Below, one piece after another: positions 1-64,000 of a stretch of 64,000 nucleotides of DNA. Below the pieces are notes generated by a model. It made no database searches and was not told the origin of the DNA. It saw only the letters and a list, made by a program, of their open reading frames with translations. Source of the DNA: Polytrichum commune (lineage: Eukaryota; Streptophyta; Polytrichopsida; Polytrichales; Polytrichaceae); NCBI GenBank assembly GCA_950295325.1, contig OX485809.1, positions 24,182,001 through 24,246,000 of the forward strand. Reading direction: 5' to 3'. Made by a program: the position numbers and the translations under genes. The stretch's first letter is position 1. Each line of letters begins with the position of its first letter.

Positions 1-534
1 CCCAAGCCCCTTTAGGTATTAATACTATGGCCCTTCTTCTTCTTCTTCTCCTCCTCCTCCTCCTTCTCCTTCTTTCAAAGTTGCCTGAGAGTCAGTCCAC
101 TCCAGGCTCACTCGGATGGATGGATTCCAGCAGTAATGGATGCCGTGATGGGTTTGCCTTCAAATTCCTCTCTTGGATTTTGGGGGGTGGGGGGAGGTGT
201 CGCCCTACTACCCTGCCCTGCCCAGTGCCCTGTTCTCGCCTCGCCCTTGCCTTGCCCTACTTACTTACTTACATACCAGGCTTCCTTTCCTTGCCTGTCC
301 TTCCCGCCCCGATCCGCTGCTAAGCTACGGTATCTCTCAAGCATGCTCCCAGGGCAGCACAGAACAGACAGCATCATCAGCCGCCCAGCCCAGTCCAGAC
401 TGCTCCGACTCCCCCTCCGACCCTGCTGCTTAAGCTAGGCGGTATTGTAAGTTAGGCGGTAGGGTAGAGTAGAGTAGAGTAGAGTAGCCTGTATGAGTGG
501 CCTGGCCTACTACTGTGACTGTGATGACTACACG
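1..534. other. low-complexity intergenic DNA
   Basis: No gene is supported. There is a CTT/CTC tract at about 35-77, a short ACTT run near 258-270 and a GTAGA run at about 463-486. The open frames here are leucine- or proline-rich by-products of these tracts. Confidence 0.6.
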
Positions 535-772
535 GATTATCCCCATTAGTGCGTGTCACTATTCGGAGTTGCGCAGTGCAATGACTCGTCTGACTCAGGA
601 GTTCCAATCCAATTTATACTAACGGGAAAGGTTCAATAGGTCGTTCGGACATTGTCAAACATGAATGACGTTGCTTGCCGAAATGTTACATTCTCATTGA
701 ATGGTTACAGAGCCGCGGCGGTAACTAACTCCACTCCAAAGAGTATAACACGACGCACTAATTGGGATAATC
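535..772. mobile_element. long-TIR MITE, copy M1
   Basis: The left end reads GATTATCCCCATTAGTG and continues into a GGAGTTGCGCAGTGCAAT block. The right end is the inverted counterpart, ending CACTAATTGGGATAATC. The inverted repeats run to about 65 bp and the interior is about 110 bp. The same ends and interior recur near 4.55, 6.45, 9.26 and 10.4 kb, so this is an interspersed non-autonomous DNA element. I could not fix a target duplication. Confidence 0.65.
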
Positions 773-1099
773 CAGTGCCACTTATGTAAACTCTTAAATT
801 GTTTCCGTACGTACATGTATACTTCACTACTTCAATGAGGAGGAGCGTTGAGGAGCAGTCATCAGTCCGATCCCACATGGCTTTGGCTTCTTGTGCCTCC
901 CCAATACCATCTGGAATGTGTAGATTCCCCCTGTCTGTACACAGTGGTAGGAAGTGTTTTTCCCCTTCCCTTCCCTTCCCTTCCCTTCCCTCCCATGTTG
1001 GCAGTCGCTGCTTTCTACCAGTACTACATATACAGGATCTTCCTTCCTGGCTTACCAACGCACCGGGAGATCCAACCACTAATAAGTATGTAGTTAACA
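773..1099. repeat. intergenic with CCCTT microsatellite
   Basis: A CCCTT tandem repeat lies at about 961-991. Nothing else is recognised. Confidence 0.55.
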
Positions 1100-1312
1100 G
1101 ATGGGCCGGTAACCAGTTGAGTTTGAGAAATGACCGGTTCAAGGTTCCAGACTTTGAGGCAGATCGCCGGTCGTTTTTACAAGGGAACCTGTGGATTCTG
1201 TGTATTATTTTATATTTATATATATACACACAGGAAACCCGAAACGTAAAAGTTGGCAACCCGGTAACCGGTTGGAGTTGGAAACGACTTGGGTCTCGAG
1301 TCACGACTGATT
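1100..1312. repeat. ACCGGTT-rich interspersed repeat, copy X1
   Basis: It shares an ordered series of blocks with copies near 5.7, 11.5, 12.2, 12.5 and 31.5 kb: a CAGATG(A/G)(G/A)CCGGT start, GTTGAGTTTGAGAAATGACC, a central GGTC/CCGGTC block, then GGTTGGA(C/G)TTGGAAAC. The class is unknown. The repeated ACCGGTT palindromes are its hallmark. Confidence 0.55.
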
Positions 1313-3830
1313 GTGCTCAAAATCCCCCAGGACACTGGAATCCCAGCTGGCCTACTGCACAGTCACTCAGCCACCCAGGGCACTCACTCCGAGTTTTGGG
1401 GTGACCTGTTTCTCGCAGATCATCATATACACATACGGTTGTGTGGGGTCGAGCAGGCTAGGCCGACTTCAGGCTGCTTTGGATGTATACACATATAATT
1501 CATATTCATATGTTATGGATTATTTGGAACCTCGTTCGCAATTCCACGTATTTGCTACCACTGGATTACTGTCGTGCTGTTGCTCACGGACCATCCGGGT
1601 GTGTGTGGGGTCGGCTTTGGATGTGTAACTTACACCGGATTTCGATGTATTTGCCACCACTGGATCATTCCGTTTCTCCTGGAGCTGTATATATAGGTAG
1701 CACGGTAGAGCTTGCAGGTGGCAGGAGGGGAGTAAGTTGCTTGGGCTCTGCTGATGGTAACTTTGCGGTCCGCGAATTTACTCCAGGTTATCCTGTCAGG
1801 GGTTATTTATGGGTTTCCTGAGAGTGGGTCAAAATTTGTGAGCTTTTGGGTTGAAAGGGGGTATGTAGATATATAATGGCGTATCATGTCCTTCACGTCC
1901 AGGCATACGAACGTATACCAACTTCCAAGCACCGGGGAAGAACAACAAAACCCAAAAATAATAGTAATAAATAAATAAGTGGTGGTGGTGGTCGTTGTTG
2001 TTGTTGTACGAACACGACTCGTCAGAATGTTTGAATCTGCTTATATTCCGTTCTGCTTCCGACTGCATTCAAGGAGGTCACGAGTGAGTGAGTGAGTGAG
2101 AAGATGCATCTTGGTCAAGACTAACTTAGACTCCTCCATGATCGTACGGAACTTGGATTATGTGTATCAGCAAGCACAGAACTTTGTGAAATCGGTTGAC
2201 ATTGTATAAAAGGCAGAGTGGGAATTCAATGTGCTGTGTGCGACAATCTTTCTGCCTAGCTAAGATGACCAATCATAACCTACGTTTCGAGGGAAGGACG
2301 GATTTATGTTTTCATTTTAAATTAAAAACCTAATTAGCTCGAGAATTGGGAGGCGATTCTGAGACGGATCGACACGGGCATCAGGAGATCGTTCCCATTA
2401 TGGCTCATGTTAGAGTCAAAAGACTGGGCATTGAAGTGGTGTTAACCTTCATGGAAGTCCTGCTTCGGATTTCAGAGCTATAAAGAGTGGATTGATGTGG
2501 CATTCATGGGGCGGTAGAGGGTGTAATAATATCATTACACCAACTTGAATGCATATACCTCTCTAGCTATGGCTAAATTCTTCAACATCATTTCGCTTTG
2601 AGAGAACCCCAACCCCACCACCACCACCATCCACCACCATGTGCCTATTTGCTTTTCATTCGTTTTTCCCGATTTGGGGTCATTAGTGAGGGGAGCCTCA
2701 TTAACCGTTGGCATCGACCAATGAGAAGCAAGGGCACTGAGAAGCGAGGAAGCTAAGGATAAGGCTACAAGAATTAGTTTAGGGATCTATGGGGTCATGT
2801 TTGTATTTATTGGACACTTAGGGCCTTTGAAACAGACATGAAAGATGTGTTGATTGATAGTGGAATGTCTTCTTGTTTTACTTGGTTATTTCATCTTTTC
2901 TTTCATGATGCACGTATTTCTCCCTAGATCACGTAGTAATTTCGGAAGTTATTATAGCTCACTTGAAGATAATAGAAGTATACAAGGATAATCGAATACT
3001 CCAATGAATGCATACATACGGTAGGAAATGGATTCCACTTCACAACACCTACCTCGGGGGGGGAGGGGGTGCACTTCAAACGTGCACCCGCAACCCTCCC
3101 CTCCCGCCCCCTTCTTCCCCTTCCCTTTGTTTGTTGTTGATTCATTTCAATTGCATCCCTTTAGACTAAAGTGAGGTATGTGGCTTGATTTGGAGGTCAT
3201 TTTGACTTTTAAATATAAAGAGTTCGGGTAAAAATGTTCCTATGTGTTTTCATCCTCCCCCCGCATGTGTCACAAAATTTTATCTACACAATCAAGGGAG
3301 AAAGTGGGAAAGAGAGTGGGAAATTAGAATCTACTTGCTTTTGTTTGGTTATGTGAAACTATCTTTCATATCATAACATTGCTCATGCTAGGGCACTTGC
3401 TCCCTTTTTTAAATGGGGCTACATATGCCTTAACCCTAATGACGTTGTGGGGATCTTGCCTAACGGAATCCCAAAAACTGACAAATCACAACACTCTTGA
3501 CATGCACAACATGTGCCTAGCCCAACGTGGTAGATAAGAATGCCAACCTCAAGTAGGCAATAGTATTATAAAATTACTCCAAATTGAATTTAGTATCACA
3601 TTCCAAGGGTAGGCCCAGTATGGTTCGTTTTGCGAAGGTGGCCCCATGTAAATGAGAGATTCTACACCCAAAACTCCTAGCACTAAGGGCGTAACGCCCC
3701 ATTGTTGAGTAATGTTATGATGGTGTGGCATTTCTACGAAACAAATTCCTTTGTTGAATTTTTGTGAGATCTCATCGTTAAGGTGTGGGGGGGGGGGCAT
3801 TGTATCGGAATGAGAAAGTGTGATCATATT
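1313..3830. other. intergenic, no gene supported
   Basis: AT-rich DNA. It holds a GTG/GTT trinucleotide tract at about 1979-2006, a GTGA tract at about 2082-2100, a TATAAAAG box-like string near 2207, and G-runs near 3056 and 3788. No open frame here has convincing protein character. Confidence 0.55.
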
Positions 3831-4222
3831 TAGGGTCATGTCACACAAGGTCCCAAGTCCTAAGTCACTTGAGATCAATCCGTGCAATCTCAGCCGTTTA
3901 GAGCATGAAAGTTGTGACTTACCACTTCACACAGGTCCCGAGTCCCAAACGTGACATGGATGCCTACATGTCAACACTTTTGGAGGTGAGGCTTGGGACT
4001 TGTGTCGAGAGTCGGGTCAAGCAAAAAGTTAGACCCAAGTCTCAAGACAAGTCCCACAATATTTTTTATATTTTTTTTCATAAACTAAACCAAATCCGAC
4101 TTCAATGACAATTGGCCGTATTTGAACGATTTCTTGAGACTCGGAACGATTTTGCCTCCATGTTGGGACTCGCTAACATGAGTGGGAAATGGGACTTGGG
4201 ACCCCATGTGAACCGGCCCTTA
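3831..4222. mobile_element. TIR element with GGTCCCAAGTCC ends
   Basis: The left end reads TAGGGTCATGTCACACAAGG followed by TCCCAAGTCC. The right end is its inverted counterpart, GGACTTGGGACCCCATGTGA followed by ACCGGCCCTTA. Variants of the GGGACTTG motif recur inside. It is about 390 bp with no coding capacity. No clear target duplication is visible, so the exact boundaries are uncertain. Confidence 0.5.
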
Positions 4223-4554
4223 GGGTACATAATGCACTTTGAACCAATCTCAGAAAGGAAATAGGAAAACACAAAGCTGTGTATTCTTTAGAATTAAAAG
4301 CATGAAGGACTCGCTCTGACCAACAGCCAGCTGCCACGTGGCAGGCCTGCCACCAAGGTGGCGCCACATAATACATTTAAGCGTGGTTGTCGAAGTCTCT
4401 TTCTTTTGCCGCTCTTGACCAACAACTGACTTGCCTGCTTGAGTCACATTCCACCACTGTAGTGTTTGCACACAAAGATCATGAACAACAGTGTCCAATC
4501 ATTTCTCGCCACCTGCACAGTTTCCATTTTTTTCCGGTCATAAGAAGCTACACC
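4223..4554. other. intergenic with G-box palindrome
   Basis: Nothing coding is supported. A perfect GCCACGTGGC palindrome (plant G-box type) lies near 4333-4342, followed by a GC-rich GGTGGCGCC stretch. With no gene beside it I do not call it a promoter. Confidence 0.45.
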
Positions 4555-4768
4555 TTATTATCCCAATTTAGTGTGTGGTACTATTCGGAGCTACACAGTG
4601 CTACAATTCTTTTAGCGAGAATGTAATATTTTACCAAGCAAAGTCATTTATATTCTACAATGTCCGAACAACCTATTGAACTTGTGTTAGTAAAAATTGA
4701 ACTCATGAGTAAGACGTTATTGCACTGTGTAACTCCAAATAGCCACACTCGCTAATTGAGACGATTAG
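4555..4768. mobile_element. long-TIR MITE, copy M2
   Basis: The left end TATTATCCCAATTTAGTGTG leads into the GGAGCTACACAGTGCTA block, and the right end has the inverted CACTGTGTAACTCCAAATAG block. The interior matches copies M4-M6, including a TGTCCGAACAACCTATTGAA segment. Confidence 0.65.
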
Positions 4769-5667
4769 CGGAGTCAAATCATGTATCTAGTCTACTGCTT
4801 GTACATTGTGATGACTTTGTTTCTGTCACATTTAGGTGTCATGTTTTCATCCAACCCTATGTGTCATAGTTTCGTTTATCGTACCGTAACTCACCCGTTA
4901 CTTTTCACATTTGTCAAACCCTGTTCACAAGAAGCAAACATAAACACCTACCGATGTTGTAATATTTAGTGTTTTTTTCGGTATTATTCTTGTGTCAAGT
5001 GTTGTTTTTGCACCCAAGAAAACTGGAAAAATTGGTAAAGTTTGTTGCAGTGCAAGCCATGTGCAAAACAAACTCGTTATTGGAAGAATTGGTAAGCAAA
5101 TTATGTCATTCATTGATGGTAATGCAAATAATGCCTTTTGACACTATGGTGTGTTCAACTTATTCACTCCAAACACAGGTGATGCTCACACAAGTCATTG
5201 TAAAAATAAAGTGGACGTGTGTCAAATTATGATGCACCCCCGTGATTCGTGTAGTTTTTCCAATTCATGTAGGGGTCTTGTTGGAACCATTTTTGGTCAT
5301 TAGCATGGAGAGACCCATCATTCATAATCCAACAACAACAACAACAACCACCAATGAGAACATGTGGCCATAAAGGGTACGGAAAAACAAGAATAAGACT
5401 GGAAAGACATTGGGCTATGTATGTATTAGATCACCTTGGACATTCATGACCACTTAAACCAAAGTGAACGATGCATATTGGACAATCGAGGTCGTCAACG
5501 TAGTACGCCTTGCATTAACTTGTCGATTCCACGTCTTTCATTTTCCCTTGGGTTTATGTCATTGTTTCTTGCACCCCACTCCTTGCTTCTTGAAACTTAC
5601 TAGAGATTTCTTAAACACAATGTACACAAAGGGGCAACGGAAAGGAAAGCAACGAACGAACGCGGGG
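4769..5667. other. intergenic, no gene supported
   Basis: AT-rich. A CAA tract lies at about 5331-5350. The open frames are short and without recognisable motifs. Confidence 0.5.
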
Positions 5668-5846
5668 CGAACCGGCCGCCAGTCCCAGATGAACCGGTTG
5701 TTTTTGAGAAACCACCAGTCGAAGCTCAAGACCCCATGAGAATCACCGGTCCTTTGAAGGGGGGGATCTATGGAATACACCTCACATTAGTAAAGAAATA
5801 CCGAAAGTTCACGACACGTCACCGGTTGGACTTGGCAACACCGGAT
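5668..5846. repeat. ACCGGTT-rich interspersed repeat, copy X2
   Basis: It follows the block order of copy X1: CAGATGAACCGGTTG, GAGAAACCACCAGTCGAAG, ATCACCGGTCC, then CACCGGTTGGACTTGGCAAC. About 180 bp. Confidence 0.6.
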
Positions 5847-6447
5847 GCAACACAAGATAGAGTATAATAACATGAAATACAATAAACTAAGACGGGGGGC
5901 GGCAGAGGCAAAAAAAAAAGGAAAAGAAAAGAAAAGACACTAGAGGGGAGGGGGGGGAGTACTTGAAGACGGTTGGTTGTTTGGGTCATAAATTATGGTG
6001 CAAAGCTTCCAGACTAGAAGTTGACTGTACTAGATGGCAGTATAAAAGTAGTAGAAGAATATGGGATACCGTATAAGGGGGTAAAGATACGGTGTCTCAG
6101 AGGCACCCCAGATCTTCATATATATTCTTGGTGCACTGAAAAGGAAGGAGCGGCATGCACGTACAGGCGGGCGTACACTGACGCAAATACGTATCCAATG
6201 ATTCGCCCCATGTACGGTATACGATCCCATTGGACCCGTCGCGGATGAATGTGTGAAATCTACATCCATCCATTCATCCATCCATCCATATCTATCATCC
6301 TTTGCCCAGGTTGTTGGGAAGGGGGAGTACTTTTGTTGCACTACTACTTATCGTAGACGGGCCTTATTACCTTGTTACTTTGAAATATAAGTAAATCTGA
6401 CAAGCCCACTTCATCATAGGATATAATAACACACGTCTACATGGCTT
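5847..6447. other. intergenic, no gene supported
   Basis: It contains an A-rich/GAAAA tract near 5910-5937, a G-run near 5949, and a CATC microsatellite at about 6263-6291. No gene is recognised. Confidence 0.5.
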
Positions 6448-6673
6448 GATCCCAATTAGTGTGTGTTACGATTTGGAGTTACGAAGTGGAATAACGTTTT
6501 TATTTAGGAGTTCGGTTTTTATTTTTATTTTTATTTTAATGTGAGCTCCGTGGGTTGTTTGGGCATTATAGAATGGGATTGACTTTGCTTGGTGAAATAT
6601 TACAAACTTCTCATGAAATAGGTATAGTTTTGCGTAACCTCTGGATAGTAATATGCATTGTTGGGGTCATCCG
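6448..6673. mobile_element. long-TIR MITE, copy M3 (decayed)
   Basis: The left end GATCCCAATTAGTGTGTGTT leads into GGAGTTACGAAGTGGAATAA. The right end is a diverged inverted version at about 6630-6673. The interior keeps the TTGTTTGGGCATTATAGAAT and TTGCTTGGTGAAATATTAC blocks in the orientation of M1. Confidence 0.55.
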
Positions 6674-7400
6674 TGTAGTACAAGATAGTTAGGAAACCCG
6701 GATCGAGACCGTGATCGCTTTCCTTGTGGTTTTTGAAGCTCGTTTGAATATTTGAGTAGTGTTTTTCCCCAAGTGGAAGATTCGCATGCTCGTTAAATGG
6801 TCGTAACAGGCCCCTCCCCTACCGCCCACCCCAGTTGTGTTGACCATGGAGCTTGGAATGAATGGTTATTGTATTTTGAGCACGCAATCCAACCTCTTTC
6901 AACATACATGTCTTGTTGGTATTTGGTAATTGGAGCCACACCAAACCACATGCCACTCGAATGTAGGTGTCCGATTAAGATAAGACGTTGGATTAGGCAT
7001 GTCTAGCTTACACCTCGTCTGGCAACTCAAGTCGGGTTTGACTTGAGAGCAACTTGGAGAAGACTCAATAAGAAGCCGACAAAATGTATACAATGTCATA
7101 TGACTATCCAATATTAACAATGTAGACCTACTTGTTCACCCCTCTTCATCACATACACTTCACACCCTTGACACGCACTTGTTTCAATTGTCCTTACAAG
7201 TCCCCCCACCCCCCCCACCCACCCAATTATGTTGACTACTGAGTCAAGAATGGCTATCACATTCTCAACAAGCGACCCATTCTTTTCCAAACACGTGTCT
7301 TTTTTATATCCATTCTTGGAACTACGCCACACCACATGCCACTCAAATATAGGTCTCTCAACAAGAAACGTAACCGAATAAGGGTTGTCTACCTTACATT
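6674..7400. repeat. two copies of a diverged interspersed repeat (family R)
   Basis: Segments at about 6835-7020 and 7220-7400 share the ordered words GTTGAC, ACATGTCTT or ACGTGTCTT, a GGTATTTGG/TCCATTCTTGG block, CCACACCACATGCCACTC, and AATGTAGGTGTCC/AATATAGGTCTC. Related pieces occur near 12.85 and 15.3 kb, and inverted near 20.5, 21.8 and 27.6 kb. A pure-C run lies at about 7208-7216. No coding function is seen. Confidence 0.45.
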
Positions 7401-9254
7401 GACTTGATTCGGTTCCCGAGATGGCATCTTGGTGGATCTTCTTAGGGTCGCTTCATGTCGATGCCTCTCATTAATTAGTGATACACACCACACGCTAAAA
7501 ACCCCTTCGAAGTCACATGTAGGACCACTCCCGTTTACGAGGATTATTGCATTAGCACGAGCAAAAATTTGGTCTTTAAGTGATTAAATGTTCAATCCAC
7601 GTCAACTTATGAGTGACTAATGTTACCTTCCATCTCGACTCTCGGCCAACTAGGCCGAGTGAACCTAAGTTCAATTCCACACGCACGTAAGTATGTTGTA
7701 GTAGTGCTCACACAACTAACAAATTCTTGTGACCGCGTTTTGAGATTTCTTTGGCCGGCGTTGCATTGAAGTTTCGAGCTACTCAAGGCCGTTGGACACG
7801 CGTGGCCAATAACCGTGCGGAAGATGGGTTAAGATTAATTTGTGGTTGTTGCCGGTAGTCCAAAGACCGTGACCAAGAGAAATCCACATCACATTTTCAA
7901 TGCCGTGGTCACAGGACATGACATAGCGTAAAGCGGACTTGGACCAAGAGGGAGTGCTTTTAATGGATTAAAAAAGACAAAAGAAAAAGAAAAAGGAAGG
8001 AGGTTGTTTTATGAAGGGTGCAAGCACGGTGAAGTGGGCGACTCTTGATCTTTCCACATGTTTAAGTGAAAGTGATTCACAACAATGTACTAACTTTGAG
8101 TTTTGTGAAGAAAAAAAAGATCATGAACATTTTCAAAGCATATTGAACTACAAAGCCAAGCAATTTATGTTGGCACAAAAAATCTCAAAAACAAATTCTA
8201 CATAGTATAGAAGACAGTGCAAGTGGTCATGTCGAACAAGTAATTTCTAGATTTTGTTCAAAATATGATAAAATTACATGAAATTGATGATTTTATACCA
8301 ACATATTTGATGATGGCCTCAAGTGTTAAATGAATTCAAGGAATACCAACAAAAACAAAACAACAAAAATAGTTCAAAATAGTTCAGGTCCTGAAACTTA
8401 CATCCAAAATTTACATATCTGGATATTTTCTTTTGAGCATTACTTTTCATGATAAGTTTTGAAGATCTAATATTGGTATTCTACAATTAAGTACTTAACA
8501 CAACAATGGAGGCCACCATAAAAACTATTTAATTTAACAACATATTGCTAGTACTTTCAAGCGTTTGACTAGAAAAACTATAATTTTAAGATACCGGAGG
8601 ATTGTTTTGGTCCACTTTACCATGCTTGCATCATGAAATATAGGTTTTTGGTAATAAGGTCACCTTCACTTTTAATTGAGATAGTTGTTTGGACTCTCTC
8701 ACCACAAAACCCATGAAAATCGTAAACATTATTCATTTACGGACAAATGAAATTTAATGTCATTTTCTAATCCATAATATGTCAATCCAAGCACTCTTGA
8801 TTCATTTGTTTTCTAGTATTACCTCGTGTGACTTGCTGATCGCAGGTAGCATGCACACTCGCCGCATCTAACGAAGTCTCGGATATTTTCCTTTTCTATA
8901 ACTATTGGGAGGTTTTAGTCTACTCACTCTTATGTTTGGTGACCTTGTGTTAACGAAGCGAGACTACCCTCCTTGCTCAACCAATGAGAGAATTTAGAAA
9001 ATGACGGTCACGGTCGTTGGTCACCACATTGTTCATGGGGAATTATTGTCACTTACTAATGTGAGCTACGCAACGCATTAACTTCTCACTCTAGAGGTCA
9101 ATTTTTATTCACTAACGTTGCATAGGTTGTTTGGATATCACAAAAAATAAATGACCTTTGCATGGAAATTTCTTACTGTTCACAGTCGTTAGTTATAGCA
9201 CTCCATAACTCCGAATATTGAGCGACACTAAATACTCTAAACATCACACTACGT
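7401..9254. other. intergenic, no gene supported
   Basis: About 1.85 kb, increasingly AT-rich after 7.95 kb. The longest ATG-started frame (8011-8205) has 64 codons and a composition typical of random AT-rich DNA. I see no TIRs, LTRs or RNA gene. Confidence 0.5.
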
Positions 9255-10055
9255 TGATTTATCCCAATTAGTGTGTGTTACTAATCGAAGTTACACAATG
9301 CTATAACTATTCAACATCAAGAAAAGTAACATTTCAGCAAACAAAGCCATTTTATGTTCTATGATGTCCAAACAACTTATCGAACTTCTGTTAATAAAAA
9401 TTTGAACTCTTGAGTAAGCCGTTATTGGCACTGTGTAATTCCGAACAATAACACATACCCACACTCAGGGGCGGAGCCAAGGTTTTGACCTAGGGGGGGG
9501 GGCTGACCTCAGAATATGGCAATATGCAATGTATATTTCATTTTCAAATTTCAACAGGTGGTAGAATTTGAATATTTATTGAGAGATTTGGACTCATTGA
9601 GCTGACATCCCTGTGAAAAAATTGATGATGTTGTTAACATCCAAAGCTTTGGCAATGGTCTTTTCGAAATAGACGACCATCCAATCATCGCCAATAATAA
9701 GCAGATGCCCAACTTTCCTCCAATGCACTTGTAGAAAACATTGCGAAAAAGAACCGGAGTCGTTTTCCCATTGCGGTTCTTTTGACCAGCCTTCTTTGGA
9801 GTCGCTGAACGGCTGCAGATTTTTTCTGGTTGTACTAGATGAAAATTTTGGAATTTGGGGGCTTGTAACATACCGTTAGAAAGGTTTTGAAAACACCTTC
9901 CCAATGGTGTACTACATGCCCCGAAATTTTCAAACATTACAGTCGCAAAACGAAAAAGGAAAATCTATAATCGTTTTGACATAGTTTTCTACTAATGATG
10001 TAAGGGGACTCAATCCCCCTGGCTCCGCCCCTACCCACACTAATTGCGGTAATCC
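9255..10055. mobile_element. long-TIR MITE copy M4, split by a hAT-like insertion
   Basis: The left part (9255-9465) starts GATTTATCCCAATTAGTGTG and runs to the right inverted repeat. The last few bases, AATTGCGGTAATCC, are displaced to 10042-10055 by the hAT-like element at 9466-10033. Removing that element and one duplication copy rejoins a normal family end. Confidence 0.7.
9466..10033. mobile_element. hAT-like non-autonomous element, 568 bp, 8-bp TSD
   Basis: The ends are CAGGGGCGGAGCCAAGG and CCCTGGCTCCGCCCCTA, near-perfect inverted repeats of 17 bp. They are flanked by an exact 8-bp duplication, CCCACACT, at 9458-9465 and 10034-10041. The (C/T)AGGGGCGG terminus with an 8-bp duplication is typical of hAT superfamily elements. 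A G-run lies just inside the left end. A minus-strand frame of 128 codons (9551-9937) fills much of the interior, but it has no motif I recognise and may be chance. Confidence 0.8.
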
Positions 10056-11080
10056 GTGCGGCCACAATGTTAAACACACACGGGCTAATTGTGGGGTTCT
10101 CTTCAACTTTTGGGGGTGCATCATCGATCCGTGCCATTAGAAGCTCGGGGATTGACACACCATGGCCATCACAAAAACACGAGCGTCGATGAGGGTCGAG
10201 TGCCGTTGTGCTTCGGAGCTCATGTGGCAGAGTGGATTTGGTGGCACGGGAAAGCTGCATCTCGGTTCAAAACCTGTCAACATAACTGGATTTTGCTCGA
10301 GTCCTGGGGTATTGTGCAGCCCAGTGAGAACCCAATATTTTAGCAAGCCAAGAGATTTTATGTTCTATAATGTCCGAACAACTTTTCAAAATTTTGGTAA
10401 TGAAAATTTGAACTCCCCAGTAAGCCGTTAATTGCACTGCGTAACTCCAAACAGTAACACACACCCACACTAATTGGGATAATCCGTGCGGCTACAGCGT
10501 TAAACACACACACACACTAATCATGCGTGGGGTTCTCTTCAACTTTTGGGGATGAATCGATCCGTGCAATTAGAAGCTCGGGGATCGACACACCATAGCC
10601 CTCACAAAACACAAGCGTCCAGGTGAGAATGTAATATTCTAGCAAGCAAAGCGATTTCATGTTCTATGCTGTCGGATCAAACTTTTTTGCACTTTTGTTA
10701 GTAAAAATTGGAACTCCCGAGTAAGCCGTTAACTGCACCGTGTAACACCAAACAGTCACACACACCCACACACTAATTGGGAGAATCCGTGCGGCCACAG
10801 CGTTAAACACACACACACACACACTAATCGTGCGTGGGGTTCCTGTTCAACTTTTGGGGGTGAATCGATCCGTGCCATATATAAGAAGCTCGGGGATCGG
10901 CACACCATAGCCATCACAAGACACGAGCGTCGACGAGGGTGGAGAGTGCCGTCGTGCTTCGGAGCTCATGTGGCAGAGTGGATATGGTGGCACAGGAAAG
11001 CTGTATCTTGGTTTCAAAACCTGTCAATGTGACTGGATTTTGCTCGAGTCCTGGGGTATCATCTTACAGCCCAGTATAAG
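10056..11080. repeat. imperfect tandem triplication including half-MITEs
   Basis: Three copies of a segment starting near CCGTGCGGCCACAGCGTTAA occur at about 10051, 10480 and 10784. Each continues through GGGGTTCTCTTCAACTTTTG and AGAAGCTCGGGGATCGACAC to an ACACGAGCGTC block. Copies 2 and 3 are preceded by the right half of the long-TIR MITE (about 10332-10480 and 10625-10783). Copies 1 and 3 carry an extra 3-prime block (GTGCTTCGGAGCTCATGTGG to CAGCCCAGT) that copy 2 lacks. CA microsatellites are embedded. Confidence 0.65.
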
Positions 11081-11481
11081 ACTCCCTACCTAGCTACTAG
11101 CTAGCTAGCCACCCAGCACACAGGCAGGCAGAGGAGTACTAAGTATATAATAGCAGCAGCAGCAGTATATATGTACGTAGTTTGTGAATTAGAATCTGAC
11201 AATATGCTGCCTGCACACAGGCAGGGAGGGAGCGAGGGAGGGGAGGGAGTTAGGGAGGCTCGAAAGGGAGCCCCATGGTGCTCATAAATTGTAATGATGT
11301 AAGCGGGAGTCAAGGGTTGACACACCTGATGAATTTAAGTTAGGTGCCAAGGGAATTTTTATGGGCTGATGATTGTTGCTCTGACAAGGTAAATACCCGC
11401 CCGTCGCCAGTGTGTTGAGAGGGGTTTCGATCGGTTTAATTAATGAACGGGGAGGGGGGGGGGGGAGGGAGGGAGGGAGAG
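11081..11481. other. microsatellite-rich intergenic DNA
   Basis: It holds a CTAG-type run at about 11090-11108, AGC triplets near 11151-11166, a GGGA/GGGAGC tract near 11221-11250, and a long G/GGGA tract at about 11450-11480. No gene is supported. Confidence 0.5.
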
Positions 11482-11710
11482 AACCGGCTGGCCGGTGATC
11501 GCTAGCTACTCGTTTGTTACAGATGGACCGGTTGACTTTGAGGCAACACCGGTTGACGTTCGAGGCTTCGCCGGGGAGATAGATTATTTAGACATCGTTT
11601 TAGAGGAATCTAGGGAATATACCCCCGAGTTAATGAAGAAAGGCCGAAAGATGTCAACCTGTGACCGGTTGGGGTTGGAGACACTAGCTAGTGATGCTCG
11701 CCGATTCAGG
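11482..11710. repeat. ACCGGTT-rich interspersed repeat, copy X3
   Basis: It has GAGAACCGGCTGGCCGGTGA, then ACAGATGGACCGGTTGACTT, AGAGGAATCTAGGGAATATA, and GTGACCGGTTGGGGTTGGAG, in family order. It is the copy with the most ACCGGTT motifs intact. Confidence 0.6.
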
Positions 11711-12173
11711 GCCGCTTCACACACGAGACTGTGAACCCGTGACCAGTACACTTGAAGCACTCTCATTGGCGGAGATGGCGGAGAAGGCGGAGCCGGTCCA
11801 AGTTCGCTTCGCTTGAGGGACCACTGGAGTACGTGAATAATGCGAGATGGATGGGAAGTCTACACGGCTTTCTACACGGCATCGCATGGATCGTGTTTCA
11901 TGGTCACTTGGACTATTTTCAAAAACCACCTCTTGGAGGTAGGCCTGACATAAAGCCGGGAGACCACGGCATTCTAAATGCTCACAACCATTGATTTACT
12001 TTGTTTGTGGACCTGTATGAATAGAAATTCCTTGAAATAGCATTTGGTTTGAGGGCTTGATCACATATGACATCACACTACACTTGAGGGTCTGTGACCG
12101 CACTGCATGATTATGGAGGTGCCTTGGGACGGCCTTTGGACACTTTCGTTTGGGCTCTAACCTATGTCTAGGG
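11711..12173. other. intergenic, no gene supported
   Basis: Mixed composition with a GGCGGAGAAGGCGGAG stretch near 11768-11790. Overlapping open frames on both strands lack recognisable motifs. Confidence 0.45.
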
Positions 12174-12366
12174 AGAACCGGTGGTTAGTTACAAATGAAC
12201 CGATTGAGTTTGAAAAATAACCAGTTGAAGTTCAAGACTTCAGCAAGATTACCGATCATTATAGAGGAATCTATATAATATACCTAAAATGAATAAAAGC
12301 ACAACCGGAAGATGTCAAACATGTAACCGGCTGGATTTAGAATCACTAGGATCTTGACCGACCATG
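12174..12366. repeat. ACCGGTT-rich interspersed repeat, copy X4
   Basis: It has AGAACCGGTGGTTAGTTACA, AAATAACCAGTTGAAGTTCA, TAGAGGAATCTATATAATAT, and TGTAACCGGCTGGATTTAGA, in family order. The adjacent piece at about 12505-12672 is a further decayed copy carrying GTGACCAGTTGGATTTGG. Confidence 0.6.
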
Positions 12367-12679
12367 CCCCAAAACTTCCCGGGCACTGGCTCTAACAATT
12401 TCATGGTCATGGCTCTTGGCTCGTGTGTGAAGTAGCCCTAAATCTAAGGCCATGGGCTTTGGCAGTTTATACATGGGTGAGAGCAGTGTTATTCCTGCCC
12501 ATGAACAGGAAGAATCGACCACTTTTTATAGGTGAACTGGTTGAGTGTAGAATGGTAACCCACACTAATTAGACAAAAGAGTGTAGCGGTCGGTTCTCCC
12601 TGCTCATTTGAAAGATCACAACATGTGACCAGTTGGATTTGGAAAGGGTAGGATATTGATTGATTATGCCCAAAAATCT

Positions 12680-13736
12680 CCCTAGCAATGTTGCAGATGG
12701 TAGCAAAATCCAAATTGTGTCAGTAGCCATTTGTCTCATAATTTCTTGGAGCTCATTGTATGAATATCGGTACATTGTCAAAGTAAAGGCTCTTGTGCTC
12801 ATCGAGTGGTCTTATAGATCCCTCCAATAATGTTGACTATTGAGCCTTGAATGGCTAGCATAATTTGAACACGTAGTTCAATTGAATTTGAGCACTTGTC
12901 TTCTTGGTGTCCATTTTCAAATCAACACCTAACCACATAGCACTCAAGCATCGGTGTCCATATTACTGCTTTGTTGGATTTAGGCATGTCTATCTTGTAA
13001 GGTATTCGGGCCTATATGTGAGCTAGGATCACCCCCACCCTTAAGTGCGTGGTAGTCCACCATTTTCACCAGTCGCTTACACTGGCATGCGACCCCTTAC
13101 CATTCCAATAATGATTTAGTGTACTTGACACCTTCTCATTATTATATTCGAATAACAAGCATTCAAAAATACTTGCTTCACACACCACACCAAGTCACAC
13201 TCACACCCTTCCCTCTTCTAAACAACTCTTGCCTAACAGTCACTCCTTCATAAGACCCCTAATGTGAGTTCAACACATGGTTACTCGTCACATAATTGTA
13301 CTCATTAAGTGAGACTTGCACACCCAGCCTAAGGCCATGGCGACCCAATCACGATTCAATTAAATTCTCCTAAAACAACCTTAATAAGTCGCCACCCAAG
13401 CTGCCCAGTGAGGTAATAGTCCTGGCACCCACATATTTAAGCTGGCCGTCCCCCAGGCTTCGGCCAACAAGCTTCATACCCGAACTCACTTTGTTGTATT
13501 GGCTTAGAATACAGGCTAGGCCTTGATCGCCAACAGCCAAGTTGCCTCCGAGTTATCCCAACGTGCCGACTACCTTGCACTCTTGCGGCATCACTCTCAA
13601 GTAGCAACCGGAAATTCTTAGCGATGAGCAGCCTTGCTGCTGGTTTGTTTAACTCTGGCCGAGCCTTCCCGGGTGCAAGGGATCCAGGAGGCTCTCAATC
13701 CGCAATTCCAGCTTCAAATTGCAGCCGCCACGAGGG
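12680..13736. other. intergenic with family-R copy, then a GC-richer unknown block
   Basis: A family-R repeat copy lies at about 12828-13010. From about 13.3 to 13.74 kb the composition becomes GC-richer and less repetitive (for example GCCGTCCCCCAGGCTTCGGC). I find no convincing reading frame there, so I leave it unassigned. Confidence 0.4.
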
Positions 13737-14090
13737 CTCGGGGGGGGGGGGAGGGTAGTCATTGGTTGGAGTAGCAATATATGTGCGAACAAATGATAGG
13801 GTATTTTAAAAACATGGGAGCTAAAAATTATAAATGGACTTAAGAGTAATATAGGGTATCAAAAATGGCACTGGACATCTTTAAAGTACCTTAGGGTATG
13901 AAATAATAAGTAATTTGGAATTATAAGTAATGCAAGCCATTTTTCTATTAACCCAAAGTAGAAATTTACATAATGATAGCATGTGAAAAAAGAAGAGAAT
14001 TGAAAGTAATACCCCCCTATAAAATAGTGGTTGTTCGCACCTATATCCTTAACTTTTTAACACACTGCCCCCCCCCCCCCCCCCCCCGAG
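13737..14090. mobile_element. hAT-like element, CTCGGGG family, 354 bp
   Basis: The ends are CTCGGGGGGGG and CCCCCCCCGAG, flanked by an exact 8-bp duplication, CACGAGGG, at 13729-13736 and 14091-14098. Further inside, a short inverted block (GTGCGAACAA at left, TTGTTCGCAC at right) supports paired ends. The terminal G/C tracts have expanded into homopolymers of different length at the two ends. The interior is AT-rich and non-coding. Confidence 0.7.
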
Positions 14091-14590
14091 CACGAGGGAG
14101 GAAGCTCTCTCTGCCTGTTTGATCCCACCAACACCTTGTATGCGTGAAGCAATCCGGCATTAGCCTCCCATCCCGGCGAGGCCACCTCTGAAGTTTGTAC
14201 ATTCCCGCCGCCAGCTGCTCTCAATCACATTGCCGACTTCCACCTCGCCTCTGCTCGCCAAACTTGGATTTCGGCACCGCCACCTCCTCTGGTTCTCCTC
14301 TCCGAAGCTCTTAACCACCTCACCCTCAGCTACCCAGCCTGTGAATGCAAAATCCAACAATCCCCCAAAAGCTTCGACGGGGCCTTGCCCTTCCTGCCGC
14401 CGCTCCGCCTCCTCGTGGTTGCGGTTGAGCTGGAGAGAGCTCTCCCCGCACTCTCCCGAGAATTCCCGGGTCCCCCCCCCCCCCCCCAACTTGATCTGAA
14501 GATCCAGTGGCCTAATCCGAACTTGAGAAAGGCCCCCTCCGCCTAAAACAAACATTACTCTCACCCTAAACAACATTAAACATTGGCCTA
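14091..14590. other. GC-rich block without a supported gene
   Basis: It continues the GC-richer DNA seen before the hAT-like insertion and contains a C14 run near 14468-14481. A minus-strand frame (14160-14576) and an overlapping plus-strand frame both stay open, as expected in GC-rich DNA. Neither shows domain motifs. Confidence 0.35.
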
Positions 14591-15783
14591 AGAGCCACCT
14601 AAACCTAAGTAAACTAATTACTTGTTTTTTATCCTTTTCTTTAATTGCACACCATCACACAACTTTAATTCTAATCTAACTAATCTTTTGAACTTTCAAT
14701 CCTTCCTAACTTCTAAACCAATTCAACCAATTGCCAATCCTAATGTTTTGTACTTTTCTTAAGTTAAACTGAAATGTGGACACATATTTGGGCTCACACT
14801 ATAACAAATACTTCCAATTCTACATCATGTAGATATAGTTAGAACCAACAAAATTTGAACCGTTGAACATACATTTAATTATTAGAATCCTAAAGAAAAT
14901 TGTACCTATTGCATGCAAGATCAAGAGGATTCCAACGCACTAATAAATACATCGTTTGAACACCGCATGAAAAAGTTATAAGGGTTTAAAGTTTCATTTG
15001 TAGGTGATTTAAAACCAACACATATATCAATATACTATACGTACTATACAAGATTTACGGGTCTTGGAATTAGGTCAAGTTTTGATTTTGGGTATAATTA
15101 CCTTTGGCATTTGGTTGTTGCAGGGATTGTGGATTTGTCTCATCTGGTTAGCAATTGTAAATCAAGAAGATTGTTGTTTCAAGTGCCAAAATGGAAGTTG
15201 AGATGCACCAATTATAAGAAGTCAAAGGTGAAGAATGTTCTTTCTCTTTACCGATCACATATGTTCTCCCGTTCTTGTTGACCACTGCACCTAGAATGAT
15301 GATTTTAATACATTGTCCAATCCCATTGTAACACATGTCTTTATGTCGTCTATTCTTAGCTAAGAGCCTTGCCATATACCACTCAAACAAAGGCGTATGC
15401 ATAAGACTCCTGCTTAGCTTAAAGTATGTGTGTGGGCTTTATGTAGTCACATTTCTTAATAAAACCCCACTACATGTATGAGCCACATGACCATAAGTTT
15501 CCAAAAAGGCAGGGGCAAAGTAGCTACCACAAAGAGGCAGGGGCAAAGGTGTGACCGAGATGGATCATTAATTTTTCATTGATTTTATTTCAGGGTCAAA
15601 AAAATCTTGTGTGGCAACTAGACAAATGACATCACAAAGGATCACAAAGGAGTGGCATTATAAAACTTTCGGGCACGAGTACTTGGAAATTCTATAACTA
15701 GGGAGGAAGAATAGTAAGAAATGGACGAGAGAGGTGTTTCCATTGGACACTTTTACTTCATGATGCCAACAAACTTTGCCATC
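14591..15783. other. intergenic, no gene supported
   Basis: AT-rich. A decayed family-R repeat lies at about 15290-15440. A short direct repeat (AAAGGCAGGGGCAAAG / AAAGAGGCAGGGGCAAAG) occurs near 15505-15550. Confidence 0.45.
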
Positions 15784-16405
15784 CTCGGGGAGGTCACTCC
15801 CTTTTATATTAATGCATACATGTGCACTCATGACCTATTTATCGGGGGGGGGGGGGGTGTACCTTGCAGAAAATATTAGAAGGAATGGTATTTTCCAAAT
15901 AAAGGTAATTTAATATACCCTATCAGTGGTTATAATTTTTTGGGGGATCCATTTAAAAATATCCTATTTTCATTATACTGCCTAAGAGAATTGGAAAGAA
16001 GATTGCAATTCAAACAACACGCTGGAATTTTCCCTCCCGACACGTAGGTAGAGAACACTAACTCCACATTGGATACGTTCGTTCAATAACGTTCAAGCCA
16101 ACTAGCTTGCAAAGTCATCCATCCAAGTTTTTTCAACAAAAAAATTACCTCTTTTCATCCACTAGCACAAACCCTGCCCTAGACCCGCTACCCCTAGTAA
16201 TTGTTTCCACTTTATATTACATGTACTGACTAGATAAAAGAGGCCATTATAGGTGATGGTATTGTACATGTAAACATGTTTCATTATTTCAAAAACCCCT
16301 ATATTATATGTATGTTTTTTGCAAAATTTATCTACAATGGATATATTAGACCCTATTCTTTTATCGCACGTTGTTTCTACGATTTTCACCAGTGACCTCC
16401 CCGAG
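15784..16405. mobile_element. hAT-like element, CTCGGGG family, 622 bp
   Basis: The 15-bp perfect terminal inverted repeats are CTCGGGGAGGTCACT and AGTGACCTCCCCGAG. They are flanked by an exact 8-bp duplication, TTGCCATC, at 15776-15783 and 16406-16413. A G15-type homopolymer lies near 15843-15857. No transposase is encoded, so this is a non-autonomous copy. Confidence 0.8.
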
Positions 16406-17211
16406 TTGCCATCCTAGTGGAAGAAGACCACCTTTGTTTTCCAATCATGTGGTTGGGGCCTCAGTAAGTGGATTTGGGCGAACCAACCCATGACTTGTTC
16501 CTTGTTGGATGCCTAAGCCCTTGCCTCCAAGGAACCGATGTACGGGTCAGTTCGCCCCACCCTCATTAAGTGGGGGTTCAAGTGTGTCCCAATATCATTT
16601 TCATTATATATTTGTTGTACTTAGTAGGTCATTGTACGGGCTATGTATTTTGTTTCTTGATGTAATAACAAAAACTCTTACAAGTTATTAACGTGACATA
16701 GTCAACCCTAAAGCCTCTCAAAAACTCATGTTTTGGTGGAGAGCTTTGACATGATGTTTTTGGACCTACACCTAAGTGATAGGTAATGCACCTGTCTATA
16801 ATACATCACCGAATGTGAAGGCCCTCCGTCATATTTCAACGGTTCCGATTGCCTTGATCAACTTCCAAGGCAATACATATATAATACATTGGCGGATTCT
16901 CATAATGCACTCCGTGAATGGGGTTACTATTTTGCAAAGTATGGGTGCATTGATTGACAAAGCGAAATATAACAAGGGCTTTACAATTGCACATGTAATT
17001 TGCAACATCTACATACATGCTCAAAGGTGACTATGCTAGAAGGATATGATTTGCGTTTTGAATTTTGTGATGTGGAATCTATATGTTGTGCAAACCGTAG
17101 GAATACTTAGTAGATTGATGGAAAATATGCGAAATATATATTATATGTACATGTGATGCGTGAAGGTCTTTGTAATATTAGATGGTAACAAATTACTAGA
17201 ATTGTTTACCC
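16406..17211. other. intergenic, no gene supported
   Basis: AT-rich. Two overlapping 60-85-codon frames on opposite strands near 16.8-17.0 kb have no motifs. I see nothing else. Confidence 0.5.
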
Positions 17212-17980
17212 CCGGGTAGGGCACTCGCGAAAATTTATTAAACCATGTGAGAAAGAATGTAGGGTATTTTTTATTCATTTGTGAGAAAATTTATACAATT
17301 CTTCGATACAATGAAGCACCTCTTCAATTACAAAGTTGTGTGTATAAAAAAATAAGGGTACCATATAATGCATCAATTTATCTAATTCTTTCAATCTAAA
17401 ATAGGGTTGGGAATAGTAGGTAGAGAAAACAATATTGAGGCAGAGGTATACAATGCATTTTATGGTGGTCAATGGATGAAAAAATATCCATTTTCAATCC
17501 AAATTCCCGAATGAAAAATTTGGATGACGAGGGTTTTGGTGTTCTTTGCTTTGTGCGTTGTATAATTGATTTTTCCCTAGGGTTGCTTGCTTCAAGTTTG
17601 TTTGATTTGAACATTGTTTGATGTATGTTTTGGAACAATAGGAGGTCCTAATAATGCTTCAAGTTTTTATGTTTTGGTACATTGTTTGATGTCTTCAGTT
17701 TAGACATGGTTTATTGAATTTTCACTACAAACTTTCAAGAGTCCTATGATTTGTCATTCATGGGGTCAAATATAAAAATTATAAGGAACATAGGGTACTA
17801 GAAACTAGTTCACTTGTGACTTTATAAATACAAATAGGGTCATCTAAAATGACAAAATTTAGATTTATCTGTACTGATAGGGTGTAAAGAATTCCAATTT
17901 CTTAGATAAATAGCCCCATGATAAATACCTTTCCGTCGCAGATGGGTTATTAAATACATGTATGAGTGCCCTACCCGGGT
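17212..17980. mobile_element. hAT-like element with CCGGGTAGGGCACTC ends, 769 bp
   Basis: The left end CCGGGTAGGGCACTC is matched by the inverted right end GAGTGCCCTACCCGGGT. An 8-bp duplication, GTTTACCC, is at 17204-17211 and 17981-17988. The two ends differ by about 2 terminal bases, so the boundaries are good to about 2 bp. The interior is AT-rich without coding capacity. Confidence 0.7.
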
Positions 17981-19967
17981 GTTTACCCTCGTGCAAATTT
18001 TTTAAAGCCCTTTCACAAACATATGTTGCAACAATTTTGTTGTTGAAAAACATATGAATCTTCCGTATGTAGTTGTCTGGAGAGCTAGTGCACATGGTGG
18101 TCCTGCCAAGGTTATTTTGGATATTGAGGAGACACATTATCATTTGTAGTTGATGACCATGCCATGGCCAAACCACTATGTCCGGTAGTAGACACATGCT
18201 ACCTTGCCATCAATTGCAGTAGGTACACAATACTGCAACTTAGTACGTTGGGTGCCTACTACTTACATGTTTTGGCATGGTTCTCACATCCAATACTAGA
18301 TCAACATTCATTGTGGGTGCATGTCTAATGTGTTGGACAATGGTTGTCTAAACAACCAAAATTGTGGCCGTAGGGCGAAACGAAGTGGAACTAGGTATGG
18401 TCTTTAATGTTGTAATTTGATCCACTTGGAAACATAGGTAATTGAATTGGGAAGTGCAACTTCATCAAAGAAATATTTAAAGGCTAACACACACACACAC
18501 ACACACTTGATTAGTGAAGCATTTGAATGTCATGGATAAATTTCATCAATGGATTAGGGGAAGAATTATTAAAGAAAAATTGGTTGAAAATTTACATGCT
18601 TCTTTGAGACATTAACATCCACATATTTCACAATTTTTACATATGAAATCCACTAAAGTTTTGTAGGATTTGTCATCTTCACTTTACAGAGACATAGATA
18701 GAAACATTGGCTTCCTAATGATGCAAGCATAAACAAAGAGTCTCTTCGCCCACATGCTACATTCTGCTTTACATAAATTGAGGCTACATATATCACTTAA
18801 TTCATACTCTGCAAGTTCGAAGCTAGGTTATTTACTTGCTTTAGATGAGACATGAAATAGGGTTCATGTTTATTTCATTTTTCTCAAGGTTTCCTGCATC
18901 ACAATAAGTATATGCACATAGTGAAAGCCCAATTTACACAACAGTGTACAAATATGTTACGAATATTCATAGCAACAACTTCTTTGATTCAATGGAGGCC
19001 ATAATTTGAGAATAAAGGAATAATTGCTTTAACTTCCATGGGAGTTTTAAGCTCACCGGTTGCCAATTTGTGCACAAAACCCCCTGTGAACTTGAGTTCT
19101 TGAGCCACGTGTATTGCTTTGCTATATAATTATACATATGATGTATCTTGCACAAAATCGAGTACTACATATGATGCATCTTGCACAAAATCTAAAACTA
19201 AACTCATGCATGAATTTTACACACGAAGAATTTGTGTGAATGTAATTCTATTGGCAAGTCCTTGATAGAAAATGCAAGAACCAACCTTCGACGTGGGTCG
19301 CATACGATTGTTGTGAACAATTTGTTGCGTGAACATTATGTATGTTGTTTGTAAGAAATACACATTCACATCAATGTTTCAATCACAATGCTTCTCGAAG
19401 CGCATGTATAACTGGGGTTATCACCGTATATTCCTAGTTTATTTCTCCCTAGTAACTTAATTTGCAAAGTGCATGTATTGTGTTGACAAAGAAAACAACA
19501 ACTGGATCTGTTTTAATTTCTATGGACACACAAAAAAGTTGTTTACCAATTTTGCTTAATTCCTATTCAAGAAAACTTCCAATGCAACCGGATAACCCTT
19601 CCATATATTTGCTTTAAAGTTAGCATTTTGAACAAATATGTCCTTGGAGGCATCTAGGGTTTAAGGTATGCGCGTGTTGTTCGATTAGTTTTCTTGATCA
19701 AACCATTGGTGTGTGGATTGGTGAGGGTCAAACAACAAACACCTTAAAGACACATGTTCATAAAGAGATTGGACTACATTTTCAAACTACTGCACACCCA
19801 GGTATTCAATCAAGGAGTCATCAACAAACAAGCACTTCCGATAACCGTAACTGCATTCGGATACGTCCGGTTTCCAATCCGAATTTTGTTGACACTTCAA
19901 CATATATTTGGGTGACGCAACACAGGTTTCATCAGGTGAACTTTATTCGATTGAAGTTGGAGAACAT
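17981..19967. other. intergenic, no gene supported
   Basis: About 2 kb of AT-rich DNA with a CA microsatellite at about 18486-18506. A short direct repeat (CATATGATG(T/C)ATCTTGCACA) occurs near 19135-19185. No gene is recognised. Confidence 0.5.
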
Positions 19968-19980
19968 GAATAACACCACA

Positions 19981-20223
19981 TAAATAAATAAATAACCAAC
20001 TTCAGATAATCCAACGTGAATTTGAGCCCGTTGGCCCTACCCTACTCAAGAATCCTCTTGATGCAGGGTGGGGTTTACTACCTACCTTGCACTGGGTGGG
20101 TTTTTTTTTTCCCCTTGTCAAGTAGAGAGAAGATTTCACAGCGGGAATCGAACTGCCAACCACTTCATTCGGAAATGGGTACCTCTCCACTATCACCTGG
20201 TAGTTTAGGGTCATCTCGGAACC
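19981..20223 (-). mobile_element. tRNA-derived SINE, copy S1
   Basis: It is flanked by an exact 13-bp duplication, GAATAACACCACA, at 19968-19980 and 20224-20236. Read on the minus strand it starts near the GAGATGACCCTAAACTACC block and has a GGCAGTTCGATTCCC box-B-like motif of Pol III promoters. It ends in a TTATTTATTTATTTA tail. The body is shared with S2 and S3. Confidence 0.8.
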
Positions 20224-20236
20224 GAATAACACCACA

Positions 20237-22467
20237 CACCTTAATTCTTCCAAAAACTTCGTCAACCCTCACACGCCTCGGACAAGCTCACGGTTGGAAG
20301 GACTTTCTTTCTATGTCTTTAGTTGCAAGTTGTTGAACAAACTGCTAAACTGCCTACGAAGGTTGGTGCAACTACATCACTAAAAGGTCAAACTAAGGGC
20401 CCCCACCATTTACATGATTGTGTGAACCAACTTCTCACTTGGGTAACGTTTGGTGCCAAAGAACTTGACGAGCTTCCGTTCATGTTGTAAGGTGTGATGG
20501 TGGGCCTCGTGCGATTGCTTCTTTCAATCGGGCCCTTGTATTTGAGTGGTGTGTGGGCAACACTCGTAGGTAACATGTAGTCAAGAACGGACACCCAAAT
20601 GACATGTGCTATGATGAGATTCAACCATGTATTTAATGTAAAGACATCATTATACCAAGTTTAATAGTGAGCACAAACAGGAGAGCCACTCTGATCTCTC
20701 AAAGTCTTTCAAAAATCATGACTTTGGACTCTTACAATAATCTCTCGTTTATATTTAATGTAAATCTTTGTAAAATCTTTGTAATGAAAAATGACGATGT
20801 CCGTGATTCGCAATTGCTAATTGGATGAGACTTTTTAAACCAAACCCAACAGCTAGAATAACAATCATATAGACCTTGACTTAGTCTAGCCCAACTCATT
20901 GGAGATGAACCGGCCACAAACTTGGGGGGGGGGGTCAAGTTTTAATTTTTAATTTTTAATTTTTTTTTATGTTGGATGGATGGGACTCTCTCTCTCTCTA
21001 GGTTCCAATTGAGGTAACAAGGCCGAAAGTGGTGGAAGGTTACAAAAGCGTGGCTAGGTACAAGCCAAGAGAGTGCTTGGAAGCTCGGTGCCATGGGGTC
21101 CACGAAATGATCCATACTTGGAACTTTTGGCATTCCTAAGCGACTGGCCATGAGGTGGCATAGGATTTTCAAACTTGGATTTTAACGAAAAGTGCCACGT
21201 AGGCACCACCTAGGCACATTACCATTATGTCTGCATGCCAAAGGCCATGTTTCAAAACAAGAGTATATATATATATATATATAGCCGATGATGCCAACAC
21301 TACATTAGATTCCTCCAACATCAATACATTCCTCATAGTCAACATGTAGCTCCGAACTTTGGGGGAAGAAATCGAGAAAAATATGAGTTGGAGATCTTGA
21401 TTTTACATGTTTGAGAGACAATGTGGTCAGCTAACACACTTTTGACATGTAGTTTCTACAAATGATATGACGTGTGTGATGCAACTAAAATGTGCTTACA
21501 ATAGGTGACGGAGATCCACGATTTAGTGCTAGTTTTATACTATTATAGCACCCTCCAATAAAAACTGCATATTACACTTTGATTGTCTCTAAAAATTATG
21601 CACAACATTATATTGTTCTTAATATACCAGATATGTAATAAAACGAGATGTTGTTTGGCTTGTAAAGAAATATACCACATGTTGTGCCCACATTCGATGG
21701 AGACATGATTGAATTCTACGTAGGAATTATTTATTGATGCTCCAAGTAGACAACATCATAAATCTTATATACCATGTACGTTAGGGGTACGTGGGCTTTA
21801 TGTGGACACTCTTCTTTGTTGAAGACATGTATATGAGTAGTATATGGCAAGTTTTGTAATTAAGAACTGACATTCAAAAGGATGGCATGTGTTTATGATG
21901 AAGTTGAACTATTGGTTGAAGACACATAAGTCACAATCGGAAGGGCCTATGTCATCATGCCTTTGTGTTGATGATTTGCATCTCAACTTTGGTTTTGAAA
22001 CTTGAAATGACAATATGTGTGATTTGCAATTACCAACTAGATGAGACAAGCCTCATTTGAATCCAACAGTCAAAATTGTACATGGAGTTGGAAATACACA
22101 CAATGTCATATGATTGCCTATTTGTGTTGTCATTTGCGGGATTCCATGTTGTATAAGGGCTTCAAAGCATGCTTAGGGTTCGTGGCGTCTATGTGAACTC
22201 ATCCATTGTACATGAACTTGGAACTCTAGTAAAAACAAGTATGCTACATGTTGAGAACCGATTCATCCCAGCTCATTAAAGGTAAACTAATTTTGAGAAC
22301 TATGAAACTATTTCCAAAACCCACTGACCCAAAGAATGATAGTCTCTAGACTATTTAGTAGTTCAATTTTAACCAACGGACTACTATAAAAACCTACTGC
22401 TTATGTAGACAAGTTTACATAGACATCACGAATCCCCAACCTGGGGAAGCTTTCAACTTTTGCGGAG
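20237..22467. other. intergenic, no gene supported
   Basis: It contains inverted, decayed family-R copies (about 20470-20660 and 21780-21920), an ATTTTT tract near 20940-20968, and a TA microsatellite at about 21266-21286. There is a G10 run near 20927. No coding gene is supported. Confidence 0.45.
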
Positions 22468-22469
22468 GG

Positions 22470-22706
22470 AGGGAATCACTATATATGAGCGTACCTCTCA
22501 TCCATCCAACATAAAAACTAAACCCCATACAAGTTTGTTGCTAATTCATCTCGAAAGGACCTTGTGTTGACTCAATCAGGGTCTTCAAAGCTTATTCTAA
22601 TGTCAAATGAACTGAAAGAATAACCTCCGGGATGCATACTATTTCGAGGCTTTCGTGTTGGATGAACGAGAGGTATACGCTCGTATGCAATAATTCCCTC
22701 CAACTT
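22470..22706. mobile_element. MITE with about 60-bp inverted repeats
   Basis: The left block (GGAGGGAGGGAATCA, then GAGCGTACCTCTCATCCATC and CAACA) is matched by an inverted block ending at about 22706 (TGTTGGATGAACGAGAGGTA, then TACGCTCGTATGCA and AATTCCCTCC). About 235 bp. The target duplication is not clear. Confidence 0.6.
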
Positions 22707-22712
22707 CTGTGA

Positions 22713-24347
22713 AAGCACACGAACTACACTAAAATATGACATTTGGTGTCATACGGGATTTAACGACACTATAGTAAACTTTTCGGATGACACTTCTTAG
22801 GAACAAGTGACAAATATTGTCATGGATGATGGAGGAGTTCATCCATCGGCCAAAACCCCACCTTCTCTTTGTCAGCAACTTGTGATGAAAATATGATCAA
22901 GGACGATCAAACCTTGGATGAGAAAAAACCACTTGGTAAGTGACAGTAACTGCAACACGGTGATTCTATAATCCCCCCAAAAACACACGAGGAATGACAA
23001 ATAAAGTTGGGTTCACATTTAGTGTTGGTGACACCACACCGCGCTTTAGAATTAGTATTGAGCAAGGCAATTAGAGCTGGTGACAGTAAGTATCATAATT
23101 AGGGTACCGATTAATTAGCCACGTAATGTAAGTACACATTCGAACCTCAAAGTAAGCATATATAGATTAGACAGCAAAACGTTCCCAGGTGATTTAATTA
23201 TGTCCCCGTGCCCAACACCACCACACACAGGAAAGTGCAATTAAGGCGATTTCACTGCCTGCTTCAATTAATTTATTTATTAATCAAGTGAGGTGTCGTC
23301 CTCAGACACAAGTGGTGGTGCAAGTATATAGTCAGGGGCCAGGTGAAACATGCAGAGACAGAGAGAGAGAGAGATCAGAGAGACTCACTCACTGCAGTAA
23401 TTACTGCTACTACTACTACTCCCACCACATACTCTCATTTCAAAACTCACAGTATCTATATATCTATCTATCTTCAAGCATCGCACAGGCCCTGGGCCCC
23501 TCTCCTCTTGATGAAAAGAAAAGCATCGCGTTGGGAATTTGATGATATACATAAAGAGTCAATCGGAGACCCCATTCAATGACTCAACTAATTAAGCAAG
23601 TGTAGTTGTTGTTGTTACTACTACTATGACTACTGCTACTACTACGACGACGGATTGATTATTATTGTTATTATTATTAAGACGATCGATCCTCGATGAA
23701 GGTCCCCTCGCAAGGACTAACTCTCTGTTGACTTCCGGCCGATATCAATTCCGATTACCTTGTACACACACACACACAGACAGCCATTTAATTACGTGCC
23801 TAGCTAGCTATCTAGCTAGTATTATGACTCGATCTCTTAGTTACTCTGCCCCCCCCCCCTTTCCCTGCTTTTAATTTCCTTAATTTTTAAAGGTGCGGCA
23901 GGCCGATTGTCATGCCCATCGAGCGAGAGGGAGCGAGAGGGGCCTCGTTTTTGACTGCCATGCATGCAGAGCAGAGCAGAGTGAGCACTTACGTGATCCC
24001 GGCATGGCTCTCACAAATTCCACACGGCCCTCGCGTGAAATCATAAGTTTTAAGTTAAGTTGCGCTTGCTTAAAGGGGGGCTCGGTGGAGCTTTTAAGTT
24101 GACGTCCCATGAGGTGTTATGTTCGTGTTTGGGTGCAGGATCGACTCTCACCGTAAGAATCTCCGTTTACGTCAAGCGGGGTTTGAAACGGGCGCTCATG
24201 TGCCAACACGTCCCAACTTGTGCCAACCCGGGCGGGCGGGCGGGCGGAGGTTTCAATGCGCGCCCGTTGAACCGTTTAATGGTACTTCGAGCCTTGTGTG
24301 TGTGTGTGAGAGAGAGAGAAAGAGAGAGAGAGAGAGTCTCACTCTAC
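22713..24347. other. microsatellite-rich intergenic DNA
   Basis: It holds GA tracts near 23355-23375 and 24305-24337, a TAC/TACTAC run near 23408-23422, a second trinucleotide run near 23615-23650, CA near 23763-23780, C9 near 23850, and GGGC repeats near 24229-24247. Frames here are artefacts of these tracts. Confidence 0.5.
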
Positions 24348-25047
24348 TTCATCTTTAATCCGATGTTGGACCGGTACACGTGTAGGCGGGATGCATGGTA
24401 TCAACGATGGGATCCAACATCGATGACGGTCATCAAAGAACCTACCCGTGGGTATCTGTCGAGATTGTAATACACAGTCGAATATTGGCGTTTGGTGAGT
24501 ATCTCAAGGTGAGGGAGTGAATCCAACATCGATGACGGTCATCGAAGAACCTACCCGTGGGTATCTGTCGAGATTGCAATACACACTCGAATATTGGCGT
24601 TTGGTGGGTATCTCAAGGTGAGGGAGTGAATCCAACATCGATGACGGTCATCGAAGAACCTACCCGTGGGTATCTGTCGAGATTGCAATACACACTCGAA
24701 TATTGGCGTTTGGTGGGTATCTCAAGGTGAGGGAGTGAATCCAACATCGATGACGGTCATCGAAGAACCTACCCGTGGGTATCTCTCGAGATTGCAATAC
24801 ACACTCGAATATTGGCGTTTGGTGGGTATCTCAAGGTGAGGGAGTGAATCCAACATCGATAACGGTAATCGAAGAACCTACCCGTGGGTATCTGTCGAGA
24901 TTGTAATACACAGTCGAATATTGGCGTTTGGTGGGTATCTCAAGGTGAGGGAGTGAATCCAACATCGATGACGGTCATCGAAGAACCTACCCGTGGGTAT
25001 CTGTTGAGATTGTAATGCACAGTCAAGTGTTGATATTTGGTGGGTAT
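24348..25047. repeat. 109-bp tandem repeat, six units
   Basis: The phrase ATCCAACATCGATGACGGTC begins at 24412, 24521, 24630, 24739, 24848 and 24957, an exact 109-bp period. Units contain ACCTACCCGTGGGTATCTGT and TTGGCGTTTGGTGGGTATCT and differ by only a few bases. The last unit is cut by SINE S2 and its tail resumes at about 25319. Single diverged relatives of the unit occur near 26.2 kb. Confidence 0.9.
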
Positions 25048-25318
25048 GACCCGAGATGACCCTAAACTACTGGATGACAGTGGAGAGGTACCCATTTTTG
25101 AGTGGAGTGGTTGGCGGTTCGATTCCTGCTATGGAATTTTCTCTTTACTTGACGGGAAAAAACTAGGTAGGTAGGTAGGAAGCCACGAGCCCACCCACTG
25201 CAAGGTAGGCAGTAAACCCCACCTTGCACCATGAGGATTCTTGAGCAGGGTAGGGCCAACGGGCTCAAATTCACGTCGGATCGCCCGACGTTGGTTATTT
25301 ATTTATTTATTAACTTAT
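25048..25318 (+). mobile_element. tRNA-derived SINE, copy S2 (full length)
   Basis: It is flanked by an exact 12-bp duplication, TTTGGTGGGTAT, at 25036-25047 and 25319-25330, inside the 109-bp repeat. An A-box-like TGGATGACAGTGG lies at 25071 and a good B box, GGTTCGATTCC, at 25116-25126. The 3-prime end GGCTCAAATTCACGTCGGA leads to a TTATTTATTTATT tail. About 271 bp, the reference copy of the family here. Confidence 0.85.
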
Positions 25319-25330
25319 TTTGGTGGGTAT

Positions 25331-26300
25331 CTCAAGGTGAGGGAATGTTTGTATACTTGAGTTGTGTCAAGGCACCCATTAACCCTTAAATGCTCACCCG
25401 GTCATAGACAACCCCATTTTGCGGTAAACCGGCCGTTTCTCCCTCCAAAATGGGTATTGTGGACTTCCCCATTTTATACGGTTAGACTTTACGGATGGAC
25501 TTGAAGTTTTGCAAGTCCGTACACTTCAGTATATTGGAACCACGTACTGTTGAGATATTCTTTATGAGTACACTAATTATCCCAATTAGTGAGGGAGGGC
25601 TAATAGTGGGCTAATAGCGAGTGTTTGAAATTAGTGAAGGTGATACTAAACTTCATTCTGCTATGAAATTACTGCCCCCAAATGATCTAGGAAACAATGT
25701 TCATCTCGGCATTATTCACCGATAATGCTATTCATAGCAACACCATTCACTGAATGTACCAACATTATTCATCATGGCATTATTCACCGGCAAAGCATAT
25801 GTTTGCATGTAATGCTTTTTATCACTCTACAAGCACCCTTAATTTTTAATCCAATGTTGGATCAATATATAAGTGAATGCATGCAGCTCGCGGTTTTGAT
25901 CAAGGTGAAGTGTCCCTCATTCACGCCAACTCACTAACGGTCGGCGTCGTCTCTCTACTAGGTGAATGCATGGTATCAATCATAAACATCAAACATGGCA
26001 TTAAAGAATAGATATGTGGGTATCACCTTTGTAAGACCAATCAAATCTTTGTGTACCCAAGTTATTGTGATAAGTGGTGTAGAGGAACCCATTTACTTCG
26101 AAAGGTACTTCGGCCTTGTGTGTGTCACTCGCTCTACTTGACCTTCGATCCAATGTTGGACTGGTATAAAGGTGAATGCATGGTATGAACAATCGACATC
26201 AATATGAGAATCAATTAACCTACCCGTGGGTATCATAATTGAAATACCAGTCAACAATTGATATTTGGTGGGTATGTCAAGGTAAGAGTATCTTTGTATA
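25331..26300. repeat. partial CACTA-like MITE N1 and diverged repeats
   Basis: From 25569, TACACTAATTATCCCAATTA and the following AGTGAGGGAGGGCTAATAGT match the inverted sequence of the element at 30626-31064 for about 270 bp; the other end is not visible. Three diverged copies of an ATCC(A/G)ATGTTGGA segment (24360, 25850, 26150) flank pieces of the 109-bp repeat unit, showing older duplication. Confidence 0.5.
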
Positions 26301-28517
26301 CCCGAGTTATTATTTGGGTCAATACCATTCTAGACCATTATCATGAATACGAGGGCAATTTTCCTAGGTATGATGGTTCTTGCATGGTATTGTATATGCA
26401 CGTGAATGGTATCAAAAACATAAATACACTCCACTACTACTCACTATGTTCATACCCTACTAGTCTGATTAGAAAAAGTGAAATCCTCGTAACATGTACT
26501 AAAAAATGGAATTACAAAAAAGATGAGTGCAACACTACTTTGACCCCTAAATCCCTTAGCACCATTCTCCTCAAATTTCGCCTCAAATCATTGTTTATAA
26601 GAGAGGTCATTTACGACTCATTATGTAGGTTTTTTTGAGCATCCAACCGTACAAATAAGATATTGGTCTTTGTATGAGCTATCCATAAACAAAACTATCA
26701 ATTGTCCACATGGAAATGTGAACGAGAAACTAGTATATATGTGAAGGTGTAATGGGCGGGATAGATGATTGAAAATAAACTTCAACCCTATTGACATCAT
26801 CGAATGGATGACGGGTGACGACCCAATTGGGATAAAACGTTTTGCATAAGATTTCCAATTAAATTTTGAACCTTTGAGGCATGAATTTTGTATGTTTGCA
26901 CCAAATGCGATTTTTTGAGAGCCCTTGCAATGTGTAGCATTCCGTTTTACATCCAATCTTACATAATATTTTCTAAGTAACTTTTAAAAATCCAATTTCC
27001 AATTCCAAGCGTGAAAATCTGAAACATAAAAATAAAATAAATCCTTGCAAATTTTCATATCTTTCCAAGTATATATGAGTGTTGTTTCCCTATCTGACAC
27101 ATTTCCTAATGTGTCATGAGGTTCAGTCCAAACCCGATGGAATTGGGGCGCTAGATGACTTTGAAAACTTCCATAAGGCTAAGGTTTAGTCCAAAACCAA
27201 AATTCTCTTATTACAAAGATTAGTTGAAAACTAGATTCAAATCCAATAAAAATATGCAAAGGAATATAACGTACAAGTCTATGCATTACCCAGTATTTAT
27301 AGCCATTATTTTTACACATGATTGCAAATATATATTTTAAACCTCAAAGTATGTTCAACATAGGTAGGTTAGTTTTGAGCTTTGGGAAAATTTCTATGAA
27401 TAGTTACAATCCAAGTCTTATATGTAGAGTTATGTCATGTCAATATGGTAGGCTTGGATTTCACATGTGTGGATGTGGTCTAGACGTCTAGGCACTTTCT
27501 CCATCTTTTTTAAAATTTTAAAATTTATTATTATTATTATTGGGTGAGAACATCATTTGAGAATTGAAAATTTTTCATCATAAGTCATCCCACTTCCATG
27601 AAACATCTAATGACTTTAAAGGTTACGGACACCTACATTTGAATGGTATATATATACAACAAAAACAAGTGTTACAATGAGATTCAACTATATGTTCATT
27701 ATATAGATATCATCTTACAATTGAGAGGATTTATGTGATTGCCCAAAGAGAAAGACAATATCACTTGAAAACTTGTCCCTCAAATTCATTACGGTTCAAA
27801 TTGGATAGGTAGATTCTAGCATGCAATCAATTGAAGAGTAGACTAGGTGTATTCCTTTTTGGGCCTCAAGTGGGGTATTGCAAGATTTAAAGTGTTAGTT
27901 GTAGCACCATCGAGTCTAGAAAAAAAAATCTCATTGGGAAGGTGACATTGCAACAAGCCATTCTACACTTGTCTAGTTAAAGTAACAAGGACTCCAAATA
28001 TGGCACGGAGGGGTGACTCTGAAGCATGGGGGTGATTCTTTGGGGAGAGTTGTATATGATGTGTGACCAAGGGGTATTCTTGTAGGGGGGGGGGGGGGTA
28101 GTCTGATGGCCCGGATTAATTAAATGGGCCATTTGATTACCTAATGATCTAATTCATGGTGTTTCGATATAATTACTTATAAATTGTGAAAGGGGGTATT
28201 TTTCAACCCCTTAATTGACTATAACAAATTGAAGTAAATTAGAAAATAAAAATCCAAAGATGAAAGATAAAGAAAATTTTAATAGTTTGAGTGCCAAACT
28301 AAGAAAAACTTATCAAGGAATGGCACTAGGAAACATTGAGTTCCAAATGATAGTTGCTTTCATATTGATGACTACAAATTCTACACTTCAATAACTAAGG
28401 TTTTTGAAATACTGCCATGACACACTCAATGGCACTAACAACACACAAATGCTCCATTGGCAACATGAAGAAAATTTATCCCACATAGCATATTATATCC
28501 AAAAACCCTAAATTGGA
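26301..28517. other. intergenic, no gene supported
   Basis: AT-rich. An inverted, decayed family-R copy lies near 27610-27730 and a G14 run near 28085-28098. Frames of 111-126 codons near 26.3-26.9 kb look random in composition, with no motif. Confidence 0.45.
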
Positions 28518-28542
28518 TATATATATATATATATATATATAT
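28518..28542. repeat. TA microsatellite
   Basis: About twelve TA dinucleotides in a row. Confidence 0.9.
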
Positions 28543-28738
28543 AGGATTTTATATTTATTTACAATCCAATATGGCATATGCTATCCATTACATACTATAT
28601 TACATGCAAAAAATTCAATATTTGTAGGTACAATTAATAAAACACACCACATCTTTGGTCACACCATTCGAATCAAAGTTTTTCAAGTCACCCCAGGGCT
28701 CCAAAGATGACATTGAATACCTCAAATTAGTATACAAG

Positions 28739-29073
28739 GGTTGTTGTGGAATGAATTAGGGTTCAACCTACATAGAACCTATTTTTTTAACTTGAATCTT
28801 TTCATCCACAATGGATGAGTTACCTTAAACATTCTTTGACAATAAATTCATCCATCATGGATGAAGGGGCTCTACTTAAAACAAGCTCCCTAGTATAGTG
28901 GGGTTGTTGTAGATTGAATTAGGGTTCAACCTACATGGGACTTGTTTTTTTAAATAATAATAATAATTAACTTGCACCTTTTTATCCACAATGGATGAGT
29001 TTCCTTAGACATTATTTGGCAATAAATTCATCCATCATGGATGAAGGGGCTCTACTGAAAACAAAGCCCCCTG
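28739..29073. repeat. 163-bp tandem duplication
   Basis: Two copies start at 28739 and 28902 with GGTTGTTGT followed by GAATTAGGGTTCAACCTACA. Both contain the paired words ATCCACAATGGATGAG and ATCCATCATGGATGAAGG, which can form short hairpins. Copy 2 has gained an AATAAT tract. Confidence 0.8.
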
Positions 29074-29229
29074 TTAAACAAAGGTTGGTCTCATACCAAT
29101 GGGGACTCCGCCAGACTAATTCATGGCCTATACTCTCATAATTTTGGGACTCCAATCAATTAAAAACAAACGCTCATAAGCTCTACACTACGTCGCCAAT
29201 GGACAACTTTACCACCACCACCACCACCA

Positions 29230-29472
29230 TCACGGTGCTCGAGCCTTATACATTATACATATACATATTACATAAACAACCGTAACAAGGAGCCCTTGGC
29301 ATTTGGATTCCGCTCCCGTCCCGTCAAAGTGGGAAAGTTTGGTCTCGTGCCCCACCTCATGAGTTACTATATCATTACACGAGCTAGTGCCGTTGATAGA
29401 GATCGCACAAAAGGTGCCTTTGTAAGCTTTTTGTATGTAAATCTCCATTTTAAAGTCGTGAATGGATTGCAC
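29230..29472 (-). pseudogene. possible metzincin-like metalloprotease fragment
   Basis: An 80-codon minus-strand frame contains NDIVTHEVGHETKLSHFDG. The HExGH-(5)-H spacing matches the zinc site of metzincin-type metalloproteases (three histidines and a catalytic glutamate), and the hydrophobic residues before it are typical of the active-site helix. The glycine usually found two residues after the second histidine's triplet is a lysine here, and neither the rest of the domain nor flanking exons can be found. If real it is a small relic, but chance cannot be excluded in a motif this short. Confidence 0.3.
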
Positions 29473-29483
29473 CGTGTGTTGTG

Positions 29484-30625
29484 ATTTGTAATTCTACCAA
29501 TCAAGAGATGCACAGTCACACATAAATACCATGAGAAGACGGAGTCTAACTATATTTTTAGTTGCTCTTTTGGTGTGGACCAAGTTAACTAAAGGCTGGG
29601 TTGACATTAGGGTCCGGGTACGGGAACTTGGGGTCCAAATAACCCTTAAGCTTGCACTCAAGCTTGGAGATTGGTTTCTCTAATCAGGAGGAGTCAGTTT
29701 GTTTGGGGTGGGGTGGGTGAGATTTGGCAGGAAGTGATGTCACGTTACAGTTAATTATGAAGCATTGGCATCAAACTCTTGTTGAGTTGGCTAGAATGTG
29801 AGTTTGAGTGCTTATACATAAAGTTGTTGGGGTTTTGTTGATGCTTAAACGATCATACTCAAAGAGTGGTGGTGGGCTATCAAAAACCAACTTTGATGAG
29901 TGGGCCAAGCTAGCCTTACATAGGCTGATCTGGGATTTAGGAGAGTGGGTCCCTAGGGTACACCCTATTTTAGATCCTAAAGTCTTCTCAAAGTGTTTGG
30001 GATGGCAAGAGGAGGTCTGAAAAGTTTCACCCAACTTTTGAAATAGATTTTGATAGATGATGAGCTAACTATCTATTAATAGAATTGTGTTTCTCAAAGA
30101 AGGACCAAACCCCTGGTTCCATCCTTCGTTGAGGGCTTTTACAAATGACTCCATTGGTGTCACTTTTTTTCCTTCCATATCTTGATCATGGACCGTAGTG
30201 TAAAACTCCTTGGGTCCATAATTTTGCACTCCACCAATAAGATCTCTCGGTTGTGGATTTCCTTTAGTCTTGCACCCTAGTCTATGACTGATTTTCTCTT
30301 GTGTTCACTCCAAAATTGCAGTAAGGTGGATGATGCCCAAAATGTTGCTTTAACCTAAAATGGTACCATGACTACTCCTATGAAGTTGCAAGTGATTATC
30401 GTTAGCAATTGATAGGGGACTCTAAAGCACCAAATTGTGTTGTGTTTAAATCCCTAGGCAAAAGTTACTCATGTTCAAATTTTGATTGGCAGATGACCCA
30501 AGCCAACACAAAACATGATATTAAGGTTTGAGAACCTTTGTGCTTGCCTAGCTCACTAAACCCTAAAGGTGGAACCTATGCCCACAAACTCCTCAAAAAC
30601 ACTCTACAATTTGGAAGTGGTATGC
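29484..30625. other. intergenic, no gene supported
   Basis: Mixed composition. Short frames on opposite strands near 29.8-30.0 kb carry no motif. Nothing else is recognised. Confidence 0.45.
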
Positions 30626-31064
30626 TACACTAATTATCCTAATTAGTGCGTGTGGTACTAATTCCCGAAACACGCACTATTTTTGTCAAATTTCAAAATT
30701 AGTGAGGGTTGTATTTATTATTATTAAAGAGTGATAAATTTTTTTTCATGAATACATGCTTATTTATCATACATTTCAAGAAAACGAATGCTTGCTCAAG
30801 CTGCTTATTGAGAAATGAAAATAAAATAAAATAATGCAACCACATTCTTATCAATGAATAGTGCCATGATGAATAGTGTCAAATATTTTCAGTGAAAAAT
30901 GTTGCTATGAATAGAAGTTTTGGTGACTATTGTCGGGATAAACAATACTTCCTGGATCTTTTGGTCGCACTAGTTTCATAGTTAAGAAAAAAAAATAGTG
31001 TCCCCTTCACTAATTTCCCATGCACACTATTAGCCCTCCCTTGCTAATTTGGATAAGCATTGTA
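30626..31064. mobile_element. CACTA-ended MITE, copy N2
   Basis: The left end is TACACTAATTATCCTAATTA and the right end is TAATTTGGATAAGCATTGTA, an imperfect inverted match. Inside are several CTAATTT/AAATTAGTG words. Copy N1 (25.57 kb) matches its inverted right half. CACTA at the terminus suggests the EnSpm superfamily, but I see only a TA at both flanks. Confidence 0.5.
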
Positions 31065-31498
31065 CTCCTAATCCCACATACCATCCAATCTATGATTGTT
31101 GGATGTAGAGCTTGTTTCCCTTTGCTTTGCAATAAACGTCATCTCATATGTTATACAACCGATAGGAACCCAAGTGGACAATGGCACTCATTGAACATAG
31201 CACCCATTGTGCAACGCACCAATTACCAAAATCTCAAAAAAAGAAAAGAAAAAGGGATTTCTTTGATTTTGCCAATGTGTAGACCTTAGACATATATAAT
31301 GCATATGCATTTTTGTAATGAAAAATCCACCACAAAATAGACAAGCGGTGCCGTCACTCATGTCTTTGCACTTCAACTCTACACTATACTTGCAATTGGT
31401 TTTTAATGTCAATGCAACTCATTGTGCAAAATTAGTATTGGTCTTGACGATAGTTCCACCCTCTTGTCAATACACCTTTATATATAACACAATGAACG
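31065..31498. other. intergenic, no gene supported
   Basis: Small frames only, with no motifs. Confidence 0.45.
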
Positions 31499-31695
31499 AA
31501 GAGAACCGACTGCTAGTTACAGATGAATCGGTTGAGTTTGAGAAATAATTGGTTAAATTTCAAGGCCTCATGAAAATTACCCATCAGTCTAGAGGAATCT
31601 AGAGAATAAACCTAAAAATTAAAAAAGAATTACCAAAAGATGTCAACATGTAATCGGGTGGACTTGGAAACACTTGGATCTCGACCGCTTATGCC
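31499..31695. repeat. ACCGGTT-family interspersed repeat, copy X6
   Basis: It has GAGAACCGACTGCTAGTTAC, then ATCGGTTGAGTTTGAGAAAT, AGAGGAATCTAGAGAATAAA, and GTAATCGGGTGGACTTGG, in family order, with many ACCGGTT motifs decayed to ATCGGTT-like forms. Confidence 0.6.
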
Positions 31696-31844
31696 TAAAA
31701 ATCTCGCGGACATTAATATAATATATGGGCGCATTTGGATTTGCTATCATTCAACTTGATAACCGGAAAAACCGGCTTACTATCTCACTAAAGCACGAGC
31801 GGTGCAACTTGTAGTGCAAAATACACCTTTAGATGTGAGTTCTC

Positions 31845-32254
31845 CACGGGGGGATCACACCCCCTTACATTTCATAACCACGTGCGATAAAAGTTTGCTA
31901 CCCTATATTACATGCCATAGATAATTTTTAAAATTATGATATTTTTTCTACATACACATAACCATTGATAATATCTTTTGTATATTTTTTTGAAATTTTT
32001 AGTCATCTTCATTTTTTGTAGTAATTTGTTTAGTTCAATGTTGCGTCATTCTAGTTAGAAACGGTATGTTTTATAAAAAAAACAAATCATCAAATTTGGT
32101 TACCAATTTTTACTATGTAATAGATACTATGTATATCTACTCATGAAAAAAAAATCATAAACTTTTGAACCATTTTGGTGATGCTTTATGTAAAAAGTAG
32201 ATTTTGTTTTATCGCACGTGGTGTTCAACTTGACAATGAAGTGCACCCCCCGTG
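31845..32254. mobile_element. hAT-like element, CACGGGGGG ends, 410 bp
   Basis: The ends are CACGGGGGGATCACA and TGCACCCCCCGTG, flanked by an exact 8-bp duplication, GAGTTCTC, at 31837-31844 and 32255-32262. A second inverted block (CCACGTGCGATAAAA at left, TTTTATCGCACGTGG at right) lies about 45 bp inside each end. The interior is AT-rich and non-coding. Confidence 0.8.
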
Positions 32255-32298
32255 GAGTTCTCTTGTCATGCCTAATCAAAGAGGTTGGAAATCCCACT

Positions 32299-32425
32299 CG
32301 AAAGAAAAGAAAAAGAAAAACCAACGTCAGGCAGTCTAACGTGAATTTGAGCATGTTGACCCTATCCTGCTCAGGAATCCCCTTGGTGCAAGGTGAGGTT
32401 TACTGCCTACCTTGCGGTGGGTGGG
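32299..32425 (-). mobile_element. SINE, copy S3 (5-prime truncated)
   Basis: It is the 3-prime half of the S1/S2 family on the minus strand (CGGTGGGTGG boundary, TACTGCCTACCTTGCGGTGG, and the AACGTGAATTTGAGC end), with an A-rich/TTTTCT tail on the sense strand. It is flanked by AATCCCACT at 32290-32298 and 32426-32434. The B box is missing, as expected for 5-prime truncation at insertion. Confidence 0.7.
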
Positions 32426-32434
32426 AATCCCACT

Positions 32435-33990
32435 GGATATGTACGAACGATTTAAAATGTCAAACGTGAACCCATCTGAATGATCCCAATCGTAGCATGC
32501 ACATATGTAAAACGAAGCGAGTGATGAATTGTGCTCGTAAAAATGACATAATACGAGACATATCCAATGAACATCACCACATGTGACTTTTTTTTTCAGT
32601 TTTTCTTTTTAACAAGTGGTTTAAAATATGGATTTGATATTATCAAATAAGAAAAATATCATTTTAAGACTTGTTGGGGGATTTGTACAAATTGTCAAGC
32701 ACTACATATAAGTACACATCATGAAAACACTTGCCAAACCAATGTGTGGTCTCTAATGCTAATAACACATGGTCAAATATGTTATAATAAAAATAAAATT
32801 TCAAGGCGTCTTCTGAATATATAGGGTTGCAACACAACAAGCTAGCGAGTGAAGGCTCCAACGTAGGTGGGGCCAATGAACATGGTTATATTACTGCAAA
32901 GACATGGAAAATCATGCCATGCTAACATGTTCCTTGGCATATTCCCTCATTCGACTTGCTACAATATGTCTCCAACCACCATTCCCTTATAACTTCGTGA
33001 TGTCTGCAATAATCAACGTAAGCTTATAATTTATTTCACTTTATTAGAACCAACAATTAGGAAAACCAACTAGAGCATACAAACAAACAAAAGAAATGCT
33101 AAAGTTATCTTTGGCATGAGTTGAACATGGACCCCACAGGTTGGTGGTCAAAGAATTTGTCAATTTCACATCATGATCATTGTTCCATTATAATTGTCAT
33201 GGGTGCAGTCTAAGTACCTACGTCAAGATGAGAATACAAATACACACATAAACTTGGTGTTATTCCTCCAGGCAATGAATACCTCCACTAGTACATGTTC
33301 TAAGTCCATAACCACATGGCCTTGCAAAGTAACTTAGACAACAAACTCCACATCTTTTGATTTGTGTTTCATCCTAAACTTCGACTTGATGCAATAATGC
33401 ATTAAAAAAGAAGTCTCCCTCGAATGTTGCAATGCTCACACATTTTACTTTGGCAATTTTTGAGGGAAAGTAGATATTCATTTTTCTTATTTTGCTATCT
33501 AGGGTTTCATGGAAATCATACAACATAGAGATCTATGAAACGTTTGTCACCCCTCTTAGAACTTGCTTGCCAACAACTAGACATTAATGATTATTGTAAG
33601 GATCGTCAAGGATCCCATAAATTTTCCACCCCATACAATCCTCATCGCCTTTTCAATTTTGGGACACCCTAGGTGGCCACCCCACTAAGTATCGGCTTGG
33701 TATGTTAATAGGATATAGAATCTTAAAACAAGAAATTATATCATAATTCCACACCATGCTATGGAATGGAACTTGTTGCCTTTCCATTTCATATGACAAA
33801 CTGTAGAGGAAACCTTCAAGAGGTGCTATGATATCATGTGATGAAATTAAAAGTAAAGTAAAGAAATGAAAAGTAATGCCCGTGTCAATGCTACCGTCAT
33901 GAATATGAGCATGTTAGCTTCATATTGATCATGGTGTGCATGATGCAACATAATACGTTGCGCTTGGGGGGAGGGGGGCCACACACCAAG
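32435..33990. other. intergenic, no gene supported
   Basis: AT-rich. A short GGGGGGAGGGGGG tract lies near 33966. No gene is recognised. Confidence 0.45.
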
Positions 33991-34740
33991 GCAAAGTAGT
34001 CAAGAAAGAGAACTACACGGATGATGAATTCCAAACGGAGGACACCCCATTGAGCGAAGTACACGAATGATGCATATTAAGAAGCACATTTCCGAGAGTT
34101 CCACAACGGCTCTACCCAAGTGAGTTGTCAGACGAAGTGTGTTGGGACATCCCCACCACTTCACTCAACTCCCAAGACAAGAGAAGGTAAATCAAGAGAA
34201 CAGCCTCTCCGACGGTTTTTATGTGACCATACACTTCATCACCGGATTCAATAACATTAGTAGAGGAGAAGCAAGAGGCACATGCATGGAGAGGTTACAA
34301 AGACTCGACATTGCTCTAGGTATGGAATACTTAAACAAGGTCGACGTAGAAGCCAACACCATCACCAAGAATTGGGTGGGCTTCATAATTAAAACACCAT
34401 ATTTGATACACATGCAAAGACGGTTTGGCATTGTTTCATGGAAATCGAGAATGGTGACCGGGACACTGGTAAGGTCAAGAAGGCTTTGACCTCACGACGA
34501 TGACAAAGAATCTACGCCTTCACCTCAAAGGCAAGGCACTCTATAACCAACCTGCACATAGCATCTTCAAGTCCATTGTATGTGATAGCTACAATAATGG
34601 GCGCCAACACAAATAACACTATATTCGTTAATGGGAGACTTTTGAAAGTCTCAAAATAAAATATGCCCATAGTTTGGGATGCCAATATTGTGGGCATATG
34701 GAATGTTGGGAACATCAAGAACATGACAATTTAAAAATTC
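33991..34740 (+). pseudogene. unrecognised coding remnant, possibly retrotransposon ORF
   Basis: A 116-codon frame at 34139-34489 has protein-like composition (for example FITGFNNISRGEARGTCMER and VDVEANTITKNWVGFI). It appears to continue after frameshifts to about 34700 (LTTMTKNLRLHLKGKALYNQ in another frame at about 34490-34560). Loss of frame with conserved protein-like text argues for a decayed gene. The style recalls ORF1-like proteins of plant LINEs, but I recognise no domain. It lies just downstream of the DUF7869-like gene, which points the other way. Confidence 0.4.
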
Positions 34741-35019
34741 GCACGTAAAAAATATTCCTAATACTAAAAATAGAAAATTGCAATTATAATGAAAACGTGA
34801 ACTCCATGTGGAAAATAACAAGCGAATCTAAAAAACAAATGGTTTATGTCATTATAGAGTTTGGGGTGCGCATCCCATAAGTAAGGTTCTTATGGTTTTG
34901 GATGGCACATCCCAAACGTATACCACAATGGAGTGTGACAAGTCTACTAAGTCTATTAAAAACCAAGACTACTAAGCACTAATGTTTTTTCCCGCCGTTA
35001 ACTTTCACCTATGTTATGT
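34741..35019. other. 3-prime flank of the DUF7869-like gene
   Basis: AT-rich. Nothing is recognised; no inverted repeat matching a possible other end beyond 38.2 kb was found by eye. Confidence 0.4.
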
Positions 35020-38000
35020 TTACCCATCTCCATCTTCCGCTTCATATCCATTCTCGGCGTCATTTTCCGCAGCTGCAATACGTGCCAAGTTGTCTTTGGC
35101 AAAATCTATATGTTTTTGGGGGATGGTCATTGCTTCTGTGTTGGAACCTTTGCGCGGCTTCCAAGCACAAAGTATAGTATCCGTGTTTATCCAAACCGGT
35201 GTGTACGCTGAGTCCACTGTCCACTTAAAATTCTTTTTGGTGTCCCAACCTAAATAAGTGCGGAGCACGTTCTGGTCTTTAGTGCTTGGACGACAATATT
35301 CCATCTCAATTTGACGAAAGTTGGGGCTAGTTTGAACAAAATTGGGTGAAGACAATGCTTTTACCAACCAAATTGGCTTGGGATGCTCCTCATCCCCTGC
35401 TCGTACGAGGACCAAATACCCTTCATGGCAATCAATACCTACACGAAACGACGGTGCCGGTCGATTGCGGGCAGGGCCAACGTAATGCTCGTCCATTGCG
35501 AACTCTTCACGAACGTCTCTATTGCTGAAAAACATAGTATCGGACTCGACAACCGTCAAATGACTTTGTGGCCAAAATCCTTGTGTCAAAGTCGTACGGG
35601 TGTCGCCACCAAGTGTCATCAAGGCTGAGCGAATGCGATCCCAATACGCGATCAACGGTTCATGGGTATCTCTAACACGTCTTGTGATGTCCTCCTCGCA
35701 CAACTCTTTCCAATATTCAATGAATCCGGATATGCCTTTGATGATTTCCGGCCCATTCCTCATGGGTTCGGGTTTGCAAGGCTTTGGTTCCCCATCCGGG
35801 ACCAAACATTTCCCATCATTGTCTTGACGCCATACGAGTATACCATCATCCGGGCCCCAATTAGGAGATGTGCACAAAAGCTTGAATTGCATGGCCGGGA
35901 GACCATCGTCCCTCATATAAAATCGGAATTGTTGTGCTTTGGTATGCACCACCAAATGGTCCCCTCCCTTCAACATGTATGGCTTGATGAAGGCCTTGAA
36001 ATCTGGTACTTCCTCAATCAAGTGCGGAATTACTGGCATATGGTCCAAATCCATATACGATTTCATAAGAAGAGGTATGGTTGGAAAATCTTCTTCATGC
36101 AACTTCATGCTCCACCGTCTGAATGATGCATCAATGTCGTCGTGTGTATGTCCCACCATCAAGAAAGATACAAACACCTCCTTGAAGATTCCTTTCGCCA
36201 TGAGCAATGACCAAAAACAAAATACGTATCGACATTTGTTGTCCTTCGCACAATTATCAAGTTGAACGTGGAGAGTTGGAGGCAATGGTTTTGCACAAAT
36301 GGGTTCTCCGGGTGGTTCTGGCAATGACGACATACAAACCTTCTTCCCCGCAAGCACTGCCTCATAAAGGGATGTGGTTCCACAACCATCAAAAAGTGCA
36401 CGGGAAGAATGTACCGGTGGCTTTTCAAGATCGCGCAACAGTTTTGCAAATGAACCCACCGTGTGGTTAGCATCCCCAGGGTAAAAATCCAAACCATAAT
36501 GGGCATACTTTACGTCCCCATGGCTGTGGGCAATCATACCTGGAAAAAACAAATGATGCGTGACCAAAATAATCAAATAACCACTAAACGGATGTATGGA
36601 GTTGGACATTTGCCAAACACACCCAAGAAAATTGGATAGACTTTAAATACGTAGTTGTGATTTCATACAAACCTGTGACAGCTACGGGCAACTTGAAGAG
36701 ACCATCCGTGGCCTTTATTTTGCGTGCATAACAAGGGCATGCGGTTTTGGCGTGGTCCATTTTATCATGGATGACTATTAGAACCTCTGTGGGCCTCATT
36801 ATGGATAGAGCACGATTCTTATAGTAATATTGACGGTGTGCCTCTTGATTGTTGACATGCTCAATATATTTTTTCTGGTGTCTGGAATGAGATTCAGTGC
36901 CTATGGGGTGGGCGTCTCGAAGACCTTTGTATTTTTCACACGTCGTACATCTAGCGAACTTGTCCCCGGGTCTTTTCAGAATGTATTCCGCAAACTGCTG
37001 GTTTTTAATCACACTCAACTTGGACAAAGAAATGGGCCCACATCCCGCTATGCGACCCACTTCATTGATGTCCGTTAAGATGTTCTTCCATTTTGTGCCC
37101 GTGGGCAACACCATTTGAACAACCTTCTCCCCTGACGATAATGTCCTCGTCTTGTGGGGCATTGCATCGGCCAATGGCACTATGATGGTGGATAGTGTCG
37201 CGGACGCTTGCAGTGTAGCCTCCCTAGGTTTCTTTGTGCCCGAGTTGCCATGAAATCGAGAGCGGCGACCCAACGATGAATACCTTCGAAACCTATAAAA
37301 GTCAGCCTTGGAGACGGCGTGGATGGTATACCACGCTGTACAACACACATCAACATTCTCAAGTGTCAACACCTTATGCCCATGGGTATCATTGTGCAAA
37401 TTTCTGTGGACCTCGAGTTTCTTAGCCGACCTCATACGAAAATCCGCAAGCCACATCTCTTGACGCAGAGATCTAATTTTCTCCCGCGGGAAAAATTGGC
37501 AACATTTTCTCGCGCAACAATCCTTGCCGGACACTAGACGGATAGATTCGTCCCCCAAAAGCCGATCCCGTCGACGCTCCTTATCTCCGCGAGGCACACG
37601 GTTTGAATCATATCTACGGAGGCCTTTGCGAGGACGTGTTGTGGCCAACAAAGCTAATTGTGTTTGCTTATGCCACCGCTCATGATCCCACAAACTCACT
37701 TCCTCATGTAGAACTTGACGAAGCGGCCATCGACGCAAGGAAAATCTCCATGTCACCGGGACCTCTACCGGAAGCAAAGAGTTCAAGATGCACACGCCAA
37801 CATCATCGAGACCTAGGGCGTTGGCATCGACACAATTACGGGGATTGGAGTTTCTACATATGCCATCTGCCACCGGGACACCAACCTCGTTGAGTAGAAC
37901 GACATCAAGGCCAACTCATTGCTCCTTCCCGAAACCGGCACACAACGGAATGTCATCGTGGTCATCTCCGGAATGCAGAGATTGTTCGTGGACTTCCAAA

Positions 38001-38149
38001 GATTCATGGGAGGATGTATCCACAAACACCCCCCTCACGTTTGGCACACCATTACTATCTGCCGACGGGGAAAACAGTTCACATTCAGCATCGGATGACG
38101 ATGCATACGTCGACAACTCCAATGAACTATCACCCACATGCAACGCCAT
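35020..38149 (-). CDS. DUF7869-like transposon protein (two exons, one in-frame stop)
   Basis: Exon 1 runs 38149-36673, the intron 36672-36540 (133 nt, GT-AG), and exon 2 36539-35020. The joined frame has 998 codons, with a single in-frame TGA at codon 78 (37918-37916) after an acidic serine-rich leader. Exon 1 has a cysteine-rich stretch (CCARKCCQFFPREKI), a CTTCEKYK motif and IHDKMDHAKTACPC near residues 460-473. Exon 2 has HSHGD at about 498, LHVQLDNCAKDNKC near 582-595 and FLMVGHTHDDIDASF near 618-632. These spaced acidic blocks fit the DUF7869 family, which I take to be an RNase-H-fold DDE-type transposon protein; the catalytic assignment is inference. The splice join restores VTG-MIAHSHGD exactly. 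No ATG lies close behind the TGA, so the copy may be inactive. Confidence 0.75.
36540..36672 (-). other. intron of the DUF7869-like gene
   Basis: The donor is CACAG|GTTTGT and the acceptor TTTTTTCCAG|GTATG on the minus strand, phase 1. It contains in-frame stops and a pyrimidine tract before the acceptor. Unlike the introns of the ParB-like gene it contains no copy of the 22-bp dyad. Confidence 0.8.
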
Positions 38150-38471
38150 ACCGCCTAGACCAACCACCAGGAAATGATCAACCTAACCACCACCGCAATG
38201 CATACAAGAGAGGATAAAATATATGTGGAGATAAATGGCCCAAAATTGACAAACAAATTTTGGTGCACCATTGGAGAACCTCACACACAAAGACGAACGT
38301 GCGTCCCAAAAAAACGTTTTAAGCATACGTCTAGGAGCCTCACTAATGTAAACAATACATGGACAAAGAGGAGAACAATCGTTAGTCGTCTAGGAGGGCC
38401 CTGCTGTTCGGACCACCGCCTGTCCCCATACAACCGACGACGAAATCAGAAATCCGAGAACGCCACATGCA

Positions 38472-38493
38472 TTTACGAACGCGCGTTCGTGAC
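38472..38493. promoter_or_regulatory. 22-bp dyad, array start
   Basis: Left arm TTTACGAACG, centre CG, right arm CGTTCGTGAC. It is the equivalent of the dyad at 49849-49870 in the paralogous segment. Confidence 0.7.
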
Positions 38494-38752
38494 CTCAGTA
38501 ACTTCTCCATGTGCATCTGGCGGCCTTCGAGATCCCTCATCTGAGAGCACCCTCAGGAATATCGGTTTTGTAGGTCAAAGTACCATGTTGACTTAGGAAC
38601 CTGCGCGATATACTATCACAAGAGAACACTTGTCCAAACGCACAAAAGTAGTAAATCTGCAGATGATGCCTGAATCAACTCCAACAATATTTTGAACACT
38701 GAGCACCTCCATATTGTGAATTTCATTATGTTGACTTTTGCGTACCTACCCA

Positions 38753-38774
38753 TTTACGAACGGACGTTCGTAAA
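38753..38774. promoter_or_regulatory. 22-bp dyad extended to 30 bp
   Basis: Perfect arms with centre GA; the symmetry extends outward to CCCA/TGGG. Confidence 0.75.
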
Positions 38775-38914
38775 TGGGTGCGACCCTGTGTTCACATCCT
38801 TCACGGACGAGCGATGAGCATATTTTTCTTGCTAATCTGTGTTCATAAATTACTGCCATACTGATGTGCATGAATGAAGATGTGTTGCTGGATGCGTAGA
38901 CAATAATGACATGT

Positions 38915-39655
38915 ATTTACGAACGTACGTTCGTAAATTCCCGACCATCAGGTACCAATAGATACGGGTCAAATAAGTATGTATGATTCTCGAAGGCATA
39001 TTTACGAACGCACGTTCGTAAATGACTGTCATGGATTAAGTGCATGTCACTAACCATATGAGTACCTCAATCCAGAACATGCTCTCATGTGAGATTTACG
39101 AACGCACGTTCGTAAATTACCGACCATCAGGTACCAATAGACACGGGTCAAATATGTATGTATGAACCTCGAAGGCATATTTACGAACGCACGTTCGTAA
39201 ATAAATGCCATGGATGATGTGCATGTGACTATCCATGAGTAGCTCAATCCAAAACATGATCTCCTGTGGGATTTACGAACGCACGTTCGTAAAATTACCG
39301 ACCATCAGGTACCAATAGATACGGGTCAAATATGTATGTATGATCCTCGAAGGCATATTTACGAACGCACGTTCGTAAATAATTGCCATGGATTATGTGC
39401 ATGTAACTATCCATGAGTATCTCAATCCAAAACATGCTCTCAGGTGGGATTTACGAACGCACGTTCGTAAATTACCGACCATCAGGTACCAATAGATAAG
39501 GGTCAAATATATCTGCATGGTCCTCGGAGGCATATTTACGAACGCACGTTCGTAAATAACTGACATGGATTACGTGCATGTGACTGTCCATATGAGTAGC
39601 TCAATCTAGAACATGCTCTCATGTGGAATTTACGAACGCACGTTCGTAAATCCTT
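38915..39655. repeat. satellite array of about 178 bp with two dyads per unit
   Basis: Units start at 38915, 39094, 39271, 39449 and 39628 (periods 179, 177, 178, 179; the last truncated). Each unit carries two 22-bp dyads, the second 85-86 bp after the first, at 38916, 39001, 39095, 39180, 39272, 39358, 39450, 39535 and 39629. Shared unit text includes ACCGACCATCAGGTACCAAT and GTGCATGTGACTATCCAT. The centre bases are TA in the first dyad and CA in the others. Period and unit identity indicate recent amplification. Confidence 0.9.
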
Positions 39656-39681
39656 GCCATATACAGGTCCGAATCGTTTGT

Positions 39682-39981
39682 CTAAACCTGAAGCTCCTCA
39701 TCTTTACGAACGTGCGTTCGTAAAGTTCCGGTATTTACGGCGGTATATGCGGTAGGTACAGCCTGTACTTTACCTGGGTGGTGTAGGGTTGGCGCACACC
39801 AAATGGCTTGAGCGCGTTCGGTGAGGTCTGTAGAGCGCACACTTGCATGTGCCGCTGAAAAGAGCTTTGTTGTGGGGGGAAGAGCTTTAAGTACTTCACC
39901 CCGCTGGTTTAAAATCCCTTGGATGCTCTTTAAAAAGCGGATTCCCACCGCCTTGTTTGACCTAAGAATCTCCCATTCCAT
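39682..39981 (-). CDS. unrecognised 99-codon frame
   Basis: An ATG-started minus-strand frame with balanced composition and no recognisable domain. Its C-terminal end reads through the dyad at 39703-39724 (as RTHVRK). It could be an exon of an unknown gene or chance. A possible TATA-like ATTATATAAATA sits on the opposite strand near 39990. Confidence 0.2.
   Translation of the reverse strand: MEWEILRSNKAVGIRFLKSIQGILNQRGEVLKALPPTTKLFSAAHASVRSTDLTERAQAIWCAPTLHHPGKVQAVPTAYTAVNTGTLRTHVRKDEELQV
39703..39724. promoter_or_regulatory. 22-bp dyad, end of array
   Basis: Perfect arms, centre TG. It lies outside the 178-bp unit context. Confidence 0.7.
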
Positions 39982-41300
39982 CCATGCGGAATTATATAAA
40001 TAGCACTGTCATGTATGGAACATGCCTTGCATGCACGCCAACATATTGAAAATATATATATCGGTTGCACACCTTAGTTGTGACCAAGGTCTCATCGAAA
40101 TATATGTATATACATATATATATACATATACACACATATATACATATACATACATATATATATATATACACACATAATGTCTAAATATGGAGATGGTTAA
40201 CATTGAATATTTAATGATTTGCGACTAAGGTATGAAGTCCAAGTTAATTGACAATTGATGCCTAATAAAGTTATGAATGTCGAAGTCATAGATATATATA
40301 TACATATATACACATATACACACACACACAATGAGGTCAGAGTGGCTAAGAACATGTTGCGGACGCCCCTAAAATTATAGGTATCATATGTTTCACATCA
40401 AAAAAATGACCGTAATATGGTCACCAAGTGCATGAATACAACTAAAAAATCGGGTTAATCCATAATGGCTTGCACTAGGATAGATTGAGGACACTATGAA
40501 CTAATTATACCTAATAATATATGTAAGTTAGGTCTTCTTTCAAATGGTATCTAGGTGTGAAAATAAGGAATTAAAATGGCATGAGTAGGAAGGATTAATC
40601 AATTTGTAATGCTGCATAGTATGATAGCGTAATGATTATTGAGACTTGAAACCATACTAGCTACCGTAACGTTGAATCATAGTTACAATTATTATGTGTT
40701 TGACGTCCTATTGGAAATTGAATTTTCGTCCACTTGTTGTAAGGGTACGGATACACATTGGTTAAATATTTATTAGATCATTGGTGATATTTATAGTTGA
40801 ATGCATTGTTCGATTGTTAGTTTAAGTTGACACATGATTAAATGAGTTGAGGTCCTATTGGAAATAGACTTTTAGGGTTTGGGGAAATGCACTATTAATT
40901 TGGAATGGTGCATACAATAATATGTACTTACAATTAATATATGTTTTGCATCCTATGAGAAGGATGTGCATCATCATAGCTTAAAGTGTTGATATAAATT
41001 GAAGTCTTAAGACATGCATGTTATTATAATAAGATCGTGGATTGTGTGATGAAATTTCACTCAGAACTATTAAGGTGAAAGAGGGAATATTTGAAATTTC
41101 ACTTATCACCTAAACCAACGTTTTATCTCAAATCTATTAATTTGGAATGTGAAAATGACAATTGGCATCATTATCAATTATTATAGTTGTTATGAACGGA
41201 ATTAAGCATTCTCCATCCAACCAACATTGGTAGATCAATTTGACCTGCCCTCAGAAAACAACATGGCCACATATAAGAAAGGTTGGTAAGATAAAAAGAT
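39725..41300. other. intergenic with TA/CA microsatellites
   Basis: TATACATA/CACATATA tracts occupy about 40100-40175 and 40290-40330. The remainder is AT-rich without recognisable genes or dyads. Confidence 0.5.
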
Positions 41301-41398
41301 GTAGGGATGTAGGGTTTAGGGTTTGGGGGTAGGGTTTAGGGGTTTAGGGGTTTAGGGTTTGTGAAAGTTGTGTATGTGGTATTTGGGTTTAGGTTTTA
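41301..41398 (+). repeat. interstitial telomere-type repeats (TTTAGGG)
   Basis: Degenerate tandem GGTTTAGGG / GGGGTTTAGG / GTAGGG words lie at about 41301-41362, with a weaker piece at 41382-41398. The heptamer TTTAGGG is the Arabidopsis-type telomere repeat of plants and many green algae. The tract is short and interrupted. Confidence 0.75.
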
Positions 41399-42030
41399 GA
41401 TTGTTACTAGGATACATTACACACACAAACAATATTGACTCCTCAAAAACCCTTGTAATTGCACTAACTTCATTCATCGCAAGCTCGTAGTTGATGCTAG
41501 CAAAATAGTTGACCACTCCATAAATGCATTAGTTTAAGCTTACACCTAATATTGGAACTTGAATTGACATCCTATCGTATAGCAACTCTGCGCAATCTCA
41601 TATTATTATGAATTCCTTTTTGCATGTAATATTTATTTGAGGAACCATCGAATTAATTGAAAGATATCTAGCTCTTACATAAACTATATTTTAAAACACC
41701 ATATACATATCTTTGGGGGTGGATTCTACATTGACAACCTAGGAAATGACATGCATTGTTTATTACGAATTAACTGAGTATATTTTTCTAAAATATGTTT
41801 ACAAGGAATCCAAATGTAGAGGTACTAAGGAAATAAAACGAGTAAAATTCATGTATTTGAACTAAGCTTTTCAAGTTAATGCCTCAAACGCGTCCATTAC
41901 ATATAAATATGTCAAAGCATGAGAATAACATGAAGGGTTCCAATATACAACCATCTCCCATCTCCCATCGCATCCCATCCCATCCCTTCCCATCACCTCC
42001 CATACCATCCTATCCCATCTCCCTCCCAAC
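41399..42030. other. intergenic, ends in CCCAT microsatellite
   Basis: AT-rich until about 41950, then a CCCAT-type tract at about 41956-42020. No gene. Confidence 0.5.
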
Positions 42031-42125
42031 CCTAGCCAATGGAGTTGTGCCACGTGGCAGGTGCTGGGAAACCCTAGCGGCGCACCTACCTCCCCGCGCC
42101 CCTACCTCTTCTCCTCATTTGTCAT
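42031..42125 (+). promoter_or_regulatory. candidate promoter of the ParB-like gene
   Basis: GCCAATGG (CCAAT-box like) at 42035 and a perfect G-box palindrome, GCCACGTGGC, at 42049-42058 are followed by GC-rich DNA and a pyrimidine-rich CTACCTCTTCTCCTC stretch near 42102. The GC island lies 1.5 kb before the start codon and just ahead of a long leader-like repeat tract. No TATA box is obvious. Inference only. Confidence 0.35.
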
Positions 42126-42159
42126 TTCGAGGAGAGGAGGAGCGGAGCGCTTAGAGAGC

Positions 42160-42500
42160 GAAGCTCTTGCTTTTTTTAGTCTTGAAGTTTTAAATTAGTT
42201 TTGTTGCAAGTTTTGAGAGATTTCAGATTGAGAGCTTGTGTGAAAGCTTGTGAGTTTGTGAAAGCTTTCAGTGTGAGAGTTTGTGAGTTTCAAAAGCTTG
42301 AGAGCTTGAGTAGGAAAGCTTCAGAGTTTCGGATTGAGAGCTTGAGGGTGATCTTTAGAAGCTTCAGAGTTTAAGGAAGCTTCAGAGTTGAAGTTGAGAG
42401 TTTAGGGAAGCTTCAGAAGTGAAGCTTGAGAGTTTAGGGAAGCTTGAGAGTTAAGGGTTTGCTTAAGAGTTCAGAAGCTTGAGAGCTACAAGCTTGTGAG
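42160..42500 (+). repeat. GAAGCTTCAGAG-type degenerate minisatellite
   Basis: About 20 variants of (G)AAGCTT(C/G)AGAG(TT) separated by AGAGTTT-like spacers. The GAAGCTTC core is itself a palindrome and resembles a paired GAA/TTC heat-shock-element core. It sits where a 5-prime leader of the ParB-like gene would be. Confidence 0.6.
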
Positions 42501-42972
42501 TTTTGTGTACATGGGAGTATACTAGGGTTTGTATATAAGCTGTGAAGGCTTGAGGTCTGCATTAGAGAGTTATCTGAGTGTGCATTTGAAAGGCAATTGA
42601 GTGTGCAGTTGTGAGGATTTTTGGGATTTTTAGAAAGAGAAGAAGTAGGGTTTGAAGTGTGCAGCATTTCAATGTAATTTGTTATCCTTTCCAACTCCTC
42701 TCACATTATGAAAATGTTGCTTCTTGAATTCAATTTGTTTTGTTACATGCAATGTGAATTATCATTTTCTTCTTCATGTTTCATTCTGCATCTCATTCTG
42801 CATCTCAATTGCTTTATGATTCAAGATTTGCATCATTCTGACCAAAATTTTGCAGGCACGGCTGCAAGCAGAGTAGCTAATAAATGAGTTGTATACGTAT
42901 TCGTATATATACGAATACGCATATATATACGAACACGTATATGTACGGACAGGGGATCCCAAAACCATCACA
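42501..42972. other. leader or intron-like DNA before the dyad cluster
   Basis: No coding frame is supported. A TACG-rich tract (GTATACGTATTCGTATATAT) lies near 42890-42940. A splice donor for a 5-prime leader intron could be in this stretch but cannot be chosen. Confidence 0.35.
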
Positions 42973-43604
42973 TTTACGAACGCTCGTTCGTAAATGGACA
43001 TACACTGCATACCCACCTCCATTTACGAACGCTCGTTCGTAAATGGACATACACTGCATACCGAACCTCCATTTACGAACGTGCGTTCGTAAATACGCAC
43101 TGCACGTTCTTTGAAATGATCTATATTTACGAACGCACGTTCGTAAATATACTCAAAATATCACTCAGATGGAATCTTAACTTTAATATGAACCTCTACG
43201 AATATCTAAAGAACAAATATAAATTTGCGAACACCAATAAAACAAATCACATGTACTTACGAAAGATAAATCAACCAAATGTCCGACAAGATAGACCAAA
43301 TGGACGTACTTGCGAACGCACGTTCGTAAATAAAACCAAATCTATAAAACCTATATCTTTTACGAACGATCGTTCGTAAAAATAACCAAATATATTACAA
43401 ATACATTCATGACGAGTAGTCTCTTTGATGTTCATATCTTTTACGAACGCTCGTTCGTAAACTCAATACTAAAAATTTATATGATCTTGCAACCCCTCAT
43501 TTACGAATGAACGTTCGTAAATATAATTACATCAATTGCAAAGACGCATTAACACTGCGTAGTATGTGGGATATGCATGTCATTTACGAACGTTCGTTCG
43601 TAAA
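42973..43604. repeat. cluster of nine dyads upstream of the ParB-like start codon
   Basis: Dyads start at 42973, 43022, 43072, 43126, 43309, 43359, 43440, 43500 and 43583. The centre dinucleotides are CT, CT, TG, CA, CA, AT, CT, AA and TT, so the arms are constant while the centre varies. Spacing of the first four is about 50 bp. The start codon at 43633 directly follows TTCTGTTGCAG, a good splice acceptor, so the cluster probably lies in a 5-prime leader intron. Confidence 0.85.
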
Positions 43605-43632
43605 GTCACTAATTGTTTATATTCTGTTGCAG

Positions 43633-44928
43633 ATGGCGAGATCAAGCAGAAGCGCCATTGAGATGTTCGCGGTGAAGGTCAATGGCCTCCCAGAGTCAGT
43701 GTTAGACGATAACGGCAACGACAACTATGTCCCCAAGGAAGACTTCATGGGGGAGTGGACGGCACTGCCAGAGAAGATCGGGGACGGCCTCTTCTGCATG
43801 CGCTTCACCTACGAGCTGGAGACAAGACCGGACCAGCCCGAACAGTGGGTTCAAATGAAGACGTGGGAGATAGAGTCCATAGAGGCCCAGGGGGAGTATG
43901 TAATTCTGGACATGAAGAACAAGAAGGATCATATCAACCTCTTGTTGCATTTCCAGAAAAATACCTTCTCCTACCAATACGCCACCAATAACGTAGCGGA
44001 AGATGCCAAGCACTTCGACCTGGACGGCCTCTTCTCCAAATATGCGTTGAGCCCATACTGGACGGCAAGGAAATTGACCGCCCTGGCATTGAACATCTCC
44101 AAATACAACAGTGTGGTCACAGAGGCAAACAAGAAGAAGAAGAGCCCCAGGAAACCATCCACATCAGGGGCAGGAGGATCTAGAAGTGCACCTAGGCCTG
44201 TGCCTTCCGCTAGCAGAGCGACGGAGGGCCCCAGTAGACACTCCACGCCATCGAAGAGGACAAGGGAGGAGATGGAGAAATCGGGAGTAACAGAGACCGC
44301 GGAGGTGACCTCGCCTGTCGTAATGCCCACCCCCTTGAAAAAGGGCGAGAACCCTGACGCTGTGAAGGCCACGAGGATCCTTCGAGACTTCAACAACTAC
44401 TCGAAGGATTGCTGGCCCATGGGACGCCACTTCACATTCAACGTGGACTGCTTCAAGTGCGAGATGTCCCCCAACAAATGGGTGGTTCGGTCTCGCGAGA
44501 GCGGTGGTGTGAAGTGGCAGATAAATAATCTAATGAACAACGTCAAGTGGGACGTCTGCATCATGCCGAAGGGGCTGACATCCCGTCCGACGGAGAAGGA
44601 CTGGCCACGGATCCAGAATGGAGAGTTCTGGATCATAGACGGCCAACACAGCTTGGAGGCGTCCCAGATAATCCTCAAGGACGACAACTTCCAGCATGAG
44701 CTGAAGGAGGACTTGCGCTACTGGAAGGCGTTCTTGGTGTGGTCGGACGATTGGGACAAGCTGCGGAAGATATCCACCTTCCTCAACTCCGGCAACAAGA
44801 TCAAGGCCTTCGAGGCGTCGTGGGCAGCCAACATAGTGGCTGCAAGGGACGTCTGGGTCGCCTGGATCGCCCACGGGTGCCCCCCTAAAGAAAGGGAGAA
44901 CGCGAAGACGCCGTCTCCACAGTGGAAG
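43633..44928 (+). CDS. exon 1: DGQHS (ParB/sulfiredoxin-like) domain
   Basis: 432 codons from ATG to the donor AAG|GTGAGT. The signature WIIDGQHSLEASQ near residues 333-345 matches the DGQHR type of motif found in ParB/sulfiredoxin-fold nucleases and DndB-like proteins, with serine in place of arginine. It is followed by a hydrophobic WKAFLVWSDDWDKLRKIS segment and SWAANIVAARDVWVAW. A lysine/serine/proline-rich linker (about 156-215) separates this from an unassigned N-terminal domain rich in aromatic and acidic residues. Expected role: site-specific DNA binding or ATP/CTP-type switch as in ParB, but the substrate is unknown. Confidence 0.7.
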
Positions 44929-45049
44929 GTGAGTTTATGAACGAACGTTCGTAAATATCTTTGACATTCAAATTTTCAAGTTTTTTGACATTTAAATTTA
45001 CGAACGTGCGTTCGTATTTTGTGCGTTACTGATGCCTTTCTTGCTGCAG
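44929..45049 (+). other. intron 1 with two dyads
   Basis: GTGAGT donor, TTGCTGCAG acceptor, 121 nt, phase 0. The dyads at 44934-44955 (left arm TTTATGAACG, centre AA) and 44997-45018 (centre TG) make up over a third of the intron. Confidence 0.85.
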
Positions 45050-46369
45050 GCATTCTGCGACGCGATGGTGGACAAGTTCTCCTCCATCGACATGAAGTCT
45101 ACAACAACCAAGTCTGTCCTGGAGTTCAAGGGTGAGCTCCGCCTCATCTGTTGCAACAGGGACACTTGGGAGTTGTGGACACAATTTTTTGATGCGCACA
45201 GCTCGGGCGATCTGGTCAACCCCGACACGGAGGAGAAATACAACGCGGAGAAGACCGGGGAGGCCCCTCCACTACTGAGGGAGTTCTTCAGGTCCCTTCA
45301 AGGGTTAACAGAGTCCGAGTTGCAGAGGTGCGCGGTGCATCTTCTTGGGAACACAGTGGGAAGAACCATCCCATACCCGAAGATATTTTTGAAGAGGCCA
45401 AGACACAAGCCCGGCACGTATTCCATCAAGGAATGGTGCGAACACCGCAAGCTGAAGACTGTTGCAATGAGGGAGTTGAGCGCCCTAATACCAGAGTACG
45501 CACTCATCCTAGCCGACGGGGACATTAATTGGGCCAGCTAGAAGATGTTCAAGGTCGACTACAACATCTCCGGACCCTCAATGCGTTGTCTTGTCAAGGA
45601 GCACGCCTCCATTTTGAAGCAGAAGGGGAACAAGAGGACAACCGAGACGGATCCCGAGGAGGTGGAGCAATACAGAAGCTTTTTGGCGCGGAAGAGGTTG
45701 GCCACATTCGAAGGAGTGGCCAGATTTTGTTTGGTGACAACCGGAGTGGAGAGGGTCACATTTTCCAAGTGGGACTGGATCATGAGCAGGGCCGAGGTGA
45801 GGGAGGATCGACGGGGGTGCCCATTTGCCCTAATCGATTTCAGGGGGATCCCCGGTGCGTCGAGGCAGGGGGGGAAGGACATCCCTTTCTACGACCCCTT
45901 CATGGCCAAGTTCAGGGAGCACAAGTCTTCGGACATGAGGGAGCCTCACGTTTGGCTGTGGATAGTGGAGCAGGAAAAGCTCTCTGCTGTAGTCGACCTG
46001 TACGAGAAGACGATCAAATTCGAGTACAGCATCTTCCACAACACTTACGTGCCCGCCAAGACGGAAGGGATCGTGGCCATCAACGAGGCCAGGGGAAACA
46101 AACAGGTGGGGGCGGTCAGCCTCGTCTTCTTGACGTACAACGCGCTTCGGAATGGGCGAGCCCCTGTCAGGGCGAATACTACGTTCAAGAAGATCTACAG
46201 CATCCCCCATCCCCCTCCCAAGGATCTGCTGCAGGAGACCTTGCACACTGTCTTCCCGGTGATGGAACTCAGGTTGGAGTTCTACGTCTCCGTTTTGCAG
46301 AGCGTGGCAATAAGCGGAGAGACCGTGTACAACGTTTGTGGAGGCAACAAATTCATGTACGCTGCGATG
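45050..46369 (+). CDS. exon 2: methyltransferase-like region with in-frame TAG
   Basis: 440 codons, phase 0 at both ends, donor GCGATG|GTAAGC. TAG at 45539-45541 follows INWAS and is followed in frame by KMFKVDYNIS, so the frame is otherwise intact. The C-terminal part has a beta-class DNA methyltransferase layout: a possible degenerate motif IV (FALIDFRGIP, D at 695), then a strand SLVFLTYNALRNG, then a motif-I-like GETVYNVCGGNKFMYAAM near 855-872 followed by MLGLVVNSF in exon 3. The usual DPPY and DPFxGxG residues are replaced, so catalysis is doubtful. Assignment is by pattern only. Confidence 0.6.
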
Positions 46370-46510
46370 GTAAGCTCTCCAACTAATATTTACGAACGCT
46401 CGTTCGTAAAGTTCACCTCAACTTGTCTTGGGTTTTGATGACATTGTTTCTCGTCGTTGATGTTTACGAACGCATGTTCGTATATTCTAACGTATTTGCT
46501 TGAATCTCAG
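46370..46510 (+). other. intron 2 with two dyads
   Basis: GTAAGC donor, TGAATCTCAG acceptor, 141 nt, phase 0. Dyads at 46389-46410 (centre CT) and 46463-46484 (centre CA, right arm decayed to TGTTCGTATA). Confidence 0.85.
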
Positions 46511-46654
46511 ATGCTGGGGCTGGTCGTCAACAGCTTCATTGAAGCCATCGACGAGGAGGACTTCCACGTGCACAGGGCAAAGGCCTCCACGATGGACCTG
46601 GAGGACATGTCCCTCCCGAGGACGGACATCAACATGCCCGTCGATGAAGGCATG
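46511..46654 (+). CDS. exon 3, part before the solo LTR
   Basis: 48 codons from ATGCTGGGG to GGCATG. It finishes the methyltransferase-like domain (MLGLVVNSFIEAIDEED) and enters a linker (MDLEDMSLPRTDINMPVDEG). The last five bases, GCATG, are the target duplication of the LTR. In the interrupted gene the frame runs on into the LTR and stops at 46705. Confidence 0.75.
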
Positions 46655-48526
46655 TGTGAGCCCAAAAGGGTGCCCACATTTAGTCTTAGACCCTTGAAAC
46701 GTTAGTTGATGCACTTTGAAGTAGCATGTTACTTCACAAAAATATAAAAAGAGTGAAATGTTAGTCTTAGAAGTACCATGTTGTAAGAGGCTAGGATGTG
46801 AGTTGTTATTGTGTTTTTACCTTCGGAAGGATTTGAGTGAATGAGGATAGGTAAGGAGAACTTGGATTGAGTAGTTAGTGAGTAAGCTAGTACAAATGGA
46901 TGGAGACAACCAAAGTGACTCAAGAGGCAAGTGCATTCGAATTGGGATGAATGGAGGATCACATGGAGCGCACAAGTGGACCACCTCATCATGGCCACTT
47001 AATGGGGAAGGCCCAAGGAAGAATGCAAGGTGGAGGATAAACAAATTCTCAAAGCACCAATCAAATCACGAGTTAAGCATCGTGGTTTGAATTAAGTGGT
47101 GAGCGACGATTTGGGAAAGTAAGGGGAGAAAGTTATGGCGGCGGAAAGCGAAGGAGGCTAAGTTTGGGTTGAAGCATCCCAAGTTTGGTAAAGTGTGGTA
47201 GGTAGAAAGCCAAGGCTAGTTAAATGCTCGAATTAGGATCCTTGTTGATCATTTGAGGGAGGAAGGCTTAGAAGATAGGATTGGCGCCTACTAAGTAGGA
47301 GGAAATCTCAAGGGCTTATCGTGAGCCTTGAGGGTGCTCACCCCCTCAAGCTTACTATATAATCCCTCATTCTTCCCTCACTCATCCTCTCTTTCCTTTG
47401 TGCTCCAAGGCACCGAGTTATAAGTGTGGGTGTGGGAAGCCATATTGGAGCACATGTGTGTGCTTAGTTTTTAGTTTGAGAGCCAAGGCTTGTTAGCCTT
47501 GAAGAGGGCTTGACCTCTTGGTAGAATTAGTGTTGACGTGAAGGATTTTAAAGTTAATTCATGATTCCAATTTGTGGTACTTTAAGTTCATGTTTTGAAT
47601 ACACGTGGTTGCAAGTTCCATGTTTAAGAGTTGAGCACTTGATGTTGTGATGAGTGCAAAAATATACTTGTGTGGATTAGTTAGTCTTAGTGAAGTTAGG
47701 AAATTCTCTCTCCCCCTCTCCTCTCTAGGATTTTAGGATTTTAGGATTAGAGAAGAATTGTGTGATTAGAAAGGGGTTGTTAGTAGAATTAGGGAAATTA
47801 GGTAGGAAGATTAGTTAAGGGCTTGAATAATTAGTGAGGTAGTTGGGGATTACAACTACAAAGTTGTGGGTTCATGAAGGAGCTGGGTTTATGAAGGAGC
47901 TGGGTTTGTTTAGTTAGAAAGTAAAGAGCTGGGTTTATGAAGGACCTGGGTTTGTTTAGTTAGAAGCTAAGGAGCTGGGTTCATGAAGGAGCTGGGTTCA
48001 TGAAGGAGCTGGGTTTGTTTAGTTAGAAGCTAAGGAGCTGGGTTTATGAAGGAGCTGGGTTTGTTTAGTTAGAAGCTAAGAAGCTGGGTTTATGAAGGAG
48101 CTGGGTTTATGAAGGAGCTAGGTTTATGTAATTAGAAAGTAAAGAGATGGGTTCATGAAGGAGCTTAGTAGATAGCCTACCTAATTAGCTCATAGACAAG
48201 TAGTTAGTTACATTATGCTAGTTAGTGTTATGTGTGGCTTTCACAAGTAAATGTATTTGAGATTGACTATAGAGAATAGTGTTTTTTTTAACACTTGCAT
48301 CCTCTCTTTAAAAATAAACCACGTGCACAACTTAATGGAGAATGTGGAGCACTCTCGCGATGGCAAGACAAAGGAAGCAAAGACCAAAGTTAAATCCAAG
48401 ACCACTTGAAGGGTGAACCTTGCACTATGGACTCATCCAAGTCCAAATCCAATACCGCGGAGGAATGTGAGCCCAAACCCACTACTCGGACTACGGACGC
48501 TTAAGGGTGGGGGGTTTGGCCTCACA
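46655..48526 (+). mobile_element. solo LTR, 1,872 bp, 5-bp TSD, family L
   Basis: It starts TGTGAGCCCAAAAGGG and ends GGTTTGGCCTCACA (TG...CA with short inverted termini TGTGAG/CTCACA). It is flanked by GCATG at 46650-46654 and 48527-48531. No primer-binding site, second LTR or coding region follows, so it is a solo LTR. Both ends and several inner blocks (CCTACTAAGTAGGAG, CGCTTAAGGGTGGG) match the copy at 55778-57022. A TATA-like ACTATATAATCCC near 47353 and AATAAA near 48312 fit LTR promoter and polyadenylation signals. A minisatellite of GAGCTGGGTTTATGAAG units fills about 47876-48170. Confidence 0.9.
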
Positions 48527-48531
48527 GCATG

Positions 48532-49836
48532 CCCGCCATGGAGACGGACGACGACGAGCCCGCGCCCTCCTACAACGTCGAGGCGATCCTCCGATCCTTG
48601 GACGTAACTCCTCTCCGCATTTTGGCGCCGTCGGGAAATCCATCCGACGTGCAAGGGACTCCGGGTGGATACACGGGGTCGTCGGCGGGGACAACCCAAG
48701 ATGTCCCCCCCGCAAGAACGTCTGGAGCGGAGGCATTCGGCACTCCCGGGGGATGCTCGACATCCGTGTTGCCCAGGCCGATCGTGGTTCCGAAGATGGA
48801 GAACCTCGACCTTCTGGACCAACGGTCCCGACCGACGTTGGACCAGTACCGTAACACGAGGCGGAGGATGAAGAAGACCCCCTACGTGGAGCTGCCTCCG
48901 GGGGCAATCATCGAGGTCTCCGATGAGGACGAGGGCGACATGGAGATCATGGTCGAGCTGGGGGTAGACTTTGACAAAAACAAGAGGGTCAAAGAGGAGG
49001 CGTTGTCCGTCGCCGAGCTTAACGCCAAGCTCGAGCAAAAGATGAAGGAGGACATGGCGAAGGCGGCAGAGGAGAATGCCAAGAAAATGTTTGCAATTCA
49101 GGAGGAGCTGAGGCAGTCAAACGAGAAGACGGACGCCATCCTCGCCATGCTCCAGCGTATGCAGAGCTTCTCGGCGCCCCCCCAGCCGGCCTACCCCTTC
49201 CCTGGAGGATACCCCTCCCAATCCCCTCCACCGGGCATGTTCACCGGAGGGCCTTCCCGCCAGCAGGCGCCCCACCTGACGCCTGTTGGCACTCCTCCGC
49301 CACCAGAGGTTCCCTCGACCACCTCCCACGATGCTGTGGCGGCGGCCATCCAGGAGGACGAGGATTTACGAACGCGCGTTCGTGAATCTTCAGGTCCTCC
49401 AGTCCTCACCCCTCCCCCTTCAAGGGTAGGACTGCCCTCATACACCGATGCGTCGTCTTTCACCGTCGTCCCCAGGGTAGTAGACAGACATGGCGATGAC
49501 TCTACGCGACACACTGACATGGTCATTGTGGAGGACACGCAGGGGAGCCCCAATGACGCACCAGGGATGCATGGGATGGACGTGGAAGAAACCCATGTGG
49601 CGTGGATGGAGGATGTCAGGATGGACGCGCTCGACCTGGGCGCCGAGGAAGAAGACGCGCTGCGCATCCAGGCGACACAGGCGTCTCAACCGGAGCGTGA
49701 GGCAGAGGCCATGGAGACAGAGGCGGCTGCAGCTATGGAGGTTACGAACGCGCGTTCGTTAATCGTTGAGGAGGGACCTGCTGCTCGGTCCAGCGCCGCT
49801 GCCCCTCCCCCCGATGACGATGTAACTCTCCTCTGA
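48532..49836 (+). CDS. exon 3, part after the solo LTR: disordered, SIM-like and coiled-coil tail
   Basis: 434 codons in frame with the part before the LTR (…DEGM + PAMETDDDEPAPS). It contains a hydrophobic-acidic IIEVSDEDEG motif of the SUMO-interacting type, a lysine/glutamate-rich coiled coil (KRVKEEALSVAELNAKLEQ onward), a Pro/Gly/Gln-rich stretch (QPAYPFPGGYPSQSPPPG), and an acidic Met/Glu/Ala-rich end, DDDVTLL. Dyads lie inside the coding frame at 49365-49386 (read DLRTRVRES) and 49741-49762 (read VTNARSLIV). The ending is either the TGA at 49834-49836 or a splice donor DDD|GTAACT at 49822. Confidence 0.65.
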   Translation, partial: PAMETDDDEPAPSYNVEAILRSLDVTPLRILAPSGNPSDVQGTPGGYTGSSAGTTQDVPPARTSGAEAFGTPGGCSTSVLPRPIVVPKMENLDLLDQRSRPTLDQYRNTRRRMKKTPYVELPPGAIIEVSDEDEGDMEIMVELGVDFDKNKRVKEEALSVAELNAKLEQKMKEDMAKAAEENAKKMFAIQEELRQSNEKTDAILAMLQRMQSFSAPPQPAYPFPGGYPSQSPPPGMFTGGPSRQQAPHLTPVGTPPPPEVPSTTSHDAVAAAIQEDEDLRTRVRESSGPPVLTPPPSRVGLPSYTDASSFTVVPRVVDRHGDDSTRHTDMVIVEDTQGSPNDAPGMHGMDVEETHVAWMEDVRMDALDLGAEEEDALRIQATQASQPEREAEAMETEAAAAMEVTNARSLIVEEGPAARSSAAAPPPDDDVTLL

Positions 49837-49848
49837 GAATACCATTTT

Positions 49849-50307
49849 TTTACGAATGCGCGTTCGTAACCTCTCTAACATCGCGATGTTTTTCTCTTCA
49901 TCGACATCCAGTGGCCTTGCGAGAGCCCTCTTCAGCGGTCCCCCTTAGGGCCGAACAGTTTTGTAGGACACGACATCATTTTGCCTTAGGAAAATGTGAT
50001 AGACTATCACGTGAGAAATGTAAATATTCAACGGATTAATATATGAGCCTATGTTATCTGCATCGCGTTGCTTCAAATTCTCTGTCCTCGACCCCTTCTC
50101 GTATATTGTATATGTTGATGAGATTATGTTCATTCTTGCATACCCACCTCATTCGCGAACGCTCGTTCGTGAAAGGGTGCGACCCACTGTCCACCTCATT
50201 CGCGAACAACCGCTCGTAAATGTACGTGTAGCCGCGCTCACGAACGACCGCTCATAAATGATGCGCACCGCCCCCGCAGCCTTCATTCACGAATGCTCGT
50301 TCGCAAG
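49849..50307. repeat. five decaying dyads downstream
   Basis: Copies at 49849-49870, 50152-50173, 50199-50220, 50237-50258 and 50286-50307 have progressively diverged arms (TTTACGAATG, TTCGCGAACG, TTCGCGAACA, CTCACGAACG, TTCACGAATG). If the FCP1-like exon belongs to the same gene, these lie in its third intron (49822-50439). Confidence 0.7.
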
Positions 50308-50439
50308 TGTGCCCTTGAGCACATTTTCCTTGCACTCTCCTCACTTCCTGGTCTTTCCCCATAATGCACCGTCTTCATTTTCTACGCAAAATTTCATTAT
50401 TGGATCATAGAATTAAACTAGTCAAGTTGTTCATCACAG

Positions 50440-51207
50440 GACCCCCCGGAGATAGGTCGCAACCCCTCGACCAGTGGACCTCCCACCCGGCACAAACCTT
50501 TCATCGTTTTTGACCTCAACGGGGTGTTGTGTCACACCCAACACATCCCAAGGATCCCCACGCGTCCCTTTCGTCACCCCGACGAAAGGGACTACGACGG
50601 CGAGCTCGACACCCTCATTAACCGCAAGGCTGTCCGCGCCCGTCCCGGCTTGCGTGACTTCCTTCGCGAGGTGGTCGAGTTCGCTCACGTCATTGTGTGG
50701 AGCTCCATGGTCATGGAGAACACAGAGCCCATCGTCCACTTCTTGTTCCGCGATCTCCCGAGCCCGTGCCTCGTCCTCGGCCAAGAGGACTGCGACGAGC
50801 TGCTCGACGAGAAAGGTCAACCGGTGCCCAAGTTTGGCAGTCGGGGCGGAGGACAACAGTTCCTCAAGGTCCTCCGCTCGAGACTCTGGCGAGGCGTCCC
50901 CCGTCTGCAAGGGACGCCGCACGGGTGGTGGCCGACTCCAGAGAACACCGTCCTCATCGACGACAACCCCACCAAGAGCGTCTTGAACCCCCCGGGAAAC
51001 GTCATCTTCCCGGACACTTGGACCGGCGATAGGCAAGACACATTTTTGGTCGATAGGCTAGCCCCCTACCTTAGAAGGCTCGTGCTCCACGCCGGTAGCA
51101 TCCCATTTTTTGTTAGGTCCAACCCCATCGGCAATGCGGCACTAAGCCCCCGCGATAATGTATTCAAGAGCATCATGAGGCTCGCCAAACTCAATAAATT
51201 GATTTGA
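50440..51207 (+). CDS. FCP1/NLI-interacting-factor-like HAD phosphatase domain exon
   Basis: The frame opens after an acceptor TTCATCACAG|GACCCC with no in-frame ATG upstream, so it is an internal or 3-prime exon (up to 255 codons to TGA at 51205-51207). HAD motif I is FIVFDLNGVLCHT near codon 25: the nucleophile aspartate is kept, and the second aspartate of DxDx(T/V) is asparagine, a DLNG form I recall from plant FCP1-like proteins. Motif II is HVIVWSSM (about 83-90) and the distal acidic motif VLIDDNPTK (about 171-179). Expected activity is phosphoserine/CTD-type dephosphorylation, possibly weak given D-to-N. Phase-0 junctions allow it to be spliced to the ParB-like gene. Confidence 0.7.
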   Translation, partial: DPPEIGRNPSTSGPPTRHKPFIVFDLNGVLCHTQHIPRIPTRPFRHPDERDYDGELDTLINRKAVRARPGLRDFLREVVEFAHVIVWSSMVMENTEPIVHFLFRDLPSPCLVLGQEDCDELLDEKGQPVPKFGSRGGGQQFLKVLRSRLWRGVPRLQGTPHGWWPTPENTVLIDDNPTKSVLNPPGNVIFPDTWTGDRQDTFLVDRLAPYLRRLVLHAGSIPFFVRSNPIGNAALSPRDNVFKSIMRLAKLNKLI

Positions 51208-51318
51208 AATGCCTCCATGTCTTTGCTTGTATCATGTGGTTCACATTTACTAATGCTTGCTTCGTTTTTGGATGTCTTTTGTTGTTGTGATTGTTGTTGT
51301 TGTTGTTCTTGCCCATAG

Positions 51319-52355
51319 TCTGCCCCCATATGCGACGCCCCTGTGGTCGACGTCCCTTCCCGTCCCCTCTCGCCCCCTGCCTCCCCTTCCCGCGACGTCA
51401 CGGACTTCCAAATGCCATCCCTCTACCAGTTCTCGGCGGTCGACGCGGCCTCGGCTGTGGATTACTCCCGCGACATCGGCATCGACGACGGCGTCGTCAA
51501 CAACCCGCCCCCCGCACTTGTCGCCCGCGCCTACGCCCCGTCGCCCTCCCCCCTCTCCAAGGAGAAACGGACGCTCGTTCGTTTGGGGCACCTCTCGCCC
51601 TCTAAGGACGACGCCGTCGCTCGTCGCGGGCCGAGCCGGCGTCTCCGCATGGAAGGCCCCCGTTGCCACACCTCCCCCGCCGACTCCGTTCCTCCCCCCG
51701 CAACGTCCTCCGCCATCGTGGGCCCTCCACGCCTCGACTCCCCCCCGCCACTCACCAATACAATAGTTCCATCGGCTCCGGATGCTCCCATCGACGCCCC
51801 CCTCATTCCCACCGTTCCCCGCATGGACGTCCCCAAAGCCAAGGTGCCCTCCTCAACCCTAAACCCCTTTCCCGCTTTTGCTTCCCTTGTCTTCCGTTTG
51901 CGTGCCGTTCTCTTTACGAGCGCCCATCCCAAACCGCCCTCATTATTTTCCCCACTCCATTCCTATTCTTATCTTCCTATGACGTTGTTTCACAGGTGGC
52001 TACCCGCTCGCTTGGTGCCCAGCCCTCCTCCACGTCCTCCTTGGATAGGCACGCCCTCAAGGCCGCATCTTCCGAGTCCGATCGTTGTCTGGCCCTCCGG
52101 AGAAGCGCAAGACGTTCCCTTTCGCAAACACCCTCGCATTCTACTTATAATACCACCTCTTACAATTCGGGAGCGCGTCCTGAAACATGCAAGAACGACA
52201 CATATTCCTGTCCAGGCAACACACAAGGATACAGTCGTGGGCCTGAGATTTTTAGAGCCATGGAGGCCGCCAAAAAAAAGGACTTAGCCGCCAAAAAAAT
52301 AGTGGGTCGCACTAGTGTGACGTCTAGAAGCGTACTAGTGGGACGGACTCCCTAA
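51319..52355 (+). CDS. proline-rich protein, two candidate exons
   Basis: Exon a, 51319-51843, follows the acceptor TTCTTGCCCATAG and reads SAPICDAPVVDVPSRP then VTDFQMPSLYQFSAVDAAS. Exon b, 51996-52355, follows TTGTTTCACAG and reads VATRSLGAQPSSTSSLD to VLVGRTP and a stop. The join KAK|VATRS is phase 0, intron 51844-51995. The protein is Pro/Ser/Ala-rich with basic ends and no domain I recognise. There is no ATG at the start, so an upstream exon is needed; the FCP1-like exon has phase-0 donors (for example AAT|GTATTC at 51160) that would fit. A half-dyad (ACGCTCGTTCGTTTG) lies in frame near 51569 as RTLVRLG. Confidence 0.45.
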
Positions 52356-52700
52356 ATGGGCTTAGGTGTAGAACATATTTAAGTGCTTACTTTCTATGCT
52401 ATTCCAAGTTACTCAAGACATTGATGGTATTTCCATTATAATTGTATTTCAATCCCAATTAATTCATTCAACTTCCATTCATTCTTCGCATCTTCCTTTC
52501 CATTCATAACGAGTTGTCATTTCATACGCAACTATTCTCATGTATGCCTCACATTTTTGTTCACTTCCATGCCTTTATGTATAATAATAGTAGCATACCA
52601 TTATACATATGGGATTTTTAGTCGTCATTACTGGTCCAATTTTGAAATGTGCATCGTTATATAGTCTCATAATCAACAAAAAGTCTCCAAATACCGAATA
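52356..52700. other. intergenic, no gene supported
   Basis: AT-rich 3-prime flank. Nothing is recognised. Confidence 0.45.
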
Positions 52701-54185
52701 TAGTGTTAAATTCTTCACACTCACGAACCCATAATTGGAGAGGGACTTTGCCTTTCTCACCTTGGCTGAGGAAGCAAGGAATGTCATCTTGGAGAGTGGG
52801 ATGACCTACAACTATGAAAAACTTACAGTGAGCATCACCCACGAAGAAGAAGCCAGCAACCCGTCCGAGCTCCACATAAGCACCACACTAGTTGCCAACA
52901 ACCTCCCCCCCAAAGAATCCTCAAGCCGCCATCATCAAGACCATTAAGAAGCTTTTCAAAGACAACAACATTGTAAGAGTGAGTTTCGGGCATGCACAAA
53001 GATGATAGGCAATCTAGATAGTGCCACATCCAGTGTCTTAATGTTGCCAACTACACCGAATGATTGAACAAGTTGGCATACATCCTTGGGTGATGCATCG
53101 ATTTCCTACCTCATAAAGGGAGTATCGATAAATAAGAGCCGAACAAGAACGCCATCCTGCTTGACCAAGCTCCAACCCGAGAAGCCATTGCTCCAAAAAT
53201 ACAAGCCATGAACAATGTCGCGGCCACACACATAATGGTTACCATGAAGCACTTTGACTAAGCAATGCAAGATTGAAAAGAAAAGCTCGAGGTGGTGACT
53301 CAAAATACACTCAAACAAAACTACAAATCACTCAACTTCTACATACTAAAGCAACCCACACAACAAACACCCACAAACCAATAAAAACACATGTACATAG
53401 TAGACCTACAATACCTCTTACTCAAAGGAGGAGACATTCAACCTAACACGCTACATACACCTAGCCGAAATCTTTGAGCCATACATAAATCAACAAAAAA
53501 CCACACCTAACACCACATCACTCCAACACCTATTAAGACTCAACCTCCTCCTCAATACATAACCCCCACACCATAGACTATTTGCATTTATCGTATCATT
53601 AAGCCCCCTACATGAAAGATGCAATGAGCAACTAAGCACTAGACCCAATCCTCGATGCCTCAAAATCCTTAGACGATTACACAACCTCCCCCAAAACAAC
53701 CCACATGACTACCTAGGCCAACAACCAATAGACACCCCCTTCATATACATATCACCCTACCACTCTCAACTTCCACCAATACAATTGCCCACAACCTCAT
53801 AAACAATAATCTAGCCAAAGGAGAACCCATCATTCATACTTCACTCACACAAGAATTACCATTCATCCCAAACAACCTCATTAAGGAACTAATAAAAAAC
53901 ACACATACCATTCAAGGACACCACCATAATCACAACATGCCACAACACATGCCAACAACACCACAACACCACAACACCACAACCACACAACCACACAACC
54001 ACACAACCCCTCAAACCCCACATCTACCTCCCTCTCCATGATCACATAGAATGCAAGCCACATTAGCTATGGTCTATCAAGATATACGACCTAAGTCTCA
54101 AAAACCTAGCCAAGGAAAACGCGCCAGGCCTAGACAACATCCCAAATGAAATCCTGAAAGCCCTTCCCAACAGATTCCACGGCCT

Positions 54186-54607
54186 CCCGGGGAGTGCACT
54201 TAAACTTAAGATTAGGAATACACGTGAGTGCGTTTTAATGGCATACCCCCTACAATACTTGGCCTTAAAATAGTTATTAAATTAAGAATTTTTAAGTGCC
54301 AAATCATTACGCATATAACTATCACTTGGTATAAATTTCAAGACGAAAAGTTCTTTAAAATTAATTAAAAAAATGATAGAAGTTTGAACTAAAATGCGTT
54401 GTTTTTTTGCTTCAAAAATAGATTTAAAAATATTTACAATTGATTATTTTTTGAAATTTATACAACAAGAACTTTAGATTGTGTTTAACAACTTCATATA
54501 TTTTTTACAATTTTTAGATGATTTTTTAGTACATACATAGGGGGGGGGGGGGTCAAAAGTACGCACTCACGTGATTCCTAGTCTTAACTTTAAGTGCACT
54601 CCCCGAG
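54186..54607. mobile_element. hAT-like MITE, CTCGGGG family, 422 bp
   Basis: The left end CCCGGGGAGTGCACTTAAAC and the inverted right end CTCGGGGAGTGCACTTAAAG continue as inverted repeats for over 40 bp (through TAGGAAT and CACGTGAGTGCG). They are flanked by CACGGCCT at 54178-54185 and 54608-54615. The identical stretch can be read as 8-10 bp, so a Mutator-type 9-bp duplication is not fully excluded. It sits inside LINE A, and removal rejoins ALPNRFHGLL, the expected LINE text. A G12 run precedes the right repeat. Confidence 0.85.
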
Positions 54608-55777
54608 CACGGCCTCCTCTTTTAACAAAAAAATTCAAAAATGTTACAAATTTAAACAAGTACCACCAATATGGAAACATACTAAACCATGCTATTACAC
54701 AATCTAAGGACCCACTACTAATCTCCAACTATAGACCCATCACCTTGACCAACACCATCTATAAATGTTACACAAGCACACTTACCTCCCCCCAAACCAG
54801 CCACATAAACCAACATAAAATATTACACTAGCCAAGAAGGATTCCATGCACAACATAATATTGCCCGCCAAATACACATCCCAAGATATATACATCACAT
54901 ACATAGACTTCCACAATGCTTTCAGGGACCATGCTAGGTTACTTACCTCTAGATCCTCCAACCAAACACTACTCCTCTTTGATTGGTTATTTGAGATCCA
55001 TGTCAATACCATGACAAGACCTTCCCCATCCCAAAAATCCCACTCGAAATCTAATGGCACTCCAACCCAATTTACACCTCCTTACCTAGAGAAGAACAAA
55101 AATTCACACAATACCTCAACACGCTATACCAATACAACATAACCATCATACAACAAATACAAACTCTGACCAATCTGCCATCATATTTAAAGAAGAATTT
55201 AAACAAATATACAAAACACACACCAAATCAAGCCACTAGGATCCTCCCTACATAACAAAGAAGCAATCCCACCCACCGCACTCAAAACCATAACACGCCC
55301 TGCCAACCTGCCAACAATATAAATGAAACACTCATCCACTCAATCACCAATGAAAGAATTGGGAAAAGAAAAGACCAATGAGGAGCACACATCATACACC
55401 AACAATTCTTATGCCAGTGGCAAACCCCAGATGGGCCCATAGAAAAATGGTCCAATAGGAAACAGATCTTGGACACATACATCCTTACCTATGAACACAA
55501 CCTATCACTAGTTAATACTTTCCTCAAAAACAAATTCAATAACAACAAACTTTCCCATTACCCCAACAACTTTCACATTCTTCAAACTAAAGACCCCCAA
55601 CGGTTTGCCCTGCGATCAAAATATCACATGTCACTCTGGTCATACAAGAATGTAACCCAAACAAAGACATCATAACCTCCCACCCCACAATACAAATCCA
55701 ACAACAAGAAGCAACCATTTTCATCACAATGGAGTGTACAAAACCACAATCCCTCCCGAACAACTTGAATGGCTATG

Positions 55778-57022
55778 TATGAGCCCAAAATGGTTGCTCA
55801 TATTTGTTTTATGCTTAGGACCTACTTAGGATTGCATTTGGAGTGTTATTGAAACAATTAAAAGTATAAAAAGAGTGAGGCTTGGTGTGGATTTATGTTT
55901 AGGCCTTAAGCCTATTTGTCTGGTTAATTAGAAGCTTAGCAACATTAGGGAGTGTTTTGGTTGAGTGGGTAGTGTGTTTGAGGAAGCAAGGGGAAGGTCC
56001 TTTGATTTAAATGTTTGAATTAGAACATGTTCTTGTTGGTTTAGGGGGTGAGGGTTTAGTGGATAGGATAAGGTCCTACTAAGTAGGAGAATGCTAAGGG
56101 GGTTGTGGTTTGGGTGCCCTCCCTCCTTCCTTCCTCCTCTCTCTCATTCTCTCTCTCTCTCTCTCGTGTGGTGTGGGGGTGCGTGCGTGTGTGTGTGTTG
56201 TGTAGTGTGGTAGAAAATGTAGTTGATTAGAGGGGACTTATAGAATATAGTTAATTAGAGGGAACTTAGCGAACGTAGTTGATTAGAGGGAACTTATAGA
56301 ATATAGTTAATTAGAGGGGGTTTAATGAATTAGTTGATTGAAGACCAGCTTACTAGGGACTGAGGCAACATCTGATTAAGGGCCGAGACAACTTCTAATT
56401 AAGGGCCGAGACCAGCTTACTAGGGACTGAGGTAGCAGTTGATTAAGGACCGAGACCAGCTTACTAGGGACTGAAGCAGCAGCTGATTAGGTACTGAGAC
56501 AGAAACTTACTAGGGACTGAGGCAGCAGCTGATTAAGGGCCGAGACCAGCTTACTAGGGACTGAGGCAGCAGTTGATTAGGGACTGAGGTAGCAACTGAT
56601 TAGGGACTGAGACAGAAACTTACTAGGGACTGAGACAGAAGCTTACTAGGGACTGAGACCAGCTTACTAAGGGACCGAGACAGTAGCTATATTAAGGAGC
56701 AGCTAAGGGGCAGTTAAGATGAGGGGTTAGTTAGGTCTAGTACCTTACGTTGAGATGGATGGGGTAACTAGGTAGTTAGCTCTCCATGCAATCGGGGGTG
56801 TAATTGTGTGGGAAGTGATAGAGGATGAGAAGATAGTACCAATAGAGAAAAGCGTTTATCAACGCTTGTACTCATAATATGGAATAAATTGGTGTGACCC
56901 AAGGTATGTGTGATGTCATGGGGATGAATGACGGAGGAAGGGTAAACTAGTATGAATATGAATGTGATCACCATACCCTCACCCGGACTAGGACGCTTAA
57001 GGGTGGGCGGTTTGGCCTCACA
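55778..57022 (+). mobile_element. solo LTR, 1,245 bp, 5-bp TSD, family L
   Basis: It starts TATGAGCCCAAAATGG (TG mutated to TA) and ends GGTTTGGCCTCACA, flanked by CTATG at 55773-55777 and 57023-57027. It aligns in blocks with the copy at 46655-48526 but carries a different inner minisatellite (CTTACTAGGGACTGAG(G/A)CAG units, about 56340-56690) and a CT/GT microsatellite near 56115-56200. Inserted in LINE A between the RT and RNase H regions. Confidence 0.9.
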
Positions 57023-59344
57023 CTATGAGAATGGAACAAAGAAAACCAAACCACCCCACGCCTAACCACATTGCAACCCTCCCCCCCCCCCCCCCCAACA
57101 CACAAGACTTCGCCATTGAAATCACATGGTCCATTGATAGATATTTTAAAATCCTATGCAAAGAAACCAAAGACATCCTACCCATCAACCAACACAATAA
57201 CCTACATCCATCCTTTACAAACCTTCTAATCACCAAATTCCGACTCACCCACTCATACTATTCATCACTGCTCACATGCCCACTTCTACTCATAAATACA
57301 ACCACCACATATTAGAGACATTATATTTGGTTTGCATGGCAACACACTATCATCAAAATGGGAAAGAATAGGCTACGCCGACCCAATTGACCACAATGGA
57401 AGACATATATTGGGCCTAAATAGCAGCCAAGGAAAATCCAAGGAACATAACCATCATGTTCCTAAACCACAAAGATTGGGACCCCCCGCCCCTAACAATT
57501 GGAACTAACAAAAACACTCATATATCCACACCATTGCCACCATCTCACCAAATGCCATTCAAAACCCCCCAACATCCCAATGGCCACCTACTACCACCAC
57601 CTAGACCCATCATTAACCATAATCATATGCATCCACAACCAACTCTCCCCCGATGCACAACTCCTTCGCCCCCTGTCTTTGACAAATGATACAAGAAGCT
57701 TACAACCTACACATACCCGCATATAACCCCACACCCACCATCAAACCTTACAAGCTCAACACATCGGCAAAATGGATAAATACTCCCAAATCCCCCCTCA
57801 CTCCACCCACCCCACCCCCAACACACACACACCAAATGCCAACTAAATTCTATAGCACCCAACCACCAAAATACAACCCATTACCAAATACTTACACATA
57901 TGGATCATTCATCCCCACTAGTCGGTAAAGGAAATGGGAACATCGCATGGTCAGGGTTCCATGGGACTCCTAGGGTTCCAAAAATCCTTAGAGTGGAACT
58001 ATACACTATCTGGCTAGCACTAGCCAACACCCAAGATGTTAACCACGACATACATATCTACGGAGATAGCCACAACAATATATATTTCATTAACAATCAC
58101 ATAAGATGCCCATCCTCCCAACACAACCACCTGGATAAACTCCCAATAGCATCTATAATACAACACATAAAGTGGTTCTGACACAACATCACCATCCAAA
58201 AAGTCAAGGCCCACACAAGGATAAAAGGAAACGACATAGCATACTCACTAGCAACAAACGGTACCACAAAAGATACTATAACGCCGATACCACATATGCA
58301 TATAGCCCACACTATCCCATTATAGACTAGCCAAACCCCCCTCAAGCAACAACCTAACGAAATTATAAGAAACCTATAGTCATGCATTAAAACACAACAT
58401 AACAAGCTTACAACTAAAAAATCATTAAATTTGCATACACCAAACAATGGCTCTACATCAAGGAAATCCATCATAAACTCTCTAACCACTTTTGGAAAAC
58501 CTCACTCACCACAGACGCCCAAATTACACATCTCCTCAAATTTTGATTCCCTCAATACATGGGTAACCAAATGAAACACCTCTTTTCGCCACAAATACAC
58601 ACCAACCCCAACTACACACTATGTCAAAACAATGACAAAGACACTTAGCCATACCTAATTTCCCTATGCAACACCAATTCCTCAAAGGCATCATAATTGC
58701 ATGCCACAACACCGTGACCCATCAAGTCACCAATTTACTAGAATCAAGTGTACACACTAGACACCTCACACTCACAAAAGCTAGTAACCAACATGACAAC
58801 CCACAAGAGAACACATCCCACCCTGGATATTAAGTTGCACACACCACATCACAAGTTGCGAATGCCTCGCAGAATGAAGACCCAAGATTGTATACATACA
58901 CGGCGCCCCATTTGAGCAAAAAGACCCTCCTATCCCCACACCGGACCTAAACATCCAAATCATCAAGTTTAACTTCACGCATGATAGGTTCATTCACCAA
59001 GCATACAAACAAAAGAGGACAAATACAATCCCCTAATAGATGAAATCAAAACCAAATGTTGGAAAGACAGATCCCTCATAGCGAAAACTGTTGGAGTGAG
59101 AGGCCCTATACACACAAGAAGCCTTGAACTCGTCAAAACACTACAAATTCCCAAATTATCAATCAAGGAAACCATGAAAACCATCCACCAAATAGCCATA
59201 AAATACATCAAATACCTCATGCTATAAAAAACTTTATAACAAACGAGAACCCATACTCCCCCCCCCCCCCAATAAATGGATACTAAAACAACATAACTTC
59301 TATAATTACATATCCACTAGGCAAGCTCAAATTCACGTCGGAAT

Positions 59345-62300
59345 ACCTAATGGCATTTTTTCTTTTCTATTCTTTCTGGTGACGTTATTGAGTTTTAGTA
59401 TGAAGTGTTCATGTATGGCTCCTCTTACTATGGCTGTGATGGTTACGAGAGGATTTACTTTGCATCCATTATTGTGTAGTGTGTTGAACAATGGGTTGTA
59501 TTTAGTGTGCTTATGTTTAAGCTTTAAGGGGTTGTTCGTGGTTTCTATCATGGTAGTATGTGAATTGAATGAATCGGAGTGTGTCGGAGGAGAGGGGGTT
59601 ATTGGTGTTTGACTTTAGTTTGGGGCTCCTAAGATACATAGGATATTTAATCTTGGTTGTGCTTGGCATAGGCATGGAGGTTGTACACAAATGTAATTGA
59701 GTATCTAGTCCGGGATTGTTGAGTCAAGTGGTTTGTTATTAAGGGCGCCCGCATTGACTAATGTAAAGCACCATGTAAACCTATTGGCTTTCAACATTTG
59801 GGCAATAAGGTGTATTGCCTTGTTGTGTCTAGAGAATCTGAGCCCCTTTATGTGTTAGTTTTTGCATGTGGATAGGATGTGGGGCCATGTGTGTCTAGCG
59901 TTATCAAGGTATAGTGTGCACTTGAGGTTGGGGTGGGTGGTGGGCCAGAAGATATTTCTCATGTGGTTGTCTGTAACAAAATTTTATAGTTTGTGTGGTT
60001 TGAGTGTCGGATATACCAATGGCTTTCTAAAAATAGTTGATTGTTTTTGGTTGATTTGGTCATTTAATAGCCATTTGTGAACGTATGGGATTTTGCTTTT
60101 GGTGATGTTGGTTCCTCTACTTTGATGTTCTTTGTTGATAAATGTGTGGCGGTTGGGCAACTTTCTAGCCAATATGGAGTGGTATAGGCAATGTGGATAC
60201 ATGGGGTGATGGTAGGTTTGTCTTTTTGTGCTCCATTGTTTCTTAGTGCGTTAGTGAGTTCACTTCCAGTGATACTAGTGTGGGCTTGTACTTTGTGGAT
60301 AGAGATTTTGTGTGGTGTCCAATATATTTGGTGTATTATTGTTGCTAAATGAGTAATTTGTTTGGATGTTGTTGTTGTGAGGATGGGTGTTTGATGTCGT
60401 TGTTTATTAGATATATATTGTTGAGGCTATCTATGAATATGTTGGGTGGTTTGTATGGTTTTGATGGTGATTAGTATTACATTGAGTTCCGCTCGGAGAA
60501 TGTTTTGGTAGTTGGGTAGCCTTTCGGATATTTGGGTGTTGTCATTTGGGTTATATACTCTTGATCTTGTGATGTTGCTTTCTACGTGCCCTTTAGAGTT
60601 TTTGATAAGTGATATGAAGGAGCTATTTCTGTATATGCATAGTTGTGGGTGAAATTGTTTTCTTTTTTCTTTTTTTCTTTTTTTTTGAGGGGGGGGGGTA
60701 ATATGGAGGTGGATTCAGAGGGGACGTCTATTTTGGGGGAAATTCTCCATTTTTTGAGAATTTGATGTTTTATTATGTGGGGGCAAGTTTAATTTGGTAG
60801 GTGTCCATGTGGATATTGTGGAATCTTTGTATGACATTTTGAAGTTCTTGCACAACTTGTATGTTTCATGGGGGGGCTTAAATTGGTTGGGTATGCATAT
60901 CATGGATGTAAGGGATGGTGCTATACATTGGTAGTATTTTGGCTATTATGGTGTCGAAGTTTAGCATGTAATTTGTGGTGGAATGGTTGTGATTGTGTGG
61001 GTGTCGGGGTGCTTGTTATGTGGGAGTTTTTGTGGTGTCTAATCTTTGTGGTTGATTATTAGTATGGTTGTTGTGTGGGAATCTTCTTGAGCAACCATTC
61101 TAGCCCAATGAATAACTTCTAAGGTGGTGTTATGGTTGATGGGGTAGGCCTACTCCAGTCCATTTGGAGGATTTGGTGTGTCCCTTAGAGCCAAAAATGA
61201 TATCCAAGTTGTGGGGCGAATTGTAGTGCATGAGTTGTGTAGGGCATGTGAGGGGAGATGAGTAGGAGTGTGTGATTTTGAATGAGTCTAATAGTAGTTT
61301 TGCAATTTGAGGGTGTAGGGTGTGGTGTTGGTTGATGGATTGGATGTATTTGGGCTTTTTCTTGGGTAGTATGATACGCATCTTTATATGAGCATGTGAT
61401 GCTGAAGTCATGTGGTGGTGTTGGAGGAAGTTTGTTGGGTGTTGGAGGTTGTTATGGGAGTATTTGTTCCATAACCAATACATTTTGTGCATGGTGATGG
61501 TGGCCATGTACACTAAAAATGATATTTGGTGTTTGATTATATTTAGTGTTGTTACCACCCTATCCTGCCCAACACTAATTTTCAATTCTTTGATAATTAG
61601 TGTTAGACATAAATGCGCCACTATCTTCTCTACCACCACCTCCCTTCTCCTTTTATCATTGTTAACTTTTTTTTCATAACCTTACTAACACTAAATTCGT
61701 GCATGTAACTTCCATGTATTACCATAGTTGATATTTAGTGTTTGAGTTTACGTTCAATGTTACTTACTTTCATAGGGTTAGTGATATTTAGTGTATGCGT
61801 TCGTATTTAGTGTATCAAACACTAAATATCATATTTAGTGTAGTTCCCCCTTTGGTCATATATGTGGATATCTGTATGTTGGGTTTATTTGTATGATTAT
61901 CCCGGGCTAGGGTATATATTTGTGGTTTTTGGATCATGTGTGGCTCAGACAGTTTGTGCATTTTTGGAGTATTTTTTTGAACGTGAGTTGACATGGTTTT
62001 TGTGTGAAGTAGGGTAGATTGTGATCTTAGGGGGATGTTGTCTTGGTTACATAATTTTGTTTCCGTTCGCCTTTGTTGTGCAGTATCTTGTGGGGTTTTC
62101 CATTGACAGAGGTAGTGTTATTGGATTACTTGTGCTCCCCATTTGTCTTTTCTAGTGGTGATTTTGGTGTTTATTGTAGCACAAATTTTTGTACCAAGTG
62201 CATGATATCATTCAAGGGGGGGGGGTTGCATCACTTCATGTTGTTGGTTGGGGAAGCAGGAGAAAGTATGTGTGCTTGACAAGTTGTGTTTTTAATGATT

Positions 62301-62450
62301 TTGGGGGAATGTTCATATTTGGTGCAGAATTCCTTCATAGTGAGTTCAAGATCTCTTGGTTTTGTATTTGTAGTAGTGTTGTTATGCTGTCCATGTGGAG
62401 TTTGTTGAGGCGTTGTTGGGCGCCGCAACCTCTTGAGCTTAGAGAGCATC
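59345..62450 (-). mobile_element. LINE B: second degenerate LINE, inverted relative to LINE A
   Basis: Read on the minus strand, the SINQHHTLHPQIAKLLLDSF segment, SYSSPLTCP and IIFGSKGHTKSSKW (61.2-61.4 kb) match LINE A at 57.18-57.36 kb (PINQHNNLHPSFTNLLITKF). The RNase H part (AELNVILI, then HKVQAHTSITGSELTNAL, about 60.27-60.5 kb) matches LINE A at 58.0-58.25 kb. The minus strand is A+C-rich and G-poor. An A-rich stretch near 59350-59375 on the minus strand may be its tail. A CACTA-ended MITE interrupts it. Confidence 0.7.
61509..61842. mobile_element. CACTA-ended MITE in LINE B, 334 bp
   Basis: The left end TACACTAAAAATGATATTTG and the inverted right end TACACTAAATATGATATTTA continue as inverted repeats for about 29 bp. 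ATTTAGTG/CACTAAAT words recur many times in the subterminal regions, a feature of CACTA (EnSpm) elements. TA flanks both CACTA termini and may be a 2-bp target duplication or part of the element. Confidence 0.65.
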
Positions 62451-64000
62451 TTGATGCTCTTTGATGCTCTTGGAATGACACAAACTCATCAACATAATTC
62501 ACACCACATTATGCAGGATAGGATAATTAGAGTTTGTTTGTAGTGATGATTGCCTTCTACATCTACTATTTAGAACTACCAATAGACTAAGTCTCATGTG
62601 CTCATTACTACTTTGCATGATTGATAAAGGAAAAAAATTCAATCTTTGTGTACTATTGTTTCACAAAAACTAACTCAGGACCTCTCACAGAAGCTCTTAC
62701 ATATTCCTTTCCAAATTTGACATTGAACTCTATCCAGGGCCAAATTATGTAATATGCATCTCTCCAATTCTTCCAAGCAGATTGGAGAGTATATAAGGAA
62801 GCAACACTCCCCGGACATAACAGTTGTTATTCCCTAAGACTCCACTTGAACATCTTCAGAGCTTTCAGTAAAGAGTCCTAATTCTGTATTCTGGCCATGA
62901 CCTGATAGCAGTAATGGAGCAACCCACAATGACAAGCCTTGATCGAAAAGCACATCAACAAGTGAGCAAACAACCAGGTAAAGGAAGATTAAAGATGTTT
63001 ACAGCAGCTTACAAGGTTGCAGGCGCATGGACTTCACAGCTTAGCTCTAAGTCCTAACCCCAAGCCCCTTAGCACAAACCTGCTTCGCAGTCACATGAGA
63101 GTTGCATAGAGCTATCAGTAAACCCTAACCTAGGGCCTATTAGACTTGGCACTGCCTGAACATGTTTAGGAATTCCTGTCAGCACTGGAGAATGAGGAGC
63201 AGGGAGTGGAGTATGGAGAGACACCTCCCTTGACCTCAGGATACCTGGGATATATCGGACTAACCTCCACAAGGCATCAGGCAATAGCCATTGGTGCCAA
63301 AAACTTCTGTAAATCAAATCATTTTTTATTTATGAGACAATAAACACATTAATCTGCATCGCAACTCTCCAGGGTGTCAGGAACAAGACCAAAGCTTACT
63401 TTGACCAAAGCAAGAAAACTCAATGTCCAACTTTGTACAATAACTGAAGATGATAGAAAATTCCAATTGGCTCAATATGATGCTTTGGTAAGAAATACCT
63501 AGTCAGGGATAAAAACTGAAATAGTGAAGGGGATTTCACAAAACCTAGTAGGTCAACTAGATTCGGAGTCCTTCCTATCCAGAGACTGAGCATGCTTGGA
63601 TACATTTCTCCCATGCTACAATCAAGCAATAAGGCTCATGTCATGATTTGCACATCACAAAGCCAGTACGAAGCTCAACCTTTTGAAGTGCTGTAAGACC
63701 AAGACCAAAGTATAAAAAGGTCTATGTACTTACAGAAGGAAAGACTTTCAAGTTTATTGGCTGCATTAAGGATCAACCATATAACTATAACATCTCACAA
63801 TCACAAATGCTGATTACAGATATCCAGAAATGGGCAGAAGGCAAAGATGCAACACATCTATTGAATTATATGGCCGAACACAGTCCCACTTGCATGCTTG
63901 CTCAGTAAACTAAGCAAGTTGCCCTGGCCAACTGATAACCAGGAATAAAAAGAATGCATAATGTACAAAATTGAGGTAGTCCACAAAAGATCTGGGTTGA
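62451..64000. other. unassigned DNA, no gene supported
   Basis: Composition returns to balanced strands after LINE B. A short direct repeat TCTTGATGCTC/TTTGATGCTC lies near 62450. Paired phrases (AGAGCTTTCAGTAAAGAGTC / AGAGCTATCAGTAAACCCT) recur about 250 bp apart near 62858 and 63108, suggesting an internal duplication. Short frames only. Confidence 0.45.

What the first reader, a model, noticed from the sequence alone, without database searches (positions are those of the whole stretch)
38472..50307. A 22-bp dyad family confined to one 12-kb locus with a ParB-like gene
I count 32 copies of a dyad with a 10-bp arm TTTACGAACG, a variable 2-bp centre and the inverted arm, all between 38.47 and 50.31 kb and none seen elsewhere in the 64 kb. 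The locus also encodes a protein with a DGQHS ParB/sulfiredoxin-like signature. Bacterial ParB proteins bind palindromic parS clusters near their own genes. A eukaryotic gene of ParB-like fold carrying its own dyad clusters would be an unusual self-recognition, segregation or transposition system. The pairing is observed; the binding is hypothesis.
Basis: partly seen in the sequence, partly recalled or inferred. Interest (0 to 1): 0.88.

Follow-up and report, generated by a model that had tools for sequence, protein, structure and literature searches.

The report
Transposon with its own palindrome code
The repeated 22-letter palindrome belongs to a large, many-copy jumping gene of a plant-like genome, and a distant relative of that jumping gene carries a different palindrome in the same places together with a diverged version of the same protein, which suggests that each family marks its own DNA for recognition by its own protein.

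Summary
In detail: 32 dyads TTTACGAACG-NN-CGTTCGTAAA (≤4 mismatches, 19 exact) at 38472-50307, none elsewhere in the window. It is not one special locus. The dyads lie inside a DNA transposon (window 34615-52707; ends AACACTATATTCG; 4-bp target duplications in 15 of 17 end pairs) with many near-identical copies; the 408-Mb genome holds 2909 exact dyads, control 0. The element encodes a DUF7869 putative transposase and, divergently, one long gene: DGQHS region, coiled-coil-like part, NIF-type phosphatase domain. In the window that gene is broken by an LTR-like insertion and a stop. No profile supports ParB membership. Key finding: a diverged class of the same transposon (same 13-bp ends; DUF7869 64%, DGQHS protein 38% identical) has no such dyad but 42 copies of another 22-bp dyad, GTTTGGGTCG-NN-CGACCCAAAC, in the same places: upstream array, leader, introns. 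Of 50 listed AT-centred dyads, 30 lie within 3 kb of a window-class gene, 0 within 12 kb of 41 listed other-class genes. Best reading: a class-specific protein-dyad self-recognition system that works like VANC of Arabidopsis VANDAL elements. Binding is untested.

The parts
34615..52707 (.). whole DNA transposon copy, TIR to TIR (contains a later insertion at 46655-48526)
   Evidence: homology starts at 34615 (copy A) and 34613 (copy C) and ends at 52708 (A) and 52707 (B); ends AACACTATATTCG.../...CGAATATAGTGTT
34615..34627 (+). left terminal inverted repeat AACACTATATTCG
   Evidence: with a non-A base 12 bp upstream the sequence occurs 485+527 times genome-wide, reversed control 3+5
52695..52707 (-). 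right terminal inverted repeat
35020..37873 (-). DUF7869 gene (putative transposase), two overlapping open frames 35020-36609 and 36584-37873
   Evidence: PF25273 E 9.3e-39 on the first frame; 64% identical in class D
38472..39724 (.). dyad array upstream of the DUF7869 gene: 12 dyads, mostly in a 179-bp tandem repeat
42973..43604 (.). leader / presumed 5' intron of the DGQHS gene: 9 dyads
43633..44928 (+). exon 1 of the DGQHS gene (432 aa); FWIIDGQHSLEAS motif
   Evidence: 97 matches scored in the genome (of 1083 candidates), 87-100% identical
44929..45049 (+). intron with dyads at 44934 and 44997
45050..46369 (+). exon 2; an in-frame stop at 45539-45541 in this copy (also in copy B, absent from copy A)
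46370..46510 (+). intron with dyads at 46389 and 46463
46511..46654 (+). exon 3, interrupted here by the insertion
46655..48526 (.). 1.87-kb LTR-like insertion (TG...CA, GCATG on both sides) that splits the gene; not part of the system
   Evidence: absent from A and B at this place; a copy lies elsewhere in B
48527..49821 (+). exon 4: coiled-coil-like and proline-rich part; two dyads inside coding sequence (49365, 49741)
   Evidence: sub-threshold HAUS-augmin3 match E 3.4e-4
49822..50439 (+). intron with dyads at 49849, 50152, 50199, 50237, 50286
50440..51207 (+). exon 5: NLI-interacting-factor (FCP/SCP-like) phosphatase domain, motif DLNGV
   Evidence: PF03031 E 2.6e-16

Best explanation
The dyads are cis-acting recognition sites of a DNA transposon, bound by the long protein that the same transposon encodes (DGQHS region, coiled-coil-like part, NIF phosphatase domain), probably as a dimer on two 10-bp half sites with a free 2-bp centre. 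Spread through the array upstream of the DUF7869 gene, the leader and the introns, the sites let the protein find its own class's copies, autonomous or not, and act on them in trans. The most likely outcome is keeping the element expressed or de-repressed (VANC-like anti-silencing or activation). Each class has its own dyad and its own protein version. Shown: the transposon, dyad placement, dyad constraint, retention in gene-less derivatives, class-specific dyads matching protein class. Inferred: that this protein binds the dyad, and that the result is anti-silencing.
For: Two classes share the 13-bp ends, the gene order and the dyad positions, yet have different dyads of the same 10-2-10 build. 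No cross-occurrence among the 17 sequences scanned: 10 carry only the window dyad, 4 only the other, 3 neither. Between classes the DUF7869 protein is 64% identical and the TIR core identical, while the DGQHS protein (exons 1-2) is only 38% identical, so the dyad change goes with the fast protein rather than with the transposase and its ends. Of four shorter TIR elements read, three (L041-L043) have no DUF7869 and no DGQHS exon by tblastn at E≤1e-3, only a NIF remnant, but 46, 40 and 50 dyads. Dyad arms diverge 11% (22/200) from copy C, flanking noncoding 44% (232/532), coding 17% (435/2604) (p 2e-18 arms vs flank). Among 30 close copies CpGs in dyads are changed 14/1304 times, in flanks 20/559. 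All 16 centre dinucleotides occur. Whole-genome co-localisation.
Against: No binding, methylation or expression data. No DNA-binding domain passes a cut-off in the protein; the nearest is a sub-threshold HTH_70 match in class D exon 2 (E 0.14). The alignment used for divergence may be anchored by the dyads, and copies share descent, so p values are only indicative. Only two dyad classes were found. Eleven of 50 listed dyads are not near a listed gene piece (gene lists are capped; one of them lies between a TIR pair). Most changes inside dyads are one-sided (218, against 19 symmetric). The dyad array also sits upstream of the DUF7869 gene, so that protein is not formally excluded as the binder. 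NIF is also only 43-44% identical between classes, so it too could track the dyad.
Confidence: 0.55

Rival explanations
1. The dyads are accessory sites for transposition itself (like subterminal repeats bound by an accessory protein), used to bring the ends together or to regulate excision.
For: They are kept in gene-less derivatives that still have TIRs; multi-site arrays are typical of accessory transposition proteins (recalled).
Against: In copy A they are internal (about 3.8 kb from the left end, about 2.4 kb from the right) and follow leaders and introns rather than the ends. In the shorter derivatives they come within about 1 kb of the ends, so this is not decisive.
Confidence: 0.2
2. 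The dyads are sites for a host transcription factor hijacked by the element.
For: Arrays sit upstream of both genes.
Against: Two classes with the same layout have different arms, each matching the element's own protein class; one host factor would not explain two codes.
Confidence: 0.1
3. The dyads act in RNA as short hairpins in leaders and introns (splicing, processing or small-RNA biology).
For: Most lie in presumably transcribed noncoding parts; a 9-bp stem with a 4-nt loop could form.
Against: Weakly: C>T 41 and G>A 38 are about equal among 264 dyads (≤3 mismatches) of 10 sequences, whereas RNA pairing tolerates only one of the two on the transcribed strand. The count was not split by transcribed strand.
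Confidence: 0.08
4. A partition or centromere-like ParB-parS system.
For: DGQHS motif, palindromes clustered near the gene.
Against: Chromosomal TIR transposon with target duplications; no ParB profile match.
Confidence: 0.03
5. Tandem-repeat amplification without function.
For: Part of the dyads lie in a 179-bp tandem.
Against: Dyads outside that tandem are also kept, with a free centre and diverged flanks; independent arrays of another dyad in class D.
Confidence: 0.04

Closest known systems
VANDAL transposons and their VANC anti-silencing proteins (Arabidopsis; PMC5735166 passages and Discussion seen; PMC10398659 abstract and section list seen)
   Same: Element-encoded protein; short motif at high density in noncoding regions (introns, upstream of genes); motif arrays as tandem repeats; motif and protein diverge together between families.
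   Different: VANC21 motif is a 9-base motif arrayed in one orientation, here a 22-bp palindrome; here the transposase candidate is DUF7869 with 4-bp TSDs; here the candidate protein is a DGQHS-NIF phosphatase fusion. Anti-silencing is shown for VANC, not tested here.
En/Spm (CACTA) TnpA binding to repeated subterminal motifs (recalled)
   Same: Element-encoded protein with many short sites; linked to both transposition and promoter demethylation (recalled).
   Different: Sites are subterminal and not palindromic; TIR CACTA and 3-bp TSD (recalled) against AACACTATATTCG and 4 bp here.
Bacterial ParB-parS and other DGQHR/ParB-fold proteins
   Same: DGQH-x motif and palindrome clusters near the gene.
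   Different: No sequence-profile support; Ser stands where GxHR has Arg (recalled motif); the system is a eukaryotic TIR transposon.
Sola superfamily DNA transposons (recalled; PMC9033089 passages, list Physcomitrella Sola1)
   Same: 4-bp target duplications (recalled for Sola) and presence in moss.
   Different: DUF7869 was not compared with a Sola transposase, no sequence being on hand.

Membership tests
ParB / ParB_N (PF02195) | sequence-profile match of the N-terminal domain | tested here: not met
   whole-genome PF02195 search, E≤10: 4 matches, on contigs C10, C12, C23, none at DGQHS genes; Pfam on exon 1 and exon 2 shows no ParB
ParB / ParB_N (PF02195) | ParB/sulfiredoxin fold | tested here: inconclusive
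   single-sequence AlphaFold2 of residues 211-432 gave mean pLDDT 34.7; PDB sequence profiles found no ParB or sulfiredoxin at E≤10
ParB / ParB_N (PF02195) | GxHR-type motif | tested here: inconclusive
   FW(I/L)IDGQHS(L/V)EAS is kept in 4 of 4 aligned sequences of both classes, but Ser stands where ParB has Arg (recalled)
ParB / ParB_N (PF02195) | CTP use, sliding clamp, partition of a replicon | not testable with these tools
   needs biochemistry
VANDAL/VANC | motif arrays in introns and upstream regions of the element's own genes | tested here: met
   PMC5735166
VANDAL/VANC | motif and protein diverge together between families | tested here: met
   two classes only
VANDAL/VANC | Mutator-like transposase | tested here: not met
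   the transposase candidate matches DUF7869 and no Mutator family in Pfam; TSD 4 bp
VANDAL/VANC | protein binds the motif and removes silent marks | not testable with these tools
   needs EMSA or DAP-seq and methylomes
NIF / FCP-SCP phosphatases (PF03031) | profile match | tested here: met
   E 2.6e-16 for window 50440-51207
NIF / FCP-SCP phosphatases (PF03031) | catalytic DxDx(T/V) | tested here: not met
   DLNGV in both classes: second Asp is Asn; motif requirement recalled, so activity is doubtful
DUF7869 proteins | profile match | tested here: met
   E 9.3e-39
Sola transposons | Sola transposase | not tested
   no reference sequence on hand; PMC2727372 is not held

The most novel reading that the evidence does not exclude
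An independently evolved, VANC-like self-recognition (anti-silencing) system in a different transposon superfamily. A transposon-encoded DGQHS protein fused to a Pol II CTD-phosphatase-like domain reads a class-specific 22-bp palindromic code written into the introns and leaders of its own copies. The code has switched between TTTACGAACG and GTTTGGGTCG arms together with the protein.
Probability: 0.4. Interest if true: 0.85.

Novelty: new variant of a known kind. Interest (0 to 1): 0.72.

Why it matters
If true, sequence-specific self-recognition by transposons has arisen more than once in plants, with a different protein and a palindromic code. Two natural protein-dyad pairs, each with many near-identical copies in one genome, would make it directly testable how such a code switches, which protein part reads it, and whether transposons can exempt their own copies from silencing. 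With thousands of sites per genome it would also provide matched protein-operator pairs for plant work.

Tried and rejected
ParB by profile: Pfam, NCBIfam, PHROGs, PADLOC, PDB profile searches and PF02195 over the whole genome gave no support. Sub-threshold matches seen and not used: N-SET E 0.012 in window exon 2; SPX E 0.028, ATF7IP_BD 0.77 and HTH_70 0.14 in class D; PD-T4-6 0.055; weak NCBIfam and PHROGs rows; three unrelated PDB chains. Relatives of exon 1 or its DGQHS part: none confirmed in viral contigs or prokaryote genomes, none in phages at E≤0.01; plasmids were not searched. AlphaFold2 from a single sequence: useless. A possible third class at C1:56.97-56.98 Mb (L052, L054) and another NIF gene (L051) showed no DGQHS-gene homology and neither dyad. 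E (L047) gave no exon 1 match, a stop in the stretch taken as exon 2 and foreign-looking sequence where exon 1 is expected; it was used for exon 2 and dyads only. Frame slips of mine: class D exon 1 was off frame in the scripts, class D exon 2, window exon 5 in the query file; repeat these with correct frames and the report uses those. RNA families in the window: none. Literature: a DUF7869 search found 0 papers; the listings (titles and abstract starts) for ParB/transposable element/moss/palindromic/DNA transposon (8 of 31 shown) and for anti-silencing/VANC/TnpA/Spm (10 of 29 shown) showed no such system other than VANDAL/VANC.

A Polytrichum-like moss was guessed from seven large contigs (recalled chromosome number).
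Full report
What is in the window. The dyad is real: 29 copies with at most 3 mismatches, none in 100 shuffles, and 32 with at most 4, 19 of them exact, from 38472 to 50307. The window is C7:24182001-24246000 of a 408-Mb assembly in 64 contigs, seven of which make up about 406 Mb. The genome holds 2909 exact copies of the dyad and none of the reversed control, so it is not confined to one locus.

It is a transposon. Exon 1 of the DGQHS gene has 97 scored matches in the genome at 87-100% identity, a lower bound because only 97 of 1083 candidates were scored. Three copies were read over 20 kb each: A and B (99-100% at the protein) and C (88%). Homology to the window starts at 34615 (A) and 34613 (C) and ends at 52708 (A) and 52707 (B); the left part of B and the right part of C were not homologous within the stretch read. 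Both window ends are AACACTATATTCG followed a few bases on by GGAGACTTT. That terminus, with a non-A base 12 bp outside, occurs 485+527 times, reversed control 3+5. Among the first 100 listed places (C1 only) there are 17 adjacent opposed pairs no more than 20 kb apart; 15 of the 17 have identical 4-bp flanks. Copy A has AGTG on both sides; the window copy itself shows no perfect 4-bp duplication.

Genes. The left half codes, on the minus strand, for a DUF7869 protein (PF25273, E 9.3e-39). Acidic motifs that could be a DDE-type set are kept between classes (IHDKMDHAKT, QLDNCAKDNK, GHTHDDID), but calling it the transposase is inference. The right half holds what looked like two genes and is probably one: copies A and B lack window 46655-48526, a 1.87-kb LTR-like stretch with GCATG on both sides. 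In copy A the frame runs open through exons 1-3 and to the end of exon 4; an intron then leads to the NIF phosphatase exon (PF03031, E 2.6e-16 in the window). Splice sites were placed by eye and by alignment; no transcript was seen. The window copy also has an in-frame stop in exon 2. Intact copies exist. Of the 97 scored DGQHS exons, 59 have one of the 82 scored DUF7869 matches 4-12 kb upstream in divergent orientation, 0.07 expected at random; 51 of 97 have one of 88 NIF places, picked by hand from the list, 3.5-8 kb downstream on the same strand.

Where the dyads are. In the window: 12 in an array upstream of the DUF7869 gene, 9 in the leader of the DGQHS gene, 2, 2 and 5 in three introns, and 2 in coding sequence. 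Copy A has 10, 9, 2, 2 and 5, with 3 in the stretch counted as exons 3-4; its total is 31, copy B's 20 and copy C's 22. Four shorter TIR elements chosen were read. By tblastn at E≤1e-3, L041, L042 and L043 contain no DUF7869 and no DGQHS-gene exon 1, 2 or 4, only a NIF remnant (66-73% identical), yet have 46, 40 and 50 dyads; L044 keeps the DUF7869 gene and part of NIF and has 9. Gene-less derivatives therefore keep, and even enlarge, the arrays.

Constraint. Over 30 close copies (the window's included) the dyad arms mismatch 25/6520, flanking noncoding 139/19306. Against copy C the arms differ at 22/200, flanks 232/532, coding 435/2604 (Fisher p 0.003 and 2e-18 for arms vs flank, 0.04 vs coding). 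CpG sites inside dyads are changed 14/1304 against 20/559 in flanks (p 5e-4). Copies share ancestry and the alignment may be drawn to the dyads, so these numbers are indicative. Among 264 dyads (≤3 mismatches) of 10 of the sequences in hand, all 16 centre dinucleotides occur and C>T (41) and G>A (38) are balanced; changes are mostly one-sided (218, against 19 symmetric, at ≤4 mismatches).

The second code. The element at C1:7843596-7861063 (class D) has the same 13-bp ends and a 4-bp duplication. Its DUF7869 protein is 64% identical to the window's, its NIF domain 43-44%, and its DGQHS protein (exons 1-2, 852 aligned positions, copy A) 38%. It has no window-type dyad even at 6 mismatches. Instead it has 42 copies (≤4 mismatches, 31 exact) of GTTTGGGTCG-NN-CGACCCAAAC, in the same places: upstream array, leader, the introns after exon 1 and exon 2, two in exon 4, one in the next intron, plus a few weak ones elsewhere. 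Genome-wide the 20-bp core of this dyad occurs 9731 times, control 0. Five further members picked from the NIF list fall in line: L047 (E), L048 and L049 have only the second dyad, L050 and L053 only the first. Their class rests on exon 2 where covered (L047 79% and L049 82% to class D; L053 84% to the window), on exon 4 for L050 (56-76% to the window), and for L048 on the adjoining exon 2, 80% to class D. L051, L052 and L054, three further stretches fetched, have neither dyad and no homology to the DGQHS gene. Of 50 distinct AT-centre first-type dyads listed on C1-C3 (of 142 in the genome), 30 lie within 3 kb of a scored window-class exon 1 (0.08 expected), 39 within 12 kb of such an exon or a hand-picked window-type NIF place, 11 near neither, and 0 within 12 kb of the 41 class-D exon 2 copies that one search lists on C1-C3. 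Class D itself has 95 scored exon-2 matches (of 1230 candidates) in two groups, 97-100% and 79-81%.

Interpretation. The 10-2-10 build with a free centre suggests a dimer. Among the 40-residue blocks, those at least 95% identical between A and C (same dyad) but at most 38% between A and D are residues 241-320 and 761-800 of the exon 1-2 protein; these are the first places to look for the reading head (inference). The arrangement matches VANC proteins of Arabidopsis VANDAL elements, whose short motifs are dense in introns and upstream regions, grow by tandem repetition and change with the protein (PMC5735166, passages and Discussion; PMC10398659, abstract). I take VANC-like anti-silencing or activation as the most likely outcome; nothing here measures it. 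The NIF domain has DLNGV in both classes, lacking the second Asp of DxDx(T/V) (recalled motif), so it may bind rather than cut.

ParB. I therefore do not file it as ParB.

Noticed in passing
46655-48526: LTR-like insertion of 1.87 kb with GCATG on both sides; another copy lies reversed in the left part of the copy B stretch.
   Followed up: partly
24412-25047: 109-bp tandem repeat, 5.8 copies, 96% matches.
   Followed up: no
56216-56688: Tandem arrays with periods 23 to 113, among them 28, 44 and 67.
   Followed up: no
41310-41360: Interstitial TTTAGGG-like (plant telomere-type, recalled) run inside the element.
   Followed up: no
50440-51207 and L045 (class D): NIF phosphatase domain with DLNGV instead of DxDxT in both classes; a changed active site kept by the transposon.
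   Followed up: partly
G000 contigs C10, C12, C23: The four PF02195 (ParB_N) matches of the assembly lie on contigs outside the seven large ones, perhaps bacterial contamination.
   Followed up: no
L044 (C1:21542800-21550450): Deletion derivative that keeps the DUF7869 gene but has lost DGQHS-gene exons 1, 2 and 4, with 9 dyads left and flanks CTTA/CTTG.
   Followed up: partly
61509-61846: 80% match to a stretch of copy C (its 7603-7952), a piece shared outside the window's element.
   Followed up: no
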